NCBI GenBank assembly: GCA_026386845.1
Contig: JAPLMW010000001.1
Span: 1 to 57,275, forward strand
Direction of reading: 5' to 3'
Length of the DNA stretch: 57,275 nt
DNA from: Phycisphaerae bacterium
GTDB taxonomy: Bacteria; Planctomycetota; Phycisphaerae; Sedimentisphaerales; UBA12454
This document shows, in pieces, positions 1 through 57,275 of the stretch (position 1 is the first letter of the stretch; each line of letters begins with the position of its first letter). The notes under the pieces were generated by a model, which was not told the origin of the DNA, made no database searches, and worked only from the letters and a program-made list of their open reading frames with translations. The position numbers and the translations under genes were made by a program.

Positions 1-126
1 GCTTGAAAACCTGAACTTTGTTTAAGCGGTGAGGCAAATAAATTCTCTTGGCTGGTAGCTGATGTTTTCGAGTTTGAGCGAAGGTTTCTTCGGCAACCTC
101 GTATAAGCTACAAGTATTCTCTTCAG

Positions 127-173
127 GCGGCGGTTAAGTCCGCCGCTAAAAACCCACCAGCTTTAGCTGGTGG
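127..173. repeat. Two adjacent strong hairpins, possible IS200/IS605-type end or REP element
   Basis: Two perfect inverted repeats lie 7 nt apart. The first has a 7-bp GCGGCGG/CCGCCGC stem around TTAAGT (127-146). The second is CCACCAG/CTGGTGG around CTTTAG (154-173). Tandem GC-rich hairpins like these mark right ends of IS200/IS605-family elements and REP sequences. The open frame left of them (7-184) shows no recognisable TnpB motif, so the element type is a guess. Confidence 0.4.
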
Positions 174-181
174 TAGTTCAG

Positions 182-218
182 TTTGACACTAACTTTGACA
201 CAAAGGGCGACTTTGACA
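182..218. repeat. Iterated TTTGACA heptamer (three copies)
   Basis: TTTGACA occurs at 182-188, 194-200 and 212-218, all in the same orientation, between the hairpins and the tRNA gene. Similar TGTCAAA/GTGTCA words appear near 42090-42110 beside the tRNA fragment at the other end of the putative island. The role is unknown; recombinase arm-type sites are one possibility. Confidence 0.35.
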
Positions 219-282
219 GAGTTGCATAAAGGACAAAGCTGCGAAATTGAAATAGAAACCGCGTTTTTGCAAAACCCCGAAC

Positions 283-355
283 GCGCCCGGCAGGACTCGG
301 ACCTGCAACCTTTGGGTTCGAAGCCCAACACTCTATCCAATTGAGCTACGGGCGC
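283..355 (-). tRNA. tRNA-Arg, anticodon UCG
   Basis: The minus strand reads as a full cloverleaf of 73 nt without an encoded CCA. A 7-bp acceptor stem GCGCCCG/CGGGCGC closes it. The D-arm carries AGCTCAATTGGATAGAG, the anticodon stem TTGGG/CCCAA holds loop CTTCGAA, and the T-arm is GCAGG/CCTGC. The loop gives anticodon UCG, which reads CGN arginine codons. An AT-rich region with TATTAT lies just upstream (to the right). A partial paralogue sits at 42237-42280. Confidence 0.95.
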
Positions 356-485
356 AACAGCTTGCATAATAAAGCTTTATAATTGCTAATTAAATTTTAT
401 TTTTTGTTCCTACTACAACCATTACTACGTTATTATAGCCAATTTTTTAGTTTATCAAAGGTAGAAATATTGAGAAACCAGCGTC

Positions 486-525
486 ATACCGAAGGTTGGA
501 CTTTAGAGCTACGGTGCATTGAACC
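486..525. repeat. Long direct repeat, left copy
   Basis: This 40-nt segment, beginning ATACCGAAGG and ending in AACC, recurs at 41964-42003 in the same orientation with one mismatch (position 521 G versus 41999 A). It lies about 130 nt inside the complete tRNA-Arg. Its partner lies about 230 nt inside the tRNA-Arg fragment at the far end. Confidence 0.9.
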
Positions 526-716
526 GTTAGAGCAAATATCAGTTGGTGACTGGCTGTAACTGTTTTGATAATAGCTTAATAGCGGTGGCCTCATATGACA
601 TTGAGATCGAATATTTCAGCTATATTTTTTAGCAACTTAACTTCGGATCCGGCTATGCTGCGGCCTTCGCCGAGACGAGTGAATTTTTATATATTACGCC
701 TTGACTCCTCCAAAAT

Positions 717-2480
717 CTAAATTGATTCGAACTGCTTTTCGTAAAAGTCTTGGTACAAACCTCCTTTTAGTAAAAGTTGACTGTGAGTTCCAGATTCCAC
801 GATTGCCCCCTGATGCAAGACCAAAATTACATCGGCATTAACTATCGTCGAGATGCGGTGAGCTATAATAAATGTAGTTCTGCCAATAATAAGACTGTTC
901 ATGGCATCCTGAATCATCCCTTCCGATTCCGAATCTAAAGATGACGTAGCTTCATCCAGAACAAGGATTCTGGGATTTTTTAGGAATGCCCTGGCAATAG
1001 TAATACGTTGTCTTTGGCCGCCTGACAAAAGCGTTCCTCTCTCACCAACTTCGGTGTCAAAACCATTTGGCAAAGTGGTAATAAAGTCGTAAGCGTTAGC
1101 ATCTTTGCTGGCTTTTGTAATTTCGGCATCGGTTGCAGATGGATTTCCGTAAAGGATGTTTTCATGGATTGTTCCACTAAATAGAATAGGGTCCTGGAGT
1201 ACCATTCCAATGTGGCGCCGCAGCGATTTTACTTTAATATCACGAATATCATATCCGTCGATTCTGATTTCACCTTTACCCACATCATAAAATCGAGGTA
1301 TCAAACTAACAATAGTACTTTTACCCGATCCGCTTTGCCCGACTAAAGCTATCTTTTGTCCGGCTTGGACAGTGAATGAAATATTTCGTAAAACGGGACA
1401 TGTGTGATTATAGGAAAAGCTTACGTGGTTAAATTCAACATCTCCTGTAATTTTTGTCAGTTCAATAGCATCGGGACGGTTAACTATTTCAGGTTTTTCG
1501 TCCATTATCTCATAAATGCGTTCCAAAGCAACCATTGAATTAGCGAACACAACGTTAAGTTCAGAAAAACGCTGCAACGGTAAATATAACGGTCCAAGAT
1601 ACATGGTTACTGCAATTAGTTCTCCTACAGTCATTTGACTGGAAATAACTCGATATCCGCCAAAACAGATTACTATCAGGGGGGCCAGACCCATAAGGGT
1701 TCCGGTAATGGCTTGATTTAAGCTTTGAATCAAAATCATCCGCATATTTGTAGAAAATAATTCTTCTGATTCATCTTGGAACCTTCTTGTTTCATTCACC
1801 TCCTGAGTAAAGGCATGGACCACTGTACTGCCTGAAATTCTTTCGTGTGCATTACTGCTCATAATAGATAGCTTGTCCTGTAGCTGACGAGTAGTAATTC
1901 TGATTTCTCTATTGAATTTTCGATAGAAAAATAAATATACCGGAAAAGTGGAAAGAGCCACAACGGTCGTTGCTGTATCAATTCTAAACAAAAAATATAA
2001 TACCACAAAAAGAGCAACAGCATCCATCCAGGTATTGGTCAAAGCATTTCCTACAAGGTTTTGGGCCAGTTGAATATCGCTGATTAACCGAGTGATAATA
2101 CCGCCGGACCTGTTACGAGCAAAAAACGAGGCTGACATCCTGAGAATACTGTCATAAAGGTCACATCTGAGGTTGAAAACCGCACGATGACTTGCTTTGT
2201 CGGCATACAAATGTCGAATATAAACCCCTGGGGCGTAAATAAACACAAATATTGCCATCATACCACCGGCATACCAAAATAACTCATGCAGCTTTCTTTC
2301 TATAGTCAAAGCATCATTCAGGAAAACGTTATCCAGCAGATAGCGAGTTACCTGTGGTAGCAGAAGCGGGACAGTAAATTTTATTACGCCGCCGATAATC
2401 GCCAGAATCAAATATTTGGTATAAGGGCGAACATATTTCAAAAAACGAACAAAATTATTTGATTTTCCAGCCATAGCCAT
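717..2480 (-). CDS. MsbA-like ABC exporter, fused permease and ATPase
   Basis: This is a 587-residue half-transporter of the lipid/multidrug exporter type, expected to work as an inner-membrane homodimer. The N-terminal membrane domain (about 20-310) has several hydrophobic helices. The ATPase domain (about 345-587) carries Walker A GQSGSGKS (about 381), signature LSGGQRQR (about 485), Walker B ILVLDEAT followed by SSLD (about 505) and the H-loop IIAHR (about 540). Its length matches MsbA/YjiA-type exporters (570-600). The start could also be the second Met two codons in. No neighbour indicates the substrate: lipid A precursor, other lipid and drug export are all possible. It is convergent with the left tRNA region and divergent from the corrinoid gene. 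Confidence 0.9.
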   Translation of the reverse strand: MAMAGKSNNFVRFLKYVRPYTKYLILAIIGGVIKFTVPLLLPQVTRYLLDNVFLNDALTIERKLHELFWYAGGMMAIFVFIYAPGVYIRHLYADKASHRAVFNLRCDLYDSILRMSASFFARNRSGGIITRLISDIQLAQNLVGNALTNTWMDAVALFVVLYFLFRIDTATTVVALSTFPVYLFFYRKFNREIRITTRQLQDKLSIMSSNAHERISGSTVVHAFTQEVNETRRFQDESEELFSTNMRMILIQSLNQAITGTLMGLAPLIVICFGGYRVISSQMTVGELIAVTMYLGPLYLPLQRFSELNVVFANSMVALERIYEIMDEKPEIVNRPDAIELTKITGDVEFNHVSFSYNHTCPVLRNISFTVQAGQKIALVGQSGSGKSTIVSLIPRFYDVGKGEIRIDGYDIRDIKVKSLRRHIGMVLQDPILFSGTIHENILYGNPSATDAEITKASKDANAYDFITTLPNGFDTEVGERGTLLSGGQRQRITIARAFLKNPRILVLDEATSSLDSESEGMIQDAMNSLIIGRTTFIIAHRISTIVNADVILVLHQGAIVESGTHSQLLLKGGLYQDFYEKQFESI

Positions 2481-2820
2481 AATTCAATTCTCAACTTATT
2501 ATTTATTTGATGGACGCTACTTAACAATATCTCAGTTTTTTTTGCAAGATAAAATGGGAAATCTTGGTTTATTCAATGTTTTTTCCTTTGCCCGGCAAAA
2601 CTACAGCAGGTATAATTTTAGGACAGCTTGGGGTAACCAAAGCGATAATATAGCACCTTTGCCAGCCGAGGCATGGTCGATTTTACTCCATCCTTACCAC
2701 CGCCTCCATCGCCTCCTGCTTAGCGGGCGAGGCTCAAAAAAGATGTTTGCCGTCGCGTACTGTAAGCAGTATAATATATGTTAACTGAACAATTTGAGGT
2801 ATTTTTGTTGAGGGATAGAA
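2481..2820. other. Divergent intergenic region, no convincing gene
   Basis: This 340-nt spacer separates the exporter from the corrinoid gene and must hold both promoters. A short open frame at 2542-2784 has no recognisable domain and no ribosome-binding site, and is not called. A GCCTC/GAGGC inverted repeat at about 2711-2733 is weak. No cobalamin-riboswitch core was seen despite the corrinoid gene downstream. Confidence 0.5.
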
Positions 2821-3450
2821 ATGGCAGATTTGAAAGTATTAAGTGAATCGATTATCAAAGGCGATCAAAAGACGGCGGTGGAAATCACTAGGGCTGCGAT
2901 CAATGAAAACATGGCTCCTGAGCAGATTCTCAATGAGGGTCTTATCAGCGGCATGAACGTCATTGGCGCACGGTTCAAAAAGAATGAAGTGTATATTCCT
3001 GAAGTACTCATCGCGGCACGCGCGATGAAGATGGCGATGGAGCTACTCGAGCCCAAACTGGTCGCGGCGGGCGTAAAGCCGCTGGGGAAGTGTGCTATCG
3101 GTACGGTTCAAGGCGATTTGCACGATATCGGCAAGAACCTTGCGGCTATGATGTTAAAAGGTGCAGGCTTTGATGTCGTTGACCTTGGCGTTGATGTCAG
3201 TACCCAGAAATTTGTGGAAAAGGCAAGGGAGACGAAGGCGAAAATTATCGGAATGAGTGCGCTGCTCACTACAACAATGCCTGCGATGGCAAAGACAATC
3301 AAGGCATTGAAAGATGCGGGTATTGCTGTAAAGATAATGATTGGCGGCGCTCCTATTACCCAGGCTTATGCCGACAAAATTGGCGCCGACGGCTATGCAC
3401 CGGATGCAGCCTCTGCGGTTGACCTTGCTAAATCTCTCATAGGCAAATAA
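2821..3450 (+). CDS. Methyltransferase cognate corrinoid protein (MtaC/MtbC/MttC type)
   Basis: This 209-residue protein has the two-domain layout of corrinoid proteins of methyltransferase systems: a helical cap (about 1-88) and a Rossmann B12-binding domain (about 90-209). The cobalt-ligand motif is present as GDLHDIGKN with His101. The loops SALLTTTMPAM (about 146) and GGAP (about 175) complete the cofactor pocket. Family knowledge says it accepts a methyl group from a substrate-specific methyltransferase and donates it to a second one or to tetrahydrofolate. The start has a good GAGGGA site. The partner UroD-family methyltransferase follows at 4456. No MttB- or MtaB-like substrate enzyme is in the window, so the methyl donor is unknown. 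Confidence 0.92.
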   Translation: MADLKVLSESIIKGDQKTAVEITRAAINENMAPEQILNEGLISGMNVIGARFKKNEVYIPEVLIAARAMKMAMELLEPKLVAAGVKPLGKCAIGTVQGDLHDIGKNLAAMMLKGAGFDVVDLGVDVSTQKFVEKARETKAKIIGMSALLTTTMPAMAKTIKALKDAGIAVKIMIGGAPITQAYADKIGADGYAPDAASAVDLAKSLIGK

Positions 3451-3472
3451 TTTTTTCTTATTGACGATTTTC

Positions 3473-3503
3473 AAACAGCGTCGGAGTCGCCACTGTTTTT
3501 TAT
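3473..3503 (+). terminator. Probable Rho-independent terminator after the corrinoid gene
   Basis: An AAACAG/CTGTTT stem with an inner GCG/CGC pairing is followed by a T-rich tract starting about 25 nt after the stop codon. The stem is modest, so this is a moderate call. Confidence 0.5.
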
Positions 3504-3829
3504 TCTCTCCTTTCTTTGACACCTGGTTATATGATCCCGGATAAACTATGAACCGGAGCTCGTCAAGCAACTTTCATGTTTATTTTTTTAAAATTTTCAT
3601 ATCTCCACCTATAAAACATTTTTTACCCGCAGACGCCTTCACAAAAAACAGGTGGCTGGATTTATTACAGGCTGGCTGCCCAAACTCCTATTCGTGCTCA
3701 CCAAAACAGCGGCACATCAAACTTAATACGGCCGAAAGCTCCTATTCTCTCAGACGTGATATCCGCAACCGGCAGACTCACATTTCCCAATTACCAGGAT
3801 ACTTTCGATTATCCCGCCAACCTGAATCA

Positions 3830-3988
3830 CTATGCCGCCTCTATTAAATTGTCAACCTTGTTTACCAGCTTTTCATTAAACATCTCACCTGTCAACAGCA
3901 TCGCACGCATTATACTCAACAACTTTCTCCACACCGCCACTATCGCTATCTTCTTACGACCATTCTGTCCAGCCTTAACTCGATTATA
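3830..3988 (-). pseudogene. C-terminal remnant of an IS110-family transposase
   Basis: The minus strand encodes about 52 residues running from YNRVKAGQNGRKKIAIVAVW to a TAG stop at 3832-3830. The basic, Arg/Lys-rich helix followed by RKLLSIMRAML resembles the extreme C-terminus of IS110/IS116/IS902 transposases. No N-terminal DEDD catalytic part is found nearby. The fragment abuts, in a different frame, the surface-protein fragment at 3985-4275. This looks like an insertion followed by deletion. The family assignment rests on recognition of the tail only. Confidence 0.55.
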
Positions 3989-4275
3989 AAAGCCCCATAG
4001 CCGGCCGTATATACATCCGGCCAGAAATCTGTTGTGAAGCTCCAGATATCGCCATTGTAAACGATGGTACAGTTGACTTCATTGATTTTCCAGTAATAAG
4101 TCTTGCCTCATTCCAACGTGCCAGGGTTAAAGCTGTTTGCATCCTGGCGGCCTTTGCCATGTGAGGTGTTGGGATCGCTGGCGCTATTGACATCTGACCA
4201 GCTCGTACCAAAATAAACATTGTGCTTTGTGGCCGTATCGCCTTTAGCCCACTTATCTAAAATAACTGAACGCAT
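3985..4275 (-). pseudogene. Fragment of a secreted fibronectin-III-like/LamG-associated protein with an in-frame stop
   Basis: Read on the minus strand from an ATG at 4275, the frame gives a module with HNVYFGTSWSDVNSA, then a TGA stop, then GKTYYWKINEV and IWSFTTDFWPD. This 'xVYFGT...YYWRIDEVN...W.F.T' pattern is the Fn3-like module of planctomycete surface proteins. The same module occurs intact in the 1157-residue protein at 13200-16673 (DVWFGTDTNS...YYWRVDANDG...WHFKT). The internal stop and the missing rest of the gene make it a pseudogene. It fuses at about 3988 with the IS110 remnant. Confidence 0.7.
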
Positions 4276-4339
4276 CAGATGGTAACAAAGCTCAAATCCC
4301 GCTATTAACCTCTATTTTCAGTTCAATTTTAGCCAAAAC

Positions 4340-4361
4340 AGCAGAATAGTGCAAAAAATCA
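4340..4361 (+). promoter_or_regulatory. C1-cluster box, copy 1
   Basis: AGCAGAATAGTGCAAAAAAT lies 95 nt upstream of the UroD-family methyltransferase. Nearly the same sequence precedes the PocR-AraC gene (minus strand, 7784-7765) and the formate-tetrahydrofolate ligase gene (8163-8185). A TATAAT at about 4398 could serve as the -10. It may be an operator or activator site. Confidence 0.55.
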
Positions 4362-4455
4362 AATTAATAGGCCCAGCAGTCAAATCGTATTTTTCATATA
4401 ATTAAATTGTAATTTTCAAAGCATTTCAAAAGGGATTTTACCTAAGGAATTTAAA

Positions 4456-5493
4456 ATGATTAGTTCTCTTATAAAAAGAAAAACGCTTGCTGCAATTGCA
4501 GCCGAAGCTTATGCCAAAAAGAAAAGACTCGCGGTACCATTGGCCGGTTTTCCGGGCTGCGATCTTTTAGGCATATCAATCAAAGTTGCTCAGCAAAATT
4601 ACGGTATGCATTATAACTGCATTGAAGCATTGGTCGCACAGTTAAAGCCGGATGCGGCATTTATGATAATGGACCTTTCGGTTGAGGCAAATGCGATGGG
4701 ACTGCCGGTGCGTTTTCCTATAGATGAATCGAGTTCCGTCGAACACCATCCTATCAGCAATATTGATGAGCTTGATCATCTGCGGCGGATAAATATTCTT
4801 CAGGACGCAAGAATTCAATCATATATAAAAACTATTGAAATGATGAAGCTGGGTCTGCCTGATAATGTGCTTGTTGGCGCTTTCATTATTGGGCCGGTTA
4901 CACTGGCAGGTCTGCTGGAAGGCGCTCAGCAGGTCGCGATGGATTCGATGCTCGAACCTGAAAAGCTCGATGAATTATGTAAATTCAGCACATCTGTAAT
5001 TATTGAATACGCTCGCTGTCTTGTCAACGCGGGAGCGGATATTATCTGTATCCTTGAGCCGACCGGAGTGATTTTAGGGCCGAAGCAGTTTGAGCGATTC
5101 AGCGGCTACTATGTAAATCATATCCTGCAGAGCTATAAATATGCCGGAGTCGATACCGTGCTTCATATTTGCGGCAATACAATGCATTTAATTGATGGTA
5201 TGGTAAAAAGCGGTGCGGGCGCTTTAAGTATCGATTCTCCTGAAACCGGAGTAGATATTGTTAAAGTGCTCCAAAAAGTACCTCAAAATGTGGCGATTAT
5301 AGGCAATGTTAATCCTACAAAAATAATGAAAGACGGCTGTGCTGAATTGGTAAGTCAAACAACAAAAGACTTGCTGGAAAAAACCGTGAAATTTCCGAAT
5401 TTCATTTTGAGTACGGGTTGCGATTTGCCGCCGGGAACGCCTCTGAAAAATATGCAAACTTTTATGGAAACAGCCCGCAATTTTAACTTCTAA
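4456..5493 (+). CDS. MtaA/CmuA-type UroD-family methyltransferase
   Basis: This 345-residue TIM-barrel protein belongs to the uroporphyrinogen decarboxylase superfamily, in the branch of corrinoid:coenzyme methyltransferases. The zinc-binding residues of that branch are visible: His-x-Cys in VLHICGNT and a later Cys in STGCDLPPGTP. The N-terminus has the expected PLAGFPGCDLLG and the middle has GAFIIGPVTLAG. True heme-pathway HemE lacks the His-x-Cys site, so a demethylation role fits better. It probably moves methyl from the corrinoid protein at 2821 to a thiol or folate acceptor; the acceptor is inferred. A TAAGGA site precedes the ATG. The 3.45-4.45 kb gap from the corrinoid gene is filled with decayed DNA, so the two are probably no longer cotranscribed. 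Confidence 0.88.
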   Translation: MISSLIKRKTLAAIAAEAYAKKKRLAVPLAGFPGCDLLGISIKVAQQNYGMHYNCIEALVAQLKPDAAFMIMDLSVEANAMGLPVRFPIDESSSVEHHPISNIDELDHLRRINILQDARIQSYIKTIEMMKLGLPDNVLVGAFIIGPVTLAGLLEGAQQVAMDSMLEPEKLDELCKFSTSVIIEYARCLVNAGADIICILEPTGVILGPKQFERFSGYYVNHILQSYKYAGVDTVLHICGNTMHLIDGMVKSGAGALSIDSPETGVDIVKVLQKVPQNVAIIGNVNPTKIMKDGCAELVSQTTKDLLEKTVKFPNFILSTGCDLPPGTPLKNMQTFMETARNFNF

Positions 5494-5500
5494 AATTTCA

Positions 5501-5630
5501 GTCCCACTTATGCTCTTTGACGGACTTTAAAATTTCCTCAGCAAATTTGAGAGCGGCAAGACATTCATCGGCTGTTACTTCAGGTATCCTCTTCAAAAAT
5601 TCAAACTTGTTAAATCGCAAAGACTTATTT
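5501..5630 (-). pseudogene. Remnant of a DUF433 (VapB-like antitoxin) gene
   Basis: The minus strand reads FEFLKRIPEVTADECLAALK and then FAEEILKSVKEHKWD before a TGA stop. This is the typical C-terminal helix pair of DUF433 proteins ('yP.lt.e.i.aal.yaael'). The N-terminal half is missing and replaced by unrelated sequence. No PIN toxin partner is adjacent. Confidence 0.55.
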
Positions 5631-5640
5631 ATATCAGCAT

Positions 5641-5794
5641 ATCCAAAGCGAACTTGTCAAACTCGGCTACAATGTATGTGATAATACCGTGAAAAAATAT
5701 ATGTTCAAAATCAAACCTGATGATTCAAAGAGGCAAAATTGTAAATAAGCCAATCCTTGGCGGCTTGCATCATGTGTACAGCAGAGTTGCTTAA
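5641..5794 (+). pseudogene. Internally deleted integrase-core (rve) transposase remnant
   Basis: Two pieces of one protein family are juxtaposed. The first, from IQSELVKLGYNVCDNTVKKY, resembles the helix-turn-helix/linker region of rve-type transposases of the 'elLkLGi.vs..Tv.kym' kind. The second, NKPILGGLHHVYSRVA to a TAA at 5792-5794, matches their usual C-terminal tail. They are out of frame and the whole catalytic DDE core is gone. The recognition is by motif only. Confidence 0.6.
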
Positions 5795-6188
5795 GTTAAA
5801 ATTTGAAATAGATTACCCGCATATTGATAACTGAAAACGATGAACTTCTGCGCCCACTCGAGAAAACTCTGCAAAACTCAGACCTTTGCCTGAAATTATT
5901 ATTCCTGAAACAGCCAATATTCACTTTTTAATGAACAGAATTCTCTTACCAATCTTACGAGTCGTTCAATTTTGATGCTAGATGAATTTTTGCAGAGGAC
6001 ACCACAGTTTGAGATGACAAAGCAGTAGGTTTAAAGTTTATTAATCGCTCTGCATCTGCTTAGCAGAGTGAGCCTGTAAATCAAGAAAGGAGCTTTTCGG
6101 GTCAGAACTGAATAATTCTTCAAGCACCAGAACTATTGAACAATGGCGAAATGGACATTGTAATGCTCTGCAAATTGATTTTATTTCG
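5795..6188. other. Degenerate intergenic DNA, no gene seen
   Basis: About 390 nt between the transposase remnant and the dxr fragment hold only short open stretches with no recognisable domain. A CTCTGC/GCAGAG inverted repeat at about 6048-6068 is the only structure noted. The region is probably more decayed coding sequence. Confidence 0.4.
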
Positions 6189-6470
6189 TCATATACACCG
6201 GAGTCGGATATGCTCTACTAATCCTTTTTCGCCGCAAAGTATCTCGGTTTTGCCGCCGCCTGCCAAAGCCTTGAATTCATCAAACTTTTCGGGATTGGTA
6301 ATTACCGCTACTTTCGGCTTGAATTTTTTCACCTGCTCGGCAAGCAGTTTGACGTTATTGTGCGCGCTAAGCGCAATGACTTGATAATCGGCGCCGAGCG
6401 CCTCTATAACCCGCAAGGCATTTCTGCCTATCGAGCCTGTCGAACCGAGTATCGCTATTCTTTTTACCAT
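6189..6470 (-). pseudogene. dxr: Truncated 1-deoxy-D-xylulose-5-phosphate reductoisomerase, NADPH-binding N-terminus only
   Basis: The 93-residue frame opens with KRIAILGSTGSIGRNALRVI, the diagnostic NADPH-binding start of DXR in the MEP isoprenoid pathway. Homology runs to about residue 86 (EKGLVE), then turns into a non-homologous tail and stops. Intact DXR is 380-400 residues, so metal-binding and catalytic parts are absent and the product cannot be an enzyme. Its ATG follows the PocR-AraC stop codon directly (TAA, ATG), so the pair looks like a former operon cut on its distal side. A functional dxr must exist elsewhere if the MEP pathway is used. Confidence 0.85.
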
Positions 6471-7730
6471 TTATTTTCTTCTGTTCATTTCTCTGAACTG
6501 TTTCGGCGGAACACCGACAACTTCCTTGAACGTTCGCGTAAAATAACTCTGGTCATTATAGCCGGCCTCGAAGCATATTTCAGTGCAGTTCTTATTCGTG
6601 GAAATCAAAAGCTCTTTCGCATACTCAATGCGGACATTCGTCAGGTAATCTATTATTGTCAGTCCCGTCTGCTCCTTGAAGATATGACTGAGCCTCGAAA
6701 CGCTTAAATGAGCCGCTTTTGCGACATCCTCAAGTGAAAACGTTTCATTATAATGCTGCCGAATATAATCTATCGCCGGCTTTATCTGGGAAACCCTTTT
6801 ATTGTCCTGCGTGGAATAAACGATCTCGATAAAATCGTTCAAAGCGTTGCCTATCCAGACGCACAAATCCTGCTGGTTGTCAATCTGTATCGCTTTATTA
6901 ATATATTCGAGGTTCTTTCCGAGAAGAACATTGGCGTTGGCCCCACCCTCCACAGCGCTCCTGCTCAGAACGCTCAAAAGCTCAAGCATTCTTGCCCTCA
7001 GAACAGCCAAATCCGCAGGGTCTTTGAGCATAATACTTGCCAGAATCATATTAAGGATTTCTCTCGCGCCTATTCGGTCGCCGATTCTGACCTTGCTCAT
7101 AAGCTGCTTTTCAGCCTCAATCGGGTATTGGCCTGCGCTGCCTTCTTCCTTATGCTCGCGGATGAACTCGCCGATTTCGGACTGCTGCTGACTTACCTGT
7201 CCACGCCATTGAATAACGTCGCGGTCAAGTCCCGTAACTTCATAAACGGCGTTAAACAGAAATTCGGCGGCCTCGTGAACTTTTCTGCCCGGCACAATCG
7301 GCAGCTTTTTTATCGCATGCAGTAATTTCGTTTTGTCTATATTCAGCGATTCTAATCGCTTATTAATATCCTCAATCAGTATCGCATCCGGCTCATCCGG
7401 CAGGCACTTGCCGAAAAATACTCCGCCTAAGGGTTTGTCTTTATCCATTACGGGTATGCACGCGAGCACAATCCCCGCATGACAGATGGTGATGTAATGC
7501 TGACCTGTCTCGAAAGCCATTCTGAGGCTTTTTAATCTTTCCTGCCGGCAGCGTTTCAGGCCTGCGGGACTCTTTCGGACGATTTTACAAAATTCAGGAT
7601 GACAATCCTTGCTGCACGACTGGGCTATTTCTCCTCCGCGGGCATCGGTTACTTCAAGAGCTATCTTGAAGCTGCTGCGAAAGCTGTTTTCTATTTCCGT
7701 TAGAGCTTTTTTTGTAAATAACATTGGCAT
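6471..7730 (-). CDS. PocR-domain AraC-family transcription regulator
   Basis: The N-terminal half (about 1-170) is a PocR-type sensory domain with Cys-rich motifs CSKDCHPEFCKIV and AGLKRCRQERLKSL, then CHAGIVLACIPV and GGVFFGKCL. These domains sense small molecules in propanediol and C1 pathways. The C-terminus carries the double helix-turn-helix of AraC proteins (SLEDVAKAAHLSVSRLSHIF and CFEAGYNDQSYFTRTFKEVV). I chose the ATG at 7730 (419 residues) over an upstream frame start at 7775, because a TATAAT at 7752-7747 and the shared box at 7784-7765 would otherwise lie in the gene. It lies between the C1 genes and probably controls them and itself. Confidence 0.88.
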   Translation of the reverse strand: MPMLFTKKALTEIENSFRSSFKIALEVTDARGGEIAQSCSKDCHPEFCKIVRKSPAGLKRCRQERLKSLRMAFETGQHYITICHAGIVLACIPVMDKDKPLGGVFFGKCLPDEPDAILIEDINKRLESLNIDKTKLLHAIKKLPIVPGRKVHEAAEFLFNAVYEVTGLDRDVIQWRGQVSQQQSEIGEFIREHKEEGSAGQYPIEAEKQLMSKVRIGDRIGAREILNMILASIMLKDPADLAVLRARMLELLSVLSRSAVEGGANANVLLGKNLEYINKAIQIDNQQDLCVWIGNALNDFIEIVYSTQDNKRVSQIKPAIDYIRQHYNETFSLEDVAKAAHLSVSRLSHIFKEQTGLTIIDYLTNVRIEYAKELLISTNKNCTEICFEAGYNDQSYFTRTFKEVVGVPPKQFREMNRRK

Positions 7731-7746
7731 ATTGTATTTTCGACCA

Positions 7747-7784
7747 ATTATACACCAAAAAATAATTTTTAGCACTATTTTGCT
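7747..7784 (-). promoter_or_regulatory. C1-cluster box, copy 2, with -10 element of the PocR-AraC gene
   Basis: On the minus strand AGCAAAATAGTGCTAAAAAT (7784-7765) is followed by TATAAT (7752-7747). The distance from the first base of the box to the -10 is 32 nt, the same as in copy 3. The box would cover the -35 region, the usual place for a class II AraC-type activator. Confidence 0.55.
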
Positions 7785-7894
7785 GAAATTTCCATAAGTA
7801 TCTGCTTTTAAATGCTTTATATGTACACGATTTTTAATATTCTAAAGCCTTCTTGTGCTTGTAAAATATCTATGGTTTGAATATAACTACCTCT

Positions 7895-8128
7895 ATGAAA
7901 CCACTTTATATAAGCGCAACCGGTCAGGACAGCGGCAAGACTGCCGTAATATGCGGCCTGATTCAGCATTTGCGAAAACAAGGCTATAATCCCGGCTACT
8001 TCAAGCCTGTCGGCCAGCGTTATGTCCAGTATGAGGGTCACAACATTGACGAGGACGCCGTGCTTGCTCACCAGGCCTTTGGCTTTGAAGACCTCCCTTC
8101 CGATTTTAGGGGGTTGGCGGAATTTTAA
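7895..8128 (+). pseudogene. Truncated BioD-like P-loop domain (phosphotransacetylase N-terminal type)
   Basis: From the ATG at 7895 the frame reads KPLYISATGQDSGKTAVICG, a P-loop of the BioD/CobQ-like ATPase family. KPVGQRY and DEDAVL follow, as in the N-terminal domain of long phosphotransacetylases and related DRTGG proteins. After about 70 residues the family similarity ends and a short tail leads to a stop. Full-length relatives have 350 residues or more, so this is a broken gene. An earlier in-frame ATG exists at 7877. It lies in the same orientation just upstream of formate-tetrahydrofolate ligase. Confidence 0.7.
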
Positions 8129-8162
8129 AAGTGGTCTCAATATTCAGGTTTCCCCTCCAAAT

Positions 8163-8200
8163 AGCAGAATAGTTCAAAAAAATCACTCTCCATTTATATC
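8163..8200 (+). promoter_or_regulatory. C1-cluster box, copy 3, upstream of formate-tetrahydrofolate ligase
   Basis: AGCAGAATAGTTCAAAAAAA (8163 onward) is followed by TATATC at 8195-8200. The spacing of 32 nt from box start to -10 equals that at the PocR-AraC gene. The ligase ATG is at 8238. Confidence 0.55.
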
Positions 8201-8237
8201 AAATCCCTCTTTTTTAAGCGAAAATTAAGGAATATAG

Positions 8238-10001
8238 ATGAAACTTGACCCGACAAAAATGAAAGACTGGCAGATTGCGGAAGCTGCCGAGGCAAACGCT
8301 AAATCCATTGCCAGACTTACTGCCGAGATCGGCATTAAAGCTGATGAAATCATTCCTATGGGCAGACTTTTTGCGAAGATTGACCATAAGAAAGTCCTCG
8401 ACCGCACCGCTTCGGCTCAGAAAGCGAAATACATCGACATTACAGCTATAACTCCTACGCCGCTTGGTGAAGGCAAAACAACGACTACTATCGGCCTTAT
8501 TCAGGGACTCGGCAAACTCGGCAAAAAAGTCTGCGGCGCTATTAGACAGCCCAGCGGCGGCCCGACGTTTAACATTAAAGGTTCAGCCGCCGGCGGCGGC
8601 CTGGCCCAGTGTATTCCGCTGGCTCCGCTTTCAATCAGGTTTACAGGTGATAACGATTCTGTTACCAACGCTAACAACCTTGCGATGGTTGCTCTTACGA
8701 GCAGGCTTCAGCACGAGAACAATTATGATGACGCCAGACTTGCAAAAAGCGGATTGAAAAGATTAGACATCGACCCCCGCAGGGTGCAGATGAGATGGGT
8801 AATCGATTTTTGTGCTCAGTCGCTCAGGAATATAACTATCGGCAAAGGTTCAAAGATGGACGGCTTCGAGATGGAATCCGGCTTTGCGATTTCCGCATCA
8901 AGCGAAGTTATGGCCGTCCTTGCTGTCGCAAAAGACCTTGCCGATTTGCGCAAACGAATGGCAAAAATTATCGTTGCCTACGACAAAAAAGGCCGCGAGA
9001 TAACTACTGCTGACCTTGAAGTCGATGGTGCTATGACAGCGTGGCTGGCTGATACTATTAATCCCAATCTGATACAGACGATTGAAGGGCAGCCGGTTTT
9101 TGTCCATGCGGGACCGTTTGCGAATGTCGCTATCGGCCAAAGCTCCATTATAGCCGATGAGCTCGGAACAAGACTTGCCGACTATCATATAACCGAAAGC
9201 GGCTTCGGCGCAGATATAGGTTTTGAAAAGTTCTGGAACTTAAAATGCCGCTTGTCCGGCCTCAAACCTGATGCCGTCGTTATCGTGGCGACAATCAGGG
9301 CATTGAAAATGCACGGCGGCGCCCCTGCCATCAAGCCCGGCGCGGCACTGAACGAAGAATACACAAAGGAAAATCTCGGACTCGTCGAAAAAGGCTGTGA
9401 AAACCTGCTCGCTCACATCGACATTGTCAAAAAAAGCGGCGTAAAACCCGTCGTTTGCATCAACAGCTTCTACACCGATACAAAAGCCGAAATCGAGCTT
9501 GTAAAAAAGATTGCCGAGCAAAACGGAGCTTTCTGCGCAGTCTCCGAACATTGGCTAAAAGGAGGCGCTGGCGCAATAGAGCTTGCCGAGATGGTTCTGA
9601 CTGTATGTCACGAAAAACAGCAGTTTAAATTCCTTTATGACCTTACAATGCCTCTTCGACAGCGAATTGAGCTTATCGCAAAGGAAGTTTACGGTGCTGA
9701 TGGTGTTGAATATACACCCGAGGCTCTGGAAAAGGCAAAGGCTCTCGAAAACGACCCCGATGCACGGAAACTGGGCACCTGTATGGCCAAAACACATCTG
9801 TCCCTTTCACACGACCCGCATCTCAAAGGCAGACCAAAAGGCTGGACATTACCTGTCAGAGACATTATGATTTACAAAGGCGCGGGCTTTATCGTGCCTG
9901 TCGCAGGCGATATAAAACTTATGCCCGGCACGGCTTCGAATCCTGCGTTCAGAAAAATCGATGTTGACGTCAAAACAGGAAAAGTTAAAGGACTGTTTTA
10001 A
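8238..10001 (+). CDS. fhs: Formate-tetrahydrofolate ligase
   Basis: This 587-residue protein catalyses ATP-dependent formylation of tetrahydrofolate, the entry of formate into the C1 pool and the methyl branch of the Wood-Ljungdahl pathway. Family motifs are clear: the nucleotide loop ITPTPLGEGKTTTTIGL (about 71-87) and RQPSGGPTFNIKGSAAGGG (about 103-121). GFGADIGFEKF and a C-terminal GDIKLMPGT are also present. It is about 30 residues longer than the usual 555-560, mostly through an N-terminal extension. TAAGGA precedes the ATG. With the corrinoid protein and MtaA-like enzyme it suggests a methyl-folate route, used in either direction. A shared upstream box suggests co-regulation with those genes. 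Confidence 0.97.
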   Translation: MKLDPTKMKDWQIAEAAEANAKSIARLTAEIGIKADEIIPMGRLFAKIDHKKVLDRTASAQKAKYIDITAITPTPLGEGKTTTTIGLIQGLGKLGKKVCGAIRQPSGGPTFNIKGSAAGGGLAQCIPLAPLSIRFTGDNDSVTNANNLAMVALTSRLQHENNYDDARLAKSGLKRLDIDPRRVQMRWVIDFCAQSLRNITIGKGSKMDGFEMESGFAISASSEVMAVLAVAKDLADLRKRMAKIIVAYDKKGREITTADLEVDGAMTAWLADTINPNLIQTIEGQPVFVHAGPFANVAIGQSSIIADELGTRLADYHITESGFGADIGFEKFWNLKCRLSGLKPDAVVIVATIRALKMHGGAPAIKPGAALNEEYTKENLGLVEKGCENLLAHIDIVKKSGVKPVVCINSFYTDTKAEIELVKKIAEQNGAFCAVSEHWLKGGAGAIELAEMVLTVCHEKQQFKFLYDLTMPLRQRIELIAKEVYGADGVEYTPEALEKAKALENDPDARKLGTCMAKTHLSLSHDPHLKGRPKGWTLPVRDIMIYKGAGFIVPVAGDIKLMPGTASNPAFRKIDVDVKTGKVKGLF

Positions 10002-10003
10002 TT

Positions 10004-10240
10004 AACCACAAATGAACACGAATTTTCACGAATTAATTTAGGTTAACCTCCTCAAAAACAACCTCTGGCATTTAAAAACCTAACAGGATATAATATTTCT
10101 TTACTTAAATACCTTGTCTAAAAGATTACATTTCTTTTTCCCCGATATGGCGTCACCAGATTTCCATAACCGCAGACGCCCGATTTCCAGACGCAAATAT
10201 TAACCGCAGATTCCCAGATAAAATTAAAGAAATTCTATCC
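10004..10240. repeat. Dispersed 'CACGAAT / CCGCAGA' intergenic repeat
   Basis: The spacer after the ligase gene has an ACCACAAATGAACACGAATT stretch and then two 'accgcaga' blocks. Related 'accacgaatgaacacgaat' and 'gtgttaatccgtg' sequences recur at 46805-46840 and 55786-55900. Repeats of this wording are scattered through intergenic DNA of many planctomycetes; the function is unknown. Confidence 0.55.
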
Positions 10241-10250
10241 AACAACTTAG

Positions 10251-10766
10251 TACGAATTTCTATTAACTAAACCGATTGACGCTGTTATGCTCAGGACATA
10301 TTTAACAGAGAGGAACACTCTCGACAAAGCAGGCGGCGTTGATTATCTCGTTAAAATTCTTAACGCTGTGCCTTCTGCCGCTAATGCAGCACATTACGCC
10401 GAAACCGTCAGAGAGAAACTGAAACGGCGCAGACTAATTGCTATGGGCGAGAGGATACAAAACGAGATTGATTCGACAGGTTCAACAGGTGAGAGCGTTT
10501 TTAAGATTCAACAGTTAGTATCAGGGCTTGACGGCGCGATTGAGCCTGTCAGCGGTTCGCAGCCTGTTATTAAGAGCCTTGCCGATGTAAAAGCCTTGCC
10601 GATAAATTATCTTTGGTTTAATAAAATTCCTATGGGGATGCTAACGCTGATTCAGGGCGGCACCGGACTCGGTAAAAGCTTTTTGACGTTATATCTTGCC
10701 TCAAAAGTATCGACCGGCGAATCTTGGCCGGACGGCGACGGACTGCCGGACAACAAAGCGTTATAA
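10251..10766 (+). pseudogene. Fragment of a phage/plasmid DnaB-RepA-like replicative ATPase
   Basis: The reading frame begins downstream of a stop at 10248, and homology already shows before the first ATG (10287) in KPIDAVMLRTYL. The next part, KAGGVDYLVKILNAVPSAAN and HYAETVREKLKRRRLI, is the DnaB helicase N-terminal domain. A second domain then starts with NYLWFNKIPMGMLTLIQGG and Walker A GGTGLGKS, as in AAA_25/RepA-like ATPases of prophages. The frame stops 30 residues later, losing Walker B and the rest. Both ends are missing, so this is a remnant of a mobile element's replication gene. Confidence 0.7.
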
Positions 10767-11175
10767 AGCTTTAAATTCGCATAATGGGTGGACCAGGAAT
10801 GGGGGGCGGGTCATAACGCTGGACACTCCAATTGCAACTGGTACAGTTTTCGGGGAGCAGGTCATCGAGCCCCATCGGCCTCGTTTTTAAGGCGCAAGCT
10901 ATCAAAAAAGCTTATAATTAGAGATATTCCTTATCTTGTTTTTAAAGTATTGCTATTTTGATTAGAATAGCATCGATTCTAATCTAATTGTTCCTTTCAC
11001 ATTCCAATCAAAAAATAAAAATTTTTCTTGACAATTTGGGAAGATAAAACTACACTAAACCATAGGTTTAATATTTGCGGTAGTATTTGCGGAGCTATTT
11101 AACGCAATAAATAGTTTGAAAGTAAAAACTATAGTTTTTTAATAACGTTAACCTTAATTTAAGGGAGGTAGGAAA
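10767..11175 (+). promoter_or_regulatory. Intergenic region with the promoter of the PEP-CTERM gene
   Basis: The first 120 nt after the helicase fragment show no recognisable coding content. Further on, TTGACA (11028-11033) and TACACT (11051-11056) with a 17-nt spacer make a near-consensus sigma-70 promoter. A TAACGTTA palindrome centred on CG at about 11144-11151 is the kind of short site LacI-family regulators bind; the LacI gene at 12115 is close. GGGAGG precedes the ATG at 11176. Confidence 0.55.
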
Positions 11176-11970
11176 ATGGAAAAGAAGAAGATTGTTGTAG
11201 TAATGTGTATCTTGCTGGTCATGACTGTAAATGCTCTGGCAACACTCACATTACACATTGGCGGCGCAGCTGGCGGCACAATTTATGTGAAGAGAAATGG
11301 CGCGATTCCGGGTCATGCCGCTCACACGCCGGACAACTCAGTGCTGCATGAGAGTTGGGACCTGATTACGCCAGGCAGTCCGAACTATCTTGGCTACTAT
11401 GCGAAGTTCATCTTTTATGATGGCATAATGCATGTTGACCCGACAGGCAAAGTTGGCTGGACTGACACGATATGGGTTGGCTGCAATGCGGCCGGCGGTT
11501 ATGGAATCCTTGAGGTTGAAGGCGTATTAACAGGTGATGGCGGCAGCGGCAATAATTTGCTGCGTCCATGGAAGGGCGGCGTTACAATGGACGTGAATAT
11601 GATTAGCGGTTTGCTTAAAGGAAAGATGCTCAATGTCGGAATCAGCGATACCGGCAACAACCGGGGAATTGTTAACCTTAGAGGCGGTACAGTGCAGTTC
11701 AACGACGTGAACATCTACAATGCCACAGGCTGCGACAGCTATGTTGACATCACAGGCGGTGAACTGCTGATTCTTAACGCCAATAAAAGTGTTGTCGATA
11801 TGCAGACCTGGATTACGGCCGGAGATATCTTTAACTCATTGGGTACAGGGTTGCTTGTAACGACCAAAACTGTTGACGGTGCACTTTATACTTCTGTTGC
11901 AGTGCCTGAGCCGGCGACGGTGATGTTGCTCAGCATCTGCGGCCTTGTTATGCTTAGAAAAAAGAAATAG
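11176..11970 (+). CDS. PEP-CTERM sorting-domain protein
   Basis: This 264-residue exported protein has an N-terminal signal peptide (MEKKKIVVVMCILLVMTVNA region, cleavage near LA-TL). Its C-terminus has the VPEPAT motif, a short hydrophobic helix and a terminal RKKK, the PEP-CTERM signal read by exosortase. The middle (about 60-240) is Gly/Asn-rich with beta-strand spacing such as GILEVEGVLTGDGG and GIVNLRGGTVQF, as in right-handed beta-helix or autotransporter-like repeats. No catalytic domain is seen. It has its own promoter upstream and a strong hairpin downstream, so it is separate from the LacI-led operon. A role as an abundant surface or matrix protein is inferred. Confidence 0.88.
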   Translation: MEKKKIVVVMCILLVMTVNALATLTLHIGGAAGGTIYVKRNGAIPGHAAHTPDNSVLHESWDLITPGSPNYLGYYAKFIFYDGIMHVDPTGKVGWTDTIWVGCNAAGGYGILEVEGVLTGDGGSGNNLLRPWKGGVTMDVNMISGLLKGKMLNVGISDTGNNRGIVNLRGGTVQFNDVNIYNATGCDSYVDITGGELLILNANKSVVDMQTWITAGDIFNSLGTGLLVTTKTVDGALYTSVAVPEPATVMLLSICGLVMLRKKK

Positions 11971-11997
11971 GCACACAATCACAGCCTAAAATTGGAT

Positions 11998-12049
11998 ACT
12001 TGGCGCCAAGGAACCGTTTAATCCTTGGCGCCAAGTAAGGCGTTTTTTT
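11998..12049 (+). terminator. Strong terminator after the PEP-CTERM gene
   Basis: A perfect 15-bp stem (11998-12012 with 12022-12036) has a 9-nt loop. Each arm itself contains the palindrome CTTGGCGCCAAG. Seven Ts follow at 12043-12049, six bases after the stem. The doubled palindrome could also be a protein-binding site. Confidence 0.75.
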
Positions 12050-12114
12050 GCGGTAAGCGCAAATGACAAAGATGGTCTTTAAAAAAATAAGATATATTTG
12101 CAGGGTGGTTAAAA

Positions 12115-13155
12115 TTGCGACAGGGAACATCGATAAGTCTTAAGCAAATCGCGGAAAGCACAAATCTTTCGATAACAACCATATCGAGGGTTCTTCGCGA
12201 TAACGGCGAAGTTTCCAGCGATACCCGGAAACGCGTTCTTGATGCGGCTAAAAAGATGCGGTACAGACCCAATATGCTTGTGCAGGGGATTCAAACCGGT
12301 AAAACCCGCACGATGGGAGTTGTTGTGCCGCCTTATGATTCTTACTGGACAAGCGTGCTTTGCGGAATACATGATGCGCTTACTGAAGCAGACCATGTTT
12401 ATATTAATGTCTGGTGTCCTTATACAGGAAGCGACCATTCATATATTGATTTACTGCAGGAACAATTACACCGTCTCATTGATCGGCGGGTGGACGGATT
12501 TATACTATGGGCGCATTTGGCTCCTTTATATAATGAAAATCTTATAAAAGACCTTGAGGCAAGGGATTTACCTGTAGTAACAATTGACCATGAGCTTTCA
12601 TTTGCTGACTGTGTTGAAACGGATGAATGGCTTGGCGCAACTCTTGCGGCAGAGCATTTGCTTGAGCTTGGTCACAAGCATATCGCACATCTTGGATGGG
12701 ACAGTTTTTATAAATGGGCCCATCTGCGGCGAACATTTTTCGAACAAGCTATTGAAAAAAGCGGCAAAGCTTCGTGTTTGACAATTACCTGCAAGGAAGA
12801 TGAAGATGTTGAAGGCGCCGCCAAAACACTCTTATCAGCCAATCCAAGGCCGACGGCGATATTTGCATGCAGCGACCGTGTTGCCAAAATGATATATGCT
12901 GTTGCCGGACAGATGGGATTAAAAATTCCCGGCGATTTATCTGTTATTGGTTTTGCTGACCTTGAATTTTCTCAATGGATGCAGCCATCTCTTACAACTA
13001 TAAGACAAAATGGCAGGGAAATGGGAAAAGTGGCGGCAAAAACATTGGTTGAACGTTCTTGTTCCAACAACAGGGATATACCTCCCCGCCGGATTCAAAT
13101 TAAATGTGAAATCATAAAGCGTGCTTCAACGGCGGTTGCTCCAAAGAATAATTGA
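12115..13155 (+). CDS. LacI-family transcription regulator
   Basis: This 346-residue regulator starts with TTG after a GGTGG-like site. The N-terminal helix-turn-helix reads SLKQIAESTNLSITTISRVL, then the hinge YRPN (about 55-58). Residues 65-335 form a periplasmic-binding-protein-like sensor with TIDHE, HIAHLGW, FACSD and VIGFAD landmarks. LacI relatives usually repress sugar operons and respond to a sugar from the target glycan. It is the first gene of a plus-strand array reaching to 36772 with gaps mostly under 100 nt, so the glycan genes are the likely targets. Confidence 0.93.
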   Translation: MRQGTSISLKQIAESTNLSITTISRVLRDNGEVSSDTRKRVLDAAKKMRYRPNMLVQGIQTGKTRTMGVVVPPYDSYWTSVLCGIHDALTEADHVYINVWCPYTGSDHSYIDLLQEQLHRLIDRRVDGFILWAHLAPLYNENLIKDLEARDLPVVTIDHELSFADCVETDEWLGATLAAEHLLELGHKHIAHLGWDSFYKWAHLRRTFFEQAIEKSGKASCLTITCKEDEDVEGAAKTLLSANPRPTAIFACSDRVAKMIYAVAGQMGLKIPGDLSVIGFADLEFSQWMQPSLTTIRQNGREMGKVAAKTLVERSCSNNRDIPPRRIQIKCEIIKRASTAVAPKNN

Positions 13156-13199
13156 AATAAAAAGAAATAATTTTACCGATATTATTAAGGAGGGTAGTT

Positions 13200-16100
13200 A
13201 TGATAAGGCGTACATTATTATCAGCGGGATTTGTTCTTATATCAGGCGTCCTGTTCTGCAACGTTTGCGAGGCAGTTGATATTAAAACGAGTCAGGGAGT
13301 CGGTGCCGATACCTATCTTAGCTATTGGGGTAAGTCAACTAATTACGGCGCTCAACCAGACCTGAAAATTTCAAAAAATTACGTGCCTTATGTCAAATTT
13401 GACCTTGGCGTAATCGGACCTAATAATATATCAGATGTTAACCTTATTTTCTATGGAACGCCTGACCCGAATACGCCTGACCCGTGCACGCAAAACTTCA
13501 ATATCTATGGTTTAATTGATGGTTCAGACAGTTGGGGCGAAAGCACTATTACTTATAATAATGCTCCTTTTGTAGCAAATCCGATTGTAAAGCATCCTTC
13601 GCTGGTTTTAATTGGAACCTTGGATTATACTCCTGCAGGCAACGAGGGGCCGATTACAATGAATAAAAACGCCTCCGGGGTCCCTGCCGGTGCCTTTATT
13701 AATTTTCTTAATGACCGCGGCCCCGATAATCTCGTAACAATAATAATCGCATCAGGTTCGTATAATGTGTACAGCTATTTTTCAACGAAGGAAGACCACA
13801 ACGACACAAGCGAATCGCCATTTTTGAACATAATAGCTATAAATCCGGCAGTTGTTGAGAGAAACAACTGGACGGGCACAGACAGCAACAGCTGGTCTGA
13901 CCCTGATAACTGGTTAGATGAAACCGGCGGTGCTTCCGTTCCTGACGGCAATGCGGTTGTCAATCTCGTAACCGGTTCACATTATCCCGTAATAATAGAT
14001 TCAAATTCGTATGCCAAAAAAGTATTCGTTAATGACGGCAACCTGAGTATCTTATCCGGCACCCTGACAATAACCGGCGGTGTCTTGAGAGTAAAAGACG
14101 GTCTGAAAGTTAATATAGTTGATGGACAGATTCTTCTTTCGGGCAATGTTGAAGGACAAATGTGGGGTCTCATAGGCAAGGGTAAAATAATCACCACGAA
14201 ACTGTGTCAGCAGGAAGTTTATGCCCAGTATAACAGCAATTCTGTTCAAACCATAGTCGGGACAAGAGATATTGTCAGGAAATTAAGCTGGGGAAATTCA
14301 ATTGTAAGCGCTGACGGGCCGCTCGGCTATGAAGAGGGAGGATACCCTGCTCAGTATTGCGTGGACGGCAGCGGTATGCTTGCTGAAACTCATATGGGTT
14401 ATGTTGAAGGCAACGGCTACTATTGCAAAACTCTGTATTGGGATGAGCCGACACTTAAATTTGTATTTGATGCAAATTATAACCTTACTGATATGTTTGT
14501 CTGGAACTATGAGGATACATACAAAGGTTACGGCCTGAAAAAAGTTCAGGTTGAATATTCAACTAATGATATAACATATACCACTTTATTGAGCTTTGAT
14601 GCAAATGACGCAAATGACACGAATGACCCGAATTTATTTACCTTTTTACCGGGCAATACAGATTTCACCAAAGATGAGGTAATCTCATTTGGCGGCATAC
14701 CTGTTAAATATCTCAAACTGACCCCCAGAGGCGGGCCGGGAACAGGCAGCTATGAAACCGGCACAAGCTATGGCAGATACATCGTCAGGGAACTGCAATT
14801 CTGTCATGAGGGTATGGAGGCTTCAAATCCGAATCCTGCTAACAATTTTACGGCCGTGGATGTTAAGGTTGGCTCGCTGCGATGGATTCCGGGGAAAGAT
14901 GCGATTACAGGCCAGGATGTCTGGTTCGGGACAGATACCAACAGTATGACGAAAATCGGAAACAATATATCACCCTGTACCGATACAATCTCGATATCCA
15001 CGCTTCAGAGCGATAAAGATTATTACTGGCGTGTTGATGCCAATGATGGCAGCGGCCTGATAACCGGCAGACTCTGGCATTTCAAAACAAAGAAGTGGCT
15101 GCCGTGGAATCCAGGCGGTGAGGGTATTATTTTTGCTTTTGGCGTCAAAACATATGGAGGCACAAAGGGTTATCTGGCTGCCAATGGAAGTGGAATAACC
15201 GGCGACATTCACGCTAATTATTCGTCATCAAATAGCTGGTATTGCAAGCAGCCGTGGCTTTACGGCGTTAATGAACCGCAGCTATATATTGAATTTGATA
15301 AAATTTACGATATCAATGAAATGTGGGTATGGAACCATGAAGGTACCGCTACGGAAGCCTTAAAAACCGTTCAGATAGAATACTCAACCGACGGCGTTGA
15401 TTATAATATTTTGATGAACGGCTCAGAGCCGAATTTTGTCCTGCCTTACGGCAATACAGACGGCACACACGATACTGAAATTGAGTTTGGCGTACCTGCA
15501 AAATATGTCAAGCTCACCGCTGTAGGCGGTATAGGAGTAGGAAATTATGGTTCAACCAATGGCTACCAGCTCCGTGAGGTGCGATTCTATGCTGATGGAC
15601 CATACACTTCTGTCAACGCTTATGCCCCTGCGCCTGCGGAAGACGCTGAAGTCGATATTTTTGTCGAGCTTGGCTGGACGCCCGGAACCGATGCGGGTAC
15701 AGGGCAGGATATATGGCTTGGCAAGGTCGGAGGGTCGATGGTAAAAATCGCCTCTAATATCGCACCTGATGTCAATAGCTATACTTTGCCGCAGTTGGAC
15801 AATCTGTCTGATTATAAATGGCGTATTGACAGTATAGACGGCAACTCTGTAACACAGGGCGACGAATGGCACTTCTCAACACGCGCAAGGCTTCGCTGGA
15901 ATTCGGGCCTTATCGGCGTTGCCGATGCTAACGGCTCGCCGGGCGATGCTGGTTCACAGGGTTATCATGCGGCTGATTGGAGCGGTTTGTACTATGATTA
16001 CCATTACAGTTCCACCGATACCAGTGTCCCGGGCTATAGCTGGACAACAAACGCCTGGTATTGCAGAAAGCCCTGGACTTTGGTTCCTCCTGTTAATGAA

Positions 16101-16673
16101 CCGCAACTAAATATTACGTTCGACCGTATCTACGATATCAACGAAATGTGGGTATGGAATCATGATGGGATAGATGGAAACTTAGTGGACCCAGCCAAAT
16201 ATGATGAATACCAAATAGCTCTTAAGACAATTAAGATTGAGTATTCAACTAACGGTATAAATTACACTACCCTGATGAATGGTTCTGAGCCGAATTTTGT
16301 TCTGCCGCACGGACACCCTGACGGTACACACGATACAGAAATCGGCTTTAAAAATTTCCCCGCAAAATATGTAAGGATTACTGCTGTCGGCGGACCTGGC
16401 GTGGGTAACTATGGTTCAGCAAACTATGGCTATAAACTCAGAGAAGTAAGGTTCTACTATCAGGTGCCGCTGTGGGCGGATTTGAATAATGATAAGAAAG
16501 TCAATCTCAAAGATTATGCAATAATGGCGGAAGACTGGCTTGAAGAAAACTGGATTTACGACCCGATACAATACTGTTTGAATAAGCCTGCCGGCGATAT
16601 AACAGGCGACTGCAGAGTTGACTACAAGGACATTGATATTATGGCCGGCGAATGGCTTGAAGATATAAATTAA
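13200..16673 (+). CDS. Large secreted DNRLRE-discoidin-Fn3-dockerin protein
   Basis: This 1157-residue protein begins with a signal peptide (about 1-25). Residues 26-215 resemble a DNRLRE/CBM96-like domain (ADTYLSYWGKSTNYGAQPDL). About 222-260 is an NWTGTDSNSWSDPDNW block. Three discoidin (F5/8C)-like modules follow at about 380-540, 645-800 and 900-1085, each with a '[YD]xxNEMWVWNxE/D' strand and 'KTVQIEYSTDG'. Fn3-like modules with 'DVWFGT' and 'YxWRVD' lie between them. The C-terminus (about 1092-1157) holds two Ca-binding dockerin repeats (DLNNDKKVNLKDYAIMAEDW and GDITGDCRVDYKDIDIMAG). No catalytic domain is seen, so it is probably a glycan-binding or scaffold protein. GGAGGG precedes the ATG. 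Confidence 0.88.
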   Translation: MIRRTLLSAGFVLISGVLFCNVCEAVDIKTSQGVGADTYLSYWGKSTNYGAQPDLKISKNYVPYVKFDLGVIGPNNISDVNLIFYGTPDPNTPDPCTQNFNIYGLIDGSDSWGESTITYNNAPFVANPIVKHPSLVLIGTLDYTPAGNEGPITMNKNASGVPAGAFINFLNDRGPDNLVTIIIASGSYNVYSYFSTKEDHNDTSESPFLNIIAINPAVVERNNWTGTDSNSWSDPDNWLDETGGASVPDGNAVVNLVTGSHYPVIIDSNSYAKKVFVNDGNLSILSGTLTITGGVLRVKDGLKVNIVDGQILLSGNVEGQMWGLIGKGKIITTKLCQQEVYAQYNSNSVQTIVGTRDIVRKLSWGNSIVSADGPLGYEEGGYPAQYCVDGSGMLAETHMGYVEGNGYYCKTLYWDEPTLKFVFDANYNLTDMFVWNYEDTYKGYGLKKVQVEYSTNDITYTTLLSFDANDANDTNDPNLFTFLPGNTDFTKDEVISFGGIPVKYLKLTPRGGPGTGSYETGTSYGRYIVRELQFCHEGMEASNPNPANNFTAVDVKVGSLRWIPGKDAITGQDVWFGTDTNSMTKIGNNISPCTDTISISTLQSDKDYYWRVDANDGSGLITGRLWHFKTKKWLPWNPGGEGIIFAFGVKTYGGTKGYLAANGSGITGDIHANYSSSNSWYCKQPWLYGVNEPQLYIEFDKIYDINEMWVWNHEGTATEALKTVQIEYSTDGVDYNILMNGSEPNFVLPYGNTDGTHDTEIEFGVPAKYVKLTAVGGIGVGNYGSTNGYQLREVRFYADGPYTSVNAYAPAPAEDAEVDIFVELGWTPGTDAGTGQDIWLGKVGGSMVKIASNIAPDVNSYTLPQLDNLSDYKWRIDSIDGNSVTQGDEWHFSTRARLRWNSGLIGVADANGSPGDAGSQGYHAADWSGLYYDYHYSSTDTSVPGYSWTTNAWYCRKPWTLVPPVNEPQLNITFDRIYDINEMWVWNHDGIDGNLVDPAKYDEYQIALKTIKIEYSTNGINYTTLMNGSEPNFVLPHGHPDGTHDTEIGFKNFPAKYVRITAVGGPGVGNYGSANYGYKLREVRFYYQVPLWADLNNDKKVNLKDYAIMAEDWLEENWIYDPIQYCLNKPAGDITGDCRVDYKDIDIMAGEWLEDIN

Positions 16674-16708
16674 AGGATGATTTTATATCTGTGAACTCGG
16701 AGAAAATA

Positions 16709-17488
16709 ATGAGAAATAGAAAAAAGGCTTTTACTCTCGTTGAGCTGCTGGTGGTGATATCAATTATTGCACTGCTGTTGGCTGTTTTGATACCGAGCAT
16801 GCAGAAAGCCCGTAATTTGGCAAAAAGGGTAACTTGTTCGGCATATCTAAAGCAGTGCGGCCTCGGACTGATAGCCTACGCTAACAGCGACAGTGGAGGA
16901 AGGATACCTCTTGCAAATGGTTACAAACCCGACTACGTACCAAGAACTACTTATAATGCAATAAAGTCCGCTTCAAATGACTCGCGGATTATGGTCTGTC
17001 CAATGGACACAAGCTTCCGGCGAGTGAAAATTACAGGATTGACAGACCAGACGCTAAACAGGACATATTATATGGAACCATATCCGACATCGTGGGATGA
17101 CGGCAAAGGGATGCTTATAGGATATTTTTACCTGGGAGGCAAAGACCTGAGCAAATGGACCTGGCAGGCCATGGAGCCTGATGCGTACAAATGGACTTCA
17201 CCTCTAAAAATATCAGATGGCGGAGCTACGCAGGTAATGGTTGATATTTCTCACAGGGCGGCTGGCGCCGGAGATGTATATTCCTGGACCGAGGTTGTCC
17301 ATCGACCGAGTGGTTATATATTTTATTATTGGAACGCCGGTGGACGCAAGATAGAACCTGCGGACTTAGGCGCCGAGGGAGTTAATTCGCTTCAGCTTGA
17401 CGGGTCGGTGCGCTGGAAAGGCCTAAAGTCCACACAAAAACATCCTCGGTCATCACCGGGGCCATACAGGTCTTATGGCTGGTGGTAA
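16709..17488 (+). CDS. Prepilin-like protein with N-terminal methylation motif (DUF1559/H-X9-DG type)
   Basis: From the ATG at 16709, chosen because GGAG lies six bases upstream, this 259-residue protein has the type IV/type II secretion prepilin signal KKAFTLVELLVVISIIALLL. A GTG start at 16691 is an alternative. The signal is cleaved before Phe, and the helix carries the conserved Glu5. Planctomycetes encode many such pseudopilins; the C-terminal VNSLQLDGSVRWKG resembles the family's DG motif. Its place in a glycan operon, directly after the dockerin protein, is typical of Phycisphaerae polysaccharide loci. Whether it makes filaments or anchors proteins is unknown. Confidence 0.85.
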   Translation: MRNRKKAFTLVELLVVISIIALLLAVLIPSMQKARNLAKRVTCSAYLKQCGLGLIAYANSDSGGRIPLANGYKPDYVPRTTYNAIKSASNDSRIMVCPMDTSFRRVKITGLTDQTLNRTYYMEPYPTSWDDGKGMLIGYFYLGGKDLSKWTWQAMEPDAYKWTSPLKISDGGATQVMVDISHRAAGAGDVYSWTEVVHRPSGYIFYYWNAGGRKIEPADLGAEGVNSLQLDGSVRWKGLKSTQKHPRSSPGPYRSYGWW

Positions 17489-17556
17489 TCAAAAATTCCT
17501 GACTGGTTCAATACAAAGGCATACCTTAAGATAACAAGAACAATCGGAGCGTATTT

Positions 17557-19704
17557 ATGATTAAACGGATTTTTTTCACTATAATTATTGTAATAGTATC
17601 TCTTAACTGTTCATATTGTTTGTCGGCTGTTCAGGAATCTTGTATGAATGATTCAGGTCTAAAATATCAGTGGGCCCCCGATAATAAGCCGGAAGGAAGA
17701 AATCCTCCGTATCTGGCCGTTTTTGACGGCCATTACGTTTTGAAAACCAATAAATATCTTGAGGCGTACGTTGACCTCGGACAAGGTCCCGACGGGGCCC
17801 TTCGTTTAACCGGACCAATGACCCTGACGACTGTCTTTCAGTTGGCCAAGCAATGGCCGATGAAAGCCGCATTTATATCAAAATGGGGTTTTATGCCGGG
17901 ACAAGCGTCTTATGAGCTGGGTATTACCGCTGGGGGCAAGATTTATTTTCAATTAAGTCCGTCTGGAAAAGCAGATGATTTTTTTGAGTTAGTCGGCAAT
18001 AAAACAATAAAGAAAGAATTGCCTGTGGTTGTTACCGCGGTTTTTGAGCCCGGCAAAAGAGCAGCTATATTTATAAACGGTAAAAAGGCGGCAGAAGCAA
18101 CTAAGGGTATTCCGCAGAGCTGCTATGACGGCACATCGACGGTGAAGCTTTTGCCGAGATTTGAAGGTCTGCTTGCAGGAGTATGGTTTCATAATCGTGC
18201 GATGGCGGATAAGGAAGTTCAAAGCTGGAATAATCAGATTGCAGATTTAATACCTTCCGGGGTGCCTTATGAGAAGTGGAAGGCTGATGAAAAGAGAAAT
18301 ATTATAACTGGTAATCCTCAGGATTATCTCGGTAAAACCGCGGGTGTTAAACCGTTCAAAGAAATAGATATCAGCCGGTATAAAGGCAGTTATGTTTGTC
18401 CCGGCGATTTGGATAATGACGGCAGGATTGATTTTTTGCTGTATAAGAACGGCAGCACATATAATGTGCCCGGGAGGCTTATAGCGGTTGACTTTGACGG
18501 CAAAACATTGTGGGAAAAGGGTGATAAGACGCTGACTGAGCATGAAAGATGCGGCTCTGCGGATGTGGGCAAAAAGGGGACTTCGCCGGCTTTGCGTGGA
18601 ATCGCAGCTGTTTTTGACATCGATCAGGACGGCAAAAACGAAATTATATGTGAACTGTGGGAGCAAAACAAACCGATGTTGTATATTCTGGACGGAGCGA
18701 GCGGCGATGTAAAACATGGAATAGAATCGCCGATAAATATGAGTGTCCGTCAGCCGAAAATATTGGGCAACAGACAGCCGTCACGAAGTCATCCGCTGCT
18801 GCGTATTGCATATCTAAATGGCAAAGACAAACCGCCGTCAATTATTTTGAAATATGAGGCCAGCAATGGATTGCCGTGTCACGCATTTGCGCTCGACGAC
18901 AAACTGAATATTATCTGGCATGTAAAGGGAACAAGTCATTCGATGGGGCATATTCCGACGGTTGCTGACGTTGACAATGACGGTAAGGATGAAATTGTTT
19001 TAGGACATATGCTGGCTGATGATAATGGAAAAGTTCTATGGGACAAAGGCGCTAAGTTTATCTGGCATGCTGATTGTACAGCAGTTGCGCAATTGAAAGA
19101 AGGAGATGAAAAACAAATTCTCATTAGTACCTGCGGAGTCGGACCAATATATTGTCTGGATTTCAGGGGAAATATCTTATGGCGTAAACACCGTGAGGAA
19201 ATTTCTCACGGTCAGGCTGTCTGGGTCGGCAATTTCATAGAGGAACAGCCGGGACTCGAAATAATTGCCTGTGCATCAGGACATTCAGGGCAGTTTGTTA
19301 CACTGCGGGGCGCAGATGGCACAACTCTCGCAGCTTTCTCGCATAAAAAACTTTTACCTTCCTATCCGGATTTTCCAACGGTGGTAAGCTGGAAGAGTAA
19401 AAATATTCAGTCGTTATGGATACCTCAGGACAAGATGCTGGTTGACGGATATGGCAACGTGGCAGCAGAACTGGGCGATTATGACAAATATGTGCAGGAT
19501 AAACTTCATTGCGGAACAAGCTGGAGGCCTGTCGGAGCACAGGCATTTGCATTGGATATTATTGGAGATGAAAGGGATGAGCTTGTTCTATATGAACCTT
19601 ATGCCGGAGAATCTATATTTATTTTTTACAATCCTGATACGAAACCGGAGTTGAAAAAATATGAACAACAGGAAAATGCGTATAACATTCGTTCATATTT
19701 TTAA
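17557..19704 (+). CDS. Secreted LamG plus FG-GAP beta-propeller protein, possibly PL11-like
   Basis: This is a 715-residue exported protein with a signal peptide (about 1-26). Residues 50-225 form a concanavalin/LamG-like domain (FINGKKAAEATKG, AGVWFHNRAMADKEV). The rest, about 270-690, is a beta-propeller with Ca-binding FG-GAP/VCBS repeats: GDLDNDGRIDF, DIDQDGKNEI and DVDNDGKDEI. Propellers of this kind occur in family 11 rhamnogalacturonan lyases and related polysaccharide-binding proteins, but I cannot confirm PL11 active-site residues. It would act outside the cytoplasm on the glycan handled by this operon. GGAG precedes the start. Confidence 0.75.
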   Translation: MIKRIFFTIIIVIVSLNCSYCLSAVQESCMNDSGLKYQWAPDNKPEGRNPPYLAVFDGHYVLKTNKYLEAYVDLGQGPDGALRLTGPMTLTTVFQLAKQWPMKAAFISKWGFMPGQASYELGITAGGKIYFQLSPSGKADDFFELVGNKTIKKELPVVVTAVFEPGKRAAIFINGKKAAEATKGIPQSCYDGTSTVKLLPRFEGLLAGVWFHNRAMADKEVQSWNNQIADLIPSGVPYEKWKADEKRNIITGNPQDYLGKTAGVKPFKEIDISRYKGSYVCPGDLDNDGRIDFLLYKNGSTYNVPGRLIAVDFDGKTLWEKGDKTLTEHERCGSADVGKKGTSPALRGIAAVFDIDQDGKNEIICELWEQNKPMLYILDGASGDVKHGIESPINMSVRQPKILGNRQPSRSHPLLRIAYLNGKDKPPSIILKYEASNGLPCHAFALDDKLNIIWHVKGTSHSMGHIPTVADVDNDGKDEIVLGHMLADDNGKVLWDKGAKFIWHADCTAVAQLKEGDEKQILISTCGVGPIYCLDFRGNILWRKHREEISHGQAVWVGNFIEEQPGLEIIACASGHSGQFVTLRGADGTTLAAFSHKKLLPSYPDFPTVVSWKSKNIQSLWIPQDKMLVDGYGNVAAELGDYDKYVQDKLHCGTSWRPVGAQAFALDIIGDERDELVLYEPYAGESIFIFYNPDTKPELKKYEQQENAYNIRSYF

Positions 19705-19728
19705 TAGACAAATCAAAGGATGATTTTT

Positions 19729-21498
19729 ATGAAAAACATATTTGTTTTAGGCGCACTCTTGTTAATTTTACAATGCGGTAAAATTTCAGCGGCCAATACA
19801 GACAGTAATTCTGTTAGATTAAGAATTCAGGGGACGAAGTTTTTTGACGGCAATGGAAACAAAATCAAGCTTCACGGCATTTACAGCAGGGAGGAATGGC
19901 TCCAATCGGAACAGGAGGTTATCCATTTTAAGGAATGGGGGATAAATTTTGTAAGATTTCTGCTGGCATTCGACCGTGATTACTGGAAAACGGTGAATAA
20001 CGGCAAAGTCGATTTGAAAAAGAGATGTATTCTGCGGGATGAGAATATCCAAAAGACAAAAACGAAATGCCAGTGGCTCGAAAAACACAAAATATATTTT
20101 ATTATCGAAGTGCCCTGGAAGTGGTATGGAATAGACCAGGAGCTTGAAAAGCCGGAATTGCTGAAAGAGCAGTGCGCCCGGATGTATAAGACACTTGCGG
20201 AGAATTTCGCTGGATTTGAGTATCTGGCGGGATTTTGTATGTTCAGTGAAATTTACATTGTTCCGGAAGATTATAAGCACTATAAAGACATTTGTACGGC
20301 TATTGTGGATGCGGTACACGAAGTTGACCCCGGGCTGATTGTTTCTGCTACCGGCGTAAGAGTCAGCGGCCCGGATAGTCTGGTAGACGAAACCTTAATT
20401 GAACGACCAAATGTTATTTATGATTTTCATTATTATGATATAAAAACATTTGTGGCATACAGGCCGTGGTTTGGTGATATGCGTTATCCGGGCAGGATAC
20501 CGCACGGATATAGCTGCCGTTCATATTATCTCGATAAAGAACTTCACGAAACTTTTATTGCTCCTGCGATATCGTTTTCAAAAAGGTACAATGTGCCTGT
20601 CTGGTGCGGGGAGTTCGGGGCGTTTAATAATGCCCCTGATGGTTCGAGTGACCGCTGGATGAGAGATGTCTGCAGGATTTTCGAGAGGAATGATATTCCC
20701 TGGATAATCTGGACGTGGAAAAAAGATATGAACGATGTGCCTGCATCGTGGAAGGATTTATGGCAGGGAAAACTCGATTATAATGAAGTAACAATAAACC
20801 CGCATGGCGGCAGGTTTACAGATGAACTGCCAGTTCAAATTGATTCATGGGTGCGCGACGGAGAAATATACTATACACTGGATGGAACAGAGCCTGACAA
20901 GCATTCAAAACTATATGAAGGACCTTTCAGTATCAATAAAACAACAACGGTAAAGGCAGTGTTAATCCGTAAGGATATGGGACGATGTCCTGTAGATACG
21001 ACAGTATTTGAATTTGGAGGTTTGAAACCTCCGGTGATGTCAGCAAAAGTGTCAGCAGGCCTGCGATACGCGGTTTATAATACCGCCGGTGAAAAAGTTG
21101 AAGAGCTGAAATACGATAAAGCGGAAAAAATCGGTATAAGTCGTGGTGTCGGAGATATTCATCTGAAAAAATCTGATGGGAAAACAATAGTTTATGACGG
21201 ATTAATTGATATTTCAAAAGCCGGCAGATATTTCTTTTATCCGATATCATACGGGGCATACGAAATTTACATAGATGATACTTTGGTAAACAAACATTTT
21301 GCTGTGAAACTTGACTATGCGAGAACTACACCTGGGATAATTACGCTTGAGGCCGGTCTTCACAGGTTAAAAATAATTTACTCAAAACCAGAGGGGTTAG
21401 AGAACGGATTTGAATTGAAATTGCAACGTGACGCTGTATCAGTTGAGCCTCCGTGCAGGGTCGAAGAGGAAATGCTGTTTCATACGGATAATCCATAA
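19729..21498 (+). CDS. Secreted GH5-like glycoside hydrolase with C-terminal chitobiase-like domain
   Basis: The ATG at 19729 is chosen over one at 19720 because AAAGGA lies eight bases upstream. The 589-residue product has a signal peptide (about 1-21) and a TIM-barrel of the cellulase/GH5 clan (about 30-345). The probable acid/base is Glu174 in FCMFSEI and the nucleophile Glu295 in VWCGEFGAF; FHYYD lies between them. The usual NE pair is FSE here, which is unusual. Residues 355-425 match a chitobiase-type beta-sandwich (YYTLDGTEPDKHSKLYEGPF). The last 150 residues form another beta-domain. A paralogue lacking the C-terminal domains is at 25110. The substrate is probably a beta-linked gluco- or manno-glycan. 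Confidence 0.8.
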   Translation: MKNIFVLGALLLILQCGKISAANTDSNSVRLRIQGTKFFDGNGNKIKLHGIYSREEWLQSEQEVIHFKEWGINFVRFLLAFDRDYWKTVNNGKVDLKKRCILRDENIQKTKTKCQWLEKHKIYFIIEVPWKWYGIDQELEKPELLKEQCARMYKTLAENFAGFEYLAGFCMFSEIYIVPEDYKHYKDICTAIVDAVHEVDPGLIVSATGVRVSGPDSLVDETLIERPNVIYDFHYYDIKTFVAYRPWFGDMRYPGRIPHGYSCRSYYLDKELHETFIAPAISFSKRYNVPVWCGEFGAFNNAPDGSSDRWMRDVCRIFERNDIPWIIWTWKKDMNDVPASWKDLWQGKLDYNEVTINPHGGRFTDELPVQIDSWVRDGEIYYTLDGTEPDKHSKLYEGPFSINKTTTVKAVLIRKDMGRCPVDTTVFEFGGLKPPVMSAKVSAGLRYAVYNTAGEKVEELKYDKAEKIGISRGVGDIHLKKSDGKTIVYDGLIDISKAGRYFFYPISYGAYEIYIDDTLVNKHFAVKLDYARTTPGIITLEAGLHRLKIIYSKPEGLENGFELKLQRDAVSVEPPCRVEEEMLFHTDNP

Positions 21499-21537
21499 AT
21501 TATGAAAATCCCGCGGTTTTAATTTCAAGGAATAGTT

Positions 21538-22803
21538 ATGACGGAAACGAATGCAAACAGAGTATCGCAGTGGCAAGCTGCCATGAAAGACCCGTTTCGG
21601 GACAGATTACTTCCTGCGGGTGCTGATTTTCCGATGCAGGTAGAACAATGCGCGGAGCCTGTTCGTGATGAGCCAGCATTTGACCCTGATATGATTGATA
21701 AAATATCTGCAAAAATAATCCTGCCTTTGGATATGATTTTTCCGCATCCTATGCTTGAGCGTATAGTTCGAGTCGGATTGGCGCATATAAATGCGACATT
21801 TAAGGGTAATCATCCGAAATACGGAGCAGGAATTTACTCTCACGATTGCCACGATAGTTTTCCACCAGTGATTGTTTCTGCTGTAGATGCACTTACATTG
21901 TGGGGAATGATATCGAGAGCTGAGGAACTTTTTGAATATTGGCTGAATACGTTTGTCCGTCCGGATGGAACTATAAATTATCGGGGAACATCTCTAAGTG
22001 AGTATGGAATGCTTCTGGCTTCGGCATGGAGGATTATAAAACGCGGCGGTAAGACAAGATGGCTCAAAAATAATTGCGGAAAGCTTAATCTTATAACAGA
22101 GTATCTGAAAGAGCTAATAAAAGCTGCTGGTTCAGACCGGTTGCTTTTTGGGGTGCCTGAAGATGACGAAAAAGGGTCGCCCGCCACTTACTTCCACAAC
22201 AACGCCTGGGTCATTCGAGGGCTTGAAGACTGGGCGATTCTCCTCGATGAATATTTAGACCTTTTGCAGGAAGCAGAACAGATACGGCAGGAAACCGGCA
22301 GACTCAGAATACTGCTTATTCAAACATTAAAACAGGTCTGGCCAAAGGACAATTCGGACTGGTGGCTGCGGCCGACAATAGAGAAAGTTGCTCATGAGCC
22401 GGCTGACCGTCCTGTGCGGATAACCGGCTCACGCTTTGGGAGTTATACAAACTATAGATATTGGCCGGAACTTCTATCGAGTAACGTATTACCGAAAGAA
22501 ATGATGAAACGCATTGTAAATGCCCGTCTTAACGGCGGTGGCCAGTTCTGCGGCACAACCAGATTTGAGGACCATCTTGACGATTGGCCGCTGGCGGAGT
22601 GGCTCGAAGGACTCTGGAATCTCGGTTTATATGATGACTTTCAGCTGTGCCTATGGGGCCATATTTATTATCATCAGGCAGAAGGTCATTTGACTGCTTA
22701 TGAGCAGGTAACATTCCCGCCCGGCAGACAATATAAAACAGCAGCTTATTGTTTGCCTTGTCAATTGGTGTCTGTTCGTGCGGCCAGACATCTTGTGCCT
22801 TGA
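21538..22803 (+). CDS. Uncharacterised protein, probable (alpha/alpha)6-barrel glycosidase-like
   Basis: I do not recognise a named family in this 421-residue protein. It lacks a signal peptide. Spaced amphipathic helices with acidic-aromatic turns (SHDCHDSFPP at about 97, YFHNNAWVIRGLEDW at about 219, RFEDHLDDWPLAEWLEGLW at about 341) resemble six-hairpin glycosidases such as debranching-enzyme or unsaturated-glycan hydrolase folds. The ATG follows AAGGA. Its position between a secreted GH5-like gene and an esterase suggests a role in the same glycan pathway. It could also be an epimerase-like barrel. Confidence 0.6.
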   Translation: MTETNANRVSQWQAAMKDPFRDRLLPAGADFPMQVEQCAEPVRDEPAFDPDMIDKISAKIILPLDMIFPHPMLERIVRVGLAHINATFKGNHPKYGAGIYSHDCHDSFPPVIVSAVDALTLWGMISRAEELFEYWLNTFVRPDGTINYRGTSLSEYGMLLASAWRIIKRGGKTRWLKNNCGKLNLITEYLKELIKAAGSDRLLFGVPEDDEKGSPATYFHNNAWVIRGLEDWAILLDEYLDLLQEAEQIRQETGRLRILLIQTLKQVWPKDNSDWWLRPTIEKVAHEPADRPVRITGSRFGSYTNYRYWPELLSSNVLPKEMMKRIVNARLNGGGQFCGTTRFEDHLDDWPLAEWLEGLWNLGLYDDFQLCLWGHIYYHQAEGHLTAYEQVTFPPGRQYKTAAYCLPCQLVSVRAARHLVP

Positions 22804-22854
22804 TTGTTATGTTTGTGAAAAGATAATATAGTTTTATGAATTGATGGGAGAAAT

Positions 22855-24123
22855 ATGAAAAAAATAAATTTGAAGACCTTATTTGTGCTGTTATGTTTAA
22901 TATGCGGCATAGCAAAAAGCGAAACCGGAGCTAATATGAATGACAAAAATTTTAGTATTGATGCGAATGATTATCAGAGTGTTATTTCGTATATGGTATC
23001 TCAATATGTTAAAGAACAGCCTGATGTGAATGTGTCAAACGAAAAATTGATACAGCGATATAAGATATTACGATATCTTACGCAGTTAAATTTGTTTGCA
23101 GACAAAATTGAGAAAAATGCCGATCCCAATTATTCCGGTGTCAAGCCGGATGAGATAAGGAAATTTATCAGTGATACTCTCAAGCAAACGAATCTGGAAC
23201 AGATGTACAAGGGCCGGACTTTGCGATTTACCGCTGATTCGAAAGACGCTGCTATTGCCTGGGAGAAAAATACACGCCAAAAGCTGTTTGAGTTATTAGG
23301 TATATCCGATCTTGTAAAAAGACAGTCGTTACCTTTGAATGAGAAGGAATTATCAACTGAAGACAGGGGGGATTTTATAATCCGCCAGATGGAGATTGAT
23401 GCTACGCCGACTCGGCGAATGATTGTGCTTGTTGGCATACCGAAAAAAGCCTGCAAAAGCTATCCTGCGGTTGTATGCCTGGCCGGACACGGCAGCAAAA
23501 GGGATGGGCCGTACGATTTATCGCCGCAGTCGGTGCAGAGAGGCTTTGGTTCTGTATTGACTTCGGGCGGGGTTATTACGACTGCGCATGGCATAAGTCA
23601 TTCAGTATATGAACAGGGACGCAGTCTCGCAGGGGAACGGGTATGGGATGCGATGCGATGTATTGATTATCTGTATTCGCTGCCTCAGGTTGATAAGACA
23701 AAGATAGGTTGTGCGGGCTTATCAATCGGAGGGGAAATGACGATGTGGCTGGCTGCAATGGATGAAAGATGTAAAGTTGCGGTATCCTGCGGTTTCCTGA
23801 CTTTTATGGACCAGATGGAGCATCATCATTGCCAGTGCTGGCAGCATCCGGGTATGAGAGACCTGGTGGATTGGCCTGACCTTTATTGCCTTATAGCCCC
23901 TCGTTATCTGCAGTGCCAGAACGGCCTTGCGGAGCCTCTAACACAGTTCCATGTGCCTGTTGCCCGTGCAGCAATGGAAGAAATCAAGCCGATTTATGAT
24001 GTATTCGACTGTCCGCAAAATGTTGAATTGTTTGTGCATGACGAAGGTCATGTGATTAATTTGCCGGCATTGGTCAGGTTTTTTGAGAATGCTTTTGGAC
24101 AAAAAATCGCGGATAATTTATAA
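22855..24123 (+). CDS. Secreted alpha/beta-hydrolase, probable carbohydrate esterase
   Basis: This 422-residue protein has a signal peptide (about 1-22), a helical N-terminal part and an alpha/beta-hydrolase domain of the dienelactone/acetyl-xylan-esterase-like type (about 165-415). The nucleophile elbow is CAGLSIGGEM with Ser290, and the catalytic His is likely His399 in HDEGHVI. The oxyanion region is VCLAGHGSK. Such proteins sit in polysaccharide loci and remove acetyl, methyl-ester or other acyl groups. GGGAG lies upstream of the start. Substrate specificity cannot be read from the sequence. Confidence 0.8.
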   Translation: MKKINLKTLFVLLCLICGIAKSETGANMNDKNFSIDANDYQSVISYMVSQYVKEQPDVNVSNEKLIQRYKILRYLTQLNLFADKIEKNADPNYSGVKPDEIRKFISDTLKQTNLEQMYKGRTLRFTADSKDAAIAWEKNTRQKLFELLGISDLVKRQSLPLNEKELSTEDRGDFIIRQMEIDATPTRRMIVLVGIPKKACKSYPAVVCLAGHGSKRDGPYDLSPQSVQRGFGSVLTSGGVITTAHGISHSVYEQGRSLAGERVWDAMRCIDYLYSLPQVDKTKIGCAGLSIGGEMTMWLAAMDERCKVAVSCGFLTFMDQMEHHHCQCWQHPGMRDLVDWPDLYCLIAPRYLQCQNGLAEPLTQFHVPVARAAMEEIKPIYDVFDCPQNVELFVHDEGHVINLPALVRFFENAFGQKIADNL

Positions 24124-24132
24124 AGGATAATA

Positions 24133-25110
24133 ATGAATCCTGAAAGCCCACGAAGATGCAGTAAAGATGAGCTTGGCGAAACTCTCGCTATGCTGGATTC
24201 CATATTTCACAGCACAAGACCGCGAAGAATGGGGAAATATTATCCTTATGCCTATGGTGACGGCAATCTGGATAATATGAGAATAATCAAAATAAATAAA
24301 AAAATTGTATCTCACGCTGCGATATATCAAAGGATAGTTAATACTGCCGATGGTCTATTATTAAAAATAGGCTGTATAGGCGGTGTAGCCACATTGCCTG
24401 ACTATAGGGGGAAAGGTTATGCTACGATAATTTTAAATGATTGTATAAAAAAGATGGAGAAAGAAGATTATGACATCTCTATTCTTTGGACCGGCACCCC
24501 GGAATTTTACAGAAAGCTTGGATGGGAATGGGCAGGAAAAGAATGCTGGTTTAATTTAAATAGCGGCAATGTTTTTCTTCTTCCGGCGTATGATAAAAAA
24601 AGCACGTTGGAAACAAGCATCGATGATTATTCACAAATAAGGGAAATTTACGAAAAGAAACTTTTGCGGTCTGAGCGCAAGCCCGATGATTATCCCCTGT
24701 TATTTAACAGGCAAAGGAAATTATTTTATCAGAGGAATGGTAAAATAACAGCGTATGTTCTTATCAGCGATGAAAACGGTGTTCTTGAGTACGGCGGTGA
24801 GACCTATGCGGTTCTGTCGATTCTGCGGAGACTAATCGAGCAGAAAGATTTTCCGTCGTTGAAGATGTTTATACCGCTGCAGGACGACGGTCTGTCAAAC
24901 TGCCTTGAGAAATTAAATTTCCCCAAAAGTTCATCTTATATGGGTATGATTCGTGTCATAAATCAGGAAAAATTTTTAAAGAAATTCGGAGCAAAAGCGG
25001 TAGAAAGCTGTTCTTCGGACAGGCTAATCAAGTTGTTTTTTGGGCCGGAAAAAGTATCAGATAAATCCGCACCGCTGGTGTTCTATCTCTGGCAAACGGA
25101 GCATATGTGA
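24133..25110 (+). CDS. GNAT-family N-acetyltransferase (Eis-like)
   Basis: This 325-residue cytoplasmic protein has a GNAT acetyl-CoA motif in the first 120 residues: GGVATLPDYRGKGYATIIL with the RGKGYA pyrophosphate loop. FYRKLGWEWAGKECWF follows, as in Eis-type enzymes. The C-terminal half (about 150-325) is a second, diverged lobe, which also fits the multi-domain Eis architecture. The substrate is unknown. It lies 9 nt after the esterase and its stop overlaps the next start, so it is tightly cotranscribed with glycan genes. Acetylation of an amino sugar is one possibility. Confidence 0.8.
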   Translation: MNPESPRRCSKDELGETLAMLDSIFHSTRPRRMGKYYPYAYGDGNLDNMRIIKINKKIVSHAAIYQRIVNTADGLLLKIGCIGGVATLPDYRGKGYATIILNDCIKKMEKEDYDISILWTGTPEFYRKLGWEWAGKECWFNLNSGNVFLLPAYDKKSTLETSIDDYSQIREIYEKKLLRSERKPDDYPLLFNRQRKLFYQRNGKITAYVLISDENGVLEYGGETYAVLSILRRLIEQKDFPSLKMFIPLQDDGLSNCLEKLNFPKSSSYMGMIRVINQEKFLKKFGAKAVESCSSDRLIKLFFGPEKVSDKSAPLVFYLWQTEHM

Positions 25111-26228
25111 TGATGAGACTGCTTTGTGTTTTAACAGGTTTGTTTATCTGCCGGCAGGCATTGGCGGCCGAGCATATAATTATATCGCATCCTTCGGAAC
25201 AGATATCGGTGTCTTTGCCTGACAGCGATATTTCGGTTCGTCTCGCTGTAAACGGACGAAATATTGTTGACGGTAATGGCAATGTAATAAAACTGAGAGG
25301 TATATATACGCGCGCCGAATGGTTAAGTTCCGAGCGGGAAGTTGAAATGTTTAAAAGCTGGGGCATTAATTTTGTTCGTATTTTGCTGACTTTCGACCCA
25401 AACTACTGGCAGACTGTCAACGACGGCAAAAAGGATATAAATAAGAGATGTATTCTGCTTGAAGAAAACCTCCGCCATATGGACCAGAGAGTTGCGTGGC
25501 TTGAAAAAAATAAAATTTATTTTATGATGGAAATACACTGGCGTGCACTTGGTGTGGAGGACAATCTTGCAAAGCCTGATTTATTGAGCAAACAATGTAC
25601 TCAAATGTATGAGATTCTTGCAAAAAGGTATTCCGGGGCGAACTATCTGATGGGCTTTTGCACATTCAGCGAAATACATATATTGCCGTGTCTTTATAAT
25701 GATTATAACAAAATCCGTGAGGCAATAGTTGATGCGGTTCACAAGGTCGATAAACGGTTTATTGTTTCTTTGACTGGCACATGGTGGGGTTCTGTCGGCA
25801 GTCTCAACGATAAAATATATATTGACAAATCGAATACTATTTATGATTTTCATTTTTATTCGCCTCGCAAATTCACGCATTATAGAACGAGTTATGGTAA
25901 TTTGAGGTATCCCGGCAATATGCCTATCGGCTGGTTAAATGGAGCAAAGCTTGTGGATATTAATTATCTTGGGAAAGAACTAAAGCCGGCAATTGATTTT
26001 TCAAAGAAGTGGAATGTACCGGTTTGGTGTGGAGAATTCGGAGCTTTCAATAACGCTCCGGATAATTCCAGTGACCGCTGGATGCGCGATGTTGTGGAAA
26101 TTTTTGAGAAAAATAGCATATCGTGGATTATATGGAGATGGAAACCGGGCTTGCAGAATGTGCCTGATGTCTGGAAAGAGCTTTGGCAGGGTAAAAACGG
26201 CAATGTAGACACAGCAGCTTGGAGGTAG
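25110..26228 (+). CDS. Second GH5-like glycoside hydrolase, single domain
   Basis: This 372-residue paralogue of the 19729 product shares closely related blocks (IYTRAEWLSSEREVEMFKSW, FCTFSEIH with Glu188, VWCGEFGAFNNAPD with Glu309, SSDRWMRDV). It lacks the chitobiase-like and C-terminal domains. A signal peptide is present (LLCVLTGLFICRQALAA). The ATG at 25110 overlaps the previous TGA; a GTG at 25107 is possible. The two copies probably arose by duplication and differ in domain addition, so they may act on different chain lengths or linkages. An 89-nt gap follows before the GH2 gene. Confidence 0.8.
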   Translation: MMRLLCVLTGLFICRQALAAEHIIISHPSEQISVSLPDSDISVRLAVNGRNIVDGNGNVIKLRGIYTRAEWLSSEREVEMFKSWGINFVRILLTFDPNYWQTVNDGKKDINKRCILLEENLRHMDQRVAWLEKNKIYFMMEIHWRALGVEDNLAKPDLLSKQCTQMYEILAKRYSGANYLMGFCTFSEIHILPCLYNDYNKIREAIVDAVHKVDKRFIVSLTGTWWGSVGSLNDKIYIDKSNTIYDFHFYSPRKFTHYRTSYGNLRYPGNMPIGWLNGAKLVDINYLGKELKPAIDFSKKWNVPVWCGEFGAFNNAPDNSSDRWMRDVVEIFEKNSISWIIWRWKPGLQNVPDVWKELWQGKNGNVDTAAWR

Positions 26229-26317
26229 ACCGATGTAAAAAAACTGACTCGTAAATTTGTTGAATAAGTATTGGAAACCAGTTAAGTTAATTATAAAATT
26301 TTTTATTAGGATTTCAA

Positions 26318-28045
26318 ATGGAGCGAATATTTCAGAAATCAGTCAAACGTACAAGTATCTGTCTTAACGGTCAATGGAATATAACTTTTGACCCGGATAA
26401 TACGGGTTTGCAAAAAGGGTATCATCGCGGAGAAAACCCCTCCAAGGATGTTTCGTATGTTCCTTCCTGTTGGAATTTACAGTTACATAAATTCGATTAT
26501 TTTGGAGTTGTGTGGTACTCAAGAAAATTTACGACGGTTATAAGTTCCAACAGCCGACTGATATTTCATGCTGTCAGCGGTCAGGCGGTCGTTTATCTGG
26601 ACGGCAAAGAGCTTGGACAGCATTATGGCAGTTATAATAAGTTCTGGTTCGACATTCCCCATCTGTCGGCTGGCGAACATTTGCTCGTCGTTAAGGTTGA
26701 TAATGCTATTAATGACGAAGACACGATGCCTCTACGGTTTGTTGACTGGTTTGTCTGGGGCGGCATATATCGTAGCGTTGAGCTTGAACAGTTTAGTAAT
26801 CTCTCGATTGACAAAATTCACATTGATACCGAATGGGATGGTTTAAAAGTCTCAGGGGTTAATGTTAAGGTTCAGGTAAAAAACTGGACAGATAAGGAAA
26901 TTACCGACGATTTTTCTCTCGAGATGGAATCGACAGGGAAAACGGTTAAAAAGATAACCATATCGCCTGGTTCGGTTCAGGACGTCAGTTTTACATTGAA
27001 AGATTTTAAACCCATTCTCTGGGACACCGAAAATCCGCATCTTTATATGGTGCATATCAGCTGCGGTACAGATGACCTCTATGAGCGAACAGGCTTTCGA
27101 AAAATTGAAACGAAAAATAACAGGATTTTGCTTAACGGAAAAGAAATTTTTATCAAGGGCGTTAATCGGCATAATGACCACCCGGAACTCGGATACGCCA
27201 TAGATGCATCGCTTATTCTGCGGGATATGCAGATAATAAAGGATTTGGGTGCCAATGCAATCAGAGGCAGTCATTATCCTAATGACCCGATTGTTATGGA
27301 TTATTGCGACCAGATGGGTTTGCTGTTTTGGGAAGAGCTTGCGTTCTGGAATCATCCTGCTCATTCTCTGGCCAAGCCGCTGCTTCATCAGCGTGCCTTG
27401 CAGATGGCTCGTGAAATGATAGAACGCGACTATAATCATCCCTCTATTATTATCTGGAGCATTCAGAATGAGTCCAAGTCGAGCTCTCAGGAAGGGTTGG
27501 ATTTGTTTTCGAAAATTGCCGCCCAGATGCGTCAAATGGACATCTCAAGACTCCTAAGTTACGCTTCGGCCTGTGGTAAAAACGATATATGTTTTGACCT
27601 TGTTGATATTGTCTGCTGGAATATGTATCCCGGCTGGTATGACGATGATGAACCGCTGGATAATCTTGATAAAAGATTTGCCCTGAAGTTACAAGATGCC
27701 AGAAACTGGCTGACCGAACATAAACAACTTAAACCTTTTATGATAACTGAATTTGGAGCCGCGGCATTATTAGGCGAGACAACATTCGAAGGAGGAAGAC
27801 GATATACCGAAAATTATCAGCAGAAACTGCTCGAAAAAGCCATTAAGGGTCTTATTGACTCCAAAGTAGTACAGGGTTTCTTTATCTGGCAATTCTGTGA
27901 CGGGAGGACCGCATTGCCCAGCAAAATATCGATTGGCAGACCCCGAAGCTTCAACAACAAGGGAATTGTCGATGAATACAGAAGACCTAAACTTGCATAT
28001 TATACCGTTAGAGATTTGCTGCACAAAATTTCAACTTATAGATAA
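26318..28045 (+). CDS. GH2 family glycoside hydrolase (beta-galactosidase/glucuronidase/mannosidase type)
   Basis: This 575-residue protein has the three-domain GH2 core: a jelly-roll sugar-binding domain (about 15-155), an Ig-like domain (about 160-258) and a TIM barrel (about 262-575). The motif [15 protein letters not shown] is present. The probable acid/base is Glu385 in WSIQNES and the nucleophile Glu478 in MITEFGA, the latter closest to beta-glucuronidases. There is no signal peptide, so it probably acts on imported oligosaccharides. It is short for a LacZ (over 1000) but normal for UidA-like enzymes (about 600). Its exact sugar cannot be read. Confidence 0.9.
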
Positions 28046-28055
28046 GGATTTGTAT

Positions 28056-29075
28056 ATGTCTGATGTGAAGACCGGATTATCGAACAAAACAACAATACTT
28101 AACGGGAATCTTCCCAATCTTCCATGGGAAGACAAACCAGTCAAGTGCGTGGATGTGGTCTGGCGTTACAGTGGAAATCCTGTGATACCGCGTGATTTAA
28201 TTGCCTGTTCTAACAGCATATTTAATAGTGCCGTCGTTAGTTTTAAGAAGGGATTTGCCGGAGTTTTCCGGGTGGATACAAAAGCAAGGAATATGCGTAT
28301 TCATCGCGGCTTCAGCAAAGACGGCATACATTTTCAATTAGATAATGAGCCGATAAAATTTATATGTGATGAACCTGAAATAGCCGACTTTGTTGAAGGT
28401 TATGACCCTCGTGTCTGCTGGATTGAGGATCGTTATTATGTTACCTGGTGTAACAGGTATCATGGGCCGACAATAGGCGTTGCCTATACGTATGATTTTG
28501 AAAAGTTTTATCAGCTCGAAAATGCGTTTCTACCGTTTAACAGAAATGGAGTTTTGTTCCCGCGAAAAATCAATGGCAAATATGTTATGTTAAGCCGTCC
28601 GAGCGACAATGGCCATACGCCTTTTGGAGATATATTCTGCAGCGAAAGCCCCGATATGATTCACTGGGGCAGACATCGTCATGTCATGGCTCCAATAAAC
28701 AATAAACTTACCTGGCAATGCACTAAAATCGGCCCAGGCCCCATTCCTATTGAAACGACACATGGCTGGCTATTGATTTATCACGGGGTATTAACAAGCT
28801 GTAACGGCTTTGTCTATAATATGGGAGCGGCTATATTGGATATAGATAAACCATGGAAGGTTCTCTATCGCTGTAAAACATATCTTTTAAACCCGCAGAA
28901 GATATACGAATGTGTTGGCGATGTGCCCAATGTGGTATTTCCCTGTGCTGCCCTGCATGATGCCCCCACGGGGCGAATTGCATTATATTATGGCTGTGCG
29001 GATACGGTAACAGGTCTGGCTTTTTGTTATGTTGATGAACTTATTGATTATATAATTTCAAATTCTGAAGTCTGA
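28056..29075 (+). CDS. GH130 family protein (mannosyl-oligosaccharide phosphorylase type)
   Basis: The start at 28056 follows AAGGA and lies 10 nt after the GH2 stop. An upstream in-frame extension to 27897 lies wholly within GH2 and is rejected. The 339-residue product has the five-bladed propeller pattern of GH130: GNPVIPRDL near the N-terminus, the probable catalytic Asp in [11 protein letters not shown], then WLLIYHGVL and [10 protein letters not shown]130 enzymes split beta-mannosides by phosphate, giving mannose-1-phosphate; a few hydrolyse instead. No signal peptide. Its presence points to a mannose-containing glycan such as mannan or the Man-GlcNAc core of N-glycans. Confidence 0.85.
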
Positions 29076-29077
29076 TT

Positions 29078-30268
29078 ATGAACTCGCAGCATACTGTAAA
29101 GGCCGATGTTCAAATCCTCCCAATTACACAGGGACCAGCATATCATTGGTTTGGCTATTATGACAAATCTCAGTTTGACCCTGCAGGCAGATATATATTA
29201 GGTATGGAAGTTGGTTTTCAGCACCGTAGGCCGAAACCGGATGATGTAATAAAAATCGGGATGATTGACCTTAACGATAACAACCGCTGGATAGAACTTG
29301 GCGAGTCCTGTGCCTGGTGCTGGCAGGCAGGTTGTATGCTGCAATTCAGGCCAAATTCCCAGTCTGAAATAATGTGGAACGACCGCCAGGGCGATAAATT
29401 CATCTGTAAGATTCTTGACATAAAGACTGGTCGGCTCAGGAAACTTCCATTTGCGTTTTTTACAGTTCACCCGAATGGGAAAACCGCTCTGGGGCTGGAT
29501 TTTGAAAGACTTGAATATATGCGCCCCGGTTATGGTTATGCCGGTGTGAAAGACAGGAATAATGATATTATGGCTCCTGAAGATGCCGGCATATACTTAT
29601 TAGATTTGGACTCAGGCGCAAAAAAGTTAATTATATCACTTGCTGATATTGCACGGATACCTCATCCGACAAAAAGTTTTGTTGACTGCAAGCATTACTT
29701 TAATTGTCTTTTATTTAACCCATCGGGTTCGAGGTTTGCATTTTTGCATCGATGGAGAACCGAAAGAGGGCAAGGCTGGCCGTTCAAGACCAGATTTATG
29801 ACAGCTAATCCTGACGGCAGCGATGTCAATGTTCTTGTTCCGGGCGGATGCGGGCATTTCAACTGGCGGGATTCAGAACATCTGGTTGTTCAGGTGGATG
29901 GTTTTACAATATACAAAGACAAATACGGAGAAGTTGGAAAAATCAGACAAGGTGTGCTGCCGAATTCAGGCGGTCATCTCTCATATTTCCCCGACAAAAA
30001 CTGGATAGTCGGCGATACCTATCCTGATGAACGAAGGTATCAAAAACTTTATCTTTACAATATTACAAAAAATCTTCTTGTATGGCTCGGAGAATTCTAT
30101 TGTTCAAAAGAATATACCGGCAATATGTCCGGCAAAGAAGATGACGAATGGCGATGCGACCTTCATCCTCGTATAAGTCCTTCCGGACGAAGTATTGTTA
30201 TAGATTCTGCCCATGAAAATAATGGGAGGCAGATGTATCTGGTTAATGTTGGACAAATACTAATGTAA
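29078..30268 (+). CDS. TolB-like beta-propeller protein, possibly lyase-like
   Basis: This 396-residue protein of unknown function starts two bases after the GH130 stop. Its repeats, such as HWFGYYDKSQFDPAGRYILG and HPRISPSGRSIVIDSAHEN, are WD40/TolB-type blades, and about six or seven can be counted. The His-rich positions (HYFNCLLFNPSG, GHLSYFP) and the Arg before SPSG resemble oligogalacturonate-lyase-like (PL22) propellers. That is a structural resemblance only. No signal peptide is seen, so it is probably cytoplasmic. Its place between GH130 and the importer suggests action on imported sugars. Confidence 0.65.
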   Translation: MNSQHTVKADVQILPITQGPAYHWFGYYDKSQFDPAGRYILGMEVGFQHRRPKPDDVIKIGMIDLNDNNRWIELGESCAWCWQAGCMLQFRPNSQSEIMWNDRQGDKFICKILDIKTGRLRKLPFAFFTVHPNGKTALGLDFERLEYMRPGYGYAGVKDRNNDIMAPEDAGIYLLDLDSGAKKLIISLADIARIPHPTKSFVDCKHYFNCLLFNPSGSRFAFLHRWRTERGQGWPFKTRFMTANPDGSDVNVLVPGGCGHFNWRDSEHLVVQVDGFTIYKDKYGEVGKIRQGVLPNSGGHLSYFPDKNWIVGDTYPDERRYQKLYLYNITKNLLVWLGEFYCSKEYTGNMSGKEDDEWRCDLHPRISPSGRSIVIDSAHENNGRQMYLVNVGQILM

Positions 30269-30297
30269 TCCAATAAATTTACCTACCGCATCTAAAA

Positions 30298-33200
30298 TTG
30301 AGAAAAATATTAACATATTTTTTGGGATTATTTGGAGCGACAGTTCTTTTTATTCTGTCGGTTCTTCTTTCCGCTTTTGTCGTATCTCCCAGTAGCGAAA
30401 TTATAGAAAACAAATATGACCCGAATTATATAGCCGCTGTTCAGGAATCCCGCAAGACTATAATAGATGTCAATAATCCGCCCGTTTTTTACCGTGAGGT
30501 TGACTATTCCAAAGGTAAAAAGGCAAAATGGTATCCCAAGAATCAATCACCCATTTTAAAAGCGTTGGAGCAGGAAGGTTTGCTTGGACCGGTAGAGGAG
30601 AGAGTCGGACCGGAACCTCTCGTTGTTGAGGGTGTTGAAGGAATTGGGAGATACGGGGGAACCTGGCACATGCTTACCACAGAAGTTTCAATGGCGGAAA
30701 TAGGTCATCGATTATCGTATGTTACTCTTGTCAGGTGGTCAAGCCAGGGATATCCGATAGTTCCGCACCTGGCGAAGAGTTACGAAATTTCTGAAGATAA
30801 TCGCCAGTTCACATTTCATCTTCGTAAAGGTGTTAAATGGTCAGACGGCCATCCTTTCACAGCGGATGATATTATGTTCTGGTGGAAATATGTTGCCAAT
30901 GATAAATCTGTTATGCCGGGTGTACCGGAAATAATGAAAGTTCGCGGCCAGTCAGGCGCCATTGAAAAAATAGACGATTACACAATCAGATTTACTTTCC
31001 CATTCCCGAATGGAGTATTTCTCGCAAAACTTGCTTCTGATGCGAGCGTGGACAATATGGTAAATAGTCCCGCGCACTATCTTTCAAAGTATCATCCGTC
31101 AATCGGCAACAAGGATTTGATAAATCAGACACTGCGAGCCAGCCGAATACAAAATAATGCCGCCTTATTCAGGAGTATCTTTAATAGTATATTAAACTAT
31201 CCTGATAAACCGACCTTATGGCCATGGATATACCGCAAGTATAGAGCGTCTCCGCCCCAGAGTTTTGTTCGTAATCCGTATTACTGGATGGTTGATGCCG
31301 AAGGCAATCAGTTGCCGTACATAGACAGGATTGTCTTCGAACAAAAAAGCCCCGGTATGATTCCAATTGCCGCCGCTAACGGTGAAGTAACTATGCAGCT
31401 AAGATTCATTCCTTATGAAGAATATACTCATCTAATGAGTCAGCAGCAGCAGGGGGGCTATACTGTATATCACTGGTATCCCGGCGATAGGAGTATGTTT
31501 GTCATAGCTCCCAACCTTAATTATAAAATAGAGACGAATAAACCAGAGACAGTTTACAAGCATCAATTGCTGAATGACAAAAGGTTCAGGCAGGCTCTCT
31601 CGTTAGCCATAGACAGGAAAAAACTTATTGATGCTGAATACAGCGGTCAAACCGAACCTGCTCAATGCGCACCCGGCCCCTCATCTTTTTTCTATCACGA
31701 AGGTTTTTATAGAAGTTTCACAGACTATGACCCTCAAAGAGCAGCCGGTCTTTTGGATGAAATAGGATTAGTAAAGAGAGATTTTGAGGGTTATCGCACA
31801 TTTTCAGACGGCAGCCGAATGACTTTTTATTTGAATGTGGCAAGCGGTTTCAGCAGCGCTGGAATGGCCCAGCTGGTCTGCGACTGCTGGTCGAATATCG
31901 GCCTTAGAGTAATTCCGCGAATACGCAACAGCGGGTTGTTTTATACGGAAAAAATGGCTTTGAGACATGATTTGGATGTCTGGGTAGGGAACAGCGAATT
32001 TGTGCCTGTAATGGAGCCCAGATATTTTGTGCCGAGTACATCAGCCAGTCACTTTGCAATCGGCTATTCAAAATGGTATCTGATGGGCGGTCTTTACAAT
32101 AATCCTGCCGCGGCTTCTGCGGGATGTATAGAGCCGCCTTACGGACATCCCTGTAGGGAAGTTATGAAATTATATGATTTGGCGTGTACTTTTAGTGACA
32201 GGCAGAAACAAAAAGAAGTTTTCGATAAAATATTCAATGTAAATCAGGAAAATTTGTGGACTATAAATATCTCCACACCTCCTCCTGTGATTGTTATTGT
32301 AAAAGATGGATTAAGAAATGTTCCAAAGTTTGCGGTTGCTTGCTGGATGTTCAGGACGCCGGGAAATGCCGGAATAGAGACTTATTTCTTCGATAAGCCG
32401 AATGACCCGCCAAGTGTAATCGAGGAAATCAAAGACTCAATGATACATATCAAAATGCCTGACAGGCTGGGGTTGATTTCCAAAAGCAATACCGGAGCAG
32501 TTAAAAGCCAGTCGGGCAGAATCGCCGCAGGGGTTGTTAAATATCTGTTTTGGGCGGTATTTTTCCTTTTGATTTTACTTGCCGTTGTAAGGCATCCTTA
32601 TATCGGGAAAAGATTTTTAATAATGATTCCTACTCTGCTTGTAATGTCTATCGTAATTTTTACGATAATTCAGCTTCCGCCCGGCGATTATCTTACAACG
32701 AGAATTATGATGCTTGCTGAACAGGGGGATTCGAGCTCTGTACAGGAACTGGCAGACCTTAAAAAAATGTTCTGGCTTGATGAGCCTGTGTGTATCAGAT
32801 ATATAAAATGGATGGGGCTGCCCTGGTTTATAAGTTTTAATCCATCTGATACGGGTCTTCTTCAGGGTAATCTCGGCCGGTCTATGCAGACCGGGCAGCC
32901 TGTGAACGATATTGTCGGTGACAGGATAATTCTGACAGTGATTCTCTCATTAGGGACAATCCTTTTTACGTGGGCTGTTGCAGTGCCTGTGGGGATTTAT
33001 TCCGCTGTTAAGCAGTACTCCATAGGTGATTATATTTTGACATTTCTGGGATTTATTGGGATGTGCATCCCGTCTTTTTTATTAGCCTTGATTTGTATGT
33101 ATTTAGGGAAAAAATATCTTGGAATTTCTTTTTCCGGATTATTTTCAAGCCGCTACGGTGCTCAGCCGCAATGGGACTGGTTTAAGTTTCTTGATTTGCT

Positions 33201-33624
33201 GAAACATATATGGCTTCCAATTTTTGTCATCGGTCTTGAGGGGACTGCCGGAATGGTGAGGGTAATGCGAGGCAATCTGCTTGATGAGTTGCGAAAACCT
33301 TATGTTGTTACTGCAAGGGCAAAAGGCGTCAGACCTATGAAATTACTTTTTAAATATCCGGTAAGGCTTGCTTTGAATCCATTCGTTTCCGGGATAGGTG
33401 CGTTGTTCCCAAACCTTATTTCCGGCGGTGCTATTGTGGCAATGGTTCTCAGCCTTCCGGTTGTAGGACCGTTAATGCTCGATGCCCTGTTAACGGAAGA
33501 TATGTATCTGGCTGGTTCGATGCTTATGGTTTTAAGTCTGCTGGGAGTATTTGGCACTCTGGTGAGTGATTTATTATTATTATGGCTTGACCCGAGAATA
33601 AGGTTTACCGGCGGTACAAGATGA
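30298..33624 (+). CDS. Oligopeptide-type ABC importer: solute-binding protein fused to DppB-type permease
   Basis: The 1108-residue protein begins with TTG and a membrane anchor (about 5-30). Residues 110-730 are an SBP_bac_5 solute-binding domain (HLRKGVKWSDGHPFTADDI, RFRQALSLAIDRKKLIDAEY). A helix at about 737-760 leads into a DppB/YejB-type permease (about 770-1108) ending with its EAA-like loop RAKGVRPMKLLFKYPVRLAL. Normally these are two proteins; here the binding protein is tethered to the membrane by fusion to the transport pore. The gene overlaps dppC-like by 4 nt (ATGA). Dpp/Opp-type systems import oligosaccharides in some bacteria, which fits the glycan context. Confidence 0.88.
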   Translation: MRKILTYFLGLFGATVLFILSVLLSAFVVSPSSEIIENKYDPNYIAAVQESRKTIIDVNNPPVFYREVDYSKGKKAKWYPKNQSPILKALEQEGLLGPVEERVGPEPLVVEGVEGIGRYGGTWHMLTTEVSMAEIGHRLSYVTLVRWSSQGYPIVPHLAKSYEISEDNRQFTFHLRKGVKWSDGHPFTADDIMFWWKYVANDKSVMPGVPEIMKVRGQSGAIEKIDDYTIRFTFPFPNGVFLAKLASDASVDNMVNSPAHYLSKYHPSIGNKDLINQTLRASRIQNNAALFRSIFNSILNYPDKPTLWPWIYRKYRASPPQSFVRNPYYWMVDAEGNQLPYIDRIVFEQKSPGMIPIAAANGEVTMQLRFIPYEEYTHLMSQQQQGGYTVYHWYPGDRSMFVIAPNLNYKIETNKPETVYKHQLLNDKRFRQALSLAIDRKKLIDAEYSGQTEPAQCAPGPSSFFYHEGFYRSFTDYDPQRAAGLLDEIGLVKRDFEGYRTFSDGSRMTFYLNVASGFSSAGMAQLVCDCWSNIGLRVIPRIRNSGLFYTEKMALRHDLDVWVGNSEFVPVMEPRYFVPSTSASHFAIGYSKWYLMGGLYNNPAAASAGCIEPPYGHPCREVMKLYDLACTFSDRQKQKEVFDKIFNVNQENLWTINISTPPPVIVIVKDGLRNVPKFAVACWMFRTPGNAGIETYFFDKPNDPPSVIEEIKDSMIHIKMPDRLGLISKSNTGAVKSQSGRIAAGVVKYLFWAVFFLLILLAVVRHPYIGKRFLIMIPTLLVMSIVIFTIIQLPPGDYLTTRIMMLAEQGDSSSVQELADLKKMFWLDEPVCIRYIKWMGLPWFISFNPSDTGLLQGNLGRSMQTGQPVNDIVGDRIILTVILSLGTILFTWAVAVPVGIYSAVKQYSIGDYILTFLGFIGMCIPSFLLALICMYLGKKYLGISFSGLFSSRYGAQPQWDWFKFLDLLKHIWLPIFVIGLEGTAGMVRVMRGNLLDELRKPYVVTARAKGVRPMKLLFKYPVRLALNPFVSGIGALFPNLISGGAIVAMVLSLPVVGPLMLDALLTEDMYLAGSMLMVLSLLGVFGTLVSDLLLLWLDPRIRFTGGTR

Positions 33625-34766
33625 TAAATGAGTTAGAAAATAACGATGCTCAGACGCAGGACACATCAATCGCTACAAAATCGCAGTGGCAGTTGATAAG
33701 GGGGCGTTTTGTCCGGCACAGGCTGGCCGTTATCGCCTTTTTCTTTGTGCAGATTCTTTATTTAATTGCTATTTTCGCCGATTTTTTCTCGCCTTATACA
33801 GCTCAGTTGCAAGATATAGGTTATTCTTATTGTCCGCCTCAAATCCCTAAGTTTAGCTTTAAAAACGGGTTATATGTGTATCCTGTGGAGCTTTTTACGG
33901 ACCCGCTTACCTTCCGAAAAAGTTACCATGAAAACAGAAATGGAATAATCAAACTTTCATTATTTGCCGAAGGACCTAAGTATAAATTTTTTGGCCTGTT
34001 TGAATGTAACAGACATTTGATTGGAATTAAGAAAGCCGGGACAGATAAAAATATAATTGGGGAAGCTACCAGATTTTATTTGCTCGGTGCCGATAAATAT
34101 GGAAGAGATATCTTAAGCAGGATTATTTACGGTGCGAGGATATCTCTTTCAGTTGGAGTCATAAGTATAATAATAACGTTTCTTTTTGGTGTTACTGTCG
34201 GCGGAATATCCGGGTATATAGGCGGAGCGATCGATAACTTTATCCAGAGAACGATCGAAATTATAAACTCTATTCCGAAACTGCCGTTGTGGCTGGCCTT
34301 TTCGGCGGTCCTGCCCGATGACTGGTCTTCGCTTAGAATTTATTTCAGTATAACTCTTCTTTTAAGTCTTCTTGGCTGGACAGGCCTGGCAAGAGTCGTT
34401 CGTGGAAAACTTTTGTCTCTTCGTGAGGAAGATTATGCCGTAGCCGCTTATCTGCTTGGCGCCAGTCATAAAAGAATAATTTTCAAGCATCTTCTGCCCG
34501 GGTTCACAAGTCATATTATTGTCTCTCTGACTATGACTGTTCCGTGGATGATACTTGGCGAGACATCCCTGAGTTTTCTTGGGCTGGGATTGCGTCCTCC
34601 GATTGTAAGCTGGGGCGTTATGCTGCAGGACTGTATGAATATGACGACAGTAGCTAATTATCCATGGCTTCTGTTGCCGGTTGTTTTCATAATTTTCACC
34701 GTTTTGTGCTTTAATTTTATGGGCGACGGCTTAAGAGATGCTTCTGACCCATATTCGGCAGGATAA
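33621..34766 (+). CDS. DppC/YejE-type ABC permease
   Basis: This 381-residue inner-membrane protein is the second permease of the importer. It has an N-terminal membrane segment (about 30-53), a long periplasmic stretch (about 54-160) with LLGADKYGRDILSRIIYGAR, then the permease core. The core has the ATPase-contacting loop YLLGASHKRIIFKHLLPGF. The extra periplasmic loop resembles YejE more than DppC. The start overlaps the previous stop by 4 nt, implying translational coupling with the fused SBP-permease. Confidence 0.92.
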   Translation: MINELENNDAQTQDTSIATKSQWQLIRGRFVRHRLAVIAFFFVQILYLIAIFADFFSPYTAQLQDIGYSYCPPQIPKFSFKNGLYVYPVELFTDPLTFRKSYHENRNGIIKLSLFAEGPKYKFFGLFECNRHLIGIKKAGTDKNIIGEATRFYLLGADKYGRDILSRIIYGARISLSVGVISIIITFLFGVTVGGISGYIGGAIDNFIQRTIEIINSIPKLPLWLAFSAVLPDDWSSLRIYFSITLLLSLLGWTGLARVVRGKLLSLREEDYAVAAYLLGASHKRIIFKHLLPGFTSHIIVSLTMTVPWMILGETSLSFLGLGLRPPIVSWGVMLQDCMNMTTVANYPWLLLPVVFIIFTVLCFNFMGDGLRDASDPYSAG

Positions 34767-34767
34767 A

Positions 34768-35796
34768 ATGATTGATAATAAAGATTATGTATTAACCATT
34801 GATGGCCTTAAGACTTATTTTGAGGTTGACCATAGTGTTGTTAAAGCTGTTGATGATGTAAGCCTGAAAATTGAAAGGGGTAAAACTCTGGCAATTGTCG
34901 GAGAGAGCGGGTGCGGAAAAAGCGTAACTGCTTATTCAATTTTAAAACTTATACAAAAACCGGGGAAAATCATCGGCGGTAAAATCGTTCTCTATCCTTC
35001 CAATGGAAAAGCAATTAATATTTCAGAGCTGAACGAAAGGTCGGAATTATTGTATCACGTCAGGGGCGGATACATAAGTATGATATTTCAGGAGCCTATG
35101 ACGGCTTTGAGCCCGGTGCATACAATAGGCAATCAGATTTGTGAAGCGGTTTTACTTCACTCTAAAACAAAAATCTCCCGGAAATGTGCCGAAGAAATGG
35201 CTGTTGAAATGCTTAATAAAGCAGGCATGCCAAATTCTCAGGCGAGAATAAGGCAATACCCGCATGAAATAAGCGGCGGTATGCGGCAAAGAGCGGTTAT
35301 TGCAATGGCTATGATTACGAACCCTGAGTTATTAATCGCTGATGAGCCGACAACGGCTTTGGATGTTACTATTCAGGCACAGATTATAGAACTGATGAAA
35401 AAGCTTCAGAATGAATACAGAACTGCCATAATGCTTATTACTCATGATTTTGGAGTTGTTGCCCAAACTGCGGATGAAGTGGCGGTGATGTATCTAGGAA
35501 ATATTGTAGAGCAGGCTTCCGTTAGAGAAATTATTAAAAATCCTATGCATCCTTATACAATTGCCCTGCTTGGTTCTTTGCCTGGTATAGGTCGCATAGG
35601 CAAAAGACTTGCCCCTGTCAGAGGTTCGGTGCCTGACCCGTTAAGAAGACCTCAGGGCTGCACATTCCATCCCAGATGTGAATATGCCGAAAAAGGCTTA
35701 TGTGATGTCGGGTTAATACCTGGACTTGAAGAAGTTATTAATGGCCATAAAGTTGCCTGCCGCAGAGTGAAAGAAATTCGGAAAAATGGAAAATAA
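34768..35796 (+). CDS. DppD-type ABC transporter ATPase
   Basis: The start at 34768 (GGATAAA just before) lies one base after the permease stop; an in-frame start at 34738 overlaps that gene and is less likely. The 342-residue ATPase has Walker A GESGCGKS, signature SGGMRQRAVIAMAM, Walker B LLIADEPTTALD and the oligopeptide-transporter C-terminal Cys motif (GCTFHPRCEYAEKGLC), which binds an iron-sulfur cluster in some DppD proteins. It powers the importer as a pair with the next ATPase. Confidence 0.94.
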   Translation: MIDNKDYVLTIDGLKTYFEVDHSVVKAVDDVSLKIERGKTLAIVGESGCGKSVTAYSILKLIQKPGKIIGGKIVLYPSNGKAINISELNERSELLYHVRGGYISMIFQEPMTALSPVHTIGNQICEAVLLHSKTKISRKCAEEMAVEMLNKAGMPNSQARIRQYPHEISGGMRQRAVIAMAMITNPELLIADEPTTALDVTIQAQIIELMKKLQNEYRTAIMLITHDFGVVAQTADEVAVMYLGNIVEQASVREIIKNPMHPYTIALLGSLPGIGRIGKRLAPVRGSVPDPLRRPQGCTFHPRCEYAEKGLCDVGLIPGLEEVINGHKVACRRVKEIRKNGK

Positions 35797-36772
35797 AAAT
35801 ACAATTTTAAGCGTTAAAGATTTGTGTAAATATTTCCCTGTTTATGGTAAGGGATTTTTTACCAGAATAACAGGTTATATTAAAGCAGTTGACAATATAA
35901 GTTTTGATTTATTTGAGGGCGAGACTTTCGGCCTTGTCGGCGAGAGCGGATGCGGGAAAACTACCGCGGCAAGAACGATTCTCAGGGCCTTGTCGCCTAC
36001 TGCCGGCAGGGTTATTTTTAAAACCGGCGATACCGTTGTGGATTTGGCTTCAATGCCCGAAAATCTGTTAAAGTCATTCAGGCCAAAGATGCAGATGATT
36101 TTCCAGGACCCGTTTTCGTCGCTGAATCCGCGTATGACTGTCGGCAATATAGTAGGCGAACCATTAGTTATTCATAAAATGGCGAAAGGCAGACAATTAA
36201 CAGACAGAGTGAAACAGCTTCTTGCCAGGGTGGGCCTCAGCAGTGAATATATCAACAGATATCCGCATGCTTTCAGCGGAGGACAGAGACAGCGAATCGG
36301 AATTGCCCGCGCGTTAATAATGTATCCTTCTCTGATTATCGCGGATGAAGCGGTTTCGGCTCTTGATGTTTCGGTTCAGGCTCAAATTCTGAATTTACTT
36401 ATGGACATTCAGGACGAATTTAATCTTACATATATTTTTGTTTCTCATAACCTTGGCGTTATACGCTGTATTTGTGATCGCGTTGCGGTGATGTATGCGG
36501 GCAGAATCGTGGAAATGGCGGCAACCGAAGAGTTATTTAGGAATCCCTTGCATCCTTACACTAAAGCGCTTTTATCTGCAATACCATATCCTGACCTGGA
36601 TATTAAACTGAATGCGGTTTTGACAGGTGAGACTATCGATCTTGCCGAGCTGCCCCATGGATGTAATTTTGAATCTCGCTGCCCATATCGAACAACAGAC
36701 TGTCTATGCTGTGTACCTGAGCTTAAAAAAGTTGATGATAACCATTTTGTAGCCTGCCTGCTTAAAAACTGA
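35786..36772 (+). CDS. DppF-type ABC transporter ATPase
   Basis: This 328-residue ATPase overlaps the previous gene by 11 nt. Walker A GESGCGKTTAARTIL, signature FSGGQRQRIGIARAL and Walker B LIIADEAVSALD are intact. The terminal Cys-rich motif (GCNFESRCPYRTTDC) is present too. With the 34768 product it forms the heterodimeric motor of the importer. This is the last gene of the long plus-strand array; it converges on the UroD-like gene with a 23-nt gap and no clear terminator. Confidence 0.94.
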   Translation: MENKNTILSVKDLCKYFPVYGKGFFTRITGYIKAVDNISFDLFEGETFGLVGESGCGKTTAARTILRALSPTAGRVIFKTGDTVVDLASMPENLLKSFRPKMQMIFQDPFSSLNPRMTVGNIVGEPLVIHKMAKGRQLTDRVKQLLARVGLSSEYINRYPHAFSGGQRQRIGIARALIMYPSLIIADEAVSALDVSVQAQILNLLMDIQDEFNLTYIFVSHNLGVIRCICDRVAVMYAGRIVEMAATEELFRNPLHPYTKALLSAIPYPDLDIKLNAVLTGETIDLAELPHGCNFESRCPYRTTDCLCCVPELKKVDDNHFVACLLKN

Positions 36773-36795
36773 TTTGAAATAAGTAAAAATAATGT

Positions 36796-37932
36796 TTATA
36801 GCCATCCGGTATTTTTAGCCAGCAGCCCGACATACTTGACGTAATTCTGCCATGAGACATCGTGCGGCACACCGTGGTCGCAGCCGGGTATAAATCCGCC
36901 GTCTTTTATCACAGGAGCAATTCTTTTCATTTCATTTTCCATTTCATCTCCGCCGGCAGCAATGCATCGCTTGTCAAAACCTCCGCGATATGATATTTTT
37001 TTCCCAAATTGTTTGCGATACTGTATTATGTCATTGCCTGCCGCTACTTCCATCGGGTCGCAGGAATTAATTCCTGCCTCGATCCATATAGGAATAAGCT
37101 CGCCGATAAATCCATCCGAATCGATTCCATATACTTTAATTCCTGCTGAACGTGCGATATTACCCCAGCGTTTCCATATTGGCAGCAGATACTGTTTTAC
37201 CATAGCGGGCGATATCATCGAAAAACCTTTATATGCCATATCTTCACTGATGTGAAAACTGTCAGGTATAAAATATTGCAGCGTGTTCTCAAATAATGCT
37301 GAAATATAATTGCTCCAGAAGTCAAGCATCTCCTGTATTAATTTTGGGTCGTCATAAAACATCATACAGAGATTTTCAAATCCCAGCCACTCACGAAGCT
37401 GCCAAAATGGTCCTGAAAAATGAAGCTCTATTGGCCAATCTCTGTTTGCCAGTTCTGCTGCGAGTTTTTTAGGATTTTCAGGAAATCTGGAAGGGGTGTT
37501 GAGGTCATAACGTTTTTTCATATCCTCCCAGTCATTGTGCGATTCAACAGGACACTTGACCCAGCGTCTTGTGACGAAGTCAATGGCATTTCGCAGATAT
37601 TCTGTTGTGTATTCATTGCTGATTTCACAGATGTTCCCCTTCCAGTCCTGCACAATCTGGGTTCGCTCCCTGCGTTCGATAACCTTTTCCTCAAACTGCG
37701 GTATCATCCTCTCGTCAACCCAGAAATTTTTTCCAGCTTTGGGCCATTTTTCCCGGCCTCCTGTCAGACGATAAGCATATTCATTTATATCGTTCGTATC
37801 ATCAATTTCAGCAGGGAGACCTTCGTTATGCCAGCGGGCCCGTGTTGATTTTCTTCCCCCTCCCGGAGAAAGCGGAACCTTGTCTGGTTTGCCGAACAGC
37901 AGGGTCTGAAGCCATCGTTCTCTTAGATTCAT
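36796..37932 (-). CDS. UroD-superfamily protein of unknown function
   Basis: This 378-residue protein belongs to the UroD-like branch common in Planctomycetes, Verrucomicrobia and Lentisphaerae. Landmarks are KVPLSPGGG near the N-terminus, YGIDSDGFIGELIPIWIEAG and VAAGNDIIQYRKQFGKK, then GGFIPGCDHGVPHDVSW. Unlike the MtaA-like protein at 4456, it has no His-x-Cys zinc pair, but Asp-x-Asp and a late Cys instead, so its chemistry may differ. It is transcribed divergently from an AraC regulator 97 nt away, which probably controls it. Such pairs occur in glycan loci; a role in removing or shuttling methyl groups is speculation. Confidence 0.8.
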   Translation of the reverse strand: MNLRERWLQTLLFGKPDKVPLSPGGGRKSTRARWHNEGLPAEIDDTNDINEYAYRLTGGREKWPKAGKNFWVDERMIPQFEEKVIERRERTQIVQDWKGNICEISNEYTTEYLRNAIDFVTRRWVKCPVESHNDWEDMKKRYDLNTPSRFPENPKKLAAELANRDWPIELHFSGPFWQLREWLGFENLCMMFYDDPKLIQEMLDFWSNYISALFENTLQYFIPDSFHISEDMAYKGFSMISPAMVKQYLLPIWKRWGNIARSAGIKVYGIDSDGFIGELIPIWIEAGINSCDPMEVAAGNDIIQYRKQFGKKISYRGGFDKRCIAAGGDEMENEMKRIAPVIKDGGFIPGCDHGVPHDVSWQNYVKYVGLLAKNTGWL

Positions 37933-37953
37933 TTAGCACCCTTTAAATATATT

Positions 37954-38039
37954 TATGGACTTTTCCTTTTAATTAATATATGATATAATATAATAGCAGT
38001 ACATTATATAGATTTTTCGGTAAAATATATGGACTTTTC
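37954..38039. promoter_or_regulatory. Divergent promoter region with a repeated 12-mer
   Basis: TATGGACTTTTC occurs at 37954-37965 and again at 38028-38039, where it overlaps the AraC start codon. Between them lie AT-rich -10-like sequences in both directions (TATAATATAATA). Direct repeats are typical of AraC-type binding sites, so autoregulation is possible. Confidence 0.45.
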
Positions 38040-38874
38040 GGTCTTAAATAAACTGAAGATTTACAGCGAAACCAAATTCCGCACACCATTACGTACCGAA
38101 AAGCAGATAGGTCTGTGGGTTGACAGGATAGGCGAAAATCCGTTAAAAAAATTTCAGGCTGCACAGGGGCTCAGAAAGCTCGGCCAATATGCGGCGGTGT
38201 TAATTGAAAAAGGCCGCGGATTTTTCATTAGTCCTTCAACAGGTCAAATTGAGTTGAATAAAGGTAGTGTAATAATACTTTTTCCTGATGAACCGAGCGT
38301 TTATTACCCGACCGGGATCTGGCATGAGAAATATATAGTCTGGAATGGTCCCGATGCCGTTCGTTTTGAAAAACTCGGATTTCTGAGCAGACGGAAAATT
38401 ATTATCAAGGATAATATTGGTGTTGTTTCTACTGCTTTTGAGAAATTGAAAAAGATTATCACTGATGAAGATAAAGCGGCTATACTCGAAAGAAAAAATA
38501 TAATTACAGATATGATTCTTGAACTTTTCAGACTTTCCAACCCGAAAAACAAAAAGGATGAAGGACTTGCTGAAATCTCAGCCGCTGTTTCATGGCTTGC
38601 TGGGAATTACGCTGAAGAGATTTCCATCTCGGAGCTTGCGAAAAGGTATAACCTTTCTGAATCTTATTTTCGCAGATATTTCAGACAGCATACCGGCCGA
38701 AGTCCGAGAGAATTTATTATGAGCCTGCGAATTTCAAGAGCAAAAGAACTTCTGAAACAGGGCTTAACAGTTAAAGAAATATCATTGGCAGTCGGATATA
38801 CAGATATGTTTTATTTTATGCGTGCTTTCAAAAAAGTCGCCGGCACATCTTGCGGCCGATTCAGAACAAATTAG
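38029..38874 (+). CDS. AraC-family transcription regulator
   Basis: This 281-residue regulator has an N-terminal cupin-like sensing domain (about 20-130; GRGFFISPSTGQIELNKGS and YYPTGIWHEKYIVW) and a C-terminal AraC domain (about 185-278) with two helix-turn-helix units: SISELAKRYNLSESYFRRYF and TVKEISLAVGYTDMFYFMRA. Cupin-AraC regulators respond to sugars or small acids. It faces the UroD-like gene and precedes the sugar-activation genes at 38938-41884, so it may govern either or both. No ribosome-binding site is evident at the ATG. Confidence 0.9.
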   Translation: MDFSVLNKLKIYSETKFRTPLRTEKQIGLWVDRIGENPLKKFQAAQGLRKLGQYAAVLIEKGRGFFISPSTGQIELNKGSVIILFPDEPSVYYPTGIWHEKYIVWNGPDAVRFEKLGFLSRRKIIIKDNIGVVSTAFEKLKKIITDEDKAAILERKNIITDMILELFRLSNPKNKKDEGLAEISAAVSWLAGNYAEEISISELAKRYNLSESYFRRYFRQHTGRSPREFIMSLRISRAKELLKQGLTVKEISLAVGYTDMFYFMRAFKKVAGTSCGRFRTN

Positions 38875-38937
38875 GTTTTTTAGTGCATTGATGTAATGAT
38901 TATCAGGAAAAAGTATTTTGATTAGGAAGACTATATT

Positions 38938-39843
38938 TTGAAGCCGACATTATTGATTATTGCTGCAGGCATGGGCAGCCGATATGGAGGTCTCAAACAA
39001 ATAGACCCCGTTGGACCCAATGGCGAGATAATAATCGATTATTCTATGTATGATGCCGTCAGGGCCGGGTTTGAAAAAATAGTTTTTGTTATCAGGCACT
39101 ATTTCGAAGAAGCATTCAGAGAAAAAATAGGAAGCAAACTGGACGGCATTGCTCAAACCGCTTATGCATACCAGGAATTAGATTCGTATCTTGACGGATT
39201 TCCGCTGCCTGCCGGCAGGGACAAGCCTTGGGGAACAGGACATGCTATTTTGGTCGCTAAAGATGTAATAAATGAACCTTTTGTAGTCATTAACGCTGAT
39301 GATTATTATGGCATTAATTCATATAAGATTATGAAAGGATATCTCAGTGGCAGCGGGGGCGATAACAATGATTATTGTATGGTCGGTTATACGCTTGGCA
39401 ATACACTTTCTGAATATGGATATGTTTCCCGCGGGATTTGCCGGTGCGATGAGAATATGTATCTGAAATCAGTTACTGAGATAAAAAAGATAATTAAGAA
39501 TAAGCAATGTGCAATTTTCACAGATGAAACCGGACAACAGCAGACATTAAGCGGCAATGAAGTTGTTTCAATGAATCTGTGGGGATTTCAGCCGGATATT
39601 TTTGAACATCTTCGAAGACAATTCAAAGATTTTCTTGTTGAGCACGGTAAAGAGCAGAAAAGCGAGTTTTATATTCCAGGTGCAGTTGATAGGCTCGTAG
39701 CTTCAAAACAAAAAAGAGTAAGGATTTTGCGTACTGAGGACAGCTGGTTCGGCGTTACATATAAGGAAGACAAACAAATAGCTCAGAATTGCATACAGAG
39801 ATTAATTGAGCGGGGAATTTATCCGCACAGGCTTTGGAAATAA
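38938..39843 (+). CDS. Sugar-1-phosphate nucleotidyltransferase-like protein
   Basis: This 301-residue protein starts with TTG after GGAAG. It has the nucleotidyltransferase signature AAGMGSRYGGLKQIDPVG, then WGTGHAILVAKD and the metal-binding VINADDYYG. These enzymes couple a sugar-1-phosphate to an NTP. The next gene encodes a sugar kinase that would supply the sugar-1-phosphate. Which sugar and NTP are used cannot be read; GlcNAc-1-P or mannose-1-P from GH130 are candidates. Confidence 0.85.
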   Translation: MKPTLLIIAAGMGSRYGGLKQIDPVGPNGEIIIDYSMYDAVRAGFEKIVFVIRHYFEEAFREKIGSKLDGIAQTAYAYQELDSYLDGFPLPAGRDKPWGTGHAILVAKDVINEPFVVINADDYYGINSYKIMKGYLSGSGGDNNDYCMVGYTLGNTLSEYGYVSRGICRCDENMYLKSVTEIKKIIKNKQCAIFTDETGQQQTLSGNEVVSMNLWGFQPDIFEHLRRQFKDFLVEHGKEQKSEFYIPGAVDRLVASKQKRVRILRTEDSWFGVTYKEDKQIAQNCIQRLIERGIYPHRLWK

Positions 39844-39845
39844 CT

Positions 39846-40964
39846 ATGAATTACAAGGCTGATTATTTAAAGAATATTTGTGCGAAATTTCTGATAGAAG
39901 GAGAATTCGTAAATTCAAAGCCTTACGGCAGCGGTCATATAAACGATACTTATGCGGTTACATTCAGGCAGGCTTCCAATACAAAAAGATACATATTGCA
40001 GCGTATTAACAATACGATTTTTACTGATGTGCCGGGTTTAATGAATAATATTGTCAGGGTTACGAAACATATAAGAGATAAATTGGAAAAGCAGAAAGCG
40101 GATGATATTGCGCGAAAGGTATTGACTGTTGTATCCACCGCCAAAGGAAACAGCTATTATGGGGATACAGATGGTAATTTTTGGCGGATGTATATATTTA
40201 TTGAAAAAGCTCGAACTTATGATGTTCCTGAATCTTTAGAGCAGATTTATGAGGCTGCAAGAGCATTCGGCAATTTTCAGCAGATGCTTATAGATTTACC
40301 TCAGCCTGCGCTTATAGAGACAATTCCTGATTTTCATAATGCTCTCAAACGACTTGAAGTTTTTAAGAATGTCTTGAATGCTGATGTGTGCAATCGTGCT
40401 AAAGATATTAAAGAGGAAGTCGAATTTCTACATAAAAATGAACAGATTTTTTATACTTTGTCAGGGCTGATTAAAACAGGTCAGATTCGCATCCGTATAA
40501 CGCATAACGATACCAAGGTAAATAATGTTTTGATGGATGGTGATACAGGCAGAGGTATTTGCGTTATAGACCTTGATACAGTTATGCCGGGATTGAGTTT
40601 ATATGATTTTGGTGATATTATCCGTACCAGTATAAGCTCTGCCGCGGAGGATGAGCGTAATTTATCGAAAGTAATGATGGAAATGCCTCGATTTGAAGCT
40701 GTATTGAAAGGTTATCTTGCATCAGCGGGAAAATTTCTTAATAAAACTGAATTGGAGAATCTGATTTTAGGCAGTAAATACATTACATTGGTAATAGGTA
40801 TGCGTTTTCTGACAGATTATCTCAATGGCGATAAGTACTTTAAGATACACAGAGAGGGGCATAATCTTGATCGCTGCCGGACGCAGTTTAAACTGGTTGA
40901 TTCGATAAATAAGCAGGAAGATGAGATGATGTTATTGGTCAAGGAAAATTACTATGCCGGTTAG
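39846..40964 (+). CDS. APH-family kinase, N-acetylhexosamine 1-kinase (NahK)-like
   Basis: I take the ATG at 39846, two bases after the previous stop and preceded by GGAAA, over a TTG at 39834. The 372-residue protein has the aminoglycoside-phosphotransferase kinase fold. SGHINDTY lies near the N-terminus. The catalytic loop is THNDTKVNNVLMD and the metal loop is VIDLDTVMPGLSLYDFGD. This combination is typical of NahK-like anomeric kinases, which make N-acetylhexosamine-1-phosphate. Tight linkage with the nucleotidyltransferase before it and the deacetylase after it supports a sugar-activation role. A choline or homoserine kinase-like role is less likely. Confidence 0.78.
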   Translation: MNYKADYLKNICAKFLIEGEFVNSKPYGSGHINDTYAVTFRQASNTKRYILQRINNTIFTDVPGLMNNIVRVTKHIRDKLEKQKADDIARKVLTVVSTAKGNSYYGDTDGNFWRMYIFIEKARTYDVPESLEQIYEAARAFGNFQQMLIDLPQPALIETIPDFHNALKRLEVFKNVLNADVCNRAKDIKEEVEFLHKNEQIFYTLSGLIKTGQIRIRITHNDTKVNNVLMDGDTGRGICVIDLDTVMPGLSLYDFGDIIRTSISSAAEDERNLSKVMMEMPRFEAVLKGYLASAGKFLNKTELENLILGSKYITLVIGMRFLTDYLNGDKYFKIHREGHNLDRCRTQFKLVDSINKQEDEMMLLVKENYYAG

Positions 40965-41035
40965 AATTATTTCAGCAGTTGAAAAATAGGTTTTATCAAA
41001 TCTTATACAACTTACAACTTTTTGGAGAAATAGAA

Positions 41036-41884
41036 ATGCAGCAGGAAATTGAAATTGTCCGTCTTGTTGGAGATGAACGAAGAGCAGGCCCGACACTTGA
41101 AAGTGTTTCGCGTCACTGGCAGAAAGATAAGGAACATTTTCTGTTTATAAGCCCGCATGATGATGATGTGGTTCTGGGTGGTGGACTTTTAATTCAGCTT
41201 GCAATTCGTGAAAAAGTGCCTGTGCATATATTGATTGTGACTGATGGCAGTATGGGATATTGCAGCAGGGAAGATAGAGACAGTATTTCTGAGATTCGCA
41301 GGAAGGAAACTTATAAATGTTATGAATCACTTGGTATTCCAATGGAGAATATTATCTGGCTCGGATTTCCTGACTGTCAATTGAATTCATATCGAGGCAG
41401 GTATTTAGCGAAAAGTGGTCAAAAACCGGCGATAGAAGGTTTTGCGGGGCTTCAAAATGCTTTTACTTATTATTTAAGGAAGATTTGTCCAACACAGTGT
41501 TTTTTGCCTACTTCCAACGACCTGCATCCTGACCATGAGATAGTGCATTCTGAATTTCTTATCAGTATGTTTCATTCGGCAGGCAGTATCTGGCCTGAAT
41601 TGGGCAAGCCTGTAGAAAAGGTTCCATACATTCATGAAATGGGCATATATTGTGATTTTCCTGTGCCGCCCCGGCTTAGAATAAAAACACCGGAGTCATA
41701 TTTGGAAAATAAATTGGGCGCAATTTCAGCTTTTAAATCCCAAAAACAGATTGCTTCTCTGGTGGCTGTCGTCAGAAAATCCGGACCGTATGAATATATC
41801 AATTCGCTGGACTTCAGACTTTATCAGCCGGGTAAATACTACGACCTGTTTGAGCAAAGACACCACATACCATTTACCCGATAA
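41036..41884 (+). CDS. PIG-L/LmbE-family deacetylase
   Basis: The ATG at 41036 with GGAG upstream gives 282 residues; a frame extension to 40979 is unlikely. The metal-binding motif SPHDDDVVLGGG (about 39-50) and the later LHPDHEIVH are both present, as in zinc-dependent N-acetylglucosaminyl deacetylases (MshB, PIG-L, BshB). The substrate is probably an N-acetylated sugar or sugar conjugate. It follows the NahK-like kinase by 71 nt, which links deacetylation to amino-sugar metabolism. Confidence 0.85.
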   Translation: MQQEIEIVRLVGDERRAGPTLESVSRHWQKDKEHFLFISPHDDDVVLGGGLLIQLAIREKVPVHILIVTDGSMGYCSREDRDSISEIRRKETYKCYESLGIPMENIIWLGFPDCQLNSYRGRYLAKSGQKPAIEGFAGLQNAFTYYLRKICPTQCFLPTSNDLHPDHEIVHSEFLISMFHSAGSIWPELGKPVEKVPYIHEMGIYCDFPVPPRLRIKTPESYLENKLGAISAFKSQKQIASLVAVVRKSGPYEYINSLDFRLYQPGKYYDLFEQRHHIPFTR

Positions 41885-41963
41885 AAAATCTGTACGGTGC
41901 GAATATTCATCGAGGGTTAAACTTTTGTTTTATAGCAAATTGACATTCAAATTTTTGCTACTT

Positions 41964-42003
41964 ATACCGAAGGTTGGACTTTAGAGCTACGGTGCATTAA
42001 ACC
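41964..42003. repeat. Long direct repeat, right copy
   Basis: This is the second copy of the 40-nt sequence at 486-525 (one mismatch, same orientation), about 41.5 kb away. It lies inside the tRNA-Arg fragment at 42237-42280, mirroring the left copy's place inside the complete tRNA. Confidence 0.9.
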
Positions 42004-42236
42004 ATCACCCTGACAAAGGTGGTTATTGTTTTGCTGGCAGGATTATCAAAACCATTTTGGGATATAGTGCAAATGGTTCATAAGTGAGCGTGAGTCGGTG
42101 TCAAAAAAGTGTCAGTCGCCAGTGTATTGCCACTGTATTTTGATTTGTTAGTCACTTGTTAATAACTTGTAAACCTCATTTTTTGCAAAAAAACCGCCCC
42201 CAACCTCTTGTAAATAAGTAAGTTGTGGTGAGAACA
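42004..42236. other. Spacer between right repeat and tRNA fragment
   Basis: No gene is seen here. The stretch holds GTGTCA words (about 42098-42116), a CAGTG/CACTG inverted repeat (about 42121-42137) and a TTTTTTGCAAAAAA palindrome at about 42182-42193. A TTTTGCAAAA word also follows the complete tRNA at about 266-276. Confidence 0.4.
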
Positions 42237-42280
42237 ACGGATTCGAAGTCCGCAACTCTATCCAATTGAGCTACGGGCGC
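42237..42280 (-). pseudogene. 5' half of a tRNA-Arg(UCG) gene
   Basis: The minus strand reproduces the first 26 nt of the complete tRNA-Arg exactly. It continues with a different but paired anticodon stem (GCGGA/TCCGT) around the same CTTCGAA loop. The T-arm and 3' acceptor strand are missing; the following GTTGT/ACAAC hairpin does not restore them. Upstream, TTGAAA and TAGAGT with a 17-nt spacer (about 42330-42302) look like a promoter, so it may once have been a complete gene. Confidence 0.85.
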
Positions 42281-42360
42281 AGAATCAACATTTACAACTG
42301 GAAACACTCTACCGTAGAAACGCCGGAATTTCAATAGGCCTGTTATTTGTTTAAAATTTT

Positions 42361-42457
42361 ATTGAAGATTGAAGATTGTAGATTGAAGAATGAAAACAAA
42401 CAGAGATAAAAATAGATTTCAAAAAATCTTCAATTTTCAATCTTCATTTTTCAATCA
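42361..42457. repeat. ATTGAAGATTG-type inverted repeat
   Basis: Tandem 'attgaagattgaagattg' units (42361-42392) are followed by their imperfect complement (about 42424-42457). The same arrangement recurs at 49250-49350. It partly overlaps the end of the PH-domain gene. Confidence 0.65.
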
Positions 42458-43136
42458 TTCAAGGTGGACGACACCGCGTTTTGAATCGGCATCGAGACTT
42501 GCCTTTTTAATTGTGTCGTAAAGCTGTCTTGGTCTGTGGACTTTTTCAAACCTGAATTCAGGGTCGCTTTTGTCAGTCGTAGTCAGCACAACCGTGCCTA
42601 TGCCGACCAGGGAATCAGAAAAACTCCGGGATAAACGCAGGTCGATTACGCGGAACATATCAATATTGTCTATTTGCTTTGCAAAAATACCCCTTGCCCA
42701 CTCGACCCTGTCGGTAGTTATGCGGTAGCGAATGCTTTTAAGTTTGATAATTTTGCAGAAGAGAATCAGCAACGCCGCGGCTATTATTGAAATTCCTATG
42801 ATGGTTCTGTATTTTTCCGTAAGGGCAATCGCGTTTGCGGAAAGTTTGAAATCAGTAAGCAGCTTATTTACCGGCCAGAACGCCAGAAAATACATAACCG
42901 CAAGCAAAATAGCCGTTTTCAGAAAACTCGGCGTAAGTACCCACATCGAAGGCGAAGCCTCGAAAAGAGGTTCTGCTTTTTCCGCATCCTTTTGTTCAGG
43001 ATTTTGGGCAGGCGATTTGACGGGCCGATTCAGGAATTCGCCGCAGTAGCGGCACTTTATCGCCGCGGCCATCACAATAGGGACATTGTTTTGTGCCCTG
43101 CGGCAAACCAACGCCTGATGGATAGTTTTCAGACAT
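42455..43136 (-). CDS. PH-domain (bPH2/YdbT-like) membrane protein with N-terminal zinc ribbon, frameshifted
   Basis: The ATG at 43136 lies 8 nt after ftsK. It opens a frame with MSENYPSGVGLPQGTKQCPYC, the first half of a zinc ribbon. The second half (AIKCRYCGEF) and the rest lie in another frame that is open from 43111. A frameshift near 43085-43070 therefore separates the two. The remainder has two membrane helices (about residues 60-120 of the 43111 frame) and a bacterial PH domain (RYRITTDRVEWARGIF, RFEKVHRPRQLYDTI). It resembles membrane proteins of the DUF304/bPH2 type. The shift may be real decay or a sequencing error. Confidence 0.72.
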
Positions 43137-43143
43137 ACTCAGC

Positions 43144-45576
43144 CTAAGAATTTATAGTGCTCTGCTGCTGGGAGACAGGATTATGGTCATAATCAATTTC
43201 CTTGTGCTGTAAGGCATCCCTTAGCGGAACGGTATGCTGCGGCTTATCTGAATTGTCGGATTGCTCATCGTCCCGCATATCGGAGAAACCTGCTTTTTTA
43301 TCGGCTTCCATCTGCTGACGCAGACGTTCATATTCCTCGATAGTCATCAAAACTTCGCGAGCCTGGCTGCCCTTATATTCGCCGAGAATGCCGGAGATCG
43401 CCATAGCCTCGATTATCCTGCTGGCGCGGGCATAGCCGATGCTCAATCTTCTCTGCAGCAGCGAAACACTGCCGCGCTGCGATTCAAGAATAACTCGGAC
43501 AGCTCCGTCAAAAAGCTCATCCTTGCTTGCTTCGCCGGCGTCTAACCTGTTGAGTTGCATAAGCTCAGGGTGGAATTGAGGCTCGGCCTGTTCGGTAAGG
43601 TGCTGAACGACTTTTCGGACTTCTGTATCATCGACATAGGCTCCCTGTGCGCGGACAAGGTCGCTTGTGCCGGGCTTGAGGAACAGCATATCGCCCTGGC
43701 CGAGCAGCGTTTCGGCGCCGTTCTGGTCGAGAACGATTCTGCTGTCCAGCCTCGTCGCAACGCGAAAGCTTACCCTGCTGGGCAGGTTTGCCTTGATAAG
43801 ACCGGTTACTACCGTTGCCTGCGGTCGCTGAGTCGCAAGGACTATATGAATACCTACCGCTCGGCTCTTTTGAGCGATGCGGACGATATAACCTTCAATC
43901 TCCTTCGAGGAGGTCATCATCAAATCAGCAAGCTCATCAACGACAATGACATAGTAAGGAAGCTTTTTAGGAATTCTCGCCTCTTCATCGGGGCTTTGCG
44001 GATTAAATCTGCGGACGATTTCCTCTATGCCGAGAGCGTTATAACCTGCGATGTTTTTTACGCCGGCCTCGGCAAACAGGGCATATCTTTCATCCATCTT
44101 TATAGTTGCCCAATCGAATATCTGCTCTGCCTTGCTGACCTCAGTAATTATCGGGGCCATCAGGTGAGGTATTTTTGAAAAGGCCGTCATCTCGACCATC
44201 TTCGGGTCAACAAGAACGAGCTTTACTTCATCAGGACGTTTTGTCAGCATAATGCTCATGATAATGCTGTTAATAAAGACACTTTTTCCGGAACCTGTTG
44301 TGCCGGCAATCAGTAGATGAGGCATATCGGTCAGGTCGGAAACGATTGCCTGTCCGGAAGAATCCTTGCCTAAAAATAAAGGTATCTCCATCCTCTTGTA
44401 TGAATCGCCTGCCCGGACGATGAGGTCTTTTATTCTTACAGTTTCCTTCTGGCTGTTCGGCACTTCAATGCCGATTGTGTGTCTGCCGGGCAGCGGAGCG
44501 ACTACACGAACGGCAGGCGCTCCCAGCGCTCTGGCGATATCGTTCGCCAGATTTGATATCTGACTTACCTTTACGCCGGGGGCGAGGGCAAGCTCAAACA
44601 TCGTTATTGTCGGGCCCGGCTCTGAATCGGTAACGTGAGCTTCTATGCCGAACTCGGTCAATACCTGCTCAAGGGCCGCCGATTTAGCCCTGATAATTTT
44701 TTCCTGCACAGAACCAAAACTGTACTCCGGCTCAGTCAAAAGCTCAAGACCGGGGAGCTGATAGTTATCAAAGTTCTCAGACTCGTAAATCGACTCCGAC
44801 GGCTGGGCCGGTTTTTCGACCGCGGCAGGTGTCTTTTCAAGATGCACCTCAATTGCTTCGTCGGCTTTTGCAACAGGAGAAAATTGCTGCTGCTCTATGT
44901 GCTGTGCTTCCTGCGCCATAAGCTCTGCGACCGTGGCGGCGGGCTTCCTTATGCTGAGTTTACGCCATATTTCACTGAGCCTGTGTGAATGCTGTCTTGC
45001 CGTGAACCAGGCAGGCATAAATATGCCGAAGGTTCGCGTCAGTAAAGCGCCGCACAGGTGCAGCAGGTGCATCACAAATGAGTCGGCAAGCAGAATTGCC
45101 CCGACTATAAGACCGCTTAAAACAATTATTACGGAACCGAGGAGTGAAAATTTTTCCCTGAGAAATAAAATTGTCGCGTTTCCGAGTATGCCGCCGCTGC
45201 CGGTTGGGAAAGAATCCGCGGGAAAGGGACGGAACATATAAATTATGGATGAGATAGCGGCAGTAACCAGAATAAGGCCGACGAGACGGAGAATTATCTG
45301 GCTTGTTTCCTTATTGCTCAATTTCCAGATAATAAAAATACCTAAGGCAATCAGCGGCACAAAGACGCCGGGGCCGATATAATACATCAAATAGTATGCG
45401 CAAAATGCTCCTGCCGGGCCGCACCAGTTGGCGGCAGGATGATTATTCGGCCAGACGTGACTGCTTGGGAAATCACCTATATTGAAACTGGCACAACTGA
45501 AAAATAACATCACTACCGCCGCAAGGGCAAAAACCAGAAGGGCGGTTCTGCTCAATTTACTCTTTTTAGATTTCAA
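43144..45576 (-). CDS. ftsK: FtsK/SpoIIIE DNA translocase
   Basis: This 810-residue motor pumps chromosomal DNA at the division septum. About four membrane helices lie in residues 10-175, followed by a short charged linker (200-290). The RecA-type motor (about 300-690) has Walker A AGTTGSGKS (about 424-432) and Walker B YVIVVDELADLM. The C-terminal gamma winged helix (about 705-770; LLQRRLSIGYARASRIIEAM) reads KOPS sites. Its linker is short compared with E. coli FtsK, as in SpoIIIE-like forms. It is followed 8 nt later by the PH-domain gene. Confidence 0.96.
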   Translation of the reverse strand: MKSKKSKLSRTALLVFALAAVVMLFFSCASFNIGDFPSSHVWPNNHPAANWCGPAGAFCAYYLMYYIGPGVFVPLIALGIFIIWKLSNKETSQIILRLVGLILVTAAISSIIYMFRPFPADSFPTGSGGILGNATILFLREKFSLLGSVIIVLSGLIVGAILLADSFVMHLLHLCGALLTRTFGIFMPAWFTARQHSHRLSEIWRKLSIRKPAATVAELMAQEAQHIEQQQFSPVAKADEAIEVHLEKTPAAVEKPAQPSESIYESENFDNYQLPGLELLTEPEYSFGSVQEKIIRAKSAALEQVLTEFGIEAHVTDSEPGPTITMFELALAPGVKVSQISNLANDIARALGAPAVRVVAPLPGRHTIGIEVPNSQKETVRIKDLIVRAGDSYKRMEIPLFLGKDSSGQAIVSDLTDMPHLLIAGTTGSGKSVFINSIIMSIMLTKRPDEVKLVLVDPKMVEMTAFSKIPHLMAPIITEVSKAEQIFDWATIKMDERYALFAEAGVKNIAGYNALGIEEIVRRFNPQSPDEEARIPKKLPYYVIVVDELADLMMTSSKEIEGYIVRIAQKSRAVGIHIVLATQRPQATVVTGLIKANLPSRVSFRVATRLDSRIVLDQNGAETLLGQGDMLFLKPGTSDLVRAQGAYVDDTEVRKVVQHLTEQAEPQFHPELMQLNRLDAGEASKDELFDGAVRVILESQRGSVSLLQRRLSIGYARASRIIEAMAISGILGEYKGSQAREVLMTIEEYERLRQQMEADKKAGFSDMRDDEQSDNSDKPQHTVPLRDALQHKEIDYDHNPVSQQQSTINS

Positions 45577-45700
45577 CTTCGCACCTCAGCAAGGTTTTAC
45601 GAAAAGTCCTATAAAAAACCAAATTTAACATTGCAAATACGATATGCAAGCATTTGTTGCATAAGATATTATCGGCCAATGGAAACGTAATTCTGCAGTT

Positions 45701-46327
45701 TTAAACCGGTCTATGTTTACCTGAAGAAATACCAATCAGAGCCGAAAAGGCAAATAATAGAACGGTTGAAGGTTCGGGATTGATATAGAAATCCAGCCTT
45801 ACCCCTTTAAAGGTGCCGGTGTCGGCATATATCCAGTCTTTAACCCTGATCTGCCAGGTGCCGGAACTCTGCTGACCATAAAAATCAGTCAGACTGCCCG
45901 GACCGTTTGGGCGAAACAGGCCGCAATATGGAGGCTTGCCGCTGTCGATGCTGATAGGGCTTTCAGCGTCAAAAACCGTCCAGTAGAAATTTGCCCTGTT
46001 GGGTTCAAACATACGGCCGCCGTCTTTATCGTAATCGTAGCTGTTGATACAGACCTCGGTGCCGGCAGGGCTTTTAAGATAAATCTGCAGGTCGCAGATG
46101 CTTGTATGCTCTATATTAAGCGCTAAATCTATATTGAGAACTTTGCCGGCTATCGGCACGAAGATATTCTCTACCACCTCGATGTTCTTCAGATTCGGGT
46201 CGCCGAATGGTTTGTTAATGCTCCTGCCGAAAGAATAATAACCTTCTGCCGGAGCCGAATATTGAAAAATACAGATAATTACCCCCGCCGCCGCCCACAG
46301 ACGTAGTATCCTGCTGTGATTGTCCAT
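45701..46327 (-). CDS. PEP-CTERM protein with proprotein-convertase P-like domain
   Basis: I choose the ATG at 46327 (208 residues) because a signal peptide follows (ILRLWAAAGVIICIFQYSAP). The frame is open back to 46465, but that extension looks non-coding. Residues 35-180 form a jelly-roll of the proprotein-convertase P-domain type (VLNIDLALNIEHTSICDLQI, GTWQIRVKDWIYADTGTF). The C-terminus has NPEPST, a hydrophobic helix and a basic tail, a PEP-CTERM sorting signal. It is probably exported and anchored to the envelope. No protease domain is attached. Confidence 0.82.
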   Translation of the reverse strand: MDNHSRILRLWAAAGVIICIFQYSAPAEGYYSFGRSINKPFGDPNLKNIEVVENIFVPIAGKVLNIDLALNIEHTSICDLQIYLKSPAGTEVCINSYDYDKDGGRMFEPNRANFYWTVFDAESPISIDSGKPPYCGLFRPNGPGSLTDFYGQQSSGTWQIRVKDWIYADTGTFKGVRLDFYINPEPSTVLLFAFSALIGISSGKHRPV

Positions 46328-46376
46328 TGAGGGACTATTATAGGATTTCTCGGCCTGAATGCAATGGAAAAACGGG

Positions 46377-46793
46377 TTATTCTCCGATGATTTTGACAAG
46401 GACGCGTTTTTTTCGTCTGCCGTCGAATTCACCGTAAAAAATCTGCTCCCAAGGCCCAAAATCAAGCCTGCCGTCCGTTACAGCAACGACAACTTCTCTG
46501 CCCATAATCGTCCTTTTTAAATGGGCGTCGCCGTTATCCTCGGCGCTGTTGTGATGATACTGCGAATATGGTTTTTCGGGTGCGAGTTTTTCCAGCCAGG
46601 TTTCAAAATCCTGATGGAGCCCCGATTCGTCATCATTGATAAAAACACTTGCGGTTATGTGCATTGCGTTGACAAGGCATAAGCCTTCTTTTATGTCGCT
46701 TTCAGACAGACACTGTTCAACCTGCGGCGTGATATTGATAAACTGCCGCCTCATCGGCGTATTAAAATAAAGTTCCTTTTTATAACTTTTCAT
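46377..46793 (-). CDS. YjbQ family protein (UPF0047)
   Basis: This 138-residue protein has all landmarks of the YjbQ/UPF0047 family: [20 protein letters not shown], the YHHN motif followed by DGDAHL ([19 protein letters not shown]), and [19 protein letters not shown]. The clustered His residues form a metal-like site. Some members show weak thiamine-phosphate-synthase activity, but the main role is unknown. It is transcribed with the PEP-CTERM gene at 46327 or alone; no partner is evident. Confidence 0.93.
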
Positions 46794-46912
46794 AACTTAT
46801 CCTTAAAAACCACGGATTGCGCAGATTTCACTGATTTTTATATATCGGTCTCCGGTTACAAATGCAGCAAATTTTTAAAGTGCAATGTTCAGTTTCGTAA
46901 AGAAATAGGCAT

Positions 46913-47314
46913 TCACATTTTTGTTCTTTCGATGTAATTTTTATACGGCAGATAGTTTTTGTACAAATATGAGCCATATATAATGCCCAAAACGGGAAAC
47001 AATATAAGAGCTTGTGTGCCGGAAAGTTTTAGTTCTCCAGAAATACACATTAGAACGAACAATAAGAGGCAGAGCAGACCTGTTAATGCAGCGGTGTACC
47101 AGGCCATGAAATTATTTCTAATATAAAAGCATACAAACACCACAGACATTATCAAAACTACGACCTTTTGAACAAAATTCCAATTAAATACAACATTCTG
47201 CATGCCGTAATTACCCATTTTTATGAACATGGTAACAATCTCGTAAAGGGTGGCAAGCAGACCAAGTACAAAAACGATAAAAATCATTTTTAACGGATTG
47301 CTATCATTTCTCAT
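46913..47314 (-). CDS. Small hypothetical membrane protein
   Basis: This 133-residue protein has four predicted membrane helices (about 8-30, 42-62, 67-90, 100-118) with a basic C-terminal tail (NYIERTKM). I recognise no family. It is probably real, since it lies in the same orientation as its neighbours and its start follows a run of purines. It sits 77 nt from the DUF502 gene. Confidence 0.6.
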   Translation of the reverse strand: MRNDSNPLKMIFIVFVLGLLATLYEIVTMFIKMGNYGMQNVVFNWNFVQKVVVLIMSVVFVCFYIRNNFMAWYTAALTGLLCLLLFVLMCISGELKLSGTQALILFPVLGIIYGSYLYKNYLPYKNYIERTKM

Positions 47315-47391
47315 TTTTAACCTATCTATAATCTAATGTTTACTTCTAATTTTATAACTTTTCATAACAACCTTTTGTAAACCTGCTCGAT

Positions 47392-47985
47392 TTATTTTTT
47401 CCCCGTTGACAGGCCCGCCGTTAAAGCGAACTTCATTGCCTCTTCAATACTCATATCAACAATTGTTATTCTGGATTTCGGCACTATTACGGTGAAACCG
47501 CCCACCTGATAGCTCATAGGCAGATAAACCGCAATCTTATCTTTGTCTCCGAGATTTTTCGGCAAATCCTTAAAATCTTCTCTGGTAATAAAACCAATCA
47601 GGCCGACATCTTTGTTATCAAGCAAATCTACCTTTACGACTTTGTTAAAATTTTTCTTTTTCGCGGCGTCAAAAAAACCGGCAAGGTCTTTAAAGGAATT
47701 ATAGAAATATTTGATAAACGGCACTTTTTCTAATAGCCGTTCGCCGGCTTCAAATAACCGGCGAAACAGCCAGAGATTGAGCAGTACACCGAAACCCAAT
47801 ATCAATAATAAGCCGGCCGCTACGCCCATACCCGGCAGATAAAGCTTATCCGGGATTATGAATTTTATAACTGAGCTGAGTAAAATTTCCGCCGTTTTCA
47901 CCAGCCAGTAGATAATGTACGAAGTTAATACGATTGGCAAAAGAGCTATGAGACCCTGAATGAAATATTTGCTTATTTTTTTCAT
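47392..47985 (-). CDS. DUF502 family membrane protein
   Basis: This 197-residue protein matches the DUF502 pattern: an N-terminal helix (GLIALLPIVLTSYIIYWLVK), a second helix (about 52-75), then VPFIKYFYNSFKDLAGFF and a soluble C-terminal part with VYLPMSYQVGGFTVIVPKS. DUF502 proteins are widespread inner-membrane proteins of unknown function. No operon partner with known function is visible. Confidence 0.9.
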   Translation of the reverse strand: MKKISKYFIQGLIALLPIVLTSYIIYWLVKTAEILLSSVIKFIIPDKLYLPGMGVAAGLLLILGFGVLLNLWLFRRLFEAGERLLEKVPFIKYFYNSFKDLAGFFDAAKKKNFNKVVKVDLLDNKDVGLIGFITREDFKDLPKNLGDKDKIAVYLPMSYQVGGFTVIVPKSRITIVDMSIEEAMKFALTAGLSTGKK

Positions 47986-48057
47986 ATTCCGCTTTCCAAA
48001 AACAGTTAAAAGATAAATAATTTACCAGTCATACGAATTTATCGGTTTATTCCCGGC

Positions 48058-49233
48058 TTAATGCCGCGTGTTCGTATTGTTGAGCCGGTTGTTATAAATT
48101 TTTTCGATGGTGTCAACCATTGTTTTCGGCGAAAATTTTTCTTTGACGAATTCTCTGCCGTTTGAACCAAGTTTTAATCTTAAATTTTCATTCGCGATTA
48201 GTTCTGCGCAAGTTTCTGTCAATTGCTCGACATTTTCAGGCTCGACAAGCCTGCCGGTGTCAGGATTTACAACCTCGTTTGCGCCGTCAATATCGAAACT
48301 TATCGCAGGTTTTCCGGAAACAAGCGCCTGCGGCAGAACTCTTGCCAACCCCTCGCGCAGTGAGCAATGAACCAAAATATCTGATGATTGAATTACAAGA
48401 GGCATCTGCTCAACAGGCAAAAGACCTGTGAACCTGAATTTATCGGATAAACCTGAATCGGCGATTTGCTTTTGTAATTGCTCTTTCAAAATTCCATCGC
48501 CGACAAAGAGCCAGATTACGTTTTCGAAACGCCCTGCAAGTTCCTTGGCTGATTCAATTATATATTTATGACCTTTTAGATGAAATAGTCTCGCGATTGT
48601 TACAAGAACAATAGCATTTTGGGGAATATTATATTTTTTGCGGAAGTCATTTCGCTGCCGGACAGGGATTGGATTTAGAAATTGCTCTTCCTCAATAGCC
48701 GAATAGGCGGTTATGTATTGTTCGGGTCTGCCGATTCCTGCGGCAAGGCTTTTTTCTGTCATTGCATCGGCTACGCAAATAAAAGCATCTGTTTTTTTCG
48801 CGGCGGCTCTTTCAACAGCGATATAAAACTTATTAAGCAACGGATTTTGGTATTCGTGAAAAGAAAGGCCGTGAACGGAATGAACTATTTTCGGCCGATT
48901 CTTTAAATTGTGTGCTGCGAATCGACCGAGGATGCCTGCTTTGGCTGAATGGGTGTGAACAATATCAGGCTGAATTTCAGCAAGCAGTTTTTTTATAGCC
49001 TGATACGCTGGTATGTCGTAGAGCGGATTAATCTGCCGCCGTATCGAATCGATAACGATTGTTTTGAATTTCTGGTTTTTAGTTTGCTCGAAAAGTTCGC
49101 CTTCAGGGCCTAAAGCAGGGCCTGTGATTAAAGTTACATCGTGGCCGCGGGCAGCAAGACCTTTGCAGGTGATAAGAGTGTTCTCTTGAGCGCCACCTAA
49201 TATAAGTCGTGTGATAATATGTATAATTTTCAT
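48058..49233 (-). CDS. GT4-family glycosyltransferase
   Basis: The ATG at 49233 gives 391 residues starting KIIHIITRLILGGAQENTL, the usual GT4 N-terminus; a GTG four codons earlier is possible. It has a GT-B fold with VHTHSAKAGILGRFAA in the first half and the donor-binding GGAQ, VGDG and EGLARVLPQALVSGKPAI motifs. GT4 enzymes transfer a sugar from NDP-sugar to lipid or glycan acceptors, often in polysaccharide synthesis. No other glycan-synthesis gene is near, so the product is unknown. Confidence 0.92.
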   Translation of the reverse strand: MKIIHIITRLILGGAQENTLITCKGLAARGHDVTLITGPALGPEGELFEQTKNQKFKTIVIDSIRRQINPLYDIPAYQAIKKLLAEIQPDIVHTHSAKAGILGRFAAHNLKNRPKIVHSVHGLSFHEYQNPLLNKFYIAVERAAAKKTDAFICVADAMTEKSLAAGIGRPEQYITAYSAIEEEQFLNPIPVRQRNDFRKKYNIPQNAIVLVTIARLFHLKGHKYIIESAKELAGRFENVIWLFVGDGILKEQLQKQIADSGLSDKFRFTGLLPVEQMPLVIQSSDILVHCSLREGLARVLPQALVSGKPAISFDIDGANEVVNPDTGRLVEPENVEQLTETCAELIANENLRLKLGSNGREFVKEKFSPKTMVDTIEKIYNNRLNNTNTRH

Positions 49234-49249
49234 AAAGCAGGACACGAAA

Positions 49250-49350
49250 AAATTGAAAATTGAAGATTTAAGATTGAAGATTTGTGGAATCTGCCTGCGG
49301 CAATATTATTTTTTATCAATTTTAAATTTTCAATCTTCATTCTTCAATCA
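49250..49350. repeat. ATTGAAGATTG-type inverted repeat, second locus
   Basis: Between the GT4 start and the truA stop, 'attgaaaattgaagattt' words (49250-49282) face their imperfect complement (about 49318-49350). The layout equals that at 42361-42457, so this is a dispersed intergenic repeat family. Confidence 0.65.
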
Positions 49351-50091
49351 GTATTTAATCCACATTAAACAAAGTCCCGGAGCCGGGGCGATAGGGCCGG
49401 CGGCATTGCGGCTTTTGGCTTCAATGATTTCATCTATTTTGTCCGGCTGCCAGTGGCCTCGGCCGATTTCAACAAGCGTTCCGACAATATTCCTTACCAT
49501 ATTATACAAAAATCCGTTCGCTTCAACTTCAATATATATCCATTCGCCATTTTGTGTTACATCGCAGCGAAAAATAGTTCTGACAGAACTACTGCGTTTG
49601 TCGCAGGCGGTAGCGAAAGATTTAAAATCCTTTTCACCGATGAATTTTTTCGCCGCTTCCTGCATCGGCGCGATATCAAGTTTGCCGGGACGGTGCCAGC
49701 AGTGGCTAATCTGCATAACCGGACGGGTTCTGCCTGTGTAAATCGAATAACGGTAAAGTTTGTTTTTCGCGCCCTTTATCGCATCAAAATCATCGGGCAC
49801 ATCGGCAGCTTCAATAACGACAATTTCCGGCGGAAGATACTGGCTTATCGCCTTTGCGAAGCGCTCGGTTGGAATCGGCGTATCGAGCCGGACATTTGCG
49901 ACCTGGCCCAGTGCGCTTACGCCGGCATCGGTCCGGCTTGCGCCGTTAACTTCAACATTTTCGAGACAGGTAAGATTTTCAATTGCCTGTTTTATTTCAG
50001 CCTCGATGGTTTTCCGCCCCGGCTGTTTCTGCCAGCCGCTGTATCCGCTTCCATCATATTGAATCGTAAGTCGTATGTTTCTTTGGCTCAT
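49348..50091 (-). CDS. truA: tRNA pseudouridine synthase A
   Basis: This 247-residue enzyme makes pseudouridine at positions 38-40 of tRNA anticodon arms. The catalytic Asp54 lies in GASRTDAGVSALGQV. FAKAISQYLPPEI, the RTIF segment and the C-terminal GFLYNMVRNIVGTLVEIG are standard. Length and motifs match the family fully. The frame ends in the dispersed repeat at 49350. It is followed upstream (to the right) by a cassette bounded by inverted repeats. Confidence 0.96.
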   Translation of the reverse strand: MSQRNIRLTIQYDGSGYSGWQKQPGRKTIEAEIKQAIENLTCLENVEVNGASRTDAGVSALGQVANVRLDTPIPTERFAKAISQYLPPEIVVIEAADVPDDFDAIKGAKNKLYRYSIYTGRTRPVMQISHCWHRPGKLDIAPMQEAAKKFIGEKDFKSFATACDKRSSSVRTIFRCDVTQNGEWIYIEVEANGFLYNMVRNIVGTLVEIGRGHWQPDKIDEIIEAKSRNAAGPIAPAPGLCLMWIKY

Positions 50092-50141
50092 AAAAATAGA
50101 ATACAGAATTCAGAATACAGTAGTCAGAATAAAAATCAAAA

Positions 50142-50705
50142 TTAAAAATATAAGCTTGCCCAAGGGCGCAGTAAGCTCCAATACTGGGTAGGCATCAATA
50201 TTTTAATACCAATTTCTTTATGAATATGTCCGGCGTTTTTTGAAAGTTTATGGTCTATTGTCAGAAAAACGTCACATTCGAGTATTGTCGCATCTTGTAT
50301 AAGCTTGCGATCTTTCGTCCCCAGATAACCAAATTGCGACTCTTCGAGTTTCCCTGCCAAGCTTATCCCTTGACCACCAAAAGGACTGTTTTCATACCGT
50401 CTAATACAAGATTGCCAGTAATCAAGCATCTCGAAAGCCCATTGAAGATAACTTGTGTCACCCTTATTTTTTACCTCAATAAGGCTATTTTCTGATAAAG
50501 CAAATTCATGAAGGGCTCGACTTTGCACAAGAAAAATATTTCTCAATGCCTCAATGTTTTCTGGCCATATTCCCTCTTTAACATCGAAGGATTCTCCATC
50601 ATAAATGAACCCTCCATAGGTATGTAATGTTTGAAGTATAGAGGAGTCTAGGAAAATGCGTTTTGGCAAAGCTTCAAAATCATTTTTTTTAAAATCGGTA
50701 GCCAT
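50142..50705 (-). CDS. PIN-domain protein
   Basis: This 187-residue protein has a PIN-like fold. The first acidic residue lies in RIFLDSSIL and the others in GTKDRKLIQDATILE and CDVFLTIDHKLSKNA, the D..DA.I and TxD patterns of PIN nucleases. Typical VapC toxins have 130-150 residues; this one is longer through an insertion (about 35-110). No antitoxin is adjacent, so it may be a standalone nuclease or a solitary member. It lies inside the inverted-repeat-flanked cassette. Confidence 0.7.
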   Translation of the reverse strand: MATDFKKNDFEALPKRIFLDSSILQTLHTYGGFIYDGESFDVKEGIWPENIEALRNIFLVQSRALHEFALSENSLIEVKNKGDTSYLQWAFEMLDYWQSCIRRYENSPFGGQGISLAGKLEESQFGYLGTKDRKLIQDATILECDVFLTIDHKLSKNAGHIHKEIGIKILMPTQYWSLLRPWASLYF

Positions 50706-50750
50706 GTTATGAGAAATTTGAATGCAGAAAATATATTGTTTGCAATTTCT

Positions 50751-51119
50751 CTATCGCAAATCTTGTTTCGCAAACGAGTTAATATATGCTGTTAATATTT
50801 TACTTATTTCCTCTGCATTTTGGGACAAAGAAACACTGTCGCAGTAGCCGAGGTCTTTTGCCAGCAATAAATAATAACGACACTCCTCAAGCGAACCCTG
50901 AGCTATATTGTAATAACGAATCTTGTCTGCTTTGCCGGTCTTCTTGAAGCCTTCGGTAATATTAGCAGGTACTGATACTGCTGCTCGCCTGATTTGTGAA
51001 GTCAGGCCATACATTTCCGTTTTAGGGAAACAAACGGTCATTTTGTAAATCTCAATTACAAAGCTATGTGCTTTTTGCCAAACTATCAGGTCTTGAAAAC
51101 TTTTGGCAGGCTTATTCAT
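50751..51119 (-). CDS. Four-helix-bundle protein (S23/IVS-encoded type)
   Basis: This 122-residue protein has the family start FQDLIVWQKAHSFVIEIY, then QIRRAAVSVPANITEGF and the RYYNIAQGSLEECRYYLLLA helix. The family was first found encoded in 23S rRNA intervening sequences and is now known from many chromosomal sites, with no settled function. It is common in planctomycetes and often lies beside repeats, as here. It is transcribed in the same direction as the PIN gene. Confidence 0.92.
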   Translation of the reverse strand: MNKPAKSFQDLIVWQKAHSFVIEIYKMTVCFPKTEMYGLTSQIRRAAVSVPANITEGFKKTGKADKIRYYNIAQGSLEECRYYLLLAKDLGYCDSVSLSQNAEEISKILTAYINSFAKQDLR

Positions 51120-51152
51120 TCTGTCTTCTGTATTCTGAATACTGAATTCTCC

Positions 51153-52151
51153 TTACAACAGTTCAGCTATTTGTATCGCGTTCAGTGCTGCGCCTTTTCG
51201 AATCTGGTCGCCGACAACCCAGAGGTTAATTGCCCGCCTGTCGGCAATAGATTCATCCTGACGGATTCTGCCGACATAGACATCGTCTTTGCCGCTTGCG
51301 TCAATAGGCATCGGGAAACGGTTATTTTTCGCATCGTCAATCAGCGAAACGCCCGGTGCGTGTTCGAGCAGATTACGAACCTGGTCGGGGGTAATCGGGT
51401 CCCTGAATTCAAGATTGATACTCTCACTATGAGCACGAAAAACGGCTACGCGAACGCAGGTGCAGGTAATAGCAATATCAGGGCAGTCGAATATTTTATG
51501 CGTTTCGTGAATCATTTTCATTTCTTCGAGATTATAGCCGTTGGCTCCAACCTCAGAATCGTGGCTGAACAAATTAAACGCAATCTGATATTTGAATTTG
51601 CTGCAGGTCGGCTCTTTGCCGTCCAGAATTTCCCTTGTCTGATTGAGAAGCTCGGTCATACCGGCCTGTCCTGCTCCGCTGGTCGCCTGATAGGTGCTGA
51701 TGACCATTCTTTTTATCGGATTGGCTTTGTGCAGCGGCCAAATCGGAACATTGGCGATTATGGTTGAACAGTTCGGATTGGCGATTATGCCTTTGTGTTT
51801 TTTTATCGCCTCCGGATTGACCTCCGGAACCACCAGCGGGACATCAGGGTCCATCCTGAACGCACTTGAATTGTCAACGACAACCGCACCTGCTTTTACC
51901 GCGGCATGTGCGAATTGTTTGCTGCGGGATGCGCCTGCGCTGAAAAGGGCGATATCAATACCGTCGAAACTGTTTTCCTTCAGCTCTTCGACCGGGTAAT
52001 CTTTGCCTTTGAACTTGACGGTTTTGCCGACAGAACGTGCCGAAGCGAGCATCCTTATGGATTTAACGGGGAAATCCCGCTGCTCAAGAATATTTATAAA
52101 TTCCTGACCTACCGCTCCGGTTACGCCTGCAATTGCTACATTTTTTGCCAT
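51153..52151 (-). CDS. asd: Aspartate-semialdehyde dehydrogenase
   Basis: This 332-residue enzyme reduces aspartyl phosphate to aspartate semialdehyde, the branch point to lysine, methionine and threonine. It opens with the NADP-binding AIAGVTGAVGQEFI. The catalytic Cys128 lies in ANPNCSTI, and STYQATSGAGQAGMTEL is conserved. A C-terminal HAPGVSLIDD is present. It belongs to the USG-1/bacterial type of 330-340 residues. It is divergent from the leucine operon, sharing a 140-nt upstream region. Confidence 0.96.
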   Translation of the reverse strand: MAKNVAIAGVTGAVGQEFINILEQRDFPVKSIRMLASARSVGKTVKFKGKDYPVEELKENSFDGIDIALFSAGASRSKQFAHAAVKAGAVVVDNSSAFRMDPDVPLVVPEVNPEAIKKHKGIIANPNCSTIIANVPIWPLHKANPIKRMVISTYQATSGAGQAGMTELLNQTREILDGKEPTCSKFKYQIAFNLFSHDSEVGANGYNLEEMKMIHETHKIFDCPDIAITCTCVRVAVFRAHSESINLEFRDPITPDQVRNLLEHAPGVSLIDDAKNNRFPMPIDASGKDDVYVGRIRQDESIADRRAINLWVVGDQIRKGAALNAIQIAELL

Positions 52152-52248
52152 TTTTCTGGCTCCTTATACTCTTTAAACCTTTGTAAAGCCGAAACATACT
52201 AATAATTTATGCCGGAAAAGTCAAGATGCAGCCTAAAAAAACGAATTT

Positions 52249-52289
52249 TTGCTTGCTTTTTCCGGAAAGTTTCTATATCATAAGGGGCT
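52249..52289 (+). promoter_or_regulatory. Putative promoter of the leucine operon leader
   Basis: TTGCTT (52253-52258) and TATCAT (52276-52281) with a 17-nt spacer precede the short leader ORF. A start near 52288 would make the leader almost leaderless; a slightly upstream start would include AAGGGG (52282-52287). Confidence 0.4.
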
Positions 52290-52364
52290 ATGGCTAAGCA
52301 GAATCAAAATATTAAGTCCATTTCAACAGCAATTATCCTGCTGGCCCTCCTGTTGCGCCCGTAA
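52290..52364 (+). CDS. Putative leucine-rich leader peptide of the leu operon
   Basis: A 24-codon ORF ends in ISTAIILLALLLRP. Codons 15-22 read Ile-Ile-Leu-Leu-Ala-Leu-Leu-Leu, an unusual branched-chain run directly upstream of leuA. Such peptides sense leucine supply by ribosome stalling in attenuation-controlled leu operons. A 9-bp hairpin (52351-52373) begins within the last Leu codons and has the stop codon in its loop. No strong T-run follows directly, so a classical terminator is uncertain. The purine stretch AAGGGG lies only two bases before the ATG. Confidence 0.5.
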   Translation: MAKQNQNIKSISTAIILLALLLRP

Positions 52365-52373
52365 GGCGCAACA
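52351..52373 (+). promoter_or_regulatory. Hairpin over the end of the Leu-rich leader
   Basis: TGTTGCGCC pairs perfectly with GGCGCAACA across a five-base loop. It overlaps the last leucine codons, so a ribosome stalled at them would prevent it forming. The T-rich GTTTTTGTTT at 52401-52410 lies nearly 30 nt later. leuA starts at 52476. Confidence 0.5.
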
Positions 52374-52475
52374 GAATCCTTTCTAAAAATCACCCATATT
52401 GTTTTTGTTTGTAGTAGAAATTAAGCCAGTTTTATTGCATAATTTACGCTTTAAAAGACCAAAAGGAGACAAGTT

Positions 52476-54026
52476 ATGTCTACTGAAGAAAAAGTGATAG
52501 TTTTTGATACGACGCTTCGCGATGGCGAGCAGGCCGCCGGAACCAGATTAGGTGTCAGGGAAAAGCTCGAACTGGCCATGCAGCTTGCCAAACTTGGCGT
52601 TGACGTTATTGAAGCCGGCTTTCCGGTTTCCTCGCCACAGGACTTCGAAGCGGTGCAATTGATAGCCCAACAGGTAACAGGCCCGACTATCTGCGGGCTT
52701 TCGAGAGCGGTCGATAAGGATATCGATTCCGCCGGAGCGGCTTTGAAGAAAGCCAAAAAGGCGAGAATACATACCGGCCTTGGTATCAGCGATATTCATA
52801 TCGCAAGCAAGTTCAAGGATGACAAATACGGCAAAACGCTCAAGGATAAAAAAGAGAAAGCTCTTGATATGGGCGTCAAGGCCGTCAAACGCGCCAAGCA
52901 ATATACCGATGATGTCGAGTTCTATTGTGAAGACTCCGGCAGGGCGGACAAAGAATATCTGTATAGAGTTATCGAGGCCGTTATAAACGCAGGTGCAACG
53001 ACGGTAAATATTCCCGATACGACCGGCTACTCGATACCGGAGCAGTTCGGCCAGTTGATTGCTGATATATTCCGAAAAGTTCCAAACGCTAAAAAAGCTG
53101 TAATCAGCGTTCACTGCCACGACGATTTAGGAATGTCCGTTGCAAATACTCTTGCCGGCGTCCGAAACGGCGCAAGACAGGTCGAATGCACCATCAACGG
53201 TGTCGGTGAGCGGGCGGGAAACGCTTCGCTTGAAGAAACTGTAATGGCGATGAGAACGCGAAAGGACTTTTTCGGCATTGATACGAAGATAAATGCGAAA
53301 GAGCTGTATAAAACAAGCAGAATGGTTTCCGAGATGCTCGGGATATTTGTTCCGCCGAATAAAGCAATCGTTGGTGCAAACGCCTTTGCGCACAGCAGCG
53401 GGATACACGTTGATGGCTTCCTGAAGAACCCGCTGACCTATGAAATAATCCGGCCGGAAGATGTCGGCTCGCCGAAAAGCGTGGTCGTGCTTACCGCCAG
53501 AACGGGCAGGCATGGCCTTAAACACAGATTAAGCGAGCTTGGATACAAAGTGTCGGAAGCAGAGCTTGAACAGCTATACCAGAGATTTCTCGATGTCGCG
53601 GACAAGAAAACGGAAGTTTTCGATGAAGATATCGCGGCCCTTGTCGGCGATGAGATAAGAGCGGTCGAGCATATATTCGAGCTTCAATATCTTCACGTTG
53701 CCTGCGGGACGGGAACTCTGCCGACCGCGAGCGTAAAAATGAAAGTAAAAGGCAAAGATGCTCCTGTAATCGCGGCTGCCTGCGGAGACGGGCCTGTCGA
53801 TGCTGCTTACGAAGCGATAAGAATCGCAGCCGGACAATCGCCGAAGCTGGAGCACTACTCTATAAAGGCTGTTACCGGCGGAAAAGAAGCGCTCGGCGAA
53901 GCGACCGTAAAAGTAATTGATAAAAACGGCGTAAGATTTACCGGCAGAGGTGTCTCGACTGATATTATCGAGGCCTCGGCAAAGGCTTACGTTGATGCGA
54001 TAAACAGAATGATGGCGAAAGAATAG
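52476..54026 (+). CDS. leuA: 2-isopropylmalate synthase
   Basis: This 516-residue enzyme condenses acetyl-CoA with 2-oxoisovalerate, the first step of leucine synthesis. The catalytic motif [16 protein letters not shown] and the zinc-binding [15 protein letters not shown] lie in the N-terminal TIM barrel (1-270). The C-terminal LeuA dimer domain for leucine feedback starts at about 390. The size matches bacterial short-form LeuA. AAGGAG precedes the ATG. It leads leuA-leuC-leuD-leuB, and a leucine-rich leader lies upstream. Confidence 0.95.
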
Positions 54027-54035
54027 GGAAATAAA

Positions 54036-55298
54036 ATGTCTATGACAATAACGGAAAAAATTCTTGCCGCCTCGGCAGGTAAAACAAAAGTCGAGCCCGG
54101 CGACATAATCGACGCGAAAATCGACTGTATAATGTGCCACGATGTTACAACCCCGGCGGCGATTTCAATGCTCAGGGAAAAAGGCATCGACAAAGTTTTC
54201 GATAAAGAAAAAATTGTCGTTACGCCAGACCATTTCCAGCCGGCAAAGGACATCAAAAGCGCAGAACTGCACAAAAGGCTTGATACCTGGGCCAGAGAAA
54301 AAGGCATAAAGCATTATTACAAAATAGGCGCGGCCGGCGTTTGCCACGCATTACTGCCTGAGCAGGGTCATATCAGGCCCGGCGAAGTAATCATCGGCGG
54401 CGACAGCCACACCTGCACCTACGGTGCTTTTGCGGCGTTTTCGACAGGCATTGGCTCAACAGATTTAGCCGCTGCAATCGCTACAGGGACACTGTGGTTT
54501 AGAGTTCCCGCGTCTATAAAGTTTGTCCTTAACGGTAAACTTTCAAAAGGCGTTTACAGCAAAGACGTAATTCTTGCCGTGATTGCTAAAATCGGCACTG
54601 ATGGCGCACTCTATAAAGCGATGGAATTTGTCGGCCCAACCCTCAAAGAAATGACGATGGAAGCCAGAATGACCATTACGAATATGGCAATCGAAGCCGG
54701 CGCAAAGAACGGCATTATCGGCTTTGACGAGATAACAAAAAAATATCTCGATGGACGCGTCAAAGGCAAAAAAGAATATACAGTTTACGAATCGGACAAA
54801 GACGCAAAATACGAGCAGACGGTTAAGATTGACTGCTCTAAACTTGAGCCGATAGTCGCTCTCCCCTCTCTGCCCAGCGGCGGAAAGCCGATTGGCGATT
54901 GTGCCGGTATGAAGATGGACCAGTCTTATATCGGAAGCTGCACAAACGGCCGCATTGAAGATTTACGAATCGCCGCTGCGATAATGAAAGGCAAAAAAGT
55001 TGCGATACGGACGATTATCGTGCCTGCAACGCCCCAAATCTGGAAACAGGCGATGGATGAAGGTCTGTTCGATATCTTTTACGCGGCAGGCTGCGTAATT
55101 TCCGCGCCGACCTGCGGCGCCTGCCTTGGCGGTTTTATGGGAATCCTTGCTGCAGGCGAAAAATGCGTCAGCACTACGAACAGAAACTTTGTCGGCAGAA
55201 TGGGAAGCCCGAAAAGCGAAGTCTATCTGGCAAGTCCCGCAACCGCAGCAGCAAGCGCAATCGAAGGCAAATTAGCCGATTGCAGAAAATATATGTGA
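54036..55298 (+). CDS. leuC: 3-isopropylmalate dehydratase large subunit
   Basis: This 420-residue subunit carries the 4Fe-4S cluster that isomerises 2-isopropylmalate to 3-isopropylmalate. The cluster cysteines lie in [12 protein letters not shown] and [14 protein letters not shown]. The active-site segment [15 protein letters not shown] is intact. It belongs to the shorter LeuC type (about 420 residues), close to homoaconitase-like forms, rather than the 466-residue E. coli type. It starts 9 nt after leuA and lies 7 nt before leuD, its partner. Confidence 0.94.
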
Positions 55299-55305
55299 GG
55301 TAACA

Positions 55306-55788
55306 ATGGCTAAAGCTCATACTTATAAACGAGACCATATAAATACGGATGAGATAATACCGGCAAGGTATCTTAATACAGATAATATGGCTGAATTAGC
55401 AACGCACTGTATGGAAGATCTTGACACGGAATTTGTCAAAAAATGCAAAACGGGCGATTGTATAGTCGCCGGCGACGATTTCGGCTGCGGCTCAAGCAGG
55501 GAGCACGCTGTCTGGGCGCTTCAGGGCGCGAAAGTCGGCGCGGTAATCGCAAAATCGTTTGCGCGGATATTTTACCGCAACTGTATTAACTGCGGCTTTT
55601 ATCCTATTGAGCTTGACGGCGCAACAGAAAAAATCAATACCGGCGATGAAATTGAAATTGATTACAAAAAAGGCGTTATTAACAACAAGACGCAGAAGAA
55701 AGAAATAAAGTTTAAGCCGCTGCCGGATTTCGCTATTGAAATAGTCAATGACGGCGGATTATTGGAACATATAAAGAAAAGTCGATGA
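55306..55788 (+). CDS. leuD: 3-isopropylmalate dehydratase small subunit
   Basis: This 160-residue swivelling subunit pairs with LeuC. Typical motifs are [13 protein letters not shown] at the N-terminus, the substrate-binding [17 protein letters not shown] and [14 protein letters not shown]. It is the short type that accompanies the 420-residue LeuC. GAGG lies before the ATG. The following gap of 120 nt contains a dispersed repeat before leuB. Confidence 0.95.
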
Positions 55789-55900
55789 ACCACGAATGAA
55801 CACGAATATACACTAATTAAAAATAAATTTTGAAATAGTGTTAATCCGTGTAAATCCGTGTCTAAAAAAACAGTGTTAATCTGTGTCTATAATTAAGGAA
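55786..55900. repeat. Dispersed 'CACGAAT / GTGTTAATCCGTG' repeat between leuD and leuB
   Basis: The spacer starts with ACCACGAATGAACACGAAT and continues with GTGTTAATCCGTGTAAATCC and a second, shorter GTGTTAATCTGTG copy. It matches the wording of the repeat at 10004-10040. It may separate leuB expression from leuACD. Confidence 0.6.
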
Positions 55901-55908
55901 AGGGACAA

Positions 55909-56994
55909 ATGAAGACGTATAAGATTGCTGTAATAGGCGGCGATGGAACTGGGCCGGAAGTAACGGCTGAGGCCGTAAAGGTTTTAAAAGCTGCTGCCGC
56001 AAAGTTCGGGTTCAAAGCCGGTTTGACGGATTTCGATTTCGGCGGCGAAAGATATAAAAGAACAGGCGAAACCCTGCCGGACAGTGCCGTTGCAGAACTG
56101 CGCAAGTTTGATTCTATTCTGCTCGGCGCTATCGGTCATCCTGATGTAAAGCCGGGCATTCTCGAAAAAGGGATTTTGCTCAAGGCTCGTTTCGAGCTTG
56201 ACCAGTATATAAATTTAAGGCCTGTCCGATTATTCCCCGGCGTTGAATGTCCGCTTAAGGGCAAAGGGCCGAAAGAAATCGATTATGTTGTCGTTCGCGA
56301 AAATTCCGGCGATGCATACACCGGCGCAGGTGGTTTTACTTTGAAAGGCACGCCGAATGAAGTTGCCGTGCAGTCGGCTGTTTATAACAGATTTCAGGTC
56401 GATAGATGCTTGAAGTTCGCCTTTGAATACGCCAGAAAGCACGGCAAAAAGGCTCGCGGAGTCGGACCGGAAAATACGCTCGCTCTTGTCGGCAAGACAA
56501 ACGTCCTTACATATATTTATGATTTGTGGGAAAGAGCGTTCCACGAGATGGGAAAGAAAGAATATCCTGAAATCCGCAGGGATTATTATCACGTTGACGC
56601 GACCTGTATGTGGATGGTCAAGAGTCCCGAGTGGTTCGATGTCCTTGTTACCGGCAATATGTTCGGCGACATCATCACCGACCTTGGCGCGATAACGCAG
56701 GGCGGAATGGGCATCGCGGCCGGCGGAAATCTTAATCCCGAAGGCGTTTCGATGTTCGAGCCTATCGGTGGAAGCGCACCGAAATATACCGGAATGGGCG
56801 TAATCAATCCTTTGGCGGCAATCTGCGCTGCTCAAATGATGCTCGAAACGCTCGGCGAAGAAAAAGCAGCTAAAAAAATTGAAGAAGCTGTAAAATTCGT
56901 AACGGCCAACAAGATGAAGAGTATGGCCGCCGGAAAAATGGGCTATTCAACAAGCCAGGTTGGTGACCTTGTTGCAACTGAAGTTGCAAAATAA
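55909..56994 (+). CDS. leuB: 3-isopropylmalate dehydrogenase
   Basis: This 361-residue NAD-dependent enzyme oxidises and decarboxylates 3-isopropylmalate. It begins IAVIGGDGTGPEVTAEAVKV. The substrate-binding ARFELDQYINLRPVRLFPG and VVVRENSGDAYTGAGG are typical, as are the metal-binding MFGDIITDLGA and the nucleotide segment EPIGGSAPKYTGMGVINPLA. The size and motifs are standard, although isocitrate or tartrate dehydrogenases are related. Position at the end of leuACD settles it. GGAAAGG precedes the ATG. Confidence 0.94.
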   Translation: MKTYKIAVIGGDGTGPEVTAEAVKVLKAAAAKFGFKAGLTDFDFGGERYKRTGETLPDSAVAELRKFDSILLGAIGHPDVKPGILEKGILLKARFELDQYINLRPVRLFPGVECPLKGKGPKEIDYVVVRENSGDAYTGAGGFTLKGTPNEVAVQSAVYNRFQVDRCLKFAFEYARKHGKKARGVGPENTLALVGKTNVLTYIYDLWERAFHEMGKKEYPEIRRDYYHVDATCMWMVKSPEWFDVLVTGNMFGDIITDLGAITQGGMGIAAGGNLNPEGVSMFEPIGGSAPKYTGMGVINPLAAICAAQMMLETLGEEKAAKKIEEAVKFVTANKMKSMAAGKMGYSTSQVGDLVATEVAK

Positions 56995-57025
56995 AATATA
57001 AAAAATTAAAAATAAAAATTGTGGA

Positions 57026-57056
57026 GTCCGGCACCTAAAAACATTTGGTGCCGGAC
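57026..57056 (+). terminator. Terminator-like hairpin after leuB
   Basis: GTCCGGCACC pairs perfectly with GGTGCCGGAC across an 11-nt loop. A T-rich stretch begins several bases later (about 57060-57073). It lies between leuB and the next gene. Confidence 0.6.
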
Positions 57057-57105
57057 GACTTCCTTATTTTTTATATTTGATATTTAATTTTTTATTTTCG
57101 TTACA

Positions 57106-57275
57106 ATGCCTGCGAACTTAACACCGGATTATTTGAAGGCTGACAAGTGGTTCAGGGAAGCGACCACTGACGAGGAGAAAATTCTTGCCCTTGAGGAGAT
57201 GATGAGGGTCATTCCCAAGCACAAGGGCACAGACCATATGCGGGCGGAGCTGCGAAAGAAATACAGCGCACTTAA
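57106..57275 (+). CDS. TGS-domain Obg/DRG-like GTPase, N-terminal part
   Basis: The frame from ATG at 57106 runs off the end after about 56 codons. It reads MPANLTPDYLKADKWFREAT and then EEKILALEEMMRVIPKHKGT, followed by RAELRKKYSAL. This coiled N-terminus is typical of DRG/Obg-like GTPases with a TGS domain found in Planctomycetes and archaea. The GTPase G-motifs would lie beyond the window. It is probably a translation-linked GTPase. Confidence 0.75.
   Translation, partial: MPANLTPDYLKADKWFREATTDEEKILALEEMMRVIPKHKGTDHMRAELRKKYSAL

Follow-up and report, generated by a model that had tools for sequence, protein, structure and literature searches.

MalE-MalF of Bdellovibrio bacteriovorus has a sugar solute-binding protein (SBP) joined to one member of a heterodimeric permease pair, with a single binding domain per transporter; it belongs to the maltose (CUT1) family, not to Opp/Dpp, and GlnPQ of Lactococcus lactis likewise belongs to another SBP and permease family than the fusion described here. 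A further fused SBP-permease chain, OpuF, appears in the reference list of the paper on EgtU (PMC9732360). In the Opp/Dpp family, Escherichia coli DppB has been described as forming a periplasmic scoop from the loop after its first transmembrane helix, which touches the binding protein DppA (PMC12136057). Free SBP is, according to the account given for maltose and histidine, usually present in 30 to 50-fold excess (PMC9045158). SPH1118 of Sphingomonas sp. A1, annotated as a peptide binder, is described as binding pectin and hardly yeast extract or tryptone (PMC9314435).

The window analysed here, i.e. the whole stretch of DNA of 57,275 nucleotides, holds a gene in which a solute-binding domain and an OppB/DppB-type permease form one protein (Table 1). 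We consider it likely that this gene and those that follow it specify an Opp/Dpp-family ABC importer (type I), in which the SBP and the first permease form one tethered chain and the cargo is a sugar.

Table 1. Features of the fused gene and its neighbourhood in the window.
Feature	Coordinates	Strand	Basis
GH5 glycoside hydrolase gene	25107..26228	+	Pfam
GH2 glycoside hydrolase gene	26318..28045	+	Pfam
GH130 family (mannoside phosphorylase) gene	27897..29075	+	Pfam PF04041, E 8e-70
396-aa protein, family-less	29078..30268	+	Pfam, NCBIfam, PDB comparison, synteny
Fused gene: solute-binding domain, linker, TM0, OppB/DppB-type permease; 1108 aa	30298..33624	+	ORF, Pfam, homologues
N-terminal hydrophobic segment, residues ~8-30	30319..30387	+	hydropathy, N-terminus list
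Solute-binding domain, residues 81-700	30538..32397	+	end-to-end alignment with 5IPW and SPH1118
SBP_bac_5 Pfam core	30757-31995	+	Pfam
Variable periplasmic linker (predicted), residues ~701-743	32398..32526	+	alignment, hydropathy
TM0, additional membrane helix, residues ~744-764	32527..32589	+	hydropathy, comparison with relatives
Short basic turn RHPYIGKR, TM0 to permease helix 1	32590..32613	+	homologue comparison
OppB/DppB-type permease domain incl. periplasmic scoop segment after helix 1	32614..33624	+	Pfam, NCBIfam, alignment
OppC-type second permease (OppC_N + BPD_transp_1)	33621..34766	+	ORF, Pfam, NCBIfam
OppD-type ATPase (ABC_tran + oligo_HPY); start possibly 34768	34738..35796	+	ORF, Pfam
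OppF-type ATPase (ABC_tran + oligo_HPY)	35786..36772	+	ORF, Pfam

Architecture of the fused subunit

The fused gene is a single open frame with a TTG start, upstream of which no Shine-Dalgarno-like stretch was seen; its translation runs through the joint between the two domains without a stop, and the joint recurs in 48 fused proteins including that of the window, which bears out the in-frame fusion proposed in an earlier note on this DNA. Pfam places SBP_bac_5 at residues 154-566 (E 2.4e-56; 191.9 bits against a cut-off of 32.4), BPD_transp_1_N at residues 769-883 (E 2.5e-5) and BPD_transp_1 at residues 895-1102 (E 8.7e-27). The permease is thus complete, as that note had claimed, and the one additional helix by which the note had the two domains joined is found by hydropathy: TM0 is strongly hydrophobic at about residues 746-764 and lies immediately N-terminal to permease helix 1 (773-791). 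Binding domain and permease hence reside in one polypeptide, as in importers of the GlnPQ and EgtU kind. The N-terminal hydrophobic segment is preceded by basic residues and has neither a lipobox nor a clear AxA; it is probably an uncleaved anchor. The topology of the fusion was assigned from hydropathy and charge; an AlphaFold prediction from two rows (the window and L003) reached a mean pLDDT of 32.5 and was not used.

The position of TM0 can be related to the topology of DppB. Since the DppB scoop after helix 1 is periplasmic, the N-terminus of DppB lies in the cytosol; with the SBP in the periplasm, the fused chain would therefore need one more crossing, which TM0 would supply. The scoop segment is present in the fusion: in an alignment read by eye, the E. 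coli DppB contact E41 corresponds to E808, and R42 is replaced by Q809.

The joint is conserved in a characteristic manner. An [RK][HYF]P turn directly follows TM0 in 45 of the 48 fused proteins, the others having RSP (two) or HHA (one) at this position. In these 45 proteins with the turn, the hydropathy of TM0 is at least 1.78 with one exception (L067, where it is weak, 1.01), and the ten residues C-terminal to TM0 contain two to four Lys/Arg and no Asp/Glu in all 45. The DppB proteins compared from relatives with separate genes start directly at permease helix 1, without TM0, and no C-terminal helix was found in the separate SBPs of these relatives; TM0 and the fusion therefore go together, and the additional helix, acquired together with the fusion, would be a topological fix.

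The linker N-terminal to TM0 varies in length and sequence (34-80 aa where a script could measure it, which was in 38 of 45 fused homologues). This variability would also be expected if the chain were cut in the linker, the SBP then being free in the periplasm and the fusion merely fixing a 1:1 ratio. We regard such a cut as rather unlikely: a four-row alignment showed no conserved cleavage site, and TM0 and the conserved turn would stay on the permease without obvious use. A chain that stays intact is the reading followed below.

The remainder of the importer

Downstream of the fusion follow a second, OppC-type permease and two ATPases. The start of the OppC-type gene overlaps the stop of the fusion by four bases (ATGA); the overlap of the OppD-type gene at 34738 holds for the longest start only and would be removed by the internal ATG at 34768. 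Of the earlier description of an importer remainder that follows with overlaps, the genes and the first overlap hence stand, and the OppD overlap depends on the choice of start. The set comprises an SBP_bac_5 domain, two different BPD_transp_1 permeases, the second with OppC_N, and two oligo_HPY-tailed ATPases, as is typical of Opp/Dpp-type importers. As far as genes alone can tell, the separate OppC-type permease at 33621 sets the system apart from the homodimeric pore of the GlnPQ kind.

For all subunits, the best-scoring NCBIfam models are those of Opp/Dpp. No score reached the curated cut-off of the Opp1-Opp4, Dpp and Nik equivalogs, the best being Opp4B (200.4 versus 450) and Opp4C (273.6 versus 350).

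Distribution and origin of the fusion

The first homologue with the same architecture was encountered on a contig of a Verrucomicrobiota metagenome-assembled genome (MAG) at 50% identity; two genomes from other families within the same order carry the fusion at ~60-75% identity. An architecture survey, which the earlier note had asked for, was then carried out by genome draws from one class and two phyla. Of the 397 genomes drawn from the class, 24 have a match at E<=1e-40 and 19 of these are fused, including one completed from the same-order search (G028) and one split over two contigs (G183); G173, G119, G397, G241 and G076 match and were not counted as fused. The phylum draw yielded 13 matching genomes out of 392, eight of them fused (five of the eight already in the class draw), with G407, G412, G479, G541 and G579 matching and not counted. 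For the phylum of the Verrucomicrobiota MAG, the figures are 27 of 337 and 21, respectively; here, G962, G1049, G1071, G849, G907 and the short fragment G1023 match without being counted. Together, the three draws contain 43 distinct fused genomes. All 47 genomes listed for the phylum of the MAG are absent from the earlier draws, which fits a second phylum without proving it. A survey of SBP_bac_5 in 120 genomes of the class found no frame longer than 792 aa among the matches listed, which omit the fused type itself; it leaves room for independent fusions. In a search of plasmids, 1567 records match, of which 459 cover at least 80% of the query, and the three that were inspected have separate genes.

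Several loci differ in detail. In one of the two single-contig genomes with the fusion (G222), OppD and OppF homologues share one 709-aa frame adjoining the SBP-permease fusion (L068:3834-5963), and the importer may consist of three polypeptides only. In the other (G180; L069, L070), the fusion stands at the end, behind OppC, OppD and OppF, which differs from the other loci. One fused protein (L123:1459-4081) lacks the permease part beyond about residue 120 of 348, through either decay of the gene or faulty assembly. A long N-terminal extension is seen in separate SBP-like proteins of 1044-1145 aa (L081:5286-8687, L082:7966-11100, L083:13075-16512), whose match is confined to approximately the last 400 residues.

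In two permease trees and one SBP tree, a single branch separates all fused rows from the others: 29 of 55 rows in the first permease tree (support 99), 47 of 64 in the second (support 99) and 47 of 58 in the SBP tree (support 100). The trees are of the quick kind without bootstrap, unrooted and with long-branch warnings; from the second permease tree, L003 and L119 (the same gene as L102), the truncated L123, L032 and most far OppB rows were dropped. The nearest rows outside the fused group are mostly adjacent pairs of separate SBP and DppB genes. These trees are most simply read as a fusion gained once, though this is not proven, and the fusion appears to be an old, conserved family with an origin that looks single rather than a one-off.

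The same data bear on whether two ordinary neighbouring genes were merged by a missed stop or a frameshift. The window makes up one of the 96 contigs of a draft genome, and separate, adjacent SBP and DppB genes do exist in relatives; against an artefact, however, stand the 48 proteins with the same joint, whose helix and basic turn are absent from the separate genes, the occurrence of the fusion in single-contig genomes and the one fused group on permease and SBP trees alike. We assign this explanation a negligible probability, since conservation of the joint in independent genomes removes the doubt about a sequencing error.

Gene neighbourhood and putative cargo

The closest solved proteins are 5IPW of Thermotoga maritima (E 1.1e-95 with the whole fusion as query) and SPH1118 (E 5.3e-76), both aligning end to end with residues 81-700 of the fusion (~600 residues and E 2.4e-76 for SPH1118). 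The designation 'DppB-type' given in the earlier note thus holds for the fold of the permease and fails for the binding domain, which groups with the polysaccharide binders SPH1118 and 5IPW, not with dipeptide binders. In an alignment read by eye, two of the seven SPH1118 pectin contacts are kept in the window (R496 as R575, W594 as W683); R438 falls in a gap, and R466, N53, R57 and D483 are replaced by S, A, H137 and W562, respectively. Because only two of seven ligand residues are kept, homology does not give the exact sugar, and the loss argues against pectin itself as cargo.

Upstream of the fusion lie the GH5, GH2 and GH130 genes and the gene of a 396-aa protein (Table 1), and farther upstream a LacI-type regulator, a second GH5 gene, a match to the C-terminal part of rhamnogalacturonan lyase 11 and an esterase-like gene. 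For the 396-aa protein, neither Pfam nor NCBIfam gives a match, and the PDB none that convinces; it contains YHWFGYYDK near its start, its gene also directly precedes the fusion in the two relatives closest to the window (61-62% identity), and it is perhaps a glycan enzyme. Within the small clade of the window, the GH5, GH2 and 396-aa protein genes are common to the window, L057 and L058; GH130 is found in L058, and no GH130 match in L057. GH130 phosphorylases act on beta-mannosides, mostly intracellularly. We read the system as an oligosaccharide importer, and because a GH130 phosphorylase is present in the operon, a beta-mannoside oligosaccharide is the likely cargo in the window and our best guess.

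Downstream of the importer (38938-41884), genes for a nucleotidyltransferase, an APH-type kinase and a PIG-L deacetylase follow each other; together with GH130, this row would fit handling of mannose-GlcNAc sugars. The G+C content at 43001-45000 is 0.50-0.52, compared to ~0.42 in the surroundings.

Sugar genes also adjoin other fused loci: GH38 (L003, L062), alpha-galactosidase-like (L003), alpha-L-fucosidase (L075), apiosidase-like (L069), GH2 (L068) and GlcNAc 2-epimerase (L060) genes. In one of the six further neighbourhoods that were sampled (L066), the two proteins scanned include no sugar genes. Relatives with separate genes on Rhizobium and Aureimonas plasmids adjoin alpha-L-fucosidase, D-mannonate dehydratase and similar genes.

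The family names Opp and Dpp would suggest a peptide importer, as would the subunits' best NCBIfam matches and the deposition of 5IPW as an oligopeptide-binding protein. The sub-cut-off scores, the GH5-GH2-GH130 operon and the reported preference of SPH1118, a binding protein of the same large type, for pectin over peptides (PMC9314435) make this unlikely. If the sugar reading is correct, a protein of 1000-1200 aa from these phyla that is annotated as 'DppB' and has this turn probably belongs to a sugar, not a dipeptide, importer, which could serve as an annotation rule.

Proposed transport cycle

A tethered sugar importer could operate in the following manner: The N-terminal segment would remain in the membrane, with the binding domain on the periplasmic side and a flexible linker attached to it; TM0 would return the chain to the cytosol, and the permease would then fold as usual. 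The binding domain may capture an oligosaccharide produced by the nearby glycoside hydrolases. Once loaded, it would dock onto the permease of its own chain together with the OppC partner and pass the sugar on, OppD and OppF hydrolysing ATP during the transfer. In the cytoplasm, the GH130 phosphorylase may cleave the beta-mannoside oligosaccharide. Because only one of the two permeases bears an SBP, each transporter would possess a single binding domain, always close by and without a free SBP pool, in contrast to the usual 30 to 50-fold excess of free SBP for maltose and histidine. The fixed one-to-one ratio would allow kinetic models of importers to be tested without such a pool.

The tethered domain might instead act mainly as a sensor or gate (transceptor), while free SBPs feed the pore. 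Further SBP_bac_5 proteins do occur in these genomes, and SPH1118 is described as doubling as a chemotaxis receptor (PMC9314435); yet the genome of the window has only one other SBP_bac_5 match, on a different contig, and the fusion has the scoop segment by which SBP and pore are coupled, so that we deem this variant very unlikely compared to delivery by the tethered domain itself.

As to why the tether has been kept, the periplasm of planctomycetes can, as reported, be enlarged and take up dextran (PMC5394234). If the genome of the window is planctomycetal, as we suspect, the tether would keep the SBP close to the membrane in a periplasm of this kind. A bolder reading, tentative and in our estimate somewhat more probably wrong than right, is that one ancestral fusion gave rise to a distinct class of heterodimeric oligosaccharide importers with exactly one membrane-tethered binding domain in at least two phyla (Verrucomicrobiota and that of the window, possibly Planctomycetota), retained because tethering pays in an enlarged, polysaccharide-admitting periplasm, in which a free SBP would be diluted and a tethered one would stay at the membrane.

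Comparison with known systems

Full-text searches of the open-licence literature listed no report of a fusion of SBP_bac_5 to a BPD_transp_1 permease. We therefore file the finding as follows: SBP-permease fusions are already known in other importer families, and the Opp/Dpp-family case appears new in that literature. E. coli DppABCDF (PDB 8z1v and others) likewise has heterodimeric permeases, two ATPases, an SBP_bac_5 protein and the scoop after helix 1, but, as described, DppA is separate and does not co-elute with DppBCDF, TM0 is lacking and the substrate is a peptide (PMC12136057). GlnPQ of L. lactis also carries its binding domains covalently before the permease in one chain; its pore is homodimeric, however, with two domains per chain (four sites) and a 14-residue linker between the domains, according to its description (PMC8025302). 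EgtU of Streptococcus pneumoniae is likewise reported to combine permease and binding domain in one chain, but with the permease first, i.e. in reversed order, and it is an osmoprotectant-type relative with another substrate (PMC9732360). SPH1118 and 5IPW are of the same large SBP type as the domain of the window, but were solved as separate soluble proteins, and most of the SPH1118 pectin contacts are lost in the window. MalE-MalF of Bdellovibrio resembles the fusion of the window in that one sugar SBP sits on one of two permeases. With the fusion described here, the Opp/Dpp family would join the importer families that have a tethered binding domain.
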